Source: Strigamia acuminata (taxonomy: Eukaryota; Arthropoda; Chilopoda; Geophilomorpha; Linotaeniidae). From it: a stretch of DNA of 60,000 nucleotides. Numbering within the stretch: the stretch's first letter is position 1; each line of letters starts with the position of its first letter. Shown piece by piece: positions 1-60,000 of this stretch. A program made the translations under genes and the position numbers. The notes under the pieces are model-generated. The model searched no databases. It saw nothing but the letters and a program-made list of their open reading frames with translations, and was not told the origin of the DNA. The stretch lies in contig OX442314.1 of assembly GCA_949358305.1 (NCBI GenBank), positions 55,873,369-55,933,368 on the forward strand, in the 5' to 3' direction.

Positions 1-400
1 CGCCGACGGTCCCGTCACGGTCCCGTCACGGCGCGTGCGGGCCGTTAACGGGCCGCCAACGGTCCCGTCACGATCCCGTCACGGCCCGTGCGGGCCGTTA
101 ACGGGCCGCCGACGGTCCCGTCACGATCCCGTCACGGCCTGTGCGGGCCGTTAACGGCCCGTTAACGGCGTAAAACCAAAAACAGGATTCGAGATTAATG
201 TCTATGAATGTTGTACGCGTTTTCACGTACGTGTTGTCGGTTGTTGATTTTTTCGATTTACGCCGTAACGGCCCGTTAACGGCCCGTCAACGGCCCGCAT
301 GGAGTCGTTCGGGCCGTTAACGGGCCGCCGACGGTCCCGTCACGATCCCGTAACGGCCCGTTACGGCCAAGGGCCGTAACGGGATAACTGAGAGAGTCGG
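1..400. repeat. GC-rich 53-bp tandem repeat
   Basis: The block is built from recurring GGTCCCGTCACG and GGGCCGTTAACGGGCC words. The GTGCGGGCC word recurs at 35, 88 and 141, giving a 53-bp period. The array runs off the left edge and is interrupted around 170-265 by a less repetitive stretch. It is palindrome-rich (GTTAAC, GGGCC) and unlike the AT-rich DNA elsewhere. No gene was recognised; open frames here are by-products of GC richness. Confidence 0.75.
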
Positions 401-422
401 GTGCGAGACCACGTGACCCGGA

Positions 423-605
423 GTGTGGTTTTTGGGGGCGAGGGCCGTCCTCCGACCGCGCCGTGACGCGCCCCGGGTCGGATCAAGAGGCGACCCGGTC
501 GGAAACCGAACCTCGGGGTTCCTCGGGGCGTGGTTTTTTGGGGACGGGGGGAGGGGGGGATTGGGTCGCGTGCTCCGACCGCGCCGCAACGCGCCGTGGG
601 TCGGT
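423..605. repeat. Imperfect direct repeat, GC-rich
   Basis: Two related blocks (about 425-480 and 535-605) share TTTTTGGGG followed by CCGACCGCGCCG and a CGCGCC...GGTCGG end. They look like a diverged tandem pair of about 110 bp. No coding signal was seen. Confidence 0.45.
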
Positions 606-745
606 CACCAACCTTTGTCAATATTTTATAAATTTCCACGGAATTTCAACAATGTTTTACATAAGTCCGTCAAATCGGGCAGAAATATCCCGTACAATGT
701 CGCTGCAATTCTGTGGAAATTTATCAGATATTGACAAAATTCGGT
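606..745. repeat. Foldback (inverted-repeat) element
   Basis: The left arm (about 606-646, GGTCACC then TTTGTCAATATTTTATAAA) is the imperfect inverse of the right arm (about 707-745, GTGGAAATTTATC then GACAAAATTCGGTGAC). The whole can fold into one long hairpin with a ~60-nt loop, as expected of a small non-autonomous DNA element. A related TGACAAAAATTCCA word recurs near 918-932. Confidence 0.55.
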
Positions 746-1339
746 GACGGGCGGAAGGGCGATTCCCGGGCGGAAGAGAGAGAGAGAGAGAGAAAGGGGG
801 GACGGCCGGCGCCTACGCCGACGGGGCGCGGAGGGCGAGTGCACTGTTCACGCATGTGGGCGCGTGTGGACGCTCGATTTACTGGCGCGTTGGACAAGTC
901 AAAAAAAATTTCCCAATGTCTGACAAAAATTCCATCGAATCACGGCAATATTTGACAACACTTGCACAGATTTTTAGCAACATTCACCGGCGAGGTCGTT
1001 GATGAACTCGCTTTACCCCGATGAATCTCGCGCGACAACAACCCTGCGAAAATACCAAATCTCGTACGAATAATAAACACGGCGCAAACCGCACAAAAAT
1101 CCACGACATAAAATCGAATGTCGTCTATCGGCACTCTCAGCATTCCCCCGGACATTTTCCGGAAGAGTTTGGTCCGGCCGGAATCCGAGGAATAGTCACT
1201 CCCAAAGTGCGGATTTTGCGGGTGCACTCGCTTCCGAAGGATATATATATGAAAGGTAGGTAAAAGGTAAATCGGAATGGGTGAAGGGAAATGGAAATGT
1301 AAAGGTATGATGAAAGCTGGCTGGAATCGGCGAGGTCGT

Positions 1340-2089
1340 CTGTTGTTTCGTTCGCGTCCAAGATGGCGTCGTCGTTGTGGCAACGCGATGTCGTCTTGGG
1401 CCGGCGTGGCAATATGGCGTCCTCGGCTCGTCTCTGGCTGGTCCTTCGGGCTCACGCTGGTCGGGCGCGAGTGAATGCTTAGTTAAAAGGCTTACTTCGG
1501 GCTGTTGTCTAGGTTTTTGTGTGGTGTCCGGCGATCACACAGCGGCGGACTCTTCTGGCTCCCGGCGATCACACAGCGGCGGGAACGCTCGTCGTGGTTT
1601 AACTGCAGTTTAGGCTTGTGCGACCGTTTGTCTGCACAACTCGCTAAACTGGAGTGGTTTTTACTATTTCTAGCTGGTGTGCTAAAATAGTGTGGTAATC
1701 TTATCTCGCAGGTTACTCTGCGGAGTTTGACACTGACCAAACGTACTCACGGTAAATTGTCCTTTGTCCTTGGTCAATCCCAGTATATTTTACTTGGGCC
1801 TGATCTTGTAGGACGACGGGTTTACGTGTGTTTCTCGTTTGATGGTTGTGTTGGTTCTGCCCGCTCAGTGCAAGGCACATTCCTTTGCACAAAGCGAGGT
1901 TGACAGGTGACCGGAATCACCCAATGGTGGGGTGGACGAGCCATCCCCACTCCCTCAGGGCAGACGCCTGTCCATTGACTAGATGTCAATGCACTGAGGG
2001 AAGGGAGACGCGCTTGCGGCTCCCCTTACACCCGAAACGAGGTCACGAGAGAAACTCTTCGTTGACCCCGGTCCAGTCGGGTCACAACA
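1340..2089 (-). repeat. Solo LTR-like block related to gypsy-1
   Basis: Read on the minus strand it begins TGTTGTGACCC at 2089, close to the TGTGGTGACCC start of the gypsy-1 LTR. It shares other landmarks in the same order: CTGTTGTCTAGG (about 1501) and CAAGATGGCGTCGTCG (about 1359), which match the gypsy-1 LTR at about 2994 and 2868. A 40-bp internal duplication with GGCGATCACACAGCGGCGG lies at 1530-1590. The far end is not defined, and no polypurine tract or primer site flanks it. A diverged solo LTR is the best reading. Confidence 0.45.
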
Positions 2090-2666
2090 GCCTTTAGTGT
2101 ACGATCGTAACTGACTGGCGATGTCACAACGTCGAAGGTAGGAAAATACTTGCTTAAAATTCACTCGTGTCTCACATTTTGGGTTTAAGTTCAGTCCCAA
2201 GTCGTGGTTTTATGTGAAATTTTTTACCTTCACTTAATTCGAGTGCAATTGCCGCGTTGGTCGTGTGTGCTAATTCAATGGCAAAATCTCGGATCCGGGA
2301 GAATTCTGGAATTTTTACGGGAAATTGGATTTTGTAATTTTTCAAATTCGGGAGGCCTTAGATGAATTTGATTGATTCAGTTCAGTTTTAACATTTTGTG
2401 GTACATTTCGTTAATACTTTTGCTATCTTGTTGCATGACATGAGGGAGTACATTTAAACGAGCCATCTCATGGTCATGGTCACAATTTGTTTTGATTTTT
2501 GTTTTTTTTACTATAATTGTTCACTACATGCGCCTAGTGTTTTTTCTACATGGGTGAATAATATCAACTTTTAGAATACGAAATGAATTTTACGATATTA
2601 AATTCTTATTTGTGAATTAATCCAGAGTTGTGAGTACATTACCGTACATTTATGTGCACATTACTC

Positions 2667-3484
2667 TGTCGCGTCCTACCTGGTGATAGGTTTAATGAGC
2701 TAACGTGTATTACTTTACCTGTGATCCTACTAAATATGTAAATTACCCAAATGAATACTAAGTATATGTAAATGAACAAACAGGTTTATTCAATAGGCGT
2801 AAGCCTTAAAATACACTCAGTATAAAACTAGAGTCGACTTGGTCAGAGTCGAACAAAGGATTTCTCAAGATGGCGTCGTCGGTTCCGCGTGGTCGGCGGA
2901 ACAAAGGCGGCGTCTCGAGTTGTCGTAAATTCGTCACGGATTCGTCGTTCACGGACGCGGTGGAATGCTCTTTCGAGTCTTCTATCCGTGCCTGTTGTCT
3001 AGGGGTTGGTTTTAGCGTCGCAAGGCTCCGTCCAGAAACGTGGAGTTTCTTACAGGGCACTCGGACACTTCGCAATGGAAATAATCGTGGGTCGATTATT
3101 CGGTGTGAATCCACAAGGGTTATTTTCCTGCTTTCGCGGGGAAATAACACGCAGTGTAAATTCGTGAGAGTTACAGTTGCACTGGAATCAGCGGTCCTCG
3201 ATCAATCCTAACTTTTGGTGGAGTTGGCCTGACGGTGAGGTAGTTGCTGTGTTCTTGGTGTCGTTTGTGTAAGTTCTGCTTGTAGAGCGCGAAACTCTAC
3301 CTGATATAGGCCAGGGTGAGGGGCCTGGCTCGGCCAATGGGGGCCGGCCACGCGTCACCTCACCCCCTCGGGGCACGCGCTTCCCAGGGGGGGAAGGCGG
3401 AGCCAACGCGAGGGAACTGACCTTTCCTAGTGACTCATGCGGATGGCGTCCACTGGAGGGACGACCACCCGCAGGGTCACCACA
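2667..3484 (-). repeat. gypsy-1 3' LTR
   Basis: This 818-bp LTR matches 14712-15529 base for base as far as I can read. On the element's strand it starts TGTGGTGACC and ends GGACGCGACA, so it has TG...CA ends. An AATAAA signal on that strand lies at 2785-2790 and can serve as the polyadenylation signal. A CCTATATCAG stretch near 3300-3312 is a possible TATA region. The open frames seen in both LTR copies are not genes. Confidence 0.95.
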
Positions 3485-3498
3485 CGTCCCTCCCTCAG
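3485..3498 (-). other. gypsy-1 polypurine tract
   Basis: On the minus strand the purine run GAGGGAGGGACG directly precedes the 3' LTR, the expected place for the plus-strand primer of reverse transcription. Confidence 0.8.
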
Positions 3499-3520
3499 CT
3501 TCGATCATCGATCGGGGCGA

Positions 3521-6343
3521 TTACCCTATCTGATCCCTCAGCGCGATGGCGGGCAACTTTCCCCCGCGGGGGCGTAGGATTGGGAGATTAACTGCTGGCG
3601 GCGGCGGAGGAAGGCCATCAGGCAGTGACGTGGTCAGATTCGCTGGATTCTCCGATTCGTTAATGAAGAATTGAGCGTGGCCGGGAGGTCCGTCCGTGCC
3701 GCCTCTTCTTTCATGTACCCAGATTTGGGTCGAAGCGGGGAAGCGGCCGGGACATCGACGCATCCGATGTGATTCCGGCGGTGTGAGGGGCTCTCGGTGA
3801 GCCCGCTGGAGCCGCTGGTGGAGGATCGGGTCGTTGGTCAACCTTATCTCCTTTGCCATCCATTGCAGGAAAGATTCACCTTGGCGGTGGGTGGCCAGCA
3901 ACGCTTGACGAGTCGCCTCCGACATCCGTAGGTTAGGATACTCCACCTCCAGTCGTAAGTAGAGCTGGGTTGGCGCGGGCGCCGGTGGAGGCAGAGGCGG
4001 TGGAGACGGTGGCAATGGAATTTCCAGCGGTGGAGTGGTTTCCTCCAAGGACAGGGTGTCCATGCTCGTCGAAGGTGGCGAGGGCGACGGCAGCGGGGGA
4101 GTCTGGGGTCCCTTACGTGATCGCTTCGGGATTAGCTTCGGCCGCATACTCGCCCTTCGTTCCTTCGGGAATACAGGCTTCGGAGTCGGGATATAACTCC
4201 GGGCGGCAGACTCGGGAGGAACCGTCTCGGCCACCACGATGGGGCGGACGGCTTCTTCCTTAGCGGGCGCCTCTTCGGCGACCTTTCGTAGCAACGTCGG
4301 GTGGACCCCTGGGTTTTTGTAGCGGAACGCCATCGAACGCATCTTCGCGAACTGGAAATTCGGGTTTTCCATGGAGCGGGCCAGCTCGAACCGGAGGTCG
4401 GCCGCGGCTGGCGTAAACTCGGCCCAAAGTTGGTAGAGGGCCCTGTTCAGAAAGACGCCCTCTCTGTCGATTATGGTCCAGGCGGCCATCGACTGTCGGC
4501 CGTCCAGGAAGAGGGCGGGAGACAGGATTTCAGACATCACGCGTGTTACTTCGGCGTTTAAGCTGCTTCGGCTGAGCGGCAGGGCGCGGTTTGGATCTGC
4601 CGAAAAAGTGGCGGATAGTTTGCGCATTTGGGCTATCGCCCAATTGATGTGCTCCGTCTGAGCGGCGTCAGCCTGCGTCAAGGCCCGTTCGGCGGTAGCG
4701 GGGTGTTCACATTCAGCCTGGTGGGCCTGTAGTTCTCCCAAGGTGGGATTCGCTGCCTCTCGTCGATTTCGGGCATCCCGCTCTTTCTCCTCGTACCACA
4801 TGGCGTCACGAGCCGGCCTCGGTGCCTGAGTTGGCGGAGGAACTGGCGGGGGAGCTAGTCCTGGTGGTTGGTGCGGGACGTATTCTAGGAACGCCTCGCC
4901 TGGTCGCATGTTTCCAGGGGGCGCCCATCTAGTTATGGCTGGTGGTGGGGCCTCGAGGAGAGGCGGCCAGCTTGGTTGGACAGGATGGAAGGTTGGTGCG
5001 GACGGCGCAGCTACTGTTTGGCCTGTGGAGGGCGCCGGCCGGTTTGCGGAGAATCCGCGAAAGGCGTTGGTGAGCACTTCGGCCAGTTCTCTTCGAGACA
5101 TGGGCTGTTCCGTTTTTGGCCCTTCGTCCAAATCCATTTTTTCTTCAATGGTTTCACACCATCCTTCTGGTCCTCTCTTCCGATTGGAGGACGACACGGC
5201 TGCGGGTCCGGCTCTCGGCGAGTCCGAACTACCGGCGGCGGTCGGCCTCTTCTCGGCGGCGGCGAGTTTCGCCAGCAGGGTTTGCATTCTTTGCCTGCGG
5301 CGGGCTCTGCTCTTCCGGTTGCGCCTGGTGTTGGCGGGTTCGACGTGCGAAGGGGGTACCGAGTCTCTTCGGATTTTGTACGGGGGTTCCGCTTGGTCGA
5401 ACATGGTCGATTCTTCGTCCGACGGCCGGACGGTGCGCACTAGGAAGAGAGAGGGCGCGGCTGCGGTAGCCGCTTGTCTCTCCTGTTCGTTGACTTGGTC
5501 GCTCCACGAGTTGGACGGTCCGGCTTCTGGATCCAGTCGCAATTCCTTGGATGAGGCGGGTACGATCACAACTGAGCGCAGGCCTCTCGACTGGACGACC
5601 GTTTGAGTTCTCGAGTCGCCACTGTTCGAATGGCTGGGATGCGTCCCACTCGTCGACGGGCCGCTCTCCTCGGTGGAGAGGGCCTGCCTAATCTGAGCGG
5701 GGCCGCCGTTTGAGCTTGAGGCCTGTCTCTTCAGCCTCCTGACTCGTGTGCCGCTCTGTAGGATACCGACACGATGCAGTTGCCACATCTCGGCTTGAGT
5801 GGCGATAAAGCCGACGGGCGGCACCCACGGTGTTGCTTGGCGGTCTTCTCGGGCCTCCCGTAACCATTCTTTGATTTCTTCCGTCGAGAAACCATTCCGC
5901 TCCAAAACTCGTATTACGGCACTGGTTGCCGTTCGCTCTAGGTGAGCGATCTCCTCGCGGACGATTCGTCTCCGCTCTTCTGGCGTTGCGGCGTTGCGCC
6001 ACCGAAGGCCGGTGTGCTCGTCCGCTTCGGTACCACCGTACCGGGCTCGAAGTAGCTCTGAAAAAATAGGGCTCGACGGATCGAAATCGGGATCGATCCG
6101 TGGCCCCACCCTTTCTCGTATTTGCCTGGGCAAACATTCGACCAGCGTCCTGGGTCGGTCAAAGAATTCTTCGATCGCTCGGGAGTAGCGTAATCTCAGG
6201 GCCCAGACATCGGTGTCCTCCTCTGGATAGGCTAACCGGATAAATTCTGGCATCGCTAGCCGGAAGATGTTGCCCTTGGTGGGCACTGTAGACGGCAGGG
6301 CGTCCCATGATTGTAGCGGGTCGATCTGAAGCATTAAATACAT
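3521..6343 (-). CDS. gypsy-1 third ORF, unknown function
   Basis: This open frame of 940 codons lies 3' of pol, where envelope genes sit in some elements. It has no hydrophobic segment long enough for a membrane anchor and no signal peptide or furin-like site, so it is not an obvious envelope. The first ~200 residues are charged and helical-looking. The middle (about 200-450) is Ser/Gly/Pro-rich and probably disordered, with a basic NTRRNRKSRARRRQR patch near residue 345. The next part has proline tracts (VPPPTQAPRP) and a more globular stretch around 560-670. The C-terminal third has further proline runs. In-frame ATGs lie at codons 1 and 4, and a good splice acceptor follows codon 6 (exon start 6325), so the native protein may begin on an upstream exon at 6869-6988. 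I recognise no family. Confidence 0.75.
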   Translation of the reverse strand: MYLMLQIDPLQSWDALPSTVPTKGNIFRLAMPEFIRLAYPEEDTDVWALRLRYSRAIEEFFDRPRTLVECLPRQIRERVGPRIDPDFDPSSPIFSELLRARYGGTEADEHTGLRWRNAATPEERRRIVREEIAHLERTATSAVIRVLERNGFSTEEIKEWLREAREDRQATPWVPPVGFIATQAEMWQLHRVGILQSGTRVRRLKRQASSSNGGPAQIRQALSTEESGPSTSGTHPSHSNSGDSRTQTVVQSRGLRSVVIVPASSKELRLDPEAGPSNSWSDQVNEQERQAATAAAPSLFLVRTVRPSDEESTMFDQAEPPYKIRRDSVPPSHVEPANTRRNRKSRARRRQRMQTLLAKLAAAEKRPTAAGSSDSPRAGPAAVSSSNRKRGPEGWCETIEEKMDLDEGPKTEQPMSRRELAEVLTNAFRGFSANRPAPSTGQTVAAPSAPTFHPVQPSWPPLLEAPPPAITRWAPPGNMRPGEAFLEYVPHQPPGLAPPPVPPPTQAPRPARDAMWYEEKERDARNRREAANPTLGELQAHQAECEHPATAERALTQADAAQTEHINWAIAQMRKLSATFSADPNRALPLSRSSLNAEVTRVMSEILSPALFLDGRQSMAAWTIIDREGVFLNRALYQLWAEFTPAAADLRFELARSMENPNFQFAKMRSMAFRYKNPGVHPTLLRKVAEEAPAKEEAVRPIVVAETVPPESAARSYIPTPKPVFPKERRASMRPKLIPKRSRKGPQTPPLPSPSPPSTSMDTLSLEETTPPLEIPLPPSPPPLPPPAPAPTQLYLRLEVEYPNLRMSEATRQALLATHRQGESFLQWMAKEIRLTNDPILHQRLQRAHREPLTPPESHRMRRCPGRFPASTQIWVHERRGGTDGPPGHAQFFINESENPANLTTSLPDGLPPPPPAVNLPILRPRGGKLPAIALRDQIG

Positions 6344-6868
6344 TTTAATTTTGGTACCCTTTTTATAAATATTTGGAATAAAAATTGTGAGATCGGCGGT
6401 GGCACCAAAATTTCTTTCGGTTGTGGCCGCTCCTCTCTGTCCTGATTATTCGCAGGTCCGCGGTGGTTGGCCGCTGGTGTAGCTCAGTCTTTCTCTTGCT
6501 ACCTTTTTTAGATTCAGGAGGTCCGCTCAAAATAACGTTGCGTAATATAAAAGAATCGGTTGTTTTTATTTAGGCTTTTCTACTCGTATTTAATTTATCA
6601 TGAAGTTTCAACGTTACTTTAAGGTTTTAATTTTTTTTTTTAAGTTTTAGCGACGCCATCTTGGCAAACAATTCCTTTGTCTGGGTTTGGAGATCGGAGA
6701 TCTTCGAGCACGAAAAAGGTTTCCGCGCCCGAGCTCCGATTCTACCGAAAATCAACAAAATAAATACAAAAAAGAATTCATCAGTCAAGTTATCACGCGC
6801 CACAATCCGACATGGTGTCGGATGTCGGCGGATTACATTTTCGATCTTACGGGAAGATCTTATGTTAC

Positions 6869-6988
6869 CTGTGGTTGTTGCTCCGGCTCATCCCAATCTT
6901 CCTCCTCCGCCTCGATGACCAGTCCTTTGCTCTCGTCTCTGGAGGACGAGGCGTCGGGGTCAATTCTCGGGTTGCGTCGATCGGCCAT
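6869..6988 (-). CDS. Candidate 5' coding exon of the gypsy-1 third ORF
   Basis: A short open frame starts at an ATG at 6988 (MADRRNPRID...) and is acidic, ending in a Glu/Asp/Gln-rich stretch. It ends at CAG followed by GTAACA on the minus strand (6868-6863), a plausible splice donor. The acceptor CTTCAG at 6331-6326 opens the third ORF. Both junctions fall between codons, so removing the 543-nt interval would keep the frame. This is inferred from splice signals and phase only; no transcript evidence is available. Confidence 0.45.
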
Positions 6989-7390
6989 AAAGAAAAACTC
7001 AGATTGCTCAACTTGAAAGAAAGAGGTTTTTTCTACTTTCACGGTGAAAGAGAGAGAACGCGTGCTTTTGCCTTCAAGAAAACAAACGGAAGTGGAACCG
7101 ACCGGCGCAGAGGATTATGGGTCACGGACGCGTCTCGTACGGTACGAGACTTGTCCGTGCGAGCGTAGAGCTACGGGGACGACGTGTGTGATCGAGCCGT
7201 GCGCATGTTACGCTACGGGGTTTCGACCGATACGTCATGCAATCTCGCTTTTCGATATTGACGGTGATAACTGACGACGAAATTCGGACTTAGCCGAATT
7301 TTATGTCTCGACATGCGTTGCAGCTCTCGTAAGTGAATTTCTTCAACTTTACGACGCCGCAATCACATGTCTTGACCTTTTTATTTCTTT
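6989..7390. other. gypsy-1 spacer between pol and the third ORF
   Basis: About 400 bp between the pol stop and the candidate exon hold no convincing ORF on the element's strand. The spacer may carry a subgenomic promoter or splice signals; none is clearly recognisable. Confidence 0.4.
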
Positions 7391-10300
7391 CTAGTTTCTC
7401 CCGGTGATTTTTCCGTCTTGGATGAACGGATTCTTCGATTTTCGCGGTCGAAGGTTGCGTTTTTGCTCGCGAGTGGTATCGGCTCCCACTTGGTCGCTCA
7501 TCTCCGATGTTGCGGTATTGTTTACTTCCTTTAATTTTGTTTTTTCTTTTTCAGAAGTATTTTCTTCTGCTTCCTCCCTCTCCGAGACTGTTTGCTCCGC
7601 TTGATCGGGAGCATCTGTGGGTTGGGATTCGGCGTCGAAAAATTCGTCATCTTCGTCTGCTCCTTCGCCAATTTCGTTGTTATTTTGGAATGTGTCGACC
7701 ACTGTGCCACCTTGGCCGCTGTGCGTCTGACCTTCCAGCCATATTTCTTGGCGAAATTCTGGTAGATATGGTTTCAATTCCCGGCCGTTGATCGACTGGA
7801 AGTTTTTATTATCTGTTAATCTGCGCAATTGGTAGGCGTTGCCGCCGTGTTCTGCCACAATTACATAGGGTCCGTCCCTTTTGTCGGCCAGACCCGCGGC
7901 AATGCCCCTCGCAGCATTCGATAATATGTGTGTTTCCTTCCACACCAGGTCGTTGACCTTGAAATTCGTAAAATCCAATTCTCCTTCTTTTTCTGCGACT
8001 CTTTCCCGTAGGTCAAAGATGTGAGTCATTAGGTGCTGATATGTGTCGGAAATTGTCTGTTCCAAACGGCATACGTACTCGTGTGGGTTAGCGGGGTCCA
8101 GTACATTCACTGCCTCCGCAACTCGTGGGTCCCACGGCATTCTTAGTTCGCGAGCGAAATTAAGAAACGCCGGTGAGAAGTCGCGTGTTCGTGATACGGT
8201 GGAGCGAATGCTGAACGCTATCTCACGTAGATACTCATCCCACCGATTGTGTACGTCGGTGAACACCGTCAAAGCGTATTTTACGTCTTTGTTTAGCCTT
8301 TCCACGAGGTTCGTTTGAGGATTATAAGTGGAGGTGTTTGAAATCTCCATCTTAAATTTCTTGCAGAACTCCTTGTATATTTTGGACCTGAATTGGGGCC
8401 CGTTATTGGAAATGAGCTTCCGAGGAAACCCAAATCGCAACGCCACGTCGTAAAGACACTCGGCGATATATTCCGCCGAGGGCTTCGCGAGGGCGTACAA
8501 CTCGGGCCAACGGGTCGCTACGTCCATAATTACAAGTATATACATGTTGCGGTTGCTTGTTGTGGGCTTGGGGCCCATCAAGTCAACACTCCAACAGTCA
8601 AAGGGAGCATAGGGGCCGAGAGACATTGTGTTTCTGGCCACTTTGTCGCGAGGTCGACATGCTTGGCACCGGGAGCAGTGACGAATAAATTTCGTTATTT
8701 TCTGGCGGGCTCCGGGCCAAAAAAAAATCTGCTTCACGCGGTACAATGTTCTTGTTATGCCGGCGTGGCTAGCGAGTGGGTGCCCGTGCATCAGCCACAG
8801 CAATCGGGTGTGTAGCGAGACAGGCACCACCACTTTTATCGCGTTTCCCGCTCCGCTAAGGTCGTCCTGAAACGTCGGGTGGTATTTGAGTAGCAACCCG
8901 TCGTCTATCAGGTAGCTGGTGGCTTCCTTGGCAAATTGCTTTCTGCGATGAGGATTCGTCATGTCGACCGGATATTCCCCCTTTTCTAGGAATCGAGTCA
9001 TTATCTGACATTTGGCGTCGGTCGCCTGATGTTCGATGAACTCGAGTCTTGTTGGCGGCGCGTATTGCGTTTTCTTTTCTATTGTGGCCGTGAAGGCTCG
9101 CAGCGGAGTTTTTGGGGCCTCTGGGACGACCGGAGGTTTTGTTTCCGTGATTGTGTCGGTTGTTCCAGCTGGCTGGTACGTCCGAGTCCAGAAACCACAA
9201 AAAGTCTTATCAGCGGGCTCCATCACGGGCAATTCGTTCGCTTTACGGAGGCGCCAAATCCGTCTGGGCGTCGGACAATAAAGTAGACGCGAATCGTCTT
9301 CGCCGTCGTCGTCCGGACCATGGGGGTCGGACGCCGGGGCTCGCGATAAAGCGTCGGCTACCTGATTGAATTTTCCGGGGCGATATGTTATTGTTATGTC
9401 GCACGCCATGAGTTCGAGTTGCCATCTGGCGAGTCTGCCGGATGGTTCTTTTAACTTCATCAACCAACTTAATGCCTGATGATCGGTCTGCACCTCGAAA
9501 TTCGTATACTCTAGGTAGTCACGAAATTTCCGAACAGCCCATATTACGGCTAAGCACTCCAGTTCTGTAGCCGTGTAGTTTTTCTCGGCTCCCTGTATTT
9601 TTCGACTTATGAACATACAGGGTACTTCTTGCTCCACTCCGTTGTACGTGTGTTTTTGCAAGAGGGCTGCTCCCAAGCCAACCCGGCTGGCGTCGGTATG
9701 CAGTACGAACGGTCGGTTTAGATCGGGTAGCGGCATTTTGTCGACGTCGGCCAGCATTTGTTTTATGGCGCTGAAGGCGGCCTCGCATTCGGCTGTCCAC
9801 GCGAACTCGCGGTCGGTTCGCAGGAGGTCCGTTACGGGCGCGGCTACTTCTGCCAAATTGGGGAGCAGCCTGCCGAAAAAATTAATCATCCCCATGAATC
9901 TCTGGACTCCCTTTATATCTTCGGGTGCCGGGAATCCATTTATTGCTCGTACTTTTTCGGGATCAATGGCGATCCCTTCAACTCCGATGCGATAGCCTAG
10001 GAAGGCAAGTTCTTTTCTACAGAACTTGCTCTTTCCGGGGTGGACATGGAGTCCAGCTTTGGCTAAACGGGAGACCACTCGGTCTATGTGCTCTATGTGC
10101 TCCTCAAAAGTGTCCGACGCAATAATGATATCGTCGAGATATGCCCATACGAAATCATGTAACATATCTCCGAGGACGCCTTCGATTAACTTTTGAAATG
10201 TGCTCGGTGCGTTCACTAGTCCGAATGGCATTACGTTGAACATTAATCGCCCTATAGGCGAGTAAAACGCTGTCTTTAGCTTATCTTCTGGTCGGAGTTC

Positions 10301-11527
10301 GACCTGCCAGTACCCTTTTGACAGGTCCATGGTGGTTACCCAATTAAATGGAGCCAGCTCTCGGAGAATCGCTTCGATGGAGGGCATCTGTATCGGGTCT
10401 ATCACCGTTATCGCATTGAGCGGGCGGTAGTCGATACACAAGCGAGGCTCGGAGCCGGGTCGCATTACTAGGACGATCCTCATCGCGTATTCGCCCAATG
10501 CTTCTGTGACGATGCCTTTATCGAGCATGTCTTGACACATCTGGGTCACTATGTCCCGTTTTTGGGGATTCATCCCCTTGTATGGCACGCGAATCGGTTT
10601 GTCCGTCGTCAGTACGATCTCGTGTACGGCTTCGGTCGTTCTTCCGGGCGTTTTGGTGAGGATTCTTTCGTGTTTGCGAAGCACTCGTTTTAATAACAAT
10701 GCCTCGTTGACTTGTAGAGCGGCTTCCTCGACCAACGTGTCCACCATGTTGCTTCTTTGCAACTCCAGAGCGAAGGCTACGAAATCGTAGTCCTGTACGA
10801 ATTTTCGCAGTCCTCTCTCGTATTCCTCCTTATCTTGGGCCTCGTCCAGTAATTTTTGGGGTACCACTGGAACGGGCCTTTCACCTTCGGGGCTTATCCA
10901 ATTCCACGATCTCGTTATCGGATTTGGCTGTATTTTTAATTTAGCCATGATGTCGATTCCGAGGAGGAACACCTTGTCGTGGGATGGCAACACTAAGAAG
11001 GGGTGGGATAGGTTCCCTCCCCTCCAATCGATGGTGATTTTTATTACGCCTCTTGGTTTTACATAGCCATTAGCCGTGAGTAATTCCACATTCTCATTCA
11101 CTTTCATCATTTTGTCTTCGATGTCTAGGCTCTCGACCAGATCTTCGGATATGAAAGAACGATCCGCTCCGGAATCCAGTAGTCCCAATAATTTCTGGTT
11201 TTCGATCGTCACTGGTAACATGCAGAGCGTCTCGCAATGTGACTTTGAGACGTTGCAGTGAAATACTCGCAATTTCTGCGGTACGACGTCCAGGTCAAAC
11301 GGGAGTTCGGCCCAACTGTCATCTGTCTTGGTCTCAGTTTTCACTTGCATGCTCCTCAGTATCACTTTTTCTTCCTTCTCCGGTGCGGACTGGGCTCGGT
11401 CTTTGACCTGCGCATCTAGTATGGCGTGACCGGCAGGTCCGGTATGGAATTTCTTTTTCTTTGTTATTTCCTCGGCTTTCGCAGACGAAGTCGATTCTAT
11501 GGCTTCGACGACGCCTGCGCTTGGCAG
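7391..11527 (-). CDS. pol: gypsy-1 Pol polyprotein (PR-RT-RH-INT)
   Basis: The frame is open from 11584 (inside gag) to the stop at 7391 and is probably entered by -1 frameshifting at 11533-11527; the first ATG-like start would be near 11365. Domains in order: aspartic protease with LLDSGADRSF (near 11170); reverse transcriptase with MPFGLVNAPSTF and the YLDD active site (near 10135); RNase H with LHTDASRVGLGAAL; an HHCC zinc domain (HGHPLASHAGI ... CSRCQAC); and an integrase core with VDLMGP and a retained VER glutamate. The second integrase aspartate is replaced: the usual SDNG reads SNNG, with AAT at 8405-8407. The C-terminus is acidic and ends in a basic stretch; no chromodomain is evident. 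Apart from the integrase change, the reading frame is intact. Confidence 0.93.
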   Translation of the reverse strand: MPSAGVVEAIESTSSAKAEEITKKKKFHTGPAGHAILDAQVKDRAQSAPEKEEKVILRSMQVKTETKTDDSWAELPFDLDVVPQKLRVFHCNVSKSHCETLCMLPVTIENQKLLGLLDSGADRSFISEDLVESLDIEDKMMKVNENVELLTANGYVKPRGVIKITIDWRGGNLSHPFLVLPSHDKVFLLGIDIMAKLKIQPNPITRSWNWISPEGERPVPVVPQKLLDEAQDKEEYERGLRKFVQDYDFVAFALELQRSNMVDTLVEEAALQVNEALLLKRVLRKHERILTKTPGRTTEAVHEIVLTTDKPIRVPYKGMNPQKRDIVTQMCQDMLDKGIVTEALGEYAMRIVLVMRPGSEPRLCIDYRPLNAITVIDPIQMPSIEAILRELAPFNWVTTMDLSKGYWQVELRPEDKLKTAFYSPIGRLMFNVMPFGLVNAPSTFQKLIEGVLGDMLHDFVWAYLDDIIIASDTFEEHIEHIDRVVSRLAKAGLHVHPGKSKFCRKELAFLGYRIGVEGIAIDPEKVRAINGFPAPEDIKGVQRFMGMINFFGRLLPNLAEVAAPVTDLLRTDREFAWTAECEAAFSAIKQMLADVDKMPLPDLNRPFVLHTDASRVGLGAALLQKHTYNGVEQEVPCMFISRKIQGAEKNYTATELECLAVIWAVRKFRDYLEYTNFEVQTDHQALSWLMKLKEPSGRLARWQLELMACDITITYRPGKFNQVADALSRAPASDPHGPDDDGEDDSRLLYCPTPRRIWRLRKANELPVMEPADKTFCGFWTRTYQPAGTTDTITETKPPVVPEAPKTPLRAFTATIEKKTQYAPPTRLEFIEHQATDAKCQIMTRFLEKGEYPVDMTNPHRRKQFAKEATSYLIDDGLLLKYHPTFQDDLSGAGNAIKVVVPVSLHTRLLWLMHGHPLASHAGITRTLYRVKQIFFWPGARQKITKFIRHCSRCQACRPRDKVARNTMSLGPYAPFDCWSVDLMGPKPTTSNRNMYILVIMDVATRWPELYALAKPSAEYIAECLYDVALRFGFPRKLISNNGPQFRSKIYKEFCKKFKMEISNTSTYNPQTNLVERLNKDVKYALTVFTDVHNRWDEYLREIAFSIRSTVSRTRDFSPAFLNFARELRMPWDPRVAEAVNVLDPANPHEYVCRLEQTISDTYQHLMTHIFDLRERVAEKEGELDFTNFKVNDLVWKETHILSNAARGIAAGLADKRDGPYVIVAEHGGNAYQLRRLTDNKNFQSINGRELKPYLPEFRQEIWLEGQTHSGQGGTVVDTFQNNNEIGEGADEDDEFFDAESQPTDAPDQAEQTVSEREEAEENTSEKEKTKLKEVNNTATSEMSDQVGADTTREQKRNLRPRKSKNPFIQDGKITGRN

Positions 11528-11533
11528 TTTTTT
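11480..11533 (-). promoter_or_regulatory. -1 ribosomal frameshift site between gag and pol
   Basis: On the minus strand the heptamer A AAA AAC (11533-11527) lies in the gag frame as GCA AAA AAC, the classical X XXY YYZ arrangement. It is 28 nt upstream of the gag TAG (11499-11497) and inside the 85-nt gag/pol overlap, and the pol frame is -1 relative to gag. After a 7-nt spacer, CGCAG (11519-11515) can pair with CTGCG (11484-11480), and CGAAG (11507-11503) with CTTCG (11490-11486), giving a two-part stem. All elements of a programmed -1 shift are present. Confidence 0.85.
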
Positions 11534-14500
11534 GCCAGGGCGATATTTAACTCGGCCATCATCTTCATCATAGTCTGTGTCTCGCTAGTAATTTTGGCCG
11601 TTTTTTCGCATTTGTCGGAATAATGGCCGTATTCCCCACAGCTGTAGCATTTAATATTGCTTTTGTCGCCCGTGGGTGTGAAACCCGGTTTTTTCGGGAC
11701 GAATGCTGTTGGGAACCGTCTTTTGAGGCCCGGCGCCCCTTTTTCTTTGGTGGCGCGGGCGTGAGCTCTGAATTGGGTGATGGCTAGCGCTCGGTGCGCG
11801 TGATGAAGGTACGGGCCTTGGTCGTCGCACCCCGTCGATAAGTTCTCGAGGTGTTCGTGCAGGTCTTCTTCATCGGTTGATTCTTCTGCCGGCTCGGCGA
11901 CCGCCGCGAGAGGTGACGCTTCTTCTGCTTTTGCCGAGGTGGCTAAGTCAGTCGAGGTCACCTGCATCGCCGTAGTCGTCGGAGCTTTCTTTGGGGCAGC
12001 AATCGGGTTGCTTGGGAGCGTTATACCGGTTTTTGGTGTTAACGTCCGTCCCGAAGACGCCTCAGTGAGGCTCATTATGCCGCTGAGGTATTCGCTCGGT
12101 CTCATTAGTTTCTCGGAAGCTTTATGGCGTTCGGCGCTGGTTATCAGTCGCTTTTCGTGGGCTTCCGCCTCTTCGGGTGGCAGTGAGGCGTAGTACCTTT
12201 GTTCTATCTCCAGCGTATTGGTTAGGAGATAATTACTGACATCCCGATAGTTGCCAGTGCGGGGAGCACGCATGTCCAGCAATATTCGTTGTGAATGCGC
12301 TGACAATCCCCCATAGAAAATCATCGTAAACCCGGCAGGGTTAATTTCGTACGGTGCTCGGGCGAAGAGTAATTTCGCTCGGGCGTCGTAGTCGGCGAGT
12401 GTTTCACCTGGGGCTTGACGGAGGCCACGCAATTTGTTGCTGATCTCGTCTGGTGTCTCGCCGTATCGAAGGTCGAAACGGACGAGAAAGTCGTCCCAGG
12501 TCGGATTTTTCAGCCCTTGGTACCACTCGCGGGCTGACCCGGTGGTTAACTCCACTAGGCCGTGTGTAAGCATATCGGCGACGGTCGCCTTGGTAGCTTT
12601 CTTAATTCTCATGACTTCGTCGAGGAAGCGGTCTCCCGCTTTCCACGAACCGTCGAATCGCGTTTGTACGTAGTGTTGCCAGCGGATGTTGCCCGTGGCT
12701 TCGGCCGCTGGTTCGTTACGCACGCCATATTTGCGTTTGACCCTTTCACCGGCGCGGTTATGTTCATCTCCGGGGTGGCCTAAGTCGATTCCTTCCTTTC
12801 GGAAAGAGTTCAATAAGGCACGTCCCAGTTCAGCCATTGTATATTGTCGGCCGGCAGAGTCCTGGAAATTCCCCTCCTGTATGGAAGGGCGAGAGCTGTG
12901 CGAAGATCGGTTGGAGGCATTCGGTCGGTCCGAATGGTGCTGGTTGCTGCTGCGGCTCTCTCGGTGCGATCCGGATGATGGTCGACTTTGGTCGTCGTCG
13001 TCCGATGAATCAGAGGGGTCGGAAGGGTCGCCTTGTGGGCGGTCTCTTGGTCCCTTCGGGGGGACTTCTTCGCCATCCCGTGATTTCTTCGAGCCTCCGG
13101 AGGGCGGCGGCTCCTTTTCGTCGCTGCTCCCGTAAAAAGAATGCCATTTATTCTCTTCGCTTTCTGGGCGCTCGCGGTCCTTATTCGCGTTCTTTTTGTT
13201 AAGTAACGCGTCGATTGCGGCGCTTCTTTCGGATCGTTTCGAGGGGTTACGGTTTCTGGATTTTCTATCCGGTTGGTCGTCTTCCTGTGACTTCCTCTTT
13301 TTTGTTTCGGCGTTGGAACCGCTGGTGGGCTCTTTGTCCGCTTTCGGATCCTTATTTTCTTTTCTCTCCGAAACGTCCGGCTCGTACTCTCTTTGGAATT
13401 TCTCTGTTTCCTTTTCCCAATTTTCGACTTCCCATCGTTTTTGCTCGTCAATTATCGCTTTTTTCTTAGCTTGGTACTCGTCGGTCCATCTGTACCGCTC
13501 CCATTCTTCCTTTTCTCGAAGAAATTGCTCCTTTTCTCTCCTTGCCTTTTCGGCTTTCATTCTTTCATGGTACTGTTCTTCCCATTTTTGGTGTTGCAGT
13601 TGAGCTTCCTCTCTGAGTTTCTGCAGCTTTTCGGCCTTTCTCTGGGCCAGGAGAGCTCGAAATTGGTCTTCGTAGTCTTGAGCCTCTTTATGTCTTCCCT
13701 CGACGGTGGCGTCCCATTCTTGCCGTATCTTGGCTTCCTGCTCTTCTCTCATCTTCTGAGCCATTTTTTCGGTCTCCTGTGTGGCTTTCTTTTCACGCCG
13801 TAATCTTTCCTCTTCCTCGTTCCAAAGTTCTCTCCTCTCAGCGCTTACTCTACGCTGACGATTTATCGTTTCCTGCCTCGATTCTTCTCGGGCTTTCTCC
13901 CGGGATTCGTGAAGGGCTTTGTGAGGATCGAGCACGAAGTTACCTACGTCACTCGGCGTTTCTTGCGATACAGGCGTCTCCGCCGCTGGTCTTGCGACTG
14001 GCGTCGGGGCCTGTGCTGCGCAAATTGCTTTTGTGAGTATAGTAATCGAGTCCCAGACTGACGTTCCCGGCGGAATATCGGTTACTGCCTTCAGTCGGGC
14101 TGCTTGTTGCGATAGATGAATTAAATGGGCCACTTCGGGGGAAACAGGGGCAGGTCTCGCCGAGGCGCTGGAGGCCATCGGGGTCCCGCTCGTGCTTCGT
14201 ACCGGAGTTTCATTTAGGGGGGCGGATTGGTGACTTTTTGCCGGTGATGGGTTGCTGTCGATCGTGGTTGTTCGCCTCGGAGTTTCCGTCTTCTCCTCGG
14301 CTACCAGTATCGGCACTCGTCCTGTTGTTGTATCGCGAATTTCTTCTTGATTCTCTAGGACTTCTGTATCGGTATCTTCGACAAAGGGCATATCTGAGGA
14401 GAGCGGTTCTCGCTCGGGCTCGGTTAGGGCCTCGAGCGAAGCAGCTGCTTCCTCTTTCTGCGCCTTTGCTTTCCTCCGATTCGCTCGGGCTTTCGCCTTC

Positions 14501-14616
14501 GCGGATTGTTCGGGAACCGGGCCGCCCGACCTTAAGTTATAGTCGGAGGTCCGTTTTCCCTTTTCGAGCGTAGGTCGCTCGTTATCAGACGCGGATTGTT
14601 CATCTTGGTCTGACAT
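11497..14616 (-). CDS. gag: gypsy-1 Gag polyprotein
   Basis: A 1039-codon ORF, roughly twice the usual gypsy Gag length. It starts 93 nt after the primer site. The N-terminal third is charged and low in complexity. Residues ~230-430 are a very long Glu/Lys/Arg-rich helical region likely to form coiled coil. A Ser/Asp-rich stretch follows. Residues ~660-830 resemble a retrotransposon capsid (Gag) domain, with W..F...F and YQGLKNPTWDDF. One CCHC zinc knuckle, CYSCGEYGHYSDKC, lies near the C-terminus (about residue 990). The last codons contain the slippery site used to make Gag-Pol. The long coiled-coil insertion is the odd feature. Confidence 0.92.
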   Translation of the reverse strand: MSDQDEQSASDNERPTLEKGKRTSDYNLRSGGPVPEQSAKAKARANRRKAKAQKEEAAASLEALTEPEREPLSSDMPFVEDTDTEVLENQEEIRDTTTGRVPILVAEEKTETPRRTTTIDSNPSPAKSHQSAPLNETPVRSTSGTPMASSASARPAPVSPEVAHLIHLSQQAARLKAVTDIPPGTSVWDSITILTKAICAAQAPTPVARPAAETPVSQETPSDVGNFVLDPHKALHESREKAREESRQETINRQRRVSAERRELWNEEEERLRREKKATQETEKMAQKMREEQEAKIRQEWDATVEGRHKEAQDYEDQFRALLAQRKAEKLQKLREEAQLQHQKWEEQYHERMKAEKARREKEQFLREKEEWERYRWTDEYQAKKKAIIDEQKRWEVENWEKETEKFQREYEPDVSERKENKDPKADKEPTSGSNAETKKRKSQEDDQPDRKSRNRNPSKRSERSAAIDALLNKKNANKDRERPESEENKWHSFYGSSDEKEPPPSGGSKKSRDGEEVPPKGPRDRPQGDPSDPSDSSDDDDQSRPSSGSHRESRSSNQHHSDRPNASNRSSHSSRPSIQEGNFQDSAGRQYTMAELGRALLNSFRKEGIDLGHPGDEHNRAGERVKRKYGVRNEPAAEATGNIRWQHYVQTRFDGSWKAGDRFLDEVMRIKKATKATVADMLTHGLVELTTGSAREWYQGLKNPTWDDFLVRFDLRYGETPDEISNKLRGLRQAPGETLADYDARAKLLFARAPYEINPAGFTMIFYGGLSAHSQRILLDMRAPRTGNYRDVSNYLLTNTLEIEQRYYASLPPEEAEAHEKRLITSAERHKASEKLMRPSEYLSGIMSLTEASSGRTLTPKTGITLPSNPIAAPKKAPTTTAMQVTSTDLATSAKAEEASPLAAVAEPAEESTDEEDLHEHLENLSTGCDDQGPYLHHAHRALAITQFRAHARATKEKGAPGLKRRFPTAFVPKKPGFTPTGDKSNIKCYSCGEYGHYSDKCEKTAKITSETQTMMKMMAELNIALAKNCQAQASSKP

Positions 14617-14689
14617 TTCTTTGAGTGATTCTTCGATTTGGGTTATTATATTAAATGAGAGATCACAAGTTCAGTTGAGATTTATTTCT

Positions 14690-14709
14690 AAATCCCGGAC
14701 GGGCCCCTA
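14690..14709 (-). other. gypsy-1 primer-binding site, tRNA-Pro-like
   Basis: Two bases after the 5' LTR the minus strand reads TAGGGGCCCGTCCGGGATTT. It matches the complement of the 3' end of animal tRNA-Pro (TGGGGGCTCGTCCGGGATTT) at 18 of 20 positions, including a 12-nt run. The family comparison is from general knowledge of tRNA-Pro-primed elements such as gammaretroviruses. Confidence 0.7.
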
Positions 14710-14711
14710 CG

Positions 14712-15529
14712 TGTCGCGTCCTACCTGGTGATAGGTTTAATGAGCTAACGTGTATTACTTTACCTGTGATCCTACTAAATATGTAAATTACCCAAATGAA
14801 TACTAAGTATATGTAAATGAACAAACAGGTTTATTCAATAGGCGTAAGCCTTAAAATACACTCAGTATAAAACTAGAGTCGACTTGGTCAGAGTCGAACA
14901 AAGGATTTCTCAAGATGGCGTCGTCGGTTCCGCGTGGTCGGCGGAACAAAGGCGGCGTCTCGAGTTGTCGTAAATTCGTCACGGATTCGTCGTTCACGGA
15001 CGCGGTGGAATGCTCTTTCGAGTCTTCTATCCGTGCCTGTTGTCTAGGGGTTGGTTTTAGCGTCGCAAGGCTCCGTCCAGAAACGTGGAGTTTCTTACAG
15101 GGCACTCGGACACTTCGCAATGGAAATAATCGTGGGTCGATTATTCGGTGTGAATCCACAAGGGTTATTTTCCTGCTTTCGCGGGGAAATAACACGCAGT
15201 GTAAATTCGTGAGAGTTACAGTTGCACTGGAATCAGCGGTCCTCGATCAATCCTAACTTTTGGTGGAGTTGGCCTGACGGTGAGGTAGTTGCTGTGTTCT
15301 TGGTGTCGTTTGTGTAAGTTCTGCTTGTAGAGCGCGAAACTCTACCTGATATAGGCCAGGGTGAGGGGCCTGGCTCGGCCAATGGGGGCCGGCCACGCGT
15401 CACCTCACCCCCTCGGGGCACGCGCTTCCCAGGGGGGGAAGGCGGAGCCAACGCGAGGGAACTGACCTTTCCTAGTGACTCATGCGGATGGCGTCCACTG
15501 GAGGGACGACCACCCGCAGGGTCACCACA
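14712..15529 (-). repeat. gypsy-1 5' LTR
   Basis: Second copy of the 818-bp LTR, upstream of gag on the element's strand. It ends at 15529 and is followed by the ACTC target duplication (15530-15533). It carries the presumed promoter and transcription start of the element. Confidence 0.95.
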
Positions 15530-16990
15530 ACTCTTACAAAACCATTTAGAGTCAAAGGAATGAATTCGAACTCATTTCCTTGACAAAAACTAGCGAGTGT
15601 GGGTTAAAGCTTATTAACAATTCGAATTTTATGTAAATCACATTTTCATGTAGTGGTAGAAGTATGGGTTTGCAGTGAAAAAAAATAGACCATTTTTATG
15701 TGTTCAAAAATGTAATCGATATGGTAAATACGAGTTAGAATAGGAAGTGGGAAATGACTAAAACGAACGAGTGAGTGCTGCGTTTATATTTTCGTAAACA
15801 CGGATTGCACAAATAGGGTTAAATTGTTTCGTTTGCTTTGCAGTCAGATGAAGTGTTCAACAGGAGCAAATATTGAGTGACCGGTCCAAATAGCAATAAT
15901 CGATCCGCTTTTGGCGACTAAAAAGGCTGCTTTTATCATTTTCATGACGGATGTTAATACTTATGCCTTAGACGTCTGAGCTTATGCCATATCACGTTTA
16001 ATTCCAACTTGTGTTGATTGATTTCTGAGTTGAAATGGTCCAGTGTGTTTTCCTCTGTGGGCTTGTGTTAGCAATATTTGGAATATGATAATGAATTTTA
16101 GATAATTAAATTTTTATTCGTGAATTAATTACTACATACAGAATTTGTGTGCGTTACAAACATCAATGATTTTTTAAACTTAAGTAATAATTATACATAA
16201 AAATAATTTGAAGTTTGAATGACTTGTTTTCAGCGAGGATTAAAGTGTGTATCTACCAATTTACAAGTATTTTTTAAATTTATTAGTTTATGTTAGTGTC
16301 AAATTTAAAATATATTTCGAGAAGAAGGAGTTAATTTGAATACATTTGCTTGAGAAAAAAAAGTGTGGGGAATAAGTAGTTTTAAACGTGAGATTATTAA
16401 ATCAGCAATACAACACTGGTTTTTAATTATTTGCAAAAATGATTGTGGCATTTAGCAACTCCAATGTGTTTAATGTGGCATACATTCTTTTTTTGCCAAC
16501 GATTTCTCGTAAATTAACTGAGTGTTTTGTAAGTGCATTACCACAAATAGAATTTTCTGTGCATTAGGAAACATCAATAATTTTAACATATGAATAGTTT
16601 AAATGCATAATTTCAAAAAAGTTAAATTATTTTGTTTACATTGATGCGAAATGTTTGGTAAAATTGATGTGCATATTACTCACAAATCTATTTAGAATAG
16701 AAGGAATACATTTGAACTCGTTTACTTGACTAAAGGAAGCAAGTACGAGCTAAAGTCAGTTTAAAAATTAAAAGTACATTGTCACACACAATTTATTTGA
16801 TTAGAATTATTAATAATTTTTTAATCGTAACAATAATTAGAATGCATGTTTTCAATAAGAACTAAACTGTTTCAATCATTTTTTTTTAAATATCTTAGTT
16901 TACAATGGGTGAAATGTATGTGCACATTGCTCACACAACAATAACACAATAACACTTTTTCTTGAGCAAAACACATGTGCTAAAGATGGT
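15530..16990. repeat. Degenerate ~0.4-kb tandem repeat in AT-rich DNA
   Basis: Related segments recur with a common pattern: a GAATACATTTG-like word, a CTTGA(C/G) word and a GTTTAAA word. Examples start near 15558, 16336, 16704 and 16945. Between them lie CGTGAATTAATTAC-like and GTGCATTA.C...AACATCAATAAT segments. A further unit lies at 2570-2666, left of gypsy-1, so the element inserted into this array. No gene other than the channel-like fragment at 15844-15945 was seen. Confidence 0.6.
15844..15945 (-). pseudogene. DEG/ENaC channel fragment, second transmembrane segment
   Basis: The minus-strand translation ends GSIIAIWTGHSIFAPVEHFI and then a stop. It matches the end of the exon at 18292-18669 (GSIISIWTGLSIFALIEHLN) almost residue for residue. 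It keeps the GxS selectivity-filter motif (GHS) and the Glu that follows the second membrane segment in DEG/ENaC channels. The similarity does not extend upstream into a cysteine-rich region, so this is a truncated duplicate or an isolated last exon. A proline inside the segment also argues against function. Confidence 0.65.
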
Positions 16991-17020
16991 TTAAATGGTA
17001 TATAGACTCTAGCTCACTAC

Positions 17021-17286
17021 CAGTGTTGTATCGAACACGAACCAAGTTCGTTAGTTCGCGAAAACATTCATTTTAATCACTTTTTAAAACGAAAACGGCA
17101 AAAACAGCCGTTTTCGTCATTAAAATCAATGCAAACGACTGCTTTTGCTTTACTAAAGAAAAATTGGAAAAGTGAAATAAACTATTGGTTCAAGTTCGTA
17201 AACTTGAACTTAGTTCACTTTGAAAAAAATTATAGTTAACGTGAACGTGAACTATTTTGCGATTTGGTGAACGAGATACAACACTG
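17021..17286. mobile_element. hAT-type MITE
   Basis: The ends are inverted: CAGTGTTGTATC at 17021 and GATACAACACTG ending at 17286. An 8-bp target duplication with one mismatch flanks them (CTCACTAC at 17013-17020, CTCATTAC at 17287-17294). The CAG-type ends and 8-bp duplication are hallmarks of hAT elements. At 266 bp and without an ORF it is non-autonomous. The interior holds sub-terminal inverted words (GTTCG, GAAAACGGC / GCCGTTTTC). Confidence 0.85.
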
Positions 17287-17294
17287 CTCATTAC

Positions 17295-18291
17295 AAGGTT
17301 GTCCCCACTCGCATTGGACGAGCCACTTCACCTGTGTAGTGCTACAAAAAAGTAATCCAAAGCACCAGAATTACATTGATAAAACAACCAATAAACAATT
17401 CAAAGATTATTTGCTTTCCTGACAAAACAACCAATAAACTGAACACTCATATATTTCGAAATGAAAACAATATAAAACTGTATCTTACAAATGGAAAAAA
17501 AAAACATTTTATTATAAAATAAATATAAAATTACATCGTTCTAATAATTTGAGTAATCAAAAGAATTAAATATAAACAAAACTACTTTTCTTTGTGGTAG
17601 TACACAGTCTGTAGTTAGGAGTAATAAAGCTCGGCCAATGGGAGTTAGGACAATCTTGTAGCGAGTTAGAATTTAGGTTAATCAATAGTTGGCAATACAA
17701 AATGATAGAATTTACAAAAAAGTTAAAACCCATCTACATTTTTTCTAATGATCGTTTATTTAGCCAGAATTTGCATTTTTTGTAATTTTAAAAACACGAA
17801 CCATTGCATCATCTCATTATTTTGTTCTCCATAGCCGTGAGAATTCACTTTGAGAATACTGGTAGTACAAGAGAGGAAATTGATGCATTTTCTTGCCTCA
17901 GTCGACAGATTTCTAACATTGCAGGTGGACAAATCTCTCGCTCAGTTTGTGGTTACTACGCCTTAACCTTGGGGCACTCAAAAGTAAACAGAGTGATTGA
18001 AATTACATTCATGAGCAAAAACTGTGGACAAATGTGAAAAAATGGCCACGAAATTGTCGGCTACGAAATGCTTAGTAACAATTAGAATGTATGGAATTCA
18101 GGTGATGAGTTCCCAGTGAAAGAACTACCGGTAGATCATTTTTGAGGTGTACAAGAATGCATTTAGATGTAGTTCATTTGAGTTACAAAGTGGAAAACTG
18201 TCTACAAGAGTGCCTTTGTTAGAACAAATAGTTTTAAAAAGTTAAAAGAAAGGTATTTTTTTAATTAATAATTATTTGGTTTATTTTGCAA
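17295..18291. other. AT-rich spacer, no gene seen
   Basis: About 1 kb with no supported exon. A GCTCGGCCAATGGGAG word at 17630 resembles part of the gypsy-type LTRs (GCTCGGCCAATGGGGG at 3330). The only open frames are short and unlike any family I know. Confidence 0.4.
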
Positions 18292-18669
18292 TCAATTGAG
18301 ATGTTCAATGAGAGCAAAAATTGAGAGACCGGTCCAAATGGAAATAATCGATCCAATTTGACACAGCAATTTGACAATGCTAATTGTCTCTTCCTCTTTA
18401 ATTATTTCTCGAATGTCGCTTTCAACTTTAAATCTATAGAGGTAGTCATCCCAATTAGCGTGTTTTTTTACTTCAGGTATGAATATTGTCTCTTGACAGC
18501 GTTTCGAACAGGAACAGTGTGTGTGTGGATTCGTCTTGAATAGTGTCTCCAAATATATCTTGTGAGTGAGTTTAGCGGTTTCTTGAGTCAAGCAGAGTGA
18601 TAGATGACTTTTTTCCATAAATGGCAATCTAATAATACGACAGATTTTGGACAAGTCAATGTTTTTGCG
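18292..18669 (-). CDS. DEG/ENaC channel, last exon (partial gene)
   Basis: The frame encodes the C-terminal part of an amiloride-sensitive sodium channel family protein. Visible marks are the extracellular cysteine cluster HCSCSKRCQETIF (C-x-C-x3-C), then a membrane segment LLCQIGSIISIWTGLSIFALIE with the GxS filter (GLS) and the conserved Glu, then a stop at 18292. A splice acceptor (TTAG) at 18671-18670 is the likely exon start, because the frame is closed just upstream. The cytoplasmic tail after the second membrane segment is only a few residues, unlike the gene at 26.7-34.4 kb. The exons for the first membrane segment were not found, so the gene is partial in this window or broken. Such channels act in the plasma membrane in mechanosensation, chemosensation or fluid handling. 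Confidence 0.75.
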   Translation of the reverse strand, partial: RKNIDLSKICRIIRLPFMEKSHLSLCLTQETAKLTHKIYLETLFKTNPHTHCSCSKRCQETIFIPEVKKHANWDDYLYRFKVESDIREIIKEEETISIVKLLCQIGSIISIWTGLSIFALIEHLN

Positions 18670-18840
18670 CTAAGCCTACTAGTAAGCTTACCATTTCCCC
18701 TCGAATATAACAGCATACCACACCAACACGTACGATTGTGTTATTGTGTATATGAAGTGCTGCCTAATCAAATTATTTCAAAACATTTTAAAAGGCGGGT
18801 TTTTGAATAAATTCCCATATATTAACGTTTTGTTGTTTTC

Positions 18841-18906
18841 GGGGGAAGATGGTATAGTCTACGCAAGCCGATTGCAAGCTAACGTTCGAATCCTGTCTGG
18901 CTACAG
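18841..18906 (+). repeat. tRNA-like sequence, possible SINE head
   Basis: A perfect RNA polymerase III B box, GTTCGAATCC, lies at 18884-18893. About 35 bp upstream is an A-box-like TGGTATAGTCTACG. The segment resembles a decayed tRNA with a GATTGCAAGC anticodon arm, somewhat like tRNA-Cys. The acceptor stem does not pair well, so it is a tRNA-derived SINE head or pseudogene rather than a working tRNA. Confidence 0.45.
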
Positions 18907-19044
18907 AGAAACGCTATATACGCAAAACACTGGCTGCCCTTGTAAATCAAGTTTAAAATAAAAGGATATTTTTGTCACTCCAAAGCCAAGGGAAAATGTT
19001 TAAGGGTTTACAAGTCCAGAAAGATGGCAATTTGTATCTCATAA

Positions 19045-19689
19045 CTATACTCTGTCTGACCTTAAGAGTAAAGAAAACTTCCATTGGTTGAGGCCTTTTC
19101 ACTTGTGTAGTGATACCGAAAATAGAGCAATACATCAGGTTTGAAGAAAACATCAGGTTTTATTAAGCCTAATAATCCTAAAATAAAGTAAATAAACAAT
19201 GATATTTTAGTATTTTGGTATGGTATTTTTGTACCATTGGTACCAAATATATTTTAGTACTATTGGTACCAAATATATTTTGGTAATATTGGTACCAAAA
19301 TACCATACCAAAATACCAAAATACCGTATCAAAATACCGTACCAAAATACCAAAATACCGTACCAAAATACCAAAATACCGTACCAAAATACCGTACCAA
19401 AATACTGTACCAAAATACCATACCAAAATATCTTAGTCCATACTAAAATACCGTTGTTTATTTACATTATTTCAGGATTATTAGGCTTAATATTAGGCTT
19501 ATACTGCTAAATGACAACTGGAATTAGAAAATTGTCTGCGCAGAATGGGGTGCGCAGTACGAATTTAGCATCAAGATACCGCGCGCGAACTATAGAAAGG
19601 AACTACTTTCGCTTGTGGGTTCACACACTCCACAGTAAGGAAAAATAAGGCTGGAGTTTTCTTTACTCTTAAGGTCAGACAGAGTATAG
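19045..19689. mobile_element. TIR element with 35-bp perfect inverted ends
   Basis: Bases 19045-19079 and 19655-19689 are perfect inverted repeats over 35 bp (CTATACTCTGTCTGACC...). TA dinucleotides at both junctions are compatible with a Tc1/mariner-type duplication. There is no transposase ORF. A second inverted-repeat element (19164-19489) sits inside, so this is either a nested pair or one element with layered arms. Confidence 0.7.
19164..19489. mobile_element. Inner foldback element with TACCAAAA minisatellite
   Basis: The arms TAAGCCTAATAATCC (19164) and GGATTATTAGGCTTA (ending 19489) continue inward as an imperfect ~36-bp inverted repeat. Between them lies a short-unit array of TACCAAAATACC/GTACCAAAATACC copies (about 19240-19440). 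The periodic protein-like frames here (YFGTVFWYGI-type) come from the array and are not genes. Confidence 0.7.
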
Positions 19690-19810
19690 CATATTGTAAA
19701 ACGCATATCCCGTATTTAGAGATGTTTGCATGGGGAAAAAAAAATGTTTGCTAAGCTGCTAACCACATGTTTGACATCTCGTTCGGAATAGTGTCTTCTA
19801 CATTCTAAAG

Positions 19811-20106
19811 CAGGGGTCGGCAAGTAATTTTAAGTGGGGTCCGGATACTATTGAAAATTTTTATCGAGGTCCAGAAAAAAAACACTTAAAAACCTAAGAA
19901 AATACTTAAAAACCAAATAAATTCCCCAATAAACACACACAACCCAAAAAATATCAATAAAACCTAAAAAAACATGAAAAAAAACACAAAAAACAAGAAG
20001 AAAAATACCGAAAAACCAAAGAAACCGAGGGAAAAACGTCGCTAAAACGTCACCGCGGTCCAAGTTTCGACCTTCCGCGGTCCGTATCCGGACCGCGGGC
20101 CGCCAG
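19811..20106. mobile_element. hAT-type non-autonomous element
   Basis: The left end CAGGGGTCGGCAAG is a common hAT terminus. The right end reads GGGCCGCCAG. A perfect 8-bp target duplication TTCTAAAG flanks the element (19803-19810, 20107-20114). It is 296 bp long and contains a GCGGTCC/GGACCGC sub-terminal inverted region at 20055-20100. There is no ORF. Confidence 0.85.
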
Positions 20107-20114
20107 TTCTAAAG

Positions 20115-21065
20115 CTGTTCTAAAGCATATCATGTAGTACATGCGTTTGCTGAAGCGTGTTGTAATTTCGTGCGTCTTAATTTGGTCAGTTTGAACACAC
20201 GACACACGGATTGAAATATTGCAACTTGAATGCACGTGAATTCACGTGGCTTTCAAAATGGCAGCGCTCATCAACAATGACTTGAAAACGTGGGCAGGGA
20301 AAAAATTGATAGACAATAAAGAAAAGCTAACAAATAAAGGGAATTTTTAAAAATACCAAATACATTACTAAATAAATAAATAAGCTAATATTTTTTTAAA
20401 TTGCCTTTTCTTTGAATCAAAGGATTACGGTACTAGACAATCAGTTGAAGCCAATTTAGTATGCTTCAGTTCAATGGGCCGGGGATAGTTGAACTGCAGA
20501 CGCCAGCTATTCCCATATCTCCTGTCCACATGTCATAACCTCACAACTTTGTTTGGTGATGCTTGGTCAATTGGCGCCGATGAATTGTCCGCAAACCACC
20601 CAGACTGCTTCAATGTGATACCATGTAAATTCTGTTACTTTCTTCCCTTTGTGGTGAATTCAACTGACAGATGGAAGGAAACCAATGCTTTGAGATTGAG
20701 AACATACGTACTGGCATTTGAATGGTTGCTCCTGCAGTTTTCCGTCATAACATTTGGCTTCGCATGCTGAAACTCGCTCTTTTGTTGCACAAGGACTTTT
20801 TGGAGTATTCACTCGAACCAACTAGAAAGAATTAATGTTTCAATATGAGTGCGTTTTGTGTAAGCACACTCTACTCTGTGTAGCCCAGAAGTATTGTCCA
20901 GTCTATAAACCGTCTGGACAAATGGCACATGTCCGGACTAGAGACGTAGGGAGAGTTAAAAAAAGTAATCTTCCCTACATTAAAACAATTGGAAAATATA
21001 CACTAAAATTAGTTTGGATGCAAGAAGCAATACAAATGAATATAAATTAAACATAACTAAATTAA
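20115..21065. other. AT-rich spacer, no gene seen
   Basis: No supported exon, RNA gene or transposon ends were recognised. Short open frames at 20489-20770 and 20835-21050 show no family resemblance. Confidence 0.35.
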
Positions 21066-21069
21066 AAAG

Positions 21070-21250
21070 GTTGAAAACCGAATTTTCCGCTACGGGATAA
21101 TGTGCACGTACATCATGTACGTGCGCATTACGTGACGAAAGAGCACATTACGTGACGAAAGAGCACATTACGTGACATATGCGCACATTACGTGACATAT
21201 GTGCACATTAGGTAACGGTATTTTTACGCAAATTTCGGTTTTCAACTCTT
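21070..21250. mobile_element. TIR element with internal 20-bp tandem repeats
   Basis: The ends GTTGAAAACCGAA (about 21070) and TTCGGTTTTCAAC (ending about 21246) are inverted. Between them are about five GCACATTACGTGACGAAAGA-type units (period about 20-22 bp, about 21120-21215) and a GTGCACGTAC/GTACGTGCGC palindrome at 21101-21126. It is short, has no ORF and is probably a MITE carrying a minisatellite. Confidence 0.65.
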
Positions 21251-21590
21251 GTAAACCTGGCAATAAATAAATTTGTAATTTAATTATTTTATAACTTTTT
21301 TCATTATAAAATCTATACGGTATTGTGTTTTGTCCGGACCATTCAGTGATTTTTCTCTATACGAGACGCATTGCTGAGTCCGGAGTCCGGAACAGAGAGC
21401 TGTCTGGACTATCGTTTGGGACCGAGTCCCTGCCAACTAGTCCGGACGGCGCTAGGTCTGGGCTACACGGAGTACATTTTACTATAAACATAACCGATTG
21501 ACGAGAAATGTCGACATAAATTGCATTCAAGTTGGATAGATAGAAAATATATTTTGGGTGAAAGATTTGATTCTGCGGTAGAATGAAGCT

Positions 21591-21795
21591 CTGGAATAAA
21601 TTAAATTAAATTAAATTAACCCAGTGGAATGGAAACGGAAAACACAAACGATCTTACTGCTCGATCCACTTTCAATTTGGGTTTGACGTAAGTTTTACCC
21701 TTCTGGAATAAATTAAATTAAATTAAACTAACCTAGTGGAATGGAAACTGAGAACACAAACGATCTCACTGCTCGACTCACTTTCATTGATTCAG
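21591..21795. repeat. 111-bp tandem duplication
   Basis: CTGGAATAAATTAAATTAAA begins at about 21591 and again at about 21702, followed by similar CTAGTGGAATGGAAAC...AACACAAACGATCT...CTGCTCGA text in both copies. It is a two-unit direct repeat with a few differences. Confidence 0.75.
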
Positions 21796-21799
21796 CTAA

Positions 21800-23070
21800 A
21801 GTTGGAAGCGATAAAAACGACTGCTTTGAAATATATGGTTTATTAACTGTAACAATTTAGAAGTGAGTGAAAAATACTAGTTGTGATTTGTACACATTGT
21901 AAACCCAATTCTATTTTTAAAGGCTTTTATTTCACTTGACATGACTGTGTGTTTCGAGGGGTACGGCATAGGGTGGAATCTCATACATCTTGTCACAAGC
22001 AAAATATGGCAGCCCCTGTGCATTTCTGCAATGCACATCAAAGATGCAGTGTAATAGAGTGACTCCATTTTGAACACTCACACACTTGTTACCAGGTGTT
22101 GTGATGAGTCATGATTCTCAGAATGAGCAATTAAGATATTAGAGAGAGGGAGGAGCTTGTTCCATCATATGCTCTCAAGTGAGCATGTCAACTAGCATAT
22201 GTGATGACACTGCCGGATTAGCAGGGGTTGGAATGCATAATTCCAACACCTGTGAAAAAGCAGTGAAAGCACAGTTGCAGACACACTTCCAAGCAGTCAA
22301 CACCTCTCTGATGCAGCAGAAAAGGCCTATTCCTCAGGCAGAGAAAACACTTAGTCTTTGATGCAGTTTGCTGGCAAGAAGTAGAAGTTGCAGTACCAGG
22401 ACAGTTCTACACTTAGAACAATTTCACCAGATATTGGAGCCTCCAAAAACCAGATGACTCCAGTAGGAAGAAGTCCACAGTGTTGGGTGAAAACCTCACA
22501 GAAACCACTAGGACATTAGTGAACATTTGTGTGTTAAGTGTTAAGTTTGACCAACCAATTTTGTAAGTACTACATTTATGTTTGCCACAATCCACTTTCT
22601 TCTAATTTTGTGTATGAATTGTTAGAACTTCAATGTTAGTCAAGTGTATTTTAGTTTAGTTAGCTAGGCCATGTGTTGCACCACATTAAGCCTATTTTGC
22701 AGAGATAGATTTTGGCGTGAGCCAGCCTTATAGAAGGCGAATTAAATATTCATTTTTAATCATTTTCTTTTTAATTTATAAACAATTTCTTTTTAAAATG
22801 AGTCTCGTTATTTTTGCATTAAATTCCACCGACCACAAAAAGTTACCTTGCCACAATCTTGTGAGATTCCACTTGGGCGTCAGCTGGAATCTGGAATCTG
22901 GAATCTCATGGAATCTGTTTGAATCTACATTGATTCCAATTTAACTCGCCAGGGTTTGTATGTGGAGAACTGAATCAACTGACTTATGAATCCAACTGAA
23001 TTTGCAAGTTTTTTTTATTCTAAAATACAAATTTGCGTTGCTATTCGCAATGAAGGTCAAGTGCACTGAC
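21800..23070. other. Spacer, no gene seen
   Basis: No supported gene. A GGAATCT microrepeat (GGAATCTGGAATCTGGAATC) lies at about 22888-22910. Short open frames at 22179-22361 and 22717-22944 resemble nothing I know. Confidence 0.35.
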
Positions 23071-23324
23071 AACTGAGCGAGTTTTCATCAAATTCTCAAA
23101 GGCAGTAATATAAAAAGCTAAAGTGAATTGATGAAAAACTAAATTGTTGTTTTTATCATATTGTAATTGTTCCAATTTTCTCCCCTTTTCACATTTCCCC
23201 CTGTTATCTTCGTGTTTAATCCAAGATTCAGCTTAAACCTGCTAACTGGTCAACTGCTGACGGCATGCTTTGGATTTTGGGCAACGGGTTTTGTCGCGCG
23301 TATTGTCATAGGTAATATACCGAG

Positions 23325-23464
23325 CGCGACGTGTAATTGTCGGGATAATTAGGTCAGCACAAATCTTCTTGCCTGATAAGATCACGAGTGCCCGTTAGGG
23401 CACGAGTGATCTTATCTGACAAGAAGATGAGTGCTGACTTAATTCCGACAATTACTCAAGCGCG
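23325..23464. repeat. Long near-palindrome (~60-bp arms)
   Basis: The left arm (23325-23385; GTAATTGTCGG-type text, then GTCAGCAC, CTTCTTG, TGATAAGATCAC) is answered in inverse order by the right arm (23406-23464; GTGATCTTATC, CAAGAAGAT, GTGCTGAC, CCGACAATTAC). The centre has its own palindrome, GTGCCCGTTAGGGCAC (23388-23403). Both flanks carry CGCG. Confidence 0.8.
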
Positions 23465-23504
23465 AGGTGTATTTGATACGAGAATTTACCTATAGAAAAT
23501 AATG

Positions 23505-24090
23505 TAGATAGTGAAAATGAGATAGCGAAAATGAGATAGCAAAAATGAGATAGCAAAAATGAGATAGCGAAAATGAGATAACGAAAACGAGATAGCGAAA
23601 ACGATATAGCAAAAACGAGATAGAGAAAACGAGATAGCGAAAATGAGATAGCGAAAATGAGATAGCGAAAATGAGATAGCGAAAATGAGATAGCAAAAAT
23701 GAGATAGCGAAAATGAGATAGCGAAAATGAGATAGCGAAAATGAGATAGCGAAAATGAGATAGCGAAAATGAGATAGCGAAAATGAGATAGCGAAAATGA
23801 GATAGCAAAAATGAGATAGCGAAAATGAGATAACGAAAATGAGATAGCGAAAATGAGATAGCGAAAATGAGATAGCGAAAACGAGATAGCGAAAACGAGA
23901 TAGCGAAAACGAGATAGCAAAAACGAGATAGCAAAAACGAGATCGCAAAAACGAGATAGCGAAGACGAGATAGCGAAGACGAGATAGTGAAGATGAGATA
24001 GTAAAGATGAGATAGTGAAGATGAGATAGTAAAAATGAGATAGTGAAGATGAGATAGTGAAAATGAGATAGTAAAAATGAGATAGTGAAA
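23505..24090. repeat. 14-bp minisatellite, about 42 units
   Basis: The unit GATAGCGAAAATGA repeats about 42 times with substitutions (AGC/AGT/AAC, GAAAA/CAAAA/GAAGA). Variants are grouped: GCGAAAAT in the left half, GCGAAAAC around 23880-23940 and GTGAAGAT/GTAAAAAT at the right end. All frames stay open on one strand because the unit lacks stops there; the resulting periodic LSHFRYLIF-type polypeptides are not genes. Confidence 0.95.
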
Positions 24091-24333
24091 ATGAGATTAG
24101 GCCTAATAAAACAACAATCGTTCTCTCAACTAATCCCTCTGCATTTGACGTTTGATGGAAAGGCCCCACCGGGGGGCGCCAGCACCAGAAACATTTAGCG
24201 GGAAGAGTGAAAAGAGTGCATGGCGCCAGGAATTTCTTCCCGGTAACGACCAATCAGACGTCAAAAGCGGTTTGTTACGCGCCTCGGGATTGGTCGGGAG
24301 AACGATTGTTGTTTTGTCAGGCCTAATCTCATT
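24090..24333. mobile_element. MITE with ~36-bp inverted ends
   Basis: AATGAGATTAGGCCTAATAA (24090) and its inverse, ending CAGGCCTAATCTCATT (24333), form ~36-bp arms that continue through ACAACAATCGTTCTC. The interior has further inverse words (GACGTTTGA / TCAGACGTC). There is no ORF. Its left end (ATGAGAT) reads smoothly into the minisatellite, which may have grown from the terminal repeat. Confidence 0.8.
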
Positions 24334-24733
24334 CGCGGCTATTTATAGCCCAAGCTAGTGGTAAATTCTCATTGTAGTTACATATCATAACTACAACAAT
24401 TTAGTTTTTCATCAATCAACTTTGGGTTTTGTAACGTACGTAATGGGTTACAAATTTGGATTGCTATACTCGTAGATAGTTTCCATCATGGTGTACTTTG
24501 GAGTAGGGATTTTAGAGATCAAATCTCAGCACAGAATAAAGAATGTTCACTCTCAAGATTTTATCAAAAGTACATTGTTAAGTTTTCACCAAGATGGCAG
24601 GACACTACAGGTTTTTATATTGTTTCTTTTGAGAATTTGATGAAAACCCACTCAATGCATTTAACCTTTAAATTTGAAGAAAAATTATTTCCAATAACTG
24701 TAATTCTCTACGAAATTCTAGAAAAATTGCATT

Positions 24734-24899
24734 TTTTGGTGTCTAGGAAACAATTGTTTTGGCAGTAATGGTTTCGCGGTGCTGGGGTTGGCGGTCATGG
24801 TTTGGCGGTAATGGGTTTGGCGGTTTTAGCTTGGCGGTAAAACTCTTGGCGGTTGTGCATTGGCGGTGGTGTCGTGGAACCTTTTTGGTGTCTAGGAAA
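24734..24899. repeat. GGCGGT repeat between direct repeats
   Basis: TTTTTGGTGTCTAGGAAA occurs at about 24735 and again at about 24882. Between them a degenerate TTGGCGGT(A)ATGG unit repeats about eight times (about 24760-24870). It resembles a local duplication with array growth. Confidence 0.65.
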
Positions 24900-25326
24900 T
24901 ATTTAACGATTTAGAACCAATCACCTATTTATTTTTCCAGGCACACAGCCTTTTTTTCTGTACATTTTTTCTGCAACTTATCTATCATGTAAAAACAGAA
25001 TTAGGTCTACTGTATTTGTTTCTACCTGTTTTATGTTTTCTGCAGACTCCAAATACTGTTGAAACACATGTGCTGTTGAACTACAAAAAAGTCTTGTTAG
25101 TCAAAAGCAATCCTACAATCAATCTACAACATGTTGTTGTGTAACAATAGAAAAACATGATCAAGGGCTTTGAAAAATTAAAAAAAAGAGTACACTAAAA
25201 TAAAATCAGGATAAGCTTTATGTGAAATCCCATCTCATATGGGCATTCCATAGGACTTCAACGATTTTCCATGTCATCTGGAATCAGCCCTAAATAGGGT
25301 TGATTGCTGCTGAGCAGAGAGTGAGA

Positions 25327-25898
25327 CACTGCATGAAATTGGAACTTTCCATGTTGTGAATGACCAGAAAAGTTCTTGGAAAGCCCACCTTTAACAATTA
25401 TTAAAGTTGATTTTACTTGTTGTGCTAAAGTTGACTTTACTACAACAACTTTCCTATAAAAAGCCTGCGTTTACAAGTACAACTTTCCTGAGTTGTAAAT
25501 CCACCTTTACAATTTATGTAAAGTTAGTGGTTAGAATGTCTTTACTAGAGAAAATAAAGTATAGTTGTTATAGCTTTACAATTACTTTAATAGATTAAAT
25601 TCAATGTAAAATAATTAATTGACAAGTTTTATACTTATCAATTATAAGTATGATATTGTTAATTTTAATACGAATTGTCTGGTAAATAAATAACTTATCT
25701 GTCCAGTATGTTTACATAACTTTATAAGTTCATATTCACATAACTTTTCAGCATAAACATTTACAACATCTTTTCATGTTGGTAAAGCTAGCTTTCCAAT
25801 TAATCTTTCACAACAACTTTGAACACATTATAAAGTTAAACTTTTCACAACAAATTTTCATTACTTTTCAGTATGGAAAGTTCCAATTTCATGCAGTG
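25327..25898. mobile_element. TIR element, ~570 bp
   Basis: The ends CACTGCATGAAATTGGAAC (25327) and GTTCCAATTTCATGCAGTG (ending 25898) are perfect inverted repeats that extend through TTTCCAT. The flanks both contain GTGAGA (25321-25326, and 25896-25901 overlapping the end), so the target duplication cannot be assigned uniquely. The interior has repeated ACAACTTT/AAAGTTGA words on both strands. There is no ORF. Confidence 0.75.
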
Positions 25899-26011
25899 AG
25901 AAGAAAAGCAGACTTTACTTGATGGATTTCGAAAGTCGACTGACTTTATTCTGTCTGACAATAGAAGGTTGCCAAGGTTTTCTCCTCGGCAACTTACAAT
26001 GCAAATGAATG

Positions 26012-26092
26012 TACACCTATGGTCAAAAAATCTTCACATTTGGAACTGAAGTAGCCTGACAGCATGTGAAGATTTTTTTGTCCATAGGTGTA
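26012..26092. mobile_element. 81-bp TA-flanked MITE
   Basis: TACACCTATGGTCAAAAAAT (26012) is inverted at the right end as ATTTTTTTGTCCATAGGTGTA (ending 26092). The arms are about 29 bp with a ~25-bp loop. TA ends fit a Tc1/mariner-derived MITE. Confidence 0.8.
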
Positions 26093-26584
26093 CAATATAT
26101 GGTAATGCATGTATTGCTACGTATTGATAATTTATAAAGTACAAAGATGTCGGATGTAACACTTTGATTTGTTATCGTACACTAAAAAACTTCTGTAATA
26201 AAACAATTTTTTGAAAAAGTCTATTAATTTACAGAATACTCTGTTAAACTAATAAATCTGTAAATTTATGGTGGTGTTTATCAGTAGCGTGTAAATCCAC
26301 TAGCAGATAAAGCAAATGTTTATCAATATATTAATCGTGAGGAGTCTCTGTGTATGTGTTTGTGTCTGTCTGACCTCTATCTCCTTCGAAACCAGTGGAC
26401 AGATTTCGAATTTGAAAAGTGCAATGGACAGCTCTATCTCGATACCAAGAGGGGGTGGATATTACTAAATATATATTAAATTTATGTATATTACTTATAA
26501 GCTTACTACTAAATGCATCAAAATTAAGCTTACAAGCGAACCTCGCAATGCCACGATGGAAAACTTTTCCCATCAAGAGATGGC

Positions 26585-26633
26585 GTTTAAACATCAATGT
26601 ATCCACAAGTTGTGGATACATTGATGTTTAAAC
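26585..26633. repeat. 49-bp perfect palindrome
   Basis: Bases 26585-26608 (GTTTAAACATCAATGTATCC then ACAA) are exactly inverted at 26610-26633 with one central base. The arms are 24 bp with essentially no loop. It lies about 100 bp beyond the last exon of the channel gene. Confidence 0.95.
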
Positions 26634-26728
26634 GACAGAACAGTGCGCAGGGGAATCATGAAAATGAGTTCAAAACCAGGGAAGATATATTGCACGTCAT
26701 GAAACATACGGATAAAATGTATTAAATT

Positions 26729-27494
26729 TTAAATTTCACTTACATTGGCTGCAGAAATATTGCACTCTGAGGCGGCTTTCCATAATTTGAGTGAATCGTT
26801 TGCGAATTTAGTTGACGGATGGAGTAAGTCAAACAGCTGGAAACGACGAGGATCAATTTTCTGTCGCTCAACGAAATCCTCTTTAGCTTTTAATATTTCC
26901 TGAGTTTCTTTACAAAGGATAACGAGTGGATGATGAACTATTTTGTCTCTCACGAGAGTAATGGTTTTGGCGAGTGGATAATCAAAGTAAGAATTAATTG
27001 AAATGTAAATTTGGTGAATGGAGATAAAAATTAGAAATAGCAGCACGACATTTTTCAATTTATTTCTTGTGTCGGGCGTTTTCTGCTTTTCTTTCAGTAT
27101 TTCTTGAATTTTATCTCGCAACTGGCGATCTTTGCTTTTCCTTTTTTTGTACACAATTAGAAGCATTTTGCAGCAGTGAACAAATATTTCGACGAGCATT
27201 AAACATGACATTCCAAAATATAGTCCGATGTTTCCGCCAATGTCACATAGTAAAGTGATTATGTCGTAAGAATGTCGTTCTTGCAATGTCCGAACGTAAT
27301 TATTCACTACAGAGATTTCGATAATAGTCTCATTCTCAGAATGAGGTAATTCATAAGGGTAGATGCTGAGTTGTGTCACTTTACATACCCTAAGACATTC
27401 GCACCTGTGGTAAGCTATTTCCCATGCGATCAGTTGTTTTTGGAGATAAGTGTCATTGCATTTTGGTAGGTTTTGTGCAACATGAAACGGAAAT
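26729..27494 (-). CDS. Channel gene exon 5 (second membrane segment and tail)
   Basis: It begins after a GATTTCAG acceptor (27496-27495). It carries the CECLRVC cluster, then DIGGNIGLYFGMSCLMLVE, the most diagnostic sequence of the family, then a Lys-rich tail that includes another hydrophobic patch (LKNVVLLFLIFISIHQIYI), which may be membrane-associated. The stop is at 26729-26731. Confidence 0.85.
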
Positions 27495-30400
27495 CTGAAA
27501 TCGAAATTAGTGTTACTTCAGTGTGTTGAGTAACTATTGTGATCAAAGAAGCTAATGAACAACACACGGCTTTAGTATTTGCGAGTCTGAAGCGAACGAT
27601 TTTTTTGTTAAACTAAATATGCCTTATTCTTTTTACAACCTGGCTTATATACCAGATAAAAGCCCTAGTCGTCGTACCGACGTAACATGTGGAAGGGGTG
27701 ACGAGGACGAGACGTGCCTCATAATAGTAAACGCAGGTCTACGTGGAGCTGAAGGAAAGGTCTTTAGTTGGCAGTCCCGAGGCTCACAGTATTATTAATT
27801 ACAACGTTTAAATAAACAGCCTATCTGGATATTGTTTCATTAGAACTAAAAATATACCTGCAAGTCGAAACTCTCTTGAGGCAATGCAGCAAACATCTTT
27901 TTAAGTTGTCATTGCAAGGATTTCGCTTACTGTTGATGAAGTAATACTGAAAAAAAACATGCTACAGTTATATTCAGATGCAATAATGTCAAGAACATGT
28001 GAAATAAGAGAAATTGGTATCCTAAACAGCACTGAAACATACACAGTAAGAAAATATCTTTCATGTGTTTTGTTAGTCAACTTGTCACCAACAACACCGC
28101 TCCTTTCACCTCAGCCTTCAAACCCATCCAACAAGCAATTAAAAAATAAATGATTGACATAAAATGCAAATCCCAAAAAATTACTCTGTATTTGACTATG
28201 ACAGCTTAATCTTGGCTGACAACACAATGACCCAAAGATCATAACCAAACAAGTAAATATCTGTAATGCATGGAAGCATTCCATATTAGACTTCTAAACC
28301 CCTTCTACACTTTTCTGTATATAAATACATCTGTCCGTCTGTCCCTAAATTAAACGCCTAACTAAAGGAAAATAAAGTAATAAAGAAGTAACACAAAAAA
28401 ACTACGTTTTTGGTAAAAGGCTTTTAAGCTGTCTCCCTGCTGTATCCCTATGTAAAATCAGTCTTCTTTCAAATTTCCCAACGAATTTCACAATTTTACG
28501 TTACATTACATATCGGTCACGGCTTCTGCCAGATGGCGCTCCGGTTTACTTACACTTTGCCGGAATTTGCTTTTTTTGCCCTTATAACTATATTTGATCC
28601 AAAAACTAACGATAACATTGTTTTCAACGGCAAATTATACGTAAGAAACTTTATTTAAACATTCAAATTGTTCAGTTTTAAAAATCAAATTTCAAATTTC
28701 AAATTTCAAATTTTTCATTGAATTTGCCATGCGGTCACCGACTTTCGCCGACCGTAACGATACTTTTTCTTGACCAAATCGAAAAATAAAAGATACACGC
28801 TGGTGCAGATTTTCATTTCCAGTCGAATGAGACTTGTTTCAAAATTTAGAAATTTTATTTTTAGATAGAAAACAGCATTTTTCGTTTTGCGACGAACATT
28901 TCAGCCTCCATTATAGGTTACGGGATCCGCCAGGTGGCGCTGTTTTCCATTACATTTTGCCGTAATTTAGCTTTTTTACCTTTTAATTATTTTTAATATA
29001 AATTTTATTGTTATAATTGGAAAGTAGACGAAAAACTGCACCGGAAAAGTCTACTTTCCAATCTTATGATTAATTTTTTAATTCATTTTTTGTGGACATT
29101 ACACAAACCGGAAGTACTGGAAGTTGAGAAATTACATTACAGGTCACGTACATTACAAACTTTCAGTTTGACAGTGTGACGGTCATGACGTCATATTTAG
29201 CTCCCAGTTCACCGATAGATGGCGCTATTTCCCATTTTAGCGGGAAATTCGAATGTACATGTTGTTTATGTGTTGTTTATATAAAATCATAGGTTTTATA
29301 TAAATCCACGGTTGTTTTAGGTATTATATCATACTAGTATGATATATTTATGTATTTAATTCCACAGTGTGTTATGATTTGGACAAATCATACCAACACC
29401 TGGCTAACGGATTAAGTCACCCCTCACCCCCCACAGGTGTTTGAGTTACATTTGTAGAATAAGACAAAAGTCTTAATCTCAAATGTGTCCTCCGTATCCA
29501 CTTCCTGGGACAGACCTAGTAGAAGACTATGTCTCCTGTATCCACTTCCTATTTACTAGGATTGGGCAGTTCTGAGTGACCTGTGTTCCTATTGGAGCAA
29601 TGGCCAACTCATTCTTCTCACTTGCTATATATTCCAGTGCAAACCGGAAATAGCTCGCTCTTGTTTTGTTTCTGTTTTTGACTTTGATATTCTTGAGCCC
29701 ATATATTTCTTCGCTTCGCTTCGATATTCTTCATACCAACATTCCGTTGTAGGAGTGCCTCGATTAAATTCGGTACTCATTCCCTTTACCTGTCTACATG
29801 CCAACATTCCGTTGTAGGAGTGCTTGATTCAATCCAGTGCTCGATACCTTTTCCTTTTGAGAGACTTTAGATTCAAACCTATTGTTGGAATGATGGAGCA
29901 CCATTGATTAAATTCTGGGCTGGTTGCACTGGGGGCAACAAGGTGGACGGGGTCTATCGCAAGATATTAGGCTCACCCTTAGTATTGGATTGATGTGAGC
30001 CCCATTGATTAAATTCTGGGCTGATTGTACTTAGGTGCAATGAATCGACAGGGTCTTTCCATAATATTTATTCATTGCAGTTTTTCCAGACTTGATAGTT
30101 AGATTATTCGTAATCTAATTAATCAAACCCCATCTTTCATGCCCGGATCTATTTGTAAATCCAACTTGAATTTTGAAGTCGTTTGATGAGTTTTAGAGCC
30201 AAAGTAAAATTCAGTCGTGACTTATTTTATAAGTTACGAACCGATATTTTCTCGGAACCAGAAGTCAATTGCGTCACGTGATAAGTTGCAAACCAATTTA
30301 TCCGTGCACAATTATTTATTTGAAGTCTAACTTGCCCAACTTACTTTATGGTTATTTCGATAATCATAAAGCGATCAATTGGTAAATATCTACGAATAGA

Positions 30401-33400
30401 TATTTAAACCAATGATCACCCAAAGTTGTGACGATGCGGCAAAGACAACCGCAGATCTCGGATAATTACTTTTACACAGGGCCAGGGTTCAGATTAGCGC
30501 AAATCAAATTTGCGCGACCCGTATTTGCGCGATTCAAATTTGCGCCGACCCAAATTTGCGCCGACCCAAATTTGCGCGATTCAAATTTGCACCGACCCAA
30601 ATTTGCGCCGACCCAAATTTGCGCCGACCCAAATTTGCGCGTGGTCAAATTAGCGCGACGCATGCGCAGTACATTTCGTCGCCGCCGCTTTTAGACTGAG
30701 TCCGCCTCTCGTATTCCTAAGAATGCCTAACAAGGGGGGGCTAGCGCCCCCCCTTGACCCCCCGCGAACCTAACCTTACCACTTTTTTTTAAGCAATGCT
30801 CCTTCCATTGAGCAATGGTCGGAAATTATATAAAGGGCAACTGAATGAAGGGCAACAAAATGAAGAAACCCCGCAAAGGGGGTTGAGTGTATCCCAAGGC
30901 GCGCCCTGGCGGTCAGTCGTGACATATGTTGCGCAAATTTGGACCGGCGCAAATTTGGGCCGGCGCAAATTTGGGTCGGCGCAAATTTGAATCGCGCAAA
31001 TTTGGGCCGGCGCAAATTTGAGCCAAAATAAAGACGGCGCAAATTTGGGTCGCGCAAATTTGGTGCTGGCCGTTACACAGGACCAACCGAAGCAGACGAC
31101 AATCAGTCCGATTGTTATGACGACATCTGTTACGCCATGAGAAATAAGAAAGTTAAACCTCTTATTTCACGGCTGAATACATCGACATCTTAAATTATTT
31201 TAGGGCTTTCAAGCCATTTAATTGTATAGTTAATTTCCTTTGTGATTATTGGTTATTTATCGACCTTAAGTTTATATAACTTCATTCGGTTTAATAAATG
31301 TTCTATGTTTTGAGAAACATAAACGCCTCGTTATTTTGCACTTTACTACACTCTGCAGTTTCACTTGATCTAATTGATACATTTCCTATCCCGGGCAGTC
31401 ATCATCACAACAGGAAGTGCGCGGACAGATGGACGAAAAGGCGGACATGACCGTTTCCTTAGACTTTCTAAACATCAGGTTTAGAAGTTTAAAATCCCTG
31501 TCTTTTTTCCCACAGTCCCCTACAAAATCTCAAAAATGTCGCTAAAACGTTTGTGAAATGTGCTGAATAAATTTTTCCGTTGACCTGTCGGGCGTTGCTA
31601 AAAACTGACCAGTTTTGGCTTTTGCCTTTTTCGCTAAAATAAACTAATCCGAAAATTTTGCCCAAATTTGACAAAGTTTTGCACAATAATTTTGGATGTC
31701 TTATTTCATACAGGTCTTGAAAATCTTTCTTACTTGTTGAACATTAACTTTATAAACATGTTTTTGGTGCAGTTCCAAAAAATCTCCTCTGTTAACATAG
31801 TTGATTTGTGAATGATCAATCAATACCTGAAAAATCAGAGAACAAGTGCACCAGTTAGTTAGACTGAATTGAATTTATAAACAGCATTTAACAGCATTTG
31901 CTTTGCCAGTGTGTTGATACAAATGCAGTTATTAAGTGGGTCATATCAGCCAATTGCAAGAGTCGAAATGGATATTGTGGCCTGCTCAAAGTGGATTAAT
32001 TGTTAGTTGAAGCACTCTAATGTGATCTTTACATAAAAGGAACAAGTTATTGGGTCTGTATTCTGTTTACCTTATTTCTTTAATTCTAAAGTTGCATTTT
32101 TGGCAACCGCATGCAATTTTTTAAAAGCTGTCGTGATCCGATTTTAATGATTTACCGGAAATAAAAGGATTAATGAAATAACTATACTTTGTCTCGGCCA
32201 GCACCAAATTTGCGCGACCCAAATTTGCGCTGTCTTCATTTTGGCTCAAATTTTCGCAGACCTAAATTGGCGCAAAGGAGACCAAATTTGCGCAACATAC
32301 GTCACGACTGACCGCCAGGGCACGCCTTGGGATACCCTCAACCCCCTTTGCCGGGTTTCTTCATTTCGTCGTCCTTCATTTTGTTGCCCTTTATTTAATT
32401 TTCGACCATTACTCAATGGAAAGAGAATTGCTTTAAAAAGTGGTAAGGTTAGGTTTGCGGGGGGTCAAGGGAGGGCGCTAGCCCCTCTTGTTAAGCATTC
32501 TTAGGAATACGAGAGGCGGACTCAGCCTAAAAGCGGCGGTGACAAAATGAAGTATGTGGTGTCCCAGGGGGGTGGTTATCCCTCCAGCGGATATCATCCC
32601 TCTGAGTCACTGTGAAAGAGAAGTCGTTCTCCTCGCGTTGGCTCCGCCCCCCCCCCTGGGAAGCACTTGCCCCGAGGGGAATGAGGTGGCCGGTGGCATG
32701 CCCCTATTGGTTGTTCCTGGCCCCTCGCACTGACCCATAAAAGGTGGGATTTCCTGCCTAAAGTCAGAACTTACACAAACGACACCAAGAACACAGCAAC
32801 TATACTTTTTCCACACTCAAAAAGCACCCCCTGAAGCTTGGCTCCCATTGGTCTAGTCTGATCACTCAGAACTGCAGTTGAACTACTGCTATGAGGAAAA
32901 GTAGTTTCCATTGATTTTGAGTCTTTTCCTGAATAATAATGGTTGAAGTGATGTTCTTTTAATGTAATTGTGTAATAGAATATGTTTTCTATTTTGGAAA
33001 AAAGAATTTATGTTGTTTTTAAATGAAATGCATTTATTTCAGTTTTATTGCTTGCTATGTCTGGAGAGTAAACAATTTCCAAACAATAGGAAATCGATTG
33101 CAATGTCTGTACTTCTATTTACATCTGTACAGTATGTCTGTATAATGCATTTCGGGTGTTTTGGGTCTTCTTTTTGTATCAGTAAACAAGTGAAATGGCT
33201 TGGCCAATGGGAGCCAAGCTTTAGGGGGTGCTTTTTGAGTGTGGAAAGAGTATACCTCACCATCAGGCCAACTTCAAATACAAGTTAGGATTGATCGAGG
33301 ATCGCTGAGTAAAGTGCAACAGTAACTCACGAATTTACTTGCGAGCTATTCCCGCAAAATCAGGAAAATAGCCCCTGTGAATTCACATCGAATAACCGCC

Positions 33401-34422
33401 CCACGGTTATTTCACCACCGAAGTGTTCGAGTGTCCTGTAAGGAACCCCCAGTTCCTGGTCAGAGCCTTGAGACGCCCAACTTAACCCCTAGACAACAGG
33501 CAAAGATAGAAGACTCGAAAGAGCATTCCACCATGTCCGTGAACGACGAATCCGTGACGAATTAACTACAACTTGAGACGCCACAAAACATGGGTAGGGA
33601 CTTCATTCTGCCAATAGTGCGCAGATACACAATGAGAGGATTTACGCCTGTATAAATTATTTCACATATCCCTACCTCAACTTTGTCGCATTTTGCTGGG
33701 AATTTTAGTTTGATCACCATCTTGTAATTTAAATTTCCATATGGGAACCGCAAACCTAAATGAAAATGAATTCACAAATAATGAATGTGTATAAGATTTT
33801 TTTTTATTTTTTTACTTACGATTTGAAACTTGAGCAGTAGGGTAAGAAATAGTATCACAATTTTGAATTGTCAGATTAACGCGTGATTTTCCCTAGAAGG
33901 AATTGCTCAATTATTGGTAAATAACATGAAAGAGAAATGGAGCTTTACCATTGCATAGTGCGCATCAGTTATGTAACTAGGTACACTCAGATATTTCACA
34001 ATGTCGATAAGATTACAATCTTCAGGGTAAGGATAAAGGTTACAGTCTTCGACTGTGTTCTTACTGCCAGGCAATTTTGTTAACACATTGTTAAGTTCCT
34101 GTGTTGTAGGTGGGGTAATATAAGCATTTGGGAATAGACCATGGGTTGTTCCAACGAAGTATGCATCAGTTGCAGTTGGCTCATCCAGGTAATGCAATAT
34201 TCGATCTGCAGTTTGGTACACACACATTGCAACATTGGTAATGAGTAATGTGATAAATAGATAAGATGTGTATTTCTTTTTTATTGAAATGTTTTTCAGT
34301 GATTGGACGAATTCCGGTGTCTCTAATTGCTCTGCCATGACGGTGCCAACAATGCGTTGCAATTTTCTTTGCCTGAGTTGTTGAATTCGGCCAAACGTTC
34401 GATGTGATTGGTTGTTGTCCAT
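26729..34422 (-). CDS. DEG/ENaC (pickpocket-like) sodium channel, five-exon gene
   Basis: Exons by my reading: 34422-33949, 33892-33820, 33755-33676, 27946-27858 and 27494-26729. Their lengths (474, 73, 80, 89, 766) sum to 494 codons including the stop. Every junction has an AG acceptor and GT donor, and the phases agree (0, 1, 0, 2). The protein has 493 residues, typical for the family. The first membrane segment is at about 53-75, then an extracellular part with cysteines (exons 2-5), including a C-x-C-x3-C cluster (CECLRVC), then the second membrane segment at about 318-345 with the GGNIGLYFGMS signature and GxS filter (333-335), and a ~150-residue cytoplasmic tail. The extracellular domain is shorter than in mammalian ENaC. 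A GTAAGT just before the stop (26743-26738) could instead splice to a further exon. Intron 3 is about 5.7 kb and full of transposons. Confidence 0.8.
27858..27946 (-). CDS. Channel gene exon 4 (cysteine-rich)
   Basis: An 89-nt exon after a strong TTTTTTTTCAG acceptor, ending at CAG/GTATAT. It encodes four closely spaced cysteines (NPCNDNLKRCLLHC ... STC), fitting the cysteine-rich extracellular part of DEG/ENaC proteins. The split codon is completed by the first base of exon 5. Confidence 0.7.
27947..30425. other. Intron 3 of the channel gene, distal part, repeat remnants
   Basis: No exon was recognised. Two related ~90-bp segments containing CCAGATGGCGCTCCGG (about 28533) and CCAGGTGGCGCTG (about 28930), each followed by a TTTGCCG.AATT.GCTTTTTT motif, are diverged copies of one repeat; GATAGATGGCGCTATTT at 29214 may be a third. 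A (CAAATTT)n microsatellite lies at 28685-28715. A ~64-bp duplication with ACATTCCGTTGTAGGAGTGC occurs at 29739 and 29803, and a ~98-bp duplication with CATTGATTAAATTCTGGGCT at about 29902 and 30001. Confidence 0.5.
30427..31412 (+). repeat. Possible solo LTR carrying a nested TIR element
   Basis: The stretch from TGTGACGATGCGG (30427) to CATCATCACAACA (31412), minus the TIR element at 30480-31071, would be a ~390-bp TG...CA unit. It has an AATAAATGTTC polyadenylation-like signal near 31292. There is no second copy or confirmed target duplication, so this is tentative. Confidence 0.3.
30480..31071. mobile_element. TIR element with AAATTTGCGC repeats (copy 1)
   Basis: The ends GGCCAGGGTTCAGATTAGCG and its imperfect inverse (GCGCAAATTTGGTGCTGGCC) are flanked by an 8-9-bp duplication (TTACACAG at 30472-30479 and 31073-31080), as in hAT or Mutator-like elements. 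Both sub-terminal regions are arrays of CAAATTTGCGC(C/G)GACC-type units in opposite orientation. The centre has a CTAGCGCCCCCCCTTGACCC stretch. There is no transposase. The host sequence reads through cleanly once the element is removed. Confidence 0.8.
31413..32195. other. AT-rich intron sequence, nothing recognised
   Basis: No exon, RNA gene or element end is supported here. Confidence 0.35.
32196..32554. mobile_element. Inverted, truncated copy 2 of the AAATTTGCGC element
   Basis: It begins GGCCAGCACCAAATTTGCGC and follows the reverse complement of 30680-31071 in order, including GCCAGGGCACGCCTTGGG, AAGGTTAGGTTTGCGGG and CGAGAGGCGGACTCAGCC. It stops at the boundary of an LTR (32555), so the LTR insertion or a later deletion removed its other end. 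The two copies are in opposite orientation about 1.1 kb apart. Confidence 0.8.
32555..33582 (+). repeat. Diverged, truncated gypsy-1-type LTR in opposite orientation
   Basis: It starts TGTGGTGTCCC and follows the gypsy-1 LTR (element strand) in order: GGCTCCGCC, the CCCCGAGG region, ACACAAACGACACCAAGAAC, AGGATTGATCGAGGAT, GACAACAGGCAAAGATAGAAG, and the end of similarity at ACTTGAGACGCC. The last ~255 bp of the LTR are missing. It lies in intron 3 of the channel gene, and a MITE at 32803-33252 splits it. Confidence 0.85.
32803..33252. mobile_element. TA-flanked TIR element inside the LTR
   Basis: TACTTTTTCCACACTCAAAA starts at 32803, and the arm continues for ~46 bp through AAGCTTGGCTCCCATTGG. 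The inverse arm ends GAGTGTGGAAAGAGTA at 33252. TA precedes and follows it (32801-32802, 33253-33254). Excising it with one TA restores the GCAACTACCTCACC seen in gypsy-1. The 450-bp element has no ORF and is Tc1/mariner-like. Confidence 0.9.
33676..33755 (-). CDS. Channel gene exon 3
   Basis: An 80-nt exon after a CATTTAG acceptor, ending at a GTAGGG donor. In the inherited frame it encodes LRFPYGNLNYKMVIKLKF followed by a Cys-containing stretch, and it ends between codons. The two other frames contain stops or mismatch the next exon's phase. A truncated LTR lies about 95 bp downstream. Confidence 0.65.
33820..33892 (-). CDS. Channel gene exon 2
   Basis: A 73-nt exon between a CTTCTAG acceptor and a GTAAGT donor. 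It is open only in the frame delivered by exon 1 and carries one cysteine (LTIQNCDTISYP). It ends one base into a codon, as exon 3 needs. Confidence 0.65.
33949..34422 (-). CDS. Channel gene exon 1 (N-terminus and first membrane segment)
   Basis: It starts at an ATG at 34422 and ends at a GTAAAG donor after 158 codons. It encodes a basic cytoplasmic N-terminus, a hydrophobic segment (SYLFITLLITNVAMCVY) and the start of the extracellular domain with LHYLDEPTATDAY, comparable to the YL..P..T motif that follows the first membrane segment in pickpocket channels. Confidence 0.7.
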
Positions 34423-35592
34423 TTTGTATAGACGACGTTAACTAGAATAGAATAATAATCTGCGGTTTAAATACTAGAATGTTTGATTACTTATTTCTCA
34501 CAAACTTTTTGTAAAAGGGGATCTGGACGGGCAGCGTAATGATAAACTAGGGAGTAATTTGGACACAATGAAAGCTAAAACAGATAAGAAACTGGGTGAG
34601 CATTTCTTGTTGTTGGATAATTGGTAAATTACGTGTGCATTACTCTTTCCTTGTTGTCATTGTAAAAAGCATACACGCTTGATGTATTTTTGCGTACGAC
34701 ACTCTCCCTTTGCCATATTGTTTTTAATGCGAGTAAGCATACTTTTTCTCCTTGCTGGTGACGTCCTTCTTTATTCCTGTCACAGTTGTTGCAATTAAAA
34801 TACTTAATGATACGATCATATCTGCTTGAATGCGATTAAGATAATTAAGTACAAGGTTTATTTTGTAAGAGAATTTATCACTATACAAAGTCAACCAGAC
34901 CATTCAAATGTGAATGTCTTCCATTATGTTGTGTTTAAAATACCCGTAAAAGATGGCGCCATTAGCAAGATTACAGATGAGAGATTAAAATTCTTGACAT
35001 TGACACCAAAGTAATTTGTCAGAGAAGAGAGAAAACCAATTGGATCTGAAGTGTGGTTTATCATATTTATAACGGTACCTTGGCCGGCTGAAAATGATGT
35101 TTGAAATTTTGACATTTGAAAGTTCTTGGTTAATTTCCTCTAAATTTTGGCTGAAATAACACACGGTCTTTTCTCCCGAAGATTTTTGGGGAAGAATCCA
35201 CTCCGAAATAGTAATGTTTCAATTGCAATTGTTTTATTGGATTTAAATTTAGTAGGGTTACTAAGATCAAGCTATGTGTACACCGGGTGTTCTGGGAGAA
35301 CGAGACAGACAGACACAGTAGGAACAAGTGCGCCATACTTGTTTAACTGGCAGTGTCATACTGTAGTTTGTGATAGTGGTTGCGTTATCACCGGGGCGTG
35401 TAATATTGGTGATTGAAGAGGCACTTGTAATGGGACTTGCACAAGTTGCATTGGAACCATTGCATCACCATCCGAGTCATTAGCACTTTCCACGATATCT
35501 AGATACTCAAAACCCGATGATGTTTGTTCTTCCTTGCCTCCCTCGTTCCAATATATATCTTTGCTTACAGAGACATGTTTGGATGTGAAAGT
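34423..35592. other. Upstream region of the channel gene, no further gene seen
   Basis: AT-rich sequence upstream of exon 1. The segment at 35255-35340 (AGATCAAGCTATGTGTACAC ... GGAACAAGTGCGCCA) is related to 38390-38470 and may be LTR-derived debris accompanying the copia fragment next to it. No promoter was recognised. Confidence 0.35.
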
Positions 35593-36075
35593 CTAGTTGC
35601 TAATGGGGTCCCATATTCTATATGCTTTAGTTTCAGTGCTATAACCCGCAAGGACACCACACCATGCCCTCTCATCCAGTTTACTTTTCCTCATTTGACG
35701 GTATTTGTTCACGTAGTTGACCAAGTCATCTACGTAAACTCTCAAGATAACTACCCCTTGTTCGCCTTTGTATAAGTAAAAGCATGGGTCATCCGGTAAC
35801 CTTGCGAATCCACGTTTGTTAAAACTTCGTGCAGCTTCTCGTTCCAACAACTTCCAGCATGTTTCGTACCATAAAGACTTTTTACAACTTTGCATACGTA
35901 GTTATTCCATCCTATCTAATTCTTTTGATTGCTTCATAAATATCCTCTCTTTCAGCAAGTATGTTGTTTGAACGTCGTATTCATCTACCAACAGGTTCTG
36001 TTTAGCTACCATGTCCAGTAATATTCTTAGCGATTCTATTCGCACTACCAGCAAAAGTTTGATCACCACAGACAG
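35593..36075 (-). pseudogene. Rearranged Ty1/copia pol fragment
   Basis: Minus-strand translation from about 36070 shows copia RT marks in order: VRIESLRILLD, DEYDVQTTYLL, FMKQSKEL, an in-frame stop, then SCKKSLWYE (cognate of the KKSLYGL motif), DDPCFYLYKGE and LRVYVDDLV, the RT active site. It then passes directly into KLDERAWCGVLAGYS and KAYRIWDP, which belong to the end of the integrase region and normally lie upstream of RT. The domain order is therefore scrambled by rearrangement. There are no intact ends. Confidence 0.7.
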
Positions 36076-36252
36076 CAGCAAGCTTCACCATCATTGGCGG
36101 GAAATTGTACAAAAAAATTTACAGGGCTCAAGTAAGTATAGGGTTTAACAAATATCATGACAAGAGGGAGTTATTTTCGGTTGCAAGGAAATATTGTATT
36201 TTATCGATTAAGAGTCGCCCTCGAATAGTAGCCGCGGCTAAGACACCAAGAG

Positions 36253-36369
36253 TACCGTATTTTTGCAAAAGTACGGTATTGTTTCCATATTTAACCTCAC
36301 GAACGATGAAAGTATGCTTCGTTCGTGACGTTCAGACTTTGTTTGTTACATTAAACAAATGTAACAAAC
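36253..36369. other. Three consecutive perfect hairpins
   Basis: Stem 1 is TACCGTA (36253-36259) with TACGGTA (36272-36278). Stem 2 is TCACGAACGA (36297-36306) with TCGTTCGTGA (36319-36328). Stem 3 is GTTTGTTACATT (36341-36352) with AATGTAACAAAC (36358-36369). All are perfect and evenly spaced, with loops of 12, 12 and 5 nt. I know no element end or RNA with this layout. Confidence 0.7.
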
Positions 36370-36379
36370 TAAAAGCCGA

Positions 36380-38530
36380 AATTGTAATTGGTGACAAAAA
36401 TGGCAATTTTGAATACGGTATATGCTCTAGCAAGATTACTGGATTAACCACTGCCCCAATAGGGACATTGGTCTCCAGAATCCCTCCTTTCTCTGAAGAC
36501 AGGATCTGAATGCTCAGAACACTTTCCTCATTACTGGAACTCCAGGTTTTCAACAGGAACTGGATACACAGGACCTAGCTCTCTTTTAGGAAAGAACAGG
36601 AACTTGATAGCCAAGACACATTTGGATTAAGTCTTTTGACTAAATCCGAATAGGGTCTGAACTTTGTGCAGGTGTGTGCGGTGTCATAATCCCTCGCTCT
36701 AATTTTGTGATAAATTCTCAAATATCATCATAAAATAAATAAAACTTAAATAAAACTTAAATATTACTTAAATAAATATGGTGGGTGGTCTGACCTACTA
36801 ATGGACAGAAGGGAGTTGAGTGGTGCGAGGAGTAGAGAGAGAGGGAGTGTTTGTGGTAGCCAGCGAGAGCAGTCATTCTCTGTAATGTTCCATCCTCCTC
36901 CCTGTTCACCACTGCGACGCTCAGTGGTGTGATGTTGGTTCCACCACAGCCTCCATGAGCGGCCACATGGGCCGAGGTTATTACGACAAAATAGTAAAGC
37001 CTAACGACTTTTTCACCCATGGGGATAACTTCTCTGTTGGTTGCTGTGTGGCGTGTCCAAGAGGCACAACCAGCATGTGCGTTAAACAAGGGAACTCCTA
37101 CCCTTAGACAACAGATTACAGGTCACCAATTTTCCAATTCTTGTGAACTTTTAAGATGTTAATTTTTTTGATTAGTTTTCTGTACTTACAGTTTGAAGTT
37201 GCGATTATTGGAATTGCGGCACTTGATCTGTTCGTATTGCCACTGCAATGCAGTATATTGATGTTGTGTCTGTTGAAAGAGTAATTTAAAATTAATGACA
37301 ACTTAAATAATTTAACACAGAGACATGAGGTGCTATAATTGCATACTTAATTATAAGTAATCATCAGTTGAATGTCAGAAAACCAACCATTAAAATGTTT
37401 TGAATGTTTGTCAGACAAAATAATGATGTTTAATAACTATGTTCACATTTCTTCTCCGAACATGTTGTTGAAAATTTTTATTGACAGTTTTGGTGTCAAA
37501 ACATAAAACGAATAGTGAACCAACTAATATTTGCAAATACCTTTTATTGTTTTAGGAAGCAAATGAATTTCAGATATCTGTTGATTTTTTTTATATTTTT
37601 GAGGTTGCTGATGTATTTAAATCAGTTTTTAATGCTTTCACGTGCAGCAAATTTTTTTTTTTACTTTACTCTTGTGTAAGCAATGTGATGATGTCGATCG
37701 CTTTCGCAATATTTCTCAATTGATTCCATCCCTAACTAGTCTAATAATTGAAACCGATGTTGCCATTGGCCAGCTCTGACTGAACCCAACTATATCAAGA
37801 AAATCACATTTATTTCATGACTCCATGACAAGTGCAATTAAATTGACATGTTTGATACTTAATTATTGGCGTCTGTGTACTTTAACTGATGTCTACAGTC
37901 TAATGGTGGGATGATTATTCATTCAAAATTTATAATTTGCAATAGAATAAATTATTTCGCACATGAAATAACCATTTTTTAATTTAGACCGTTCATTTTT
38001 TAACTTATAATGTCATTTTGAACAGGACTGTGCTTAATGTGGCACACAGAAAGGACAAACACTGTCGACTACCACGAAAGAAAAAAAGTACAGCACGCGC
38101 TTACAAAGCCCTCAGTGGTTGCTGCCATTTTTGCACTTTGATCGAGGGATCCATCTTTATTTCACCACTTTTTATAAGTTCAGGGCCATAGGTGCATCCT
38201 GATAATGCTCGTTTGTGAGCGCCACATCCTGCACACCTACACCTGCAGGCCTGGTTTTAGTGCTGGTTGGCTTTGCACAAGAAAACATGGTTAACAGGCA
38301 GTTAACATGTATTTGCGAATGCACGTTTGTGGATTGTAATCACAAAATATCACTCTGTGGTTTAGGTTTTTTCTTACTTTTATTGGAGTAACTGGAATCA
38401 AGCTGTGTGTCCACCTTGTGTCTAGGAAGAACAAGAAACACGGTCAGAGTGGAAACAAGTGCGCGCCACAGATGTCGATAACTAGTTGGGAAGTGCGAGC
38501 ATTCGTTATTACAAGAGATGTGAGATGTGA
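36380..38530. other. Spacer with copia-like debris, no intact gene
   Basis: Bases 36332-36553 on the minus strand may continue the copia debris. GAGAGAGAGGGAG purine runs lie near 36835. An exon-like 80-nt interval (37269-37190, AACAG acceptor and GTAAGT donor) has no frame I can connect to a gene. The rest is AT-rich with no recognisable feature. Confidence 0.35.
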
Positions 38531-38534
38531 TTAA

Positions 38535-38835
38535 AATTGCATTGCTTTTAGATTGGAAATTTGATAGAAAAATTATTTGACTTGTGTTGCTTATAGATTG
38601 AAAATTTATATGAAAAATTAATTGACTTGCGTTTGCTTTTAGATTAGAAATTTGATAGAAAATTTAATTGGCTTCTGTTGCTTTTAGATTGGAAATTTGG
38701 AACAAAAAATAATTGACTTGCATTGCTTTTAGATTAGAAATTTGATATAAAAATCAATTGACTTACGTACATTGCTTTTTTTTTTAGAAATTTGAGACAA
38801 AAATTAATTGACTTGTAGATTAAAAATGTATATAA
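38535..38835. repeat. ~50-60-bp tandem repeat, about 5-6 units
   Basis: TTGCTTTTAGATTGGAAATT-type text followed by TGATAGAAAAATTAATTGAC recurs about every 50-60 bp, ending in a degenerate unit near 38815. Confidence 0.75.
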
Positions 38836-39506
38836 AAATGTACTATTTTCTATATTATTTTCTATTTACCGGTAATTTATTTATTTGGATTTACATTTTT
38901 TGGATTCAATGTTAAATTTGAAAATAATTTGATAATTTTTACTTATTTCTAAATTTATATTTATAGATATAAAATCTGAAAATGCCACTGATAAATAATA
39001 ATAAAATAAATTCGTCGATTTCGTGTGGAAAATATCGCACCCAGGGCCTTTCCTATCCATTATTTATTTTGCCCTAACCGCAGGAGCGCCACTGGTTAGG
39101 GTTTAATTAATTAATCGGGATTTGGGCGTGTTGAAACTGACGGTTTCCAAAAGCAACCAATTTAGTTGCGCATTTTAACCACCGTGGCGGAGGTGTATGA
39201 AGTGTTTGATGGATTTATAGTGATTGATGGCGTTGGATTAATGAAGGACAAACTCAGGACTTGACCATCACCTTGGTGGCTATTTGCATAAGTGCTTTAA
39301 TCTTTAAGGTACACACAGGTGGCGCTGCAAAGGGCAGCGTCACAAAATGTCAAAACAAGTATGGAGTACAATACACTCCATCATCCCCTCAATTGGGTGA
39401 CAACAAGGGAAAACAATTATAATATTGCAGTTAGAATAAAACATGAAATGTAATTAAAACAATACAACAATTGAGTTCTGACAAGAAATACAAGATGTGA
39501 CTTGAA

Positions 39507-39917
39507 CTATTCTGGGAAACCGTAAAATTGGGTTGGCTTGCGGTTTCTCCTGTATCTGCGTCTGCGCGCTGGTGGAGCAGGAATCGCTGGTTGAGTCAAT
39601 GGGCGCAGAATAGGAATCGCAACCGGAACGGGAGCAATGGGTTGGGCTGGAATAACCGCAGTTGAAGTAGGTGCTTGAGCTGGGGCTGTAGCCTGGGTTG
39701 CTGCTGTTCGCGCGGCTGGCGACTGTGCAGTTTGTGGCAAATCTTGTAGCCAAACGAACGGAAAGCTGCAAGAACTTTCCCCCTCAATTGGGAGCGGGCG
39801 CCCAATTATAACGCGCTTACGCATTTGGTCCACGTGTCTGGACCACTTTACAGCGTTGGCAACCTCTACCGTGTACGTGGTCGACGAGTTCCTGCAAAAA
39901 CGGTGCCTGGAACCCAC
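39507..39917 (-). pseudogene. gypsy-2 integrase C-terminal region
   Basis: The frame contains KWSRHVDQMRKRV, typical of the segment after the gypsy integrase core, then a long Ala/Pro/Gln-rich tail ending in a basic ARRRRYRRNRKP stretch. It is out of frame with the integrase core at 39866-40558, so a frameshift lies near 39,900. Confidence 0.75.
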
Positions 39918-40558
39918 TTGTCATCGTGACGGTAGTCTCGAACGTAGACTGGGTCGCCAACCTCAAAACTCCTTGCTTTGTCCATGATTGTGATGTCGGG
40001 CAACAAACGAGGGTTGAGCAGATGCAATCTGGTGCGCAACTGGCGCTGCAAAAAAATTTTAGCTGGTGACTTTTGTGTCGTCACGTGCGAGGACGAGCGA
40101 TACGAAAACAGGAAACGGTTTAAGGCTTCTGCAAGTAAAAGATTTTGTTTGATTAATTTCTCCAACTGATGCTTGAAGGTCTTGACGAATCCCTCGACCG
40201 CTTCGTTTGTGGCTGGGTGGTATGGTGGCGAAAACGTGTGTCGGACGCTATTCCCGGCCAAAAATTCGCGAAAACATGCTGCAGTAAACTGTGGTCCGTT
40301 GTCCGAATGCACGTGGATTGGCAAGCCGTGTTGTTCAAACCAATCCTGGAGAACGGCAATTGTTGCAGCAGTTGTGGTGGACGACATGGCGCGAACTTCG
40401 CACCATTTCGACTTCGCGTCCACGGCCAGTAGGAACGACTTTCCCAGGAATGGCCCTTCAAAATTGATGTGGACGCGGCCCATACCTCGTCCGGTATCGG
40501 CCATCGGGTGGTGGACGAGCGAGGAGGAGCTGGGAGTGCTCGTTGGCAGGCGTCGCAT
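39866..40558 (-). pseudogene. gypsy-2 integrase core
   Basis: It shows VHINFEGPFLGKSF, HVHSDNGPQFTAACF and NEAVEGFVKTFKHQ, the three catalytic blocks of a gypsy integrase. The first aspartate is Asn (AAT at 40463-40465); the second Asp and the Glu are present. It is shifted in frame relative to the upstream zinc domain near 40,520. Confidence 0.85.
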
Positions 40559-41655
40559 GAACGCACGGTGCGTTCGACGTCAGAATCGATGCCTGGCCAC
40601 CAAACCGTGGTGCGCGCTAGTGACTTGGTGCGCACAATGCCGTAGTGACCTGCATGCAATTCCACTAAAATTGCAGCTTGCAGGCCGACCGGAACCACGA
40701 TTCTGTCAGACAAAAACAATACATCATTAAAAATTGAAAATGAGTCCCTGTGCTTGTAAAATGGCGCCATTTCAGGCGTGTGTTTCTGCCATCCATTTCG
40801 TGCGCACTGGAGCACGGCTTGCAACAGGGGGTCAGCTGCATATGCTGCGAGCAGAGACGTCGATGAAACTGGAAACTGTTGAACCAACGTGGAAAAAATC
40901 TGAATCGAGCCGACTTCAAGGTCCTTGGTGGTGTCGATCAAAGGCTGGGGGTTTCTGGACAAACCGTCCGCTATCGCGTTGTCTGCTGCTGGAACGTGGG
41001 TGATCTGGAAATCATACGCAGAAAGAAACACCGCCCAGCAATGGAGGCGTGCAGTCACGATCTGGTTGCAGCCTTTCTTTTCTCCAAAAATCGACACTAC
41101 AGGCTTGTGGTCGGTGCGGAGCATGAACCGTCTGCCGAACAAATAATGGTGAAATTTACGCACACCAAACACTATAGCGTAACCTTTGCGGTCAATCTGC
41201 GCGTAGTTTCGCTGCGCAGGCGACAAAAGGGAGGAAGCAAATGCAATCGGGCGATGCACTCCTGCGCTGTCGATGTGGGAAAGGAAGGCTCCGACTCCCA
41301 CAGGCGAGGCATCGACCGTCAAAAATACAGGTTTGCGCTGATCGTAATGTGCCAATGCCGATTCCGTAGAAACCGACGTGCGAACCTCTTGCCATGTAAT
41401 TTCGTGCTGTTTGGTCCAGGTCCACTTGACGTTGTCGCGTGTCAGGCTGTACAGCGGCTCGAGCAGGGTCGACAGGTTGGGCACAAATCGGCCATACTAG
41501 TTTACTAGGCCTATAAATGACTTGAGAGAAGTTACGTCCGTAGGACGAGATGAATTTCGCAGCGGCGCAATTTTCGAGGCAATCGGTGAAATCCCTTGTT
41601 TTGAAATTCGTAGGCCTAAAAAATCAACAGATTGGCGCAAGAACTTGCATTTAGG
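40153..41655 (-). pseudogene. gypsy-2 RT end, RNase H and zinc domain
   Basis: Frame from the TIR-element junction: KCKFLRQSVDFLGLRI (RT thumb region), an in-frame TAG near 41,502 inside the GLVN-YGRF motif, then NLSTLLEPLYSLTR, RNase H with FLTVDASPVGVGAFL and the RTDHKPVVSIF block, and the HHCC integrase zinc domain (HAGHYG ... CDACQ). The right-hand ~350 bp of this frame is off-frame relative to the integrase core. Confidence 0.85.
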
Positions 41656-42767
41656 TTGTGGTAATCTCAAATTACTACTAATAAAGGAAATTCTTTAAAT
41701 CCGGATAATTTGTAATGTTTTATTTGAGTACCAAAAGAGTTGCAAAGTTATCCAGGCACCACAGGATGTAGCCCCTATGATGTGTGGGAAAACAGCTGAG
41801 TCTAGGGACTACAGGAAGTGCTACATCCTGTTAGCAGAGAGAGGAGCTGCTAAAGCCTCAGTCTGAAACCAAACCTGAACCTGAAAACATCTCAACAAAA
41901 CACACAACTGAAAACCGTTGAAAATCATTGTTTGTTTAGAGATTATGTTCACTTCAGATTTAAGCTCACCCTTGAAATAACACACAGTTATTTCAAGACA
42001 CTTTCGGTATCTCACCCCGCCAGATGAGAGGGCCAACACTCTTAGCCTAAAAGAGTCAAGGATCTTCAGTTCGCCACGGCTAGAACGCTTGCCCATCGCC
42101 GCAGCAAGCGCTGGACAGAGGGAGGAAGTTTCACCAAGCTGCCTTTTGTAAGCGAGACTAATTCGCGGGAATTCCCGTCGTTAGCAGCGGAACTCCGCTT
42201 ACAAATAGTATCCGCTCGTATGAGTGGCCAAATTCCGTTGGAACCAATTCCCGAGGCACGAGACGAAGCCACGGACGAGATACAGCCGCAACCGCCGTAT
42301 CTCGAGTTGATCGCCGCTCCGACCGAGCCGACGACCGAGACGAGGACAGAAGCGCACGTGAAGTTTGACTTCGACGTACGAGCGAACTCCATTGCCCACG
42401 AAGAGAGATTGGACGCCATTAGAAGATTCCGCACAGAATCGATCATATTTATCGCTTCTATATTTTTCCTAATTTCTCTCTTCCTAATTATCGTTTATTT
42501 TGTATTTTGTGAATACGTTAATTAATAATCCTTCATTGAACTGTTCTCAAAGTCTAACAGAAAGTTAGCATTGTATGATTTATCAAACCTATTTATATTG
42601 TAAGATAATTCCGGGTCGGAATTATACCGTTATTTCATAAAAGTGTTTTTATTAAAAGTATCGAGAGTTTAACTAAAATTAGTATTTTAGTATTTATTAT
42701 TTTAAGTATAAGTCTTTTTAATAAGCATCCAACAGTCTTGGAATATTACCATTTGAGATTGTTGCAA
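41656..42767. mobile_element. 1.1-kb TIR element inserted in gypsy-2 RT
   Basis: The ends TTGTGGTAATCTCAAAT (41656) and ATTTGAGATTGTTGCAA (ending 42767) are inverted with four differences in 17. GG flanks both sides; the target duplication could be read as GG to GGTT because the base run is ambiguous. Removing the element joins the RT reading frame (SKP to KCKF). It carries one ORF with a membrane segment and no transposase. The superfamily is not assigned. Confidence 0.8.
42220..42525 (+). CDS. Small single-pass membrane protein ORF in the TIR element
   Basis: The frame of 101 codons starts at an ATG at 42220. Residues 1-70 are hydrophilic with Pro/Glu/Thr-rich repeats (PLEPIPEARDEATDEIQPQP) and an AHEERLDAIRRFR helix. 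Residues ~74-97 are a strong membrane segment (IIFIASIFFLISLFLIIVYF), then a short tail ending CEYVN. There is no signal peptide, so it would be tail-anchored or type II. The upstream ~150 bp is GC-richer than the flanks, and the DNA after the stop is very AT-rich. The opposite-strand frame (42446-42066) has no family resemblance. It may be a captured host gene piece or a chance frame. Confidence 0.4.
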   Translation: MSGQIPLEPIPEARDEATDEIQPQPPYLELIAAPTEPTTETRTEAHVKFDFDVRANSIAHEERLDAIRRFRTESIIFIASIFFLISLFLIIVYFVFCEYVN

Positions 42768-43678
42768 GGTTTACTCAAAGTCAGTCCGGATCGGTTGAAT
42801 GCAGCCAGCAGGCGATCGAGAATGTCCAGGTGAATGTCGTTTGTTGCGCCTGTGACCGCCGAGTCGTCTATGTAAGGTTGAGTTGCATCTATTTCTGTTG
42901 TCAAATCATCCATTGTGCGCTGGAACAGCGCTGGAGCCGTGGAAATACCATAGAAAAGTCTATTGACACGAAAAAGCCCAATGTGGGTGTTAATGGTGCA
43001 TAAATCTTTGCTGGCGTCGTCCAATTCGAGTTGATTGTACGAGTGGTTCATGTCGAGTGTGGAATAAGATTCCCCACCCGACAATTTGGCCGCCACGTCA
43101 GCGAACAGCGGCAATGGGTAGGAGCACGGGAGCACCGCCTTGTTGACAGTGCGGTTGTAGCACCCGGCTATCTTCATTGTGCTGTCCGACTTACGGACGT
43201 GCATGATGGGTGTAGCCCATTTGGAGGACGCCACAGGAGTAATTATGTCCAAAGCTTGCAACCGATGCAACTCCTTTTCGAGGTCAGGCTTGACGGACAG
43301 CGGAACTGGGTAGGCCTTGAGAAAAATCGGTTTGAAGTTTTTGTCAATGTCAATACTCACGGTGGTCGGCAGGTAGCGACCAATCTCGTCACGAAATACA
43401 TTTTCGTGTTTGTGCAGCAAAGTGTCCAATTTTGCCAATGTTTTGGGAGTTGCCGTGGAGGGCGGAGCAGCAGACGGCAGAGGAGCGGCAGATGTCACAG
43501 GAGCAGCGGCGGCAGCAGCAGCAGCAGCAGGGGCATCTGTCAGTCGGCGGCGGAACGAGAGGAGCAGCGACGGGCGGAGGTGTGGGCACAGCACCTGCAC
43601 TCGGCGTGAGGGCGTACACGACAGCACCAACCGCATCCTTAGTTTTCTCGATGAGGCCGAACACATCCAGCCAGTCGC
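42768..43678 (-). pseudogene. gypsy-2 reverse transcriptase (first part)
   Basis: The translation shows DWLDVFGLIEK (end of the protease region), an Ala/Cys-rich low-complexity linker, then RT blocks: KPIFLKAYPVPLSVK, VASSKWATPIMHV, YSTLDMNHSYNQLEL, FRVNRLFYGISTAPALFQRTMDDL and QPYIDDSAVTG with the YIDD active site. A (GCA/CAG)n stretch at about 43500-43535 encodes the linker. The frame ends at the TIR-element junction. Confidence 0.85.
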
Positions 43679-44135
43679 TGTCGGATAATAGGCAGGTGAG
43701 TGTATCCAAAATGAAGGCAGACAGCAGTATAAAACTTGCACTTGAAATCCATGCAAGTGGCCATTTTTATTCCAGGCATAATAAGTGAACATAAAATACA
43801 TACATTGAGGCTAACTGCACTCAATATCTATCAATAGGACAAATCAATGATTAACATCAGTTGATTTATCCTGTACAAAGTTAAAACAAAGATAACTAAT
43901 AACAGAACAAATTATATGAACAAAATGCTCATTTGAGCAGACGACAACTTGCTAAATCATTACACAAAGGGGAAACGGTTGTGGCAACGTAACACGCATT
44001 AATAAAAGTCAATATTAACCGATCCTCAACTCCGGGACATGATGTAACAATAAACAAGTTGCTTAACAGTCGCACTAATACGGAAACGTGCGATGTGAAC
44101 AATACAAGCACCATACGGTTGATCAAATCTCTACA
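43679..44135 (-). repeat. copia-1 3' LTR
   Basis: On the plus strand it runs TGTCGGATAATAGG...AAATCTCTACA, so the element strand has TGTAGAG...CCGACA ends. An AATAAA on the element strand lies at 43766-43771. It is preceded by the GTCGC duplication. Confidence 0.95.
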
Positions 44136-44147
44136 AATCCCCCTCTG
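44136..44147 (-). other. copia-1 polypurine tract
   Basis: CAGAGGGGGATT directly precedes the 3' LTR on the minus strand. Copia-3 has a comparable CAGAGGGGGTATATAG run in the same position. Confidence 0.75.
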
Positions 44148-44234
44148 ATCAATGTATGGTTATCTTGAAAAACAACAACTCCATATATTTGAATATTCTA
44201 CAACATCCCAAACGGAAAACAAATGCTAGTCTGG

Positions 44235-47200
44235 TCAGTATACAACAGGTGTACCTCTGATTGATTTATCTCTGATTATTCTCGAATTTTTAAGTTCAAT
44301 CAACCGCACAGTATAAACGGGATATGCTGGGTGTGTCGGATCCATGTTACGAAAATCGAATAGACTCGAATTAAAAACATAACCCTTTGCAACACACCAC
44401 TTCTCCACCTCATTTACATTCTGAATCCGGTCATTGTTCGGTGAAATATAGATAACACTGACCCATTCTTGGTAATCATCTATTTGGTGTGTTGTGGTTT
44501 GTCTCCTCCACTTACTCATGTCTAAGTTTTGTTTAAGTCTCACGTCCACATCATTTTCAGTTGTGAGACTTAAAAACTGCTCTATTTTAGTCATTTCAAT
44601 ATCCAATATCGGTTCATTAACCGTCAATTGATATTCATCGTCCTTTGTTTTCATTAAGTCAACATTCTTGATTTTCCTACACCTTTTCTTACGTCTTTTT
44701 GTCCTTTCACATTCCCCCTCTATCCCAGTAGATTTGTATTCATTCACACCTGTCAATGTCTCTATCGGTGTTGGGGATATGTCATCTTCCAGGGACATCA
44801 AAGAAAACTCACAGACTTCCATGGAATTGACCTGTCTAAACCCTTCATCAGATTTGGGCTCAAATTCCAATGTAAACTGTTCCAATTCTTCCCTTTCGTT
44901 TGTAATTGCCTCAGACTCCTCATGTGTTAACCCTGGAAGAATTTCTTTTGGCAAATTAGTTTTCTTATCACTAAATTTCCCTTCTTGTTTCAATCCTTCC
45001 AGTTCTACACTTTGCAAGTGTTCCTCCTCTTCTTTAATAGGTTTACACTCATCTATGTCAACTTCCCTATGTGTCGGCAATGCAATTTTATCAACCAAAC
45101 TAGTTGTTAGACTTGGGGGAATTTCTGATGACAAATTAATTTTCTCTTTACTGAAATTCTGCTCTTGTTCCAATGGGGAAATTTCATCTTCCACTGTGTT
45201 CACTAAGGAGGAAGACTCCTGTTCACAAGTGAGGCTTTCATAAAACTCTTCATCACTTCTTAAATGTTCCCCCTCGTTTTCAATACTTTCACACGTATTA
45301 ATGTCGACTTCTTCACTTAATTTCAACAAGTCTAATGTTGAGGGGACTTCCTGATGAGGGGATATTGGCACCCCAACCTTCGATGGAATTTCAGCTTCCA
45401 AACTCTCAATGCAATTCTCAATGTTGGAAATTTCCAGAGAGGGTTTTAATTCCCCCTCGTGCCAATAACTCCACTCATGTATTGTAACATTATTTGTCTG
45501 AAATACCCTATTTCTCTTCGGGTCCCAGACCCGGTATTTTCTTTGTGAATTAGAATATCCAACTAGAGCGCCCACCCAGGAATACTTTTCCCCATTTTTG
45601 ACATGAAAAACTTTCACTCTTGACCCGATACACCTAAGGTGTCGGACAGAAATGCATCTGTTATACAGCACATTGCATGGGGTTTTCCAATTTAAATTGA
45701 TCCTGGGGGCTCTATTCTTTAAATAGACCATTGTGTTGGCAAGTTCCAACCACAAATTATTGGGGAATTTATTCTCTACAATTAAACTTTCCACCCCGTT
45801 TATAATATCTGTATTAGCCCTCTCGGAGATGGAGTTAGTCATTGGGTTATCAGAACCTACACTTTCAATTGTAATCCCGAAATCTTCCATTAATTCTACC
45901 CAAGCTGTTGATTCCTCTATGGAAAAATCCATTCCAGGGCCCAAATAAACCTTATTCACACTTCCTGTCAAGCATTTAATTTCATTTAACCAATTTTGAA
46001 ATTCCACTAAAATGCTGTTTCTCTTTAATGGCCTAAGCCACACATATTCAGAACAATCATCTATTATAATGATATATTTTTCCCCTGTTGCATGTGGGGC
46101 CCTCCAAACACTCAAATGTACAGCTTCTAAAGCTTTCCTGTCATTATTCATTTGCATTGAGGGAATTTTAACTTTTGTATTTCCTATTGTCTTACAAGAG
46201 GTATGAGGAGTAGTGTCTGTGTTTGCTAATTGAACCCCATAAACATTACTAGACCTATTCATGTTAAGAACACTGTCTTTATCTAAATACCCTAAGCGGG
46301 TATGCCATAAATTAAATGGGAGGACCCTGTCCTTTGCTGTAAAGTCCATACAGTTTACCTGTTTTCTAACATTTCCCTTTCTAGAATTCTTTTTCTGGTT
46401 TTTAGTACCAGAATTCAAATGATCATTTTGATTAATTCCTATTGTCATATCTGATTTCTGACTACTTAAGCAATTCTTAGATTTCCCTGAAATCCCTTTT
46501 AGAAACTCACTTCTATTAATCACAATCATGCTATTCAATTCTCTAATTGGATCCCCCTCTTTGTTTTCATTCCAAACCCGGTTTGAATGTTCTGTTTTTG
46601 TAGGCCTGCATTTAATTCCTTTGTTTCTCTTATTACCATTAAGGGGGCTACCACTTTTAACTGTGGTTATACAATCCAATTTGTCATCCAATTTCCTGTT
46701 CTGTTCTAAAGAAGGGGGATTCTTTTTCTCGGTTTTTAGAAAAACCCTTTGTTCTTTCTGTCTACCAGAATCTAGAATGTTAATTTGATTAACCCCGTCC
46801 CCCTCGTTCTTTTTATTTCGAACCCGGTTCGAATATTCCAAATTACCAATTCTACATTGGTTATTTTCCTTGTTTTCCATGTTGGCATTCGAGATTTTTG
46901 AACAATTTTGTGTGATTTTCGAAACCCTGTTTGAATTAATCACCTTAAGACCCTGTCTACAATTGTCCGTGCTCTGCACTTCACTATCCCAATGCCCATT
47001 CATTTCATGCTTAAGCACACGCATTTCACAAATTGCTAAGATCAAATTAGCCATGCCCTTTATCACAGTGTCTATGTTATCTGTTAGTTCGCTCTTATGT
47101 ACTAAATGTGTTAATAACAATACAATTACATCCATATCCAAATCAGGATTCAATTTCAAATATTCTCTCTCTTTTCCAAGAACACTTGTTTCCTTTTCAA

Positions 47201-47429
47201 ATTGTTCATCAAGTGCGTTAAGCACTGTCTGTCTGTTAGAGACATTCTGGTCTTGTGTTTCCAGTTTCAATTGTGCCTTGTGTGTGTCGTCCATTGTTTG
47301 CTTGCAGGCATTCACTTTGTCTGTTACAGACGTTCTCCTTGCACAAAACACTGTGGGCACAAAACTCGCACCACACGACCACACCACACTCACTAATAAA
47401 TTTAGTAACGGAACAAAACACATTTTCAC
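44235..47429 (-). CDS. copia-1 ORF: protein with degenerate integrase, no RT
   Basis: The ORF is 1064 codons without a stop. The first ~30 residues are hydrophobic (FVPLLNLLVSVVWSCGA), like a signal peptide or anchor, followed by a Lys/Glu/Asn-rich region with two related SNRV(R/W)N..(K/E)EGD blocks. Around residue 370 is a copia pre-integrase motif (LPFNLWHTRLGYLDKDSVL). An integrase-like region follows (about 440-600). The first catalytic Asp is replaced (HLSVWRAP where HxDVxGP is usual), the second is replaced (YLGPGMDF where xSDNGGEF is usual), and the Glu remains (SISERAN). The post-integrase KVFHVKNGEKYSWVGALVGYS block is clear. The last ~400 residues are acidic with no RT. An intact frame with lost catalysis suggests a structural or DNA-binding role, or very recent copying. 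Confidence 0.85.
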   Translation of the reverse strand: MKMCFVPLLNLLVSVVWSCGASFVPTVFCARRTSVTDKVNACKQTMDDTHKAQLKLETQDQNVSNRQTVLNALDEQFEKETSVLGKEREYLKLNPDLDMDVIVLLLTHLVHKSELTDNIDTVIKGMANLILAICEMRVLKHEMNGHWDSEVQSTDNCRQGLKVINSNRVSKITQNCSKISNANMENKENNQCRIGNLEYSNRVRNKKNEGDGVNQINILDSGRQKEQRVFLKTEKKNPPSLEQNRKLDDKLDCITTVKSGSPLNGNKRNKGIKCRPTKTEHSNRVWNENKEGDPIRELNSMIVINRSEFLKGISGKSKNCLSSQKSDMTIGINQNDHLNSGTKNQKKNSRKGNVRKQVNCMDFTAKDRVLPFNLWHTRLGYLDKDSVLNMNRSSNVYGVQLANTDTTPHTSCKTIGNTKVKIPSMQMNNDRKALEAVHLSVWRAPHATGEKYIIIIDDCSEYVWLRPLKRNSILVEFQNWLNEIKCLTGSVNKVYLGPGMDFSIEESTAWVELMEDFGITIESVGSDNPMTNSISERANTDIINGVESLIVENKFPNNLWLELANTMVYLKNRAPRINLNWKTPCNVLYNRCISVRHLRCIGSRVKVFHVKNGEKYSWVGALVGYSNSQRKYRVWDPKRNRVFQTNNVTIHEWSYWHEGELKPSLEISNIENCIESLEAEIPSKVGVPISPHQEVPSTLDLLKLSEEVDINTCESIENEGEHLRSDEEFYESLTCEQESSSLVNTVEDEISPLEQEQNFSKEKINLSSEIPPSLTTSLVDKIALPTHREVDIDECKPIKEEEEHLQSVELEGLKQEGKFSDKKTNLPKEILPGLTHEESEAITNEREELEQFTLEFEPKSDEGFRQVNSMEVCEFSLMSLEDDISPTPIETLTGVNEYKSTGIEGECERTKRRKKRCRKIKNVDLMKTKDDEYQLTVNEPILDIEMTKIEQFLSLTTENDVDVRLKQNLDMSKWRRQTTTHQIDDYQEWVSVIYISPNNDRIQNVNEVEKWCVAKGYVFNSSLFDFRNMDPTHPAYPVYTVRLIELKNSRIIRDKSIRGTPVVY

Positions 47430-48986
47430 TTATTTGCAGCACTTTCACGAAAAAAAAACACTTTTCCACTTTGGAAACACAACAATGACACTAATTTTCC
47501 CCGCCAAAATTTAAGGAGAAAAATCACAAACTTCCCGGGGAAATCTCTTTAAGAGAGATTGATACTCGAATCTGGTCACCCTGATAGCTTCCGACCGCCA
47601 ACCTGGTGGCGCGGGACGACTACCTTGTACCGCGGGTAAGCCCAGACCGAAATAAGACTGCACTTGGGTGACTACCCGAAGGGTGCAGAATATGCTAAAT
47701 TACCCAAACAAAAACTTATAAACTATACAAAGTTTCACGACAACCCCGAAAATAAACAATAACACTTTGCTGGCAAGTTGTCTTCTTTGCGGGACTTTTG
47801 CGTCGCAAAATCCAACGTTGACGCCGTTAAAACGTCGATTCTAACGCTGAAATCCGTTGCTATTCACTTGTGCACCTGGCACAAGACTTAACCAGTCCCT
47901 TCGTTGCGCAGATACACTCTACGTGCAAATCCGCGATGCGTTTGCGCCCGTCGCACCAAACGCGTCCAAAAATCGAAATCGTCCCGAAATGTTCGCCAGA
48001 CGTTATCTGCAACTCCGTAAAACGTCTTCCCGACGTTATCCAACGTGGATTTAATCCAAAACGCAAGTTGACGACGATTTTCCGCGTTTTCACCGTCTTG
48101 GTATGGGCGGCGCCATTTTGTATTTGGCTGCTCCGCACATCTCGGCAAAAAAACAACATAAATTAATAACAAATCGACCAAATAAATGTTCCTACTGTCT
48201 CTAGGCAATCCTAATCGTGTTCCTACACGATACCACAGTCGAATCTACTCGAATCTCGATGATTTTCGACGCCGCTCGTTCGTAGCGTGTCTCGTCGCTC
48301 GAAAATCGCTGGAAAACCGGTCCAAACCGCTCGTTTATCGTGTCCCGGACACGAAATATTCCACTGTCCACCGAAATACGTTTCCTAAACGCTTTCCAAA
48401 TCGATGGGCACGTATTTACAACGTGCGTCGTGGCTCAAAACGATGCGAAATCGTCGCACTCGTTGCCGCCGAAAAATGCTCGTTCCCGGTCAAAAACGTC
48501 CTCAAATCCTTCCGATACCACTTCCAATCGATTCGCCGTGCCTTGTTGCACTAAAACGACGACAATTCCAGCCTTGCAGTCCGCTGAACGATCTGGAAAC
48601 TGGCTAAACTCGGCTGGTCTTGAAAAACACACTGGGCGCCGCCATTTTGAAAACGCACGTCATCGCCCTTTTCGCCTCGGCAAAAATGGTGTTATTTCCA
48701 CCCAAATAAATTCGAATATACTTCGCAATTGTTCCTGCTGCCTGTGCCAACAATCCCACGACGATTCCGTTCCGTTTTCCCGTCGAAAACCGCAAATTCG
48801 TCGCTCCTCGGTTCCCGCTAGCTTTCCTGCACCGCCGAGCACGCAAATATCGATTTGCCGTGCCTCGGATCGTCGCCCGAATGCCGCCTCTCGTATCGCC
48901 GATCTCCGGTCACTCGCGTCCGACGTTCTAGGCCAGAAAAATGCCAGGAATCCGAATTTTAACGTTGTAGGAACGTTAAACACTCA
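47430..48986 (-). other. copia-1 5' leader
   Basis: A ~1.56-kb stretch between the primer site and the ORF, much longer than usual. It has no long ORF on the element strand. A GTGAGT splice-donor consensus lies at about 48987-48982, just after the primer site, so an intron in the leader is possible. The region is rich in CGA/TCG words and GGCGGCGCCATTTTG-type motifs on the plus strand. Confidence 0.5.
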
Positions 48987-49007
48987 CCAAACCACCCTCT
49001 GCTACCA
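48987..49007 (-). other. copia-1 primer-binding site, initiator tRNA-Met
   Basis: One base after the 5' LTR the minus strand reads TGGTAGCAGAGG then GTGGTTT. It matches the complement of the 3' end of animal initiator tRNA-Met (TGGTAGCAGAGGATGGTTT) at 18 of 19 positions. Initiator tRNA-Met is the usual primer of Ty1/copia elements. Confidence 0.85.
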
Positions 49008-49008
49008 T

Positions 49009-49465
49009 TGTCGGATAATAGGCAGGTGAGTGTATCCAAAATGAAGGCAGACAGCAGTATAAAACTTGCACTTGAAATCCATGCAAGTGGCCATTTTTAT
49101 TCCAGGCATAATAAGTGAACATAAAATACATACATTGAGGCTAACTGCACTCAATATCTATCAATAGGACAAATCAATGATTAACATCAGTTGATTTATC
49201 CTGTACAAAGTTAAAACAAAGATAACTAATAACAGAACAAATTATATGAACAAAATGCTCATTTGAGCAGACGACAACTTGCTAAATCATTACACAAAGG
49301 GGAAACGGTTGTGGCAACGTAACACGCATTAATAAAAGTCAATATTAACCGATCCTCAACTCCGGGACATGATGTAACAATAAACAAGTTGCTTAACAGT
49401 CGCACTAATACGGAAACGTGCGATGTGAACAATACAAGCACCATACGGTTGATCAAATCTCTACA
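49009..49465 (-). repeat. copia-1 5' LTR
   Basis: The second 457-bp copy, indistinguishable by eye from 43679-44135, followed by the GTCGC duplication at 49466-49470. The ~65-residue frame seen in both LTRs is not a gene. Confidence 0.95.
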
Positions 49466-49828
49466 GTCGCAACCCAGCAATGAAACGGTGCCAGCGGTCG
49501 CCACACACAACGGCAAATGAAACGAACGATCGCCATACTGCACTGGAACGGTGCAGACGCCTTCCATCGGCAGCGCGTGGCCGTCGTACGACGACATTTC
49601 GATGTCTAACGGATCTAAAGGAAACTGACGAAAAAGCTGATTATAAAATTGTTTACTAATGAACTTTGCGCCAGCGCCTGTGTCCAACTCCATCCAGAGC
49701 TTGGTGGACCCGATGACGACTTCAATCATGAGCGGTTTGATGCGTTTGATTGCGACAGCATTCACAGTTCTATTTCGAGGCGGTTCCGACGGTTCGATCG
49801 AATAAAAGGGCAGCTGCTTTGGTTCCAC
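49466..49828 (-). pseudogene. gypsy-2 protease region
   Basis: The translation shows WMELDTGAGAKFIS, an aspartic protease active site (DTGA), and VSLLGCD, the LLG block, where copia-1 interrupts it. The DWLDVFG continuation is found at the other side of copia-1 (near 43670). The upstream part toward Gag is missing. Confidence 0.85.
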
Positions 49829-49865
49829 ATCGATTGCGTGATGTGCAGTGTTGTGTGCGTTACTG

Positions 49866-50475
49866 AAATTTGGTAACTAGTTACCGTTACCGTTACTTGG
49901 CAAAAAAAGTAACTAGTTACCAACCGTTACCGTTACATTTTTTATACCTACGTTACCGTTATCGTTACGTTATCGTTATCGTTACGTTACCGTTACATTA
50001 CCGTTACGTTACCGTTACATTTGCGAAAATTTCCCCTTTCAACTCTTTCGGTTATACATGAGATTTTTTTTTGTTTATTTCGTGAACTGAATAATTGGAG
50101 ACAAAAGGATTCATAAAACCGAATTGTTCGGATAATCGAACATTAGGTTTAAGCACACACTGCTCCATATACAAATAAAAGTTATTAAAAAATTGTTTAA
50201 AAACATTAGAATTGACCAAAAATGGTTAAAAACTATCAAAAAACATTAAAAATCGATTATAAATATGTGAAAATTGTCAAAAAACATTAAAAACCGATTA
50301 GAAATAGGTGAAAAACGTCAAAAAAAAGTAAAAATTGATCAAAAAAATCCATCAAACAATCCCCTACTGCTGTTTGATAACCGGTAACCGATTGTTGTTT
50401 GTTCATCTTTGCTGCCCATTGTTGATACGTAGCGAAAATGTAACCTGGTAAAATGTAACGGTAACGTAACGTTTA
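49866..50475. mobile_element. TTACCGTTACG-rich inverted-repeat element
   Basis: GGTAACTAGTTACCGTTACC-type repeats fill 49869-50020. Their inverse (GTAACGGTAACGTAACG) closes the unit near 50455-50475. The interior has a ~60-bp duplication of AAAAAACATTAAAAA(T/C)CGATTA text (50235-50330). This looks like a non-autonomous TIR element, and it abuts the truncated 5' side of gypsy-2. The TTACCG tracts are irregular and not telomeric. Confidence 0.55.
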
Positions 50476-50783
50476 AAAACGTCCGTTATGTTAGTTGTAG
50501 CTTGAAGTACTGCAGTGTTGATGCATTTATAATGTGATGTGCGGGGAAACAAATAAATGAAAAACGACGATAAACAATGAACATGCATCCGACCTGAATG
50601 CTTTAATTATCCAGAGTGAGTCACTACAATTAACCGACACCAGAGTGCGCAATATCAAGTAATGAAAAACAAAAGAACAAATCATCATTAATAAAAATAC
50701 AGTGAGCAAATAAAGTACCGACAAATGAAATAAATAATTACATACGAAATACACAAATAAATAAGATACATTTCATCTTAACA
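50476..50783 (-). repeat. Probable copia-2 3' LTR (part)
   Basis: On the minus strand a purine run (ACGAGGGGGCCGAAT, about 50798-50784) precedes TGTTAAGATGAAATG at 50783, the expected layout for the start of a 3' LTR. No second copy is seen upstream of copia-2, so its other end is not defined. Confidence 0.5.
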
Positions 50784-50813
50784 ATTCGGCCCCCTCGTAT
50801 GTATACAATACAA

Positions 50814-51872
50814 TTATTTTCCCACCAAAAATTTGTTACAAAAACCATTCAAAGTGACCCTATTAACCGACTTGGTAAACAGGTCTGCATAATTCCTTTT
50901 AGTATACACATGCAAAACTTGTAACTCTCCTTTTGCTACTAATTCCCGAATGAAATGAAACTTTATATCTACATGCTTCGTTCTGCGATTTTCAATTCTG
51001 GACCTCGTAAAGTCAATAGAAGCAGTGTTATCGCAATAGAGAACATGTTGATCGTCAAAATCATTATCAGGTAGAATCTCCTTCAGAACTCTAACCACCC
51101 ATATATGATCTTTAGAAGACTTTGCAAGAGCCACATACTCTGCCTCCATTGTAGAAAGCGTCACTCCACGCTGTTTGAAAGCACGCCAAAATACTAGAGC
51201 GTCTCCCAACATCACTATTGTACCACCCATGGAGATGCGATCATCCCTATTGTTGGCGTAGTCAGAATCACTGTATGTAGTAACAATGCTTGGGGAATGT
51301 GTAAATAGCCTTAGCTTCAAAGATCGAGTGTTCTTCAAATATCCCAATACATTCAGTAATACTTTCCAATGTTCTTCGCCTGGATTTGATTGAAATTGAC
51401 TTAAAACATTGATCGCGTATGAAATATCAGGACGTGTTCTTGAGGCTATGAATGCAAGAGAACCCAGTAAACTTCTAAATGGTATTGACTGCATTAATTG
51501 GCATTCCTCAAAATTCTGCGGTGAATCCTTTTTGGATAATATGACGTCCTTTGTTATAGGAAGAGTTCTTAATTTACAGTAAAATTGGTCGAACTTCTGT
51601 AGAACCTTGTCAATATACGACTGTTGATGTATGCACAACTTGTCCTTAACACAGAGAAATTCTACTCCTAATAACTTCTTAGTAGGTCCCATGATGACTA
51701 AATCGAATTTGGTCTTGATTAATGCAAGTACTCCATGTGCATCTTGTAAGGTTTTTCCAAAAACGACCAAATCATCTACATACACGATGAGGAAAACTGT
51801 GTTCTTGTACCGATAAACACAATTGCACCAACTCACACGGGTTAAACCCAATTGTTGTAGAAGCGTCAACAA
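50814..51872 (-). pseudogene. copia-2 RT (active-site half) and RNase H
   Basis: The frame shows CVYRYKNTVFLIVYVDDLVVF (RT active site), FRSLLGSLAFIASRTRPDI, TYSDSDYANNRDDRISMGG (RNase H), TLSTMEAEYVAL, and NRRTKHVDIKFHFIRE to the C-terminus. It joins the preceding RT piece after a deletion: the segment normally carrying the LYGLKQ-type motif (about 40 residues) is absent, and the frame changes near 51,850. Confidence 0.88.
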
Positions 51873-52095
51873 ATCCTTTGGGTTGCTTCATATAAACTGT
51901 CTTGTGTAATTTGGCATACAAATATGCACAACGTACATCTGCTTGGACATGTACCCACTTGAGTATGCCAACAAGAAGAATGAATAAGAATCGTATGATT
52001 GAGAAGTCGACGACTGGCGAAAATACTTCATCATATGATTCGCCATATTCCTGGTTGAAGCCTTGCGCGACCAACCTCGCTCTGTATCGCGCAAC
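51772..52095 (-). pseudogene. copia-2 RT N-terminal part
   Basis: It shows LVAQGFNQEYGESYDEVFSP, QADVRCAYLYAKLHKTVYMKQ and PKGFVDA, the first RT blocks. It is in the same frame as the upstream ORF but separated from it by an in-frame TAA (52098-52096). The DV.CAYLYA block retains the catalytic Asp. Confidence 0.85.
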
Positions 52096-55050
52096 TTATC
52101 CTGTCTCAGCATTCTTCTTTGCTGTATATATCCAGCGACATCCTAAAATTTCTGTATCTGGAGGTTTTTCAACCAATTCCCACACACCTCGTTCCTTCAT
52201 AATCCCAATTTCGTGATCCATTGCATCGTACCATTCTTTGCGTTGCAATGATGATTCCACTTCTTCAAATTTGTTTGGAACTAAAATTTCAATGTGGTTA
52301 ATTTCCAGATCATCTTGTAAATCATCCTCTTCTGGTGTTGCCGCTTTTTCTTCTTCTAATAATTCTTTCCCAAAATATATATTGTGATCTTGACAGTACC
52401 TAATCACTTCTGGGATAGACCTAAGTTTGGGTTTGTTCTTTCCTTTAATCCTGTATTCGTAATCATTTTGCTTTCTTCCTGGTCTCGGTGTTGACTTCCA
52501 AATCCATACAGTCTTATCATCCTTGGGATCTTGTTGTTTTTCTGCTTCTGGAAGAACTTGAGCCGGAATAGCTGCACGAGCTACAGGAGGGAAAGGTGGT
52601 GGCGGTGGTGGTTCGAAAATTTTAGGTACAACCGCTTGTTTTTTTGTAGGAATATCCTCATCTTCATAATCTGTAAAATCGCTGATTGCAATTGTTTTGG
52701 GTTTAGGGCCCAGTATTGCTTCCACCCCAATAGTGTCTTCAATAAATTTAGCATTACTAGTCTCAACTATCTTCTTGAGTTCTGGTACCCAAATCCTGTA
52801 TCCCTTGGTGACACGTGAATATCCTAACATAATCCCACGGTGTGATTTGTTGTCCAATTTGCTTCTTTTTGGTACACCGACATATGTAAGACATCCAAAT
52901 ATTCTTAAATGTTGCAATGATGGTTTCCGTCCATAATACTTTTTCATCGGCGTTTTATTCCATTTGAGTTTAATGACGCGATTACGGAGATAATTGAAGG
53001 TGAGTAGAGCTTCAGCCCAAAATCTGTGGCTCAAATGTGCGTCTTCAATCATGGCACGTGCACCGTCCATTAATGTTTGGTTTATTCGTTCTGCGACGCC
53101 ATTTTGTTGAGGCGTATAGACATTAGTCCTCTCGTGTTTAATGCCTAAGTTGTCCAAATAATTGGTAAATTCTCTCGAACAAAATTCGAGTCCATTGTCT
53201 GACCGAATGGCCATGACTTTCCGTTCTAGAAGTCGTTCAATCCTCACAATATACTTCTGTACGAATCCAAAAACTTCTGATTTGAACTTCATCGGATAAA
53301 CAGTAGTGTATCTCGAAAAATCATCTGTTATCGTCAGAAAATATCTGCATCCTGCTAACGATTCCACTGGTTGTGGACCGCAGACGTCCATATGCAGTAG
53401 TTCAAGAACATTAGTTGATCGAGGACCGGGCATAGCCTTGTGAGAAATCCCTCGCCGCTTTGCTGCATCACATGCATCGCATTGTTCCAATTTGGCTTTA
53501 AAATCCGGTAGGCCATTAACAATCTTGTGTTTGCTCATGTCCTTGATGCAATCAAAATTAATGTGTCCTAATCTACGATGCCAAAGGGTTTCCTGATTCC
53601 CTTCCACATGTTGTATGATTGGAGAAGTGTCCTCTGGTTTCTGCTCATCATCCAAAATCTTGTGTTTCAGATTGACAAAATAAAGGCTTCCATCTCTAGT
53701 TGCTTGCAAAATGAGTTTGGATTTGTCAGGATTGACAATTTTCAAGACTCCATTAGAAATTAACGCATGGCAACCAGCCTCATCAAATTTGCCAGCAGAA
53801 ATCATATTTCTTCTCAACTTAGGCGAATAATAGGTATTCTTGAGTTTAACTCTTGTGCTTCCAGTTCCGACATCACACCAGATAACAACATCGCCGACCC
53901 CTTTCGTTTTGATGACTGATGTTTGATCCGCTTGTTTAATTTCGCCTCCTTGAAGTGGCCGAAAGTTTGTAAACAAATTGCGATCCTTACAAAAGTGCAT
54001 TGTGGCCCCGCTGTCGTAAATCCATGTTGTGGTGCCTTTTTCACATTGTAGAACCTCATACGTGGTGATTTCAGTCAAAAATCCAAAACCAACTTCTACA
54101 AAATCTGAATAAACTGCTTCTTTTTCCTGTTGTTGAAGCTGCTGGGTTGGCAATGCTGCCCTGCAATCCCTGGCCCAATGTCCCTCCTTATGACAACGAT
54201 GACACGGCCCCCTTCTCGATGAACCCGTGGTTGATTGCTTAGAATTAGGACGATTGTTACTGTTCTTATTGTTAGATGCAGTAGATTGTTGATGTCCGCT
54301 AGTGTTTGGTTTTTCTGACATCACTTCTTTCCGTTGTTGTGCACTCGGTTTCTTATTATAGTTTTTAAAACGATTCTGTTGATAGCTTGCTGTCAATGCT
54401 CCAGAAATGACTTCCAAACCAGAATCACGTTTTTGCTGTAAAAGCCTGCCTTCTTCTGCCAAAAGTTCCTCTTCCACTTTATCTAATGTGAATTTCACAT
54501 CCTCCCAACGATAAATTGCTTGAACTGCAGATTGATATTCCTGTGGAAGATAACGGATTAGTTGGAAAGCTTGGTATAAATCTGGTAATGTATGTTTAAT
54601 ATCCTTCAATTTCTTTGCTGCATTTCTGATTTTAGCTGCAAACACTCCTAAAGATTCTACACTGGAATCGAATTTCAAATTAAAGAAAGTGTCCAGCAAT
54701 TGAATAATGCGTGCCCTGGAAACCGGTTTGAAATTGTCCTTTAAAATTTTCCATGCTTTTTGTGCATCCTCGGTAGAACTAAGTAGTGCCTGGTATTGTT
54801 CTTCAATGCCATAAAAAATCGTGCTAAATGCGCGTCCTTTTCTCATTGTATAGTCTGATTTTTCCTTCCATGTTGCTGCCGGTTCAATGGCTGGTTCAGT
54901 GCCTTCTGTAAAACCCCAACAACCATGATGCATTAATAGAACCTTCATCTGTTTTTGCCAGGTGTCATAATTGTGCCTGTTGAGTAGAGTTAATTTGCCT
55001 TCCAATTTTGACAAATCCATTGTCACGTGTTTCATTAAATGTAAATACAC
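52096..55050 (-). CDS. copia-2 Gag-PR-INT polyprotein (RT cut off by a stop)
   Basis: The 984-codon frame, with a likely start at the ATG at 55020 (MDLSKLEGKL), holds a Gag (copia UBN2-type region, about 15-230), a CCHC knuckle (CHRCHKEGHWARDC, about 280), a protease with IYDSGATMHFC (about 345), the pre-integrase LWHRRLGHINFDCI (about 490), an integrase with all three catalytic residues (LLHMDVCGP, IRSDNGLEF, NGVAERINQT), and the post-integrase LDNKSHRGIMLGYS block. It ends at a TAA shortly after the WIYTAKKN start of RT. Upstream and downstream domains remain in frame across that stop, which points to a point mutation in an otherwise near-complete copy. Confidence 0.9.
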   Translation of the reverse strand: MYLHLMKHVTMDLSKLEGKLTLLNRHNYDTWQKQMKVLLMHHGCWGFTEGTEPAIEPAATWKEKSDYTMRKGRAFSTIFYGIEEQYQALLSSTEDAQKAWKILKDNFKPVSRARIIQLLDTFFNLKFDSSVESLGVFAAKIRNAAKKLKDIKHTLPDLYQAFQLIRYLPQEYQSAVQAIYRWEDVKFTLDKVEEELLAEEGRLLQQKRDSGLEVISGALTASYQQNRFKNYNKKPSAQQRKEVMSEKPNTSGHQQSTASNNKNSNNRPNSKQSTTGSSRRGPCHRCHKEGHWARDCRAALPTQQLQQQEKEAVYSDFVEVGFGFLTEITTYEVLQCEKGTTTWIYDSGATMHFCKDRNLFTNFRPLQGGEIKQADQTSVIKTKGVGDVVIWCDVGTGSTRVKLKNTYYSPKLRRNMISAGKFDEAGCHALISNGVLKIVNPDKSKLILQATRDGSLYFVNLKHKILDDEQKPEDTSPIIQHVEGNQETLWHRRLGHINFDCIKDMSKHKIVNGLPDFKAKLEQCDACDAAKRRGISHKAMPGPRSTNVLELLHMDVCGPQPVESLAGCRYFLTITDDFSRYTTVYPMKFKSEVFGFVQKYIVRIERLLERKVMAIRSDNGLEFCSREFTNYLDNLGIKHERTNVYTPQQNGVAERINQTLMDGARAMIEDAHLSHRFWAEALLTFNYLRNRVIKLKWNKTPMKKYYGRKPSLQHLRIFGCLTYVGVPKRSKLDNKSHRGIMLGYSRVTKGYRIWVPELKKIVETSNAKFIEDTIGVEAILGPKPKTIAISDFTDYEDEDIPTKKQAVVPKIFEPPPPPPFPPVARAAIPAQVLPEAEKQQDPKDDKTVWIWKSTPRPGRKQNDYEYRIKGKNKPKLRSIPEVIRYCQDHNIYFGKELLEEEKAATPEEDDLQDDLEINHIEILVPNKFEEVESSLQRKEWYDAMDHEIGIMKERGVWELVEKPPDTEILGCRWIYTAKKNAETG

Positions 55051-55611
55051 TAAAATGCACTAATTAACTGAAAACTGCACAAAAATGCCCCCAAAATTAT
55101 AAATCCTATCACAATACTAAGCTAAGTGTAAAGATAATCTATATCTAGTACAACACTAAGCTAAAAGTAAATAATATTCAAATTCAAAATAAATTTGCAG
55201 AAAATTCCACAAAATAATTCAATAATAAATCTGTTATTTTCCAGATTTATATACCAGTTCATTTGCACTTATTTTCACTCAATTTACGCTGTTCTTGATT
55301 TTTATACACTTCCCGGCCGCTGCTCACACTTCGCGTGTGGTCGATGGGAAATGGTGTCGTCGTACCGCACTCGATGGCTCGCGTCCCGCCGAACGATATC
55401 GCGATTTCCGTACTTTCCGTCGCCTAGTTTTCGATTATCGACGCTACCGCACGATGACGAAAATTGTTCGCCCTGGATTCCTTGGCACTCGATGCAGCGA
55501 TTCAGTGTCCGTTTTCCGCCGAAATGTATCGCGTTTGGGGCGAAATGTATTGCTCTTTGCAATACAGCAAAAACACCCGAAAAAGACCAAATAAAATAGG
55601 AGTGGCGCTAC
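55051..55611. other. Region 5' of copia-2, no second LTR found
   Basis: On copia-2's strand this should hold the primer site and 5' LTR, but no sequence matching the 3' LTR start (TGTTAAGATG) or a TGG-type primer site was seen. Bases 55300-55560 are richer in CG, in the style of the copia-1 leader. No gene. Confidence 0.4.
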
Positions 55612-55765
55612 TGTCGCGAAAAAATATATCGCGAAAATAAGCAAACGCGATTTTCGCGATTACAAAATTGAGGAAAAGTAATCGCGAAAAATATATCGCG
55701 AAAAAATATAGCGCGAAAATAGGAAAACGCGAAAAAAAGAAATCGCGAAAAAAGAAAACGCGAAA
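55612..55765. repeat. TCGCGAAAA degenerate tandem repeat
   Basis: Recurring (A)TCGCGAAAA(TATA) and ACGCGAAA units of irregular spacing fill about 150 bp. Confidence 0.7.
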
Positions 55766-55937
55766 CTGTGCATGGAATTCCCATCGAGGAACGGATGAGT
55801 GCGCGCCCGCGACCGATCGGCATGCCCTTCCCGCATTAGTTCCCGCACCACCGGCGCTTCGATGGACCCGTTCCGACGTACATCGAGGCGTACTCCTGCT
55901 GCCCGGACCGCTTCTTGCCCATCGATCTGTTGGCCTA

Positions 55938-56353
55938 TGGATCTTAAATCAGGTGAGTTCAAGCAGTTTTCAATGTTTTGCAACACTAGCACAAATTGTG
56001 CCGCCATCTTTAATATCATGGAAAACATGTGAGAACAAATGATACATGGTTTGAGGTTATTTCACCTCACAAACTATAAGAAGGACAAATCACTATTGTA
56101 TTCAATTTGATTTGTCCTGTACAATGTTTAAACATAAACAACTTAAAACAGAACAAGTTCTTAATACAAAATGCTCATAAGAGCAGACGACAATTAGACA
56201 AATCATTATATAAAGGTAAATCAGTTGTGGTAACGAAACACGCATTAGATAAAAAGCAATAACAACTGATCTGCAATTCCGGGACATAATACAATGATAA
56301 ACTAATCGCGTGACAATCGTGCTAATCCGGAAACGCACGAAGTAATCTCTACA
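55938..56353 (-). repeat. copia-3 3' LTR, related to the copia-1 LTR
   Basis: It aligns in order with the copia-1 LTR: CAGGTGAG near the left, GTCCTGTACAA, AATGCTCAT.AGAGCAGACGA, AAATCATTA, AACG.AACACGCATTA, CCGGGACAT.AT and TCTCTACA at the right end (56353). There are many differences, so the two families are related but separate. The left boundary (about 55938) is approximate. Confidence 0.75.
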
Positions 56354-56418
56354 CTATAAAGTCAAGACTGTGACAACATTTGTCCCTAAACTCTATATAC
56401 CCCCTCTGGACAACTGTG

Positions 56419-56557
56419 TCACATGTCAAAGATGTGTCCACACAATTCAGTCAAACGTGGTCGGGCTAACCACTTGGTTAATAAATCGGCCACGTTCAGT
56501 CTTCCAGAAACGTGCCGGATGTCGAAGACCTTGCTTTGAAATGCAATAAGGTATTGC
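56419..56557 (-). pseudogene. copia-3 RNase H C-terminus
   Basis: The minus-strand frame reads SKVFDIRHVSGRLNVADLLT followed by KWLARPRL and ends in a TGA at 56419-56421. This is the typical C-terminal end of copia Pol. It lies directly before a polypurine run and the copia-3 LTR, so the fragment is the 3' end of a copia element that did encode RT/RNase H. Homology stops near 56557. Confidence 0.75.
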
Positions 56558-57096
56558 GGATAAAATAATTAAATCCCTGAATAACAATGCTTATTTCAAA
56601 TTGAAATGTAATTTTTGTGAGAAATAAAGAAGCCTGACTTTTCTACTCAAAAACTTCCTCAAGACTGGTTTTATTCTTTCTTTCAAACAACGGCAATTAA
56701 ATATACAAAAAGGAAATGACTAATATTTCTGTGCTACAAGTAAAGCACACAGAGAAAAGATGACGCGCTCCAAAAGGGGAGCACAAGATAATTAGTTACA
56801 CATTTAAAAGTAGGTGAATTCTTGGAATGGAAAAGATAAGTGGTTTAAGGTGAAAAAACAACTATTTTTAACTAAACAAATATAATTTCCAAAGGGTTCA
56901 AATAAAACACAATAAAATAATAGTTTGTCAAAATCAAACTAACATCACATCAATTCAAATCATTAATGAGCAATCAAAATCAGCAATATATTAAAATTCT
57001 CACATTATTATAAAAACAATCAAAATCCAATAATCAACATGAAAAACAAATAAACAGTGGCAATAATAATCAAAACGCGTAAAAACGTGTCGGTTT
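56558..57096 (-). other. 3' region of the BEL/Pao element, probable LTR
   Basis: AT-rich sequence between the BEL/Pao pol stop and the truncated copia-3. The 3' LTR of the BEL/Pao element is expected here, and an AATAAA-type signal on the minus strand lies near 56,665. Without the partner LTR (outside the window) its limits cannot be set. Confidence 0.4.
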
Positions 57097-60000
57097 TCAC
57101 ACTGCCGGCGGCACAGGACCGGGGTGAATCTCCATTTTTATCAAACGTTGAATAGGTCGCCTAAATTTATTACCATTAGGCATTAAAAGTTCGCATGAAC
57201 GTGCCACACCATCCTTACTGGGGTGTATGCTGACGACGCGTGCCATTTTCCAATTGATTCTAGATTTTAGTAAATCTTCCACCAACACTACATCTCCCAT
57301 TTGCAGTTGACAAGTATTTGGTTTTCCCACTTGTCTCTTTAAGTCGACCAAATACTCACGAGACCATCGTCGCCAAAAGTCCATCAAGATGCTTTGACGT
57401 CTCTTCCATTGGTGGATAAATGACTGCTGAGTCGGTTCGTCCGAGGCAGCGTCTTCAGCAGATGGCAAACTTGTTAGGTTAGTCCCCGTCAAAAAATGGG
57501 CCGGTGTGAGCGCTTCGGGTTCGTTTGGCGCGTCATAGATGTAAGTGATAGGTCTTTTGTTGATGATAGCTTCTACCTGAGTGAGTAAAGTTTCCAATTG
57601 AAAGAAGTTGAGAGAGGCTGATCCTATCGTTTTTTTTAAACAAGATTTGACAGTTTGAATCATCCTCTCCCAAAATCCCCCCCACCAAGGAGCATTCTCA
57701 ACAATAAATTTCCACTCAATTCCCTTTTGAGTTAGGAAATTACGCACGGAGTCGTCTTTCGTATTTCGCAGCAGAGCGTTCAGTTCACGGTTTGTACGAT
57801 GGAACGTCGTCCCGTTGTCACTGTAGATGGTCCTAGGCATCCCTCGTCGGCTGATGAAGCGTTCTAGCACGCCTACGAAGTCTGAAGTGGTCAGTGACGG
57901 GATCAGTTCTAGGTGCACTGCTCGAATATTGGCGCAGGTGAAGAGAGCGATGTATGCCTTCGTCTTCCTTCCTCGTACGATGATTGGGCCTGCAAAATCG
58001 ACTCCGGTAATGGCGAATGGACTGCACTGTGACACTCGATCAAAAGGTAGTTGTCCGGGCACTTCTCTCATCAATCGTCCATTTATTCTCTTGCAAGTCA
58101 CACACTTATTTAGGATCGTTTTCAAGGTTCTCCTCGCGGCTGGCGTCCAGTAATTCTGACGGAAGTATGCCAGGGTGGCTGTCAAACCGCAATGGAAAAC
58201 CTGAGAATGTGAAAACGATAAAATTAATTTGGTGAGTGCGTGATCGGACGGGAGAAGCACGGGGGAGTTTGCAGTGATGGCGTCTTTGGAGTTCCTGAGT
58301 CGAGTGTCCAATTTGAGCACGCCAGAAACGTCTAGATAAACGCTTAAGTTTTGCAGTTTCGAGTCGGTCAACGGCCTTTCGTTTTGTAGTCGTGTCATCT
58401 CGATCCCGTAACATTCTCTTTGTGCAGCTCGGATCAGCGTCGTCTCGGCCTGTTTGAGTTCGACGACAGTCAATGGTCCTCGAATCTTATTTGAGACGTC
58501 GACAGTTCGTGTATTGGCGGCGAATCTCAGCATCCAAGCCGTGACCCGTCGTAATCGACTGAACGAGCTAAATTTGGAGAAAATAAATTCAGTATTAATG
58601 ACTTGGAGGGATTCGATGTGAGTTTCGATGTCGTCCTCGTCCGACTCGTCTGCAATTTCCACATTCGAATTCGGCCAATCGTCACGAGGGCCTCGCATCC
58701 AATCTGGTCCGTTCCACCACAGCTGGTCGGTCATCAATTCGTCGACCATCAGGCCGCGTGTCAAGCGGTCAGCAGGATTGTCGATGCCCGGTACGTGACG
58801 CCAATTGTCGATTTTTGACTTTTCTCGGATCTCCAGCACTCTGTTCTGTATAAATGTTGGCGGCCTTTTAGCTGTGTTGCGGATCCAATGTATGCATATT
58901 TGGGAGTCGGTCCAGTAATGGATTTCACGGCATCTTGTCACCTCTTTAATTTGGTCGGCCATGCGGACTGCCACCAAAGCTCCCATTAGTTCCAATTTTG
59001 GCAATGTTAATGGCTTGACTGGTGCCACCCTACATTTAGAAAAAATAAAAAAGGAATTGATTAAATCTTCCGTGGTGTCTTGAATGTAGGCGACAGCACC
59101 GTACGCCTTGGGGCTTGCGTCGGAAAAAATATGGATCTCGCAATTCATTTCATTTTTCACTCCCAGCCATCTTGGAATTTGGAATTCACTCAATTTTGGA
59201 ATTTGTTCTGCCCATTTAAGCCAGTTGAGTCTAAGAACATCATCCAATTTTTCATCCCATTCCAATTTTCTCAGCCAAAGTGATTGGAAAAAGATTCTTG
59301 CAGTGACGGTGAATGGCGTGACGAATCCGAGTGGGTCAAATATCTGGGCGGAGATTTGGACTACTTCTCTTTTCGTCACTGTTGTGCTGTCCACGCTCGA
59401 TATATTTTCGATTTGTAGACTCAGTTTGTCTGAAGTTGGATCCCATTTCAATCCCAGCACTTTGGATTCTTCATTTGATGTCACCTTTGCATCTGCAGGA
59501 TCTTCTTTTCTGAATATTTCGCGTAGTTCAGGAGAATTAGTCTGCCATTTTACCAGTTGCATGCCGGCTGATGAGAGCATTTCGCGAGCTTGTTCGAATG
59601 TCCTCACTGCCTGGTCAATGTCGTCCACCGACGTGATCAAATCGTCCACGTATAAAAATCGACAAAGTAATTCGTATGTGGCGGGATATTTGTCTTGGTA
59701 GATCTTGATGTGGCGTTTGATGGTCGCATTTAAAAGGAAAGGGCTGGGCGCTGCGCCGAAGAGAACGCGTGTTTGGCGTAGTACTCGAATTTTGGCTCGT
59801 CCCGTTCCGTCCCAGTCTGCGCAAACCCACAGAAAACGTGTTACGTCTCGATCCTTTACTTCAATTTCGATCATGTGGAACGCCTTGCGAATATCCGACG
59901 TCTCAGCGATTTTTCGGAGTCTAAATTTCATCAATACAACGATTAGGGACGGCAAAAAGTTTATACCTTTGGACAGGCAATCGTTTAGCGATAGCTGCCC
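57097..60000 (-). CDS. pol: BEL/Pao Pol polyprotein (partial, continues off the right edge)
   Basis: The frame is open from the window edge to the stop at 57097 (about 967 codons visible). Domains in order: Pao-type RT with SLNDCLSKG at the edge, ETSDIRKAFHMIEI, LFGAAPSPFLLNAT and LCRFLYVDDLI (YVDD active site, near 59,650); RNase H with HIFSDASPKAYGAVAYI and YWTDSQICIHWI; the zinc region with KCVTCKRINGRL; an integrase core with ITGVDFAGPI, TIYSDNGTTF and WWGGFWERMIQ, retaining all catalytic residues; and a C-terminal domain (MGDVVLVEDLLKSRINWKMA) of the type found after BEL/Pao integrases. Gag, protease and the 5' LTR lie outside. No stop or frameshift is seen, so this copy may be recent. 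Confidence 0.95.
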   Translation of the reverse strand, partial: GQLSLNDCLSKGINFLPSLIVVLMKFRLRKIAETSDIRKAFHMIEIEVKDRDVTRFLWVCADWDGTGRAKIRVLRQTRVLFGAAPSPFLLNATIKRHIKIYQDKYPATYELLCRFLYVDDLITSVDDIDQAVRTFEQAREMLSSAGMQLVKWQTNSPELREIFRKEDPADAKVTSNEESKVLGLKWDPTSDKLSLQIENISSVDSTTVTKREVVQISAQIFDPLGFVTPFTVTARIFFQSLWLRKLEWDEKLDDVLRLNWLKWAEQIPKLSEFQIPRWLGVKNEMNCEIHIFSDASPKAYGAVAYIQDTTEDLINSFFIFSKCRVAPVKPLTLPKLELMGALVAVRMADQIKEVTRCREIHYWTDSQICIHWIRNTAKRPPTFIQNRVLEIREKSKIDNWRHVPGIDNPADRLTRGLMVDELMTDQLWWNGPDWMRGPRDDWPNSNVEIADESDEDDIETHIESLQVINTEFIFSKFSSFSRLRRVTAWMLRFAANTRTVDVSNKIRGPLTVVELKQAETTLIRAAQRECYGIEMTRLQNERPLTDSKLQNLSVYLDVSGVLKLDTRLRNSKDAITANSPVLLPSDHALTKLILSFSHSQVFHCGLTATLAYFRQNYWTPAARRTLKTILNKCVTCKRINGRLMREVPGQLPFDRVSQCSPFAITGVDFAGPIIVRGRKTKAYIALFTCANIRAVHLELIPSLTTSDFVGVLERFISRRGMPRTIYSDNGTTFHRTNRELNALLRNTKDDSVRNFLTQKGIEWKFIVENAPWWGGFWERMIQTVKSCLKKTIGSASLNFFQLETLLTQVEAIINKRPITYIYDAPNEPEALTPAHFLTGTNLTSLPSAEDAASDEPTQQSFIHQWKRRQSILMDFWRRWSREYLVDLKRQVGKPNTCQLQMGDVVLVEDLLKSRINWKMARVVSIHPSKDGVARSCELLMPNGNKFRRPIQRLIKMEIHPGPVPPAV

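Follow-up and report, generated by a model that had tools for sequence, protein, structure and literature searches.

A copia-class element in Strigamia acuminata raises the question of how a retrotransposon without most of its genes could have moved recently, and why its sole long reading frame, for an integrase without an active site, has stayed open. The element lies in a window of 60,000 nucleotides, which is the whole stretch of DNA that was analysed (Table 1).

Both ends of the element are intact, in agreement with the earlier note: the two LTRs are identical, GTCGC is found on both flanks, and the primer site and polypurine tract are in place. The primer binding site (TGGTAGCAGAGGGTGG), which we take to be of the initiator tRNA-Met type, is the exact occurrence of TGGTAGCAGAG in the window, where three sites with at most one mismatch compare with 0.42 expected. 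The LTR pair, short target-site duplication, tRNA primer site, polypurine tract and copia-type integrase assign the element to Ty1/copia as a non-autonomous derivative and no full copia element, since gag, protease, reverse transcriptase (RT) and RNase H are missing from it by Pfam scan and, for RT, by tblastn with 20 copia RTs as queries. The long frame had been described as devoid of protease, RT and RNase H, and both searches agree. LTR identity reaches 99.8–100% in five of the seven elements examined (the window element, L031, L032, L034 and L036); the element family, as proposed before for the window copy, moved recently. The first ATG of the long ORF is its codon 3 (base 47423). Shortly 3' of the primer site the leader carries a donor-like GTGAGT motif; inspection by eye revealed no clear 3' splice acceptor upstream of the ORF, so splicing of the transcript is only a lead. 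No Rfam families or tRNAs were detected in the window. For the genome as a whole, TTAGG arrays gave 18,704 matches, compared with 10 for the reversed pattern, which is indicative of an arthropod.

Table 1. Features of the element (43679–49465, minus strand) and of the nearby copy of the likely helper, in window positions
Feature	Position	Strand	Remarks
Target-site duplication GTCGC, left copy	43674..43678	.	
3' LTR, 457 bp	43679..44135	-	457/457 bases same as 49009-49465
Polypurine tract CAGAGGGGGATT	44136..44147	-	
Sole long ORF, 1064 codons	44235..47429	-	derivative of copia integrase without active site
MBD-like domain, residues 974-1026	44352..44510	-	methyl-CpG arginines replaced at both positions
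Basic NLS-like cluster KRRKKRCRK, residues 911-919	44673..44699	-	
SH3-like integrase domain, residues 590-656	45462..45662	-	PF25597 (SH3_retrovirus), E 3.2e-10
Integrase core, residues 436-570	45720..46124	-	pooled dN/dS 0.36; fold model and fold matches
Glu536 at third catalytic position	45822..45824	-	
Gly497 at second catalytic Asp position	45939..45941	-	
Ser440 at first catalytic Asp position	46110..46112	-	
Pre-integrase region, residues 366-400	46230..46334	-	HHCC broken; pooled dN/dS 0.27
Leader, ~1.56 kb, without long frame	47430..48991	-	conserved across family members
Primer binding site TGGTAGCAGAGGGTGG	48992..49007	-	one base off LTR
5' LTR, 457 bp	49009..49465	-	
Target-site duplication GTCGC, right copy	49466..49470	.	
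Likely helper, 3' end of a copy: RNase H frame end, polypurine tract CAGAGGGGGTA, 472-bp 3' LTR	55928..56560	-	

Alignment with active copia integrases places Ser440, Gly497 and Glu536 of the ORF protein at the D, D and E positions, which bears out the claim that two of the three catalytic residues are replaced (Asp to Ser, Asp to Gly). The catalytic Asp is found at neither position in all 37 family places examined that include the core, and the third position, Glu in the window element, is Lys in four of them. The HHCC zinc motif is also broken, its second His being Tyr and its CxxC absent in all 17 dead rows of the alignment. The Pfam scan of the ORF protein detected the SH3_retrovirus domain and, weakly, gag_pre-integrase (0.11), and no further families, including gag and MBD, at E≤1. 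The folds of this protein are predicted to be preserved. Structure prediction gives the core an RNase H-like integrase fold, in a model built on an alignment that includes 18 autonomous integrases and may make the fold appear more intact. When the mixed alignment (A1) was searched against PDB, the top match was 7z0h, listed as 'Integrase' (E 1.3e-34), which we take to be the Ty1 integrase. The ORF protein alone has no PDB match at E≤10, and a search for relatives of residues 360–780 among 5.8 billion proteins returned 3272 candidates, none at E≤0.001. The basic NLS-like cluster is present in 25 of the 27 long ORFs, the exceptions being L019 and L063, where frames differ or end earlier.

Frames of 776–1198 amino acids are kept at 27 of 33 loci examined in the same genome, and this number, together with the 37 places that lack Asp, led us to reject a one-off deletion derivative. 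The copies examined revealed neither an intact DDE triad (0 of 37 places) nor RT inside a dead element: RT matches occurred in two of 43 pieces examined, both outside dead elements, with that of L035 lying before its LTR on the opposite strand and that of L059 falling in an adjacent copia that has an integrase of its own. A 264-aa frame upstream in L005 has no Pfam match at E≤0.001.

The ORFs are under purifying selection. All 153 ORF pairs show dN/dS below 1. Across six independent pairs, dN/dS equals 0.43–0.51 for the whole ORF (6/6) and 0.23–0.42 for integrase plus SH3, lower than the out-of-frame controls (0.77 and 0.87); when these pairs are pooled, the values are 0.29 for integrase plus SH3 and 0.59 for the remainder. 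The most constrained segment comprises residues 571–665 around the SH3 domain (pooled dN/dS 0.185), and constraint is weak outside the folded domains (0.43–0.72). The close pair L026/L027, at 0.93, is alone insufficient as a sign of selection. The earlier note suggested that the protein is used; since copies with DDE or in-frame RT were not found among those examined and dN/dS falls below the controls, such use is supported.

A candidate source of the missing proteins is present in the genome. When 17 dead and 18 autonomous integrases were placed in one tree, the dead sequences formed a single clade (100/100), and the node that unites it with the putative helper had 100/99; the dead clade sits on a long stem of 1.48 changes per site, and the tree program warned of long-branch meeting. 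Nearest to this clade are copia elements that carry a methyl-CpG-binding (MBD) domain between their integrase and RT (MBD-copia); three were examined, and the genome search makes many more likely. Pieces of the helper encode gag, an integrase that has the D, D, E residues and the HHCC motif, and the domains SH3, MBD and RVT_2. By best domain score, the helper integrase reaches 200.6 bits, as compared with 90.4 for the next best among 21 other autonomous copias. The copia at 50814–55059, whose integrase scores 90.4 bits, was considered as helper and rejected; no primer site follows the LTR at 55928–56399, which is therefore not the 5' LTR of that copia. A gag or protease hidden in residues 1–365 of the ORF protein was likewise rejected, because hhalign gave no match of this region to the helper gag or to the N-terminal 260 residues encoded by its pol piece (probability ≤1%).

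The signals at the element ends are partly common to both sides. The first 12 bases of the primer site, TGGTAGCAGAGG, occur in the dead elements and the helper, after which the sequences diverge, and the polypurine tract of the window's helper copy also occurs in L034, L035 and L036. LTR termini are similar and non-identical (TGTAGAG...CCGACA or ...CCAACA in dead elements, (TA)TGTAAAG...CCAACA in the helper). The LTR of the window subfamily matches the helper at 73% over 311 bp. In other dead subfamilies, the match is 61% over 241 bases (L032), 76% over 85 (L036) or undetectable against the helper LTR (L034), so these may depend on other MBD-copias. Among the 40 scored matches of a genome search with the LTR, 35 show at least 87% and five 75%; three of these five lie inside helper matches, the other two outside the 40 helper matches scored.

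Our preferred explanation, to which we give an even chance, is that the element is a satellite copia-class retrotransposon mobilised by MBD-copia, and that its product is a selected non-enzymatic integrase homologue at work in the particle or the integration complex of the helper. A related autonomous copia with an MBD after the integrase would supply gag, protease, RT and active integrase, and supply in trans would work through LTR, primer-site and polypurine-tract signals common to both elements. The active site of the former integrase would have been lost in the ancestor of the family, and the ORF would since have been kept by selection for a non-enzymatic role. Most likely, the protein would be an integrase-like structural subunit that binds nucleic acid within the helper particle or pre-integration complex, acting via its core and SH3 surfaces and raising the satellite share among helper products. 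Mobilisation in trans, expression of the ORF and the place of its protein in the helper complex are what we infer from these features, which suggest a satellite lineage parasitic on a related mobile element, with a dead enzyme as its tool.

The C-terminal module bears on a different role. As a targeting factor, the protein would bind chromatin through SH3, basic cluster and C-terminal module and steer insertion, like the chromodomains and CR domains of other integrases. We consider this unlikely, even though the basic cluster is widespread and an MBD-like end occurs in six of 18 dead ORF kinds, because ten of 18 have another tail (...WDEN..Y..) and two have neither. When scanned alone, five of five dead segments score 15.5–20.2 bits for MBD PF01429, under the Pfam cut-off of 21. 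All three autonomous relatives examined exceed it, L064 (24.6) only as a segment scanned alone (19.7 whole), L065 and L066 with 41.7. The dead segment is modelled with an MBD fold. Arg occupies both arginine-finger positions, presumably R22 and R44 of MBD1 that contact methyl-CpG, in three of three autonomous sequences and in none of six dead ones; the loss of both fingers argues against a role of the dead protein itself in methyl-CpG targeting. A precedent for targeting is the CR domain of RLG_Cereba, as given in part of PMC11302176.

It is rather improbable that the protein is a dominant-negative competitor, which would mix with helper integrase and limit transposition, moderated activity favouring persistence of both elements. 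Such a role would fit the constraint on core and SH3 despite active-site loss, but a pure inhibitor would damage the satellite's sole enzyme source, and the satellite family is diverse and recently active. Still more doubtful is a packaging adaptor that would bind its own leader RNA and carry it into helper particles with cis preference, the catalytic fold serving as a scaffold. The family-wide conservation of the 1.56-kb leader and the peak of constraint at SH3 would be in line with it, as would HIV-1 integrase, which has known non-catalytic roles, binding the viral RNA and being required to place it in the core (part of PMC7551943); however, residues 1–365 resemble neither the helper gag nor the start of its pol piece. 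An unused relic, open merely through youth of the copies, is hardly credible despite several near-identical copies (L001-L003; L005-L011) and stops or shorter frames at six of 33 loci, because open frames persist in lineages 24–40% different across the integrase region and dN/dS is far under 1, with constraint focused on folded domains.

We return to the selected subunit of the helper complex. In its fullest form, which we advance tentatively, a stolen integrase became a selected pseudoenzyme in the MBD-copia replication or integration complex and biases the helper to satellite copies; this parasite's weapon would be doubly dead, in catalysis and in methyl-CpG reading. A kept integrase without active site would split structural and nucleic-acid roles from chemistry in nature, and the satellite and helper would allow parasitism of one element on another by means of a pseudoenzyme to be tested. 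MBD-copia helpers would parallel chromodomain integrases and could link insertion to DNA methylation. No publications on dead-integrase elements or MBD integrases were found among titles and abstract openings, a coverage outside which most subscription journals lie.

TR-GAG elements of plants are non-autonomous LTR elements whose single kept ORF is gag only. The satellite likewise is an LTR element that lacks autonomy and retains a single ORF; however, unlike in TR-GAG or semi-autonomous GAG elements, this ORF is no gag (Pfam E≤1; hhalign ≤1%). In the literature compared, those non-autonomous LTR elements that retain an ORF contribute gag. Like known elements that donate GAG and protease, the satellite lacks RT and active integrase and would still contribute one protein, which here is a dead integrase. 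Its copia-type integrase core and following region are shared with 7z0h, whereas the latter is an active enzyme from a full element. The Ty1 restriction factor p22, derived from gag, limits Ty1 (part of PMC4599808); the satellite protein is similarly a non-enzymatic piece of an element protein, with action in trans only proposed here, but it comes from the integrase of a separate satellite family and not from gag of an autonomous element. The wheat pair RLG_Cereba/RLG_Quinta, autonomous and non-autonomous, is known by a common primer site, LTR ends and LTR part, according to part of PMC11302176. By the same features, our satellite and helper share the primer site (12 bases) and, in the window subfamily, a strongly conserved LTR part. 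As in that pair, the non-autonomous member keeps an ORF and the helper integrase has an extra chromatin-linked module (CR in Cereba). In contrast to Quinta, described there as a gypsy element with GAG kept and integrase missing, the satellite is a copia that has kept a dead integrase and lacks gag.

The LTR element on the minus strand of the window carries two 457-bp LTRs with zero differences, the target-site duplication (TSD) GTCGC, the primer-binding site (PBS) TGGTAGCAGAGGGTGG and the polypurine tract (PPT) CAGAGGGGGATT. It codes for one ORF of 1064 codons (P0001), in which an SH3-like integrase domain is the sole Pfam match above the cut-off; a search of the element for reverse transcriptase (RT) found none. 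LTRs, TSD, PBS, PPT and Pfam matches thus bear out the earlier note, which had described a complete element with a 1064-codon ORF and no RT. At the start of the ORF lies a hydrophobic stretch, MCFVPLLNLLVSVVWSCGA, whose Met is conserved in 22 of 27 ORFs; the sequence looks signal-like, which would be odd in a relative of an integrase. A GTGAGT donor-like motif just after the PBS recurs in L012, L031, L034, L036 and the leader of the putative helper copia family, and is absent from the L032 leader. Splicing of the long leader from this motif is possible in both satellite and helper.

Features in the window and at related genome places
Feature	Location	Strand
Gypsy-type element	2667-15529	minus
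Third frame of the Gypsy-type element	3521-6445	
Short direct repeats with open frames	23492-24097	minus
Complete LTR element (LTR pair, TSD, PBS, PPT, single ORF)	43679-49465	minus
Dead ORF	44235-47429	minus
Hydrophobic ORF start	47367-47423	minus
GTGAGT donor-like motif	48970-48995	minus
Helper copy, possibly whole but interrupted	55928-60000	minus
Match to satellite LTR	56082-56335	
Pao element	57097-60000	
100% match to helper LTR, past the window end	C1:55941145-55941562	
Tandem array of dead-integrase elements	G000:C7:351506-371287	
MBD copia L065	C8:783500-786600	
MBD copia L066	C4:2570600-2573500	

When P0001 was searched against its own 237.5-Mb genome, at least 119 matching stretches were found; family counts are lower bounds, because scoring covered 43 of the 2949 first-look candidates. 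Frames of 740 aa or more are retained at 27 of 33 loci (lengths 776-1198 aa), and six loci were dropped for stops or shorter frames (L004, L012, L014, L016, L029 and L030). At a 95% identity cut the long-frame loci group into 18 kinds. Six more regions (L031-L036) were read at greater length. LTRs are identical in L031, L034 and L036 and 99.8% identical in L032; 5-bp duplications, read by eye, flank these four and the window element, that of L032 holding if the LTR end is set four bases before the repeat end. No LTR pair belonging to L033 was seen within 9 kb. In L035 a 1.73-kb block is shared at 99.9%; the region looks tandem and may be another array like that on C7, where four copies follow one another about 5.69 kb apart, with a single TAG in the main stretch of each. 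A leader search gave dead ORFs or remnants in six of seven regions opened, L062 holding only a 19-residue trace.

Catalytic positions were tallied over 37 distinct places with an integrase core, including many near-copies; the L031, L032, L034 and L035 pieces duplicate other places, and L057 and L062 are without a core. Ser fills the first position in all 37 places. At the second, 35 have Gly and two (L017, L059) have Ser; at the third, 33 have Glu and four (L019, L025, L033, L063) have Lys. The Ser that the earlier note proposed to check is conserved throughout, and the Gly in all but two places. Asp occurs at the first or second position in none of the 37, D letters in the L033 and L059 rows belonging to adjacent autonomous copias, so the element is no one-off derivative among copies with an intact DDE triad. 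A disrupted HHCC motif is common to all 17 dead rows. These 17 dead integrases lie on one side of a branch (support 100/100) and join the helper family (100/99) on a stem of length 1.48, in a tree with 18 of 22 autonomous rows (L039, L044, L052 and L054 omitted); the tree software flagged a risk of long-branch attraction. In a tree built by a quick method, the autonomous copias L064, L065 and L066 fall on the dead clade's side (SH-aLRT 100).

Purifying selection, another proposed check, was evident among the 18 kinds: the median NG86 dN/dS over 153 pairs was 0.46 (range 0.36-0.93), with none at or above 1. Some alignment rows are mosaic, L017 and L022 agreeing and then diverging, and recombination may therefore distort single-pair values. 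Six sister pairs with no branch in common, taken from the integrase tree, gave 0.43-0.51 (each P <=6.5e-6). In these pairs the pre-integrase, core and SH3 parts ranged from 0.23 to 0.42 (pooled 0.29), the remainder of the ORF pooled to 0.59, and out-of-frame controls on the same columns were higher, at 0.77 and 0.87. By segment (17 of 18 kinds, L027 omitted), constraint was strongest in SH3 (0.185), followed by pre-integrase (0.27) and core (0.36), with all remaining segments at 0.43-0.72. On these alignments, constraint that tracks domain borders is the pattern expected of a used protein.

A 253-bp stretch of the satellite LTR matches, at 77%, the 3' LTR of another copia in the window, in which the end of RNase H and the PPT can be made out; satellite and helper LTRs agree at 73% across 311 bp. 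This helper family is spread over the genome, with at least four elements (C11, C13, C35, C63) matching 100% at both ends among 40 of 162 first-look candidates scored. A Pao element may interrupt an otherwise whole helper copy at this place in the window, in which case the copy's 5' LTR may be the match past the window end. One helper copy was read as two pieces: gag, with a CCHC knuckle and the PBS TGGTAGCAGAGGATTACG, and pol, a 1283-aa open frame that runs off either end of the sequence read and carries D, D, E, HHCC, SH3 and RVT_2. The dead ORF scores 200.6 bits against the helper integrase versus 90.4 for the best of 21 other autonomous copias. Elsewhere in the window, a Gypsy-type element has identical 818-bp LTRs and gag and pol frames; its third frame (974 aa) lacks both a significant Pfam match (best E 0.36) and any strongly hydrophobic segment. 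The short direct repeats accompany overlapping open frames of 211-255 aa.

Helper pol also has an MBD match between integrase and RT, at 19.7 bits in the whole frame (below cut-off) and 24.6 for the segment alone (above it). The dead ORF C-terminus aligns to this segment (hhalign 96%), MBD is the top Pfam match, below cut-off, in five of five dead segments, and a profile from six reaches MBD1 in PDB (E 8.5e-4). A modelled dead segment has only MBD/TAM domains among its best structural matches, at modest scores. At the two methyl-CpG arginine positions, 3/3 autonomous sequences have Arg and 0/6 dead ones do. MBD-like C-termini occur in six of the 18 kinds and a ...WDEN..Y.. tail in ten; L019 and L063 have neither. 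The family thus shows two alternative C-terminal cassettes after a common basic cluster. Genome-wide, all 150 MBD matches scored (of 1092 first-look candidates) exceeded the cut-off, about five in six, counted by eye, in open frames >1200 aa; host genes may be among them. Those opened, L065 and L066, have a DDE integrase, RT and, between integrase SH3 and RT, MBD at 41.7 bits, in frame lengths common to many other matches.

Because of the cis signals, kinship and recent activity, mobilisation of the satellite by an MBD-copia helper is the natural reading. The dead protein is without active site, zinc motif or methyl-CpG contacts; models suggest that the core and SH3 folds are retained, as is the MBD-like fold in some members, the core model's alignment including autonomous integrases alongside dead ones. 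HIV-1 integrase, as described in PMC7551943, acts as a multimer, so that proteins inactivated in different ways can complement one another, and it binds viral RNA via a site in its CTD. Since the folds appear kept and HIV-1 integrase offers these precedents, we favour a dead protein that would have a structural, nucleic-acid-binding role as a subunit of the helper's particle or of its integration complex over one that competes with the helper integrase, directs targeting or acts in packaging.

A literature search found no retained dead integrase and no MBD behind a copia integrase, an absence that is weak evidence. The window element is a non-autonomous copia derivative of the helper/satellite type with a kept dead integrase. 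The closest satellites found in the literature (PMC11302176, PMC9744471) contribute GAG, whereas here the ORF is a dead integrase.
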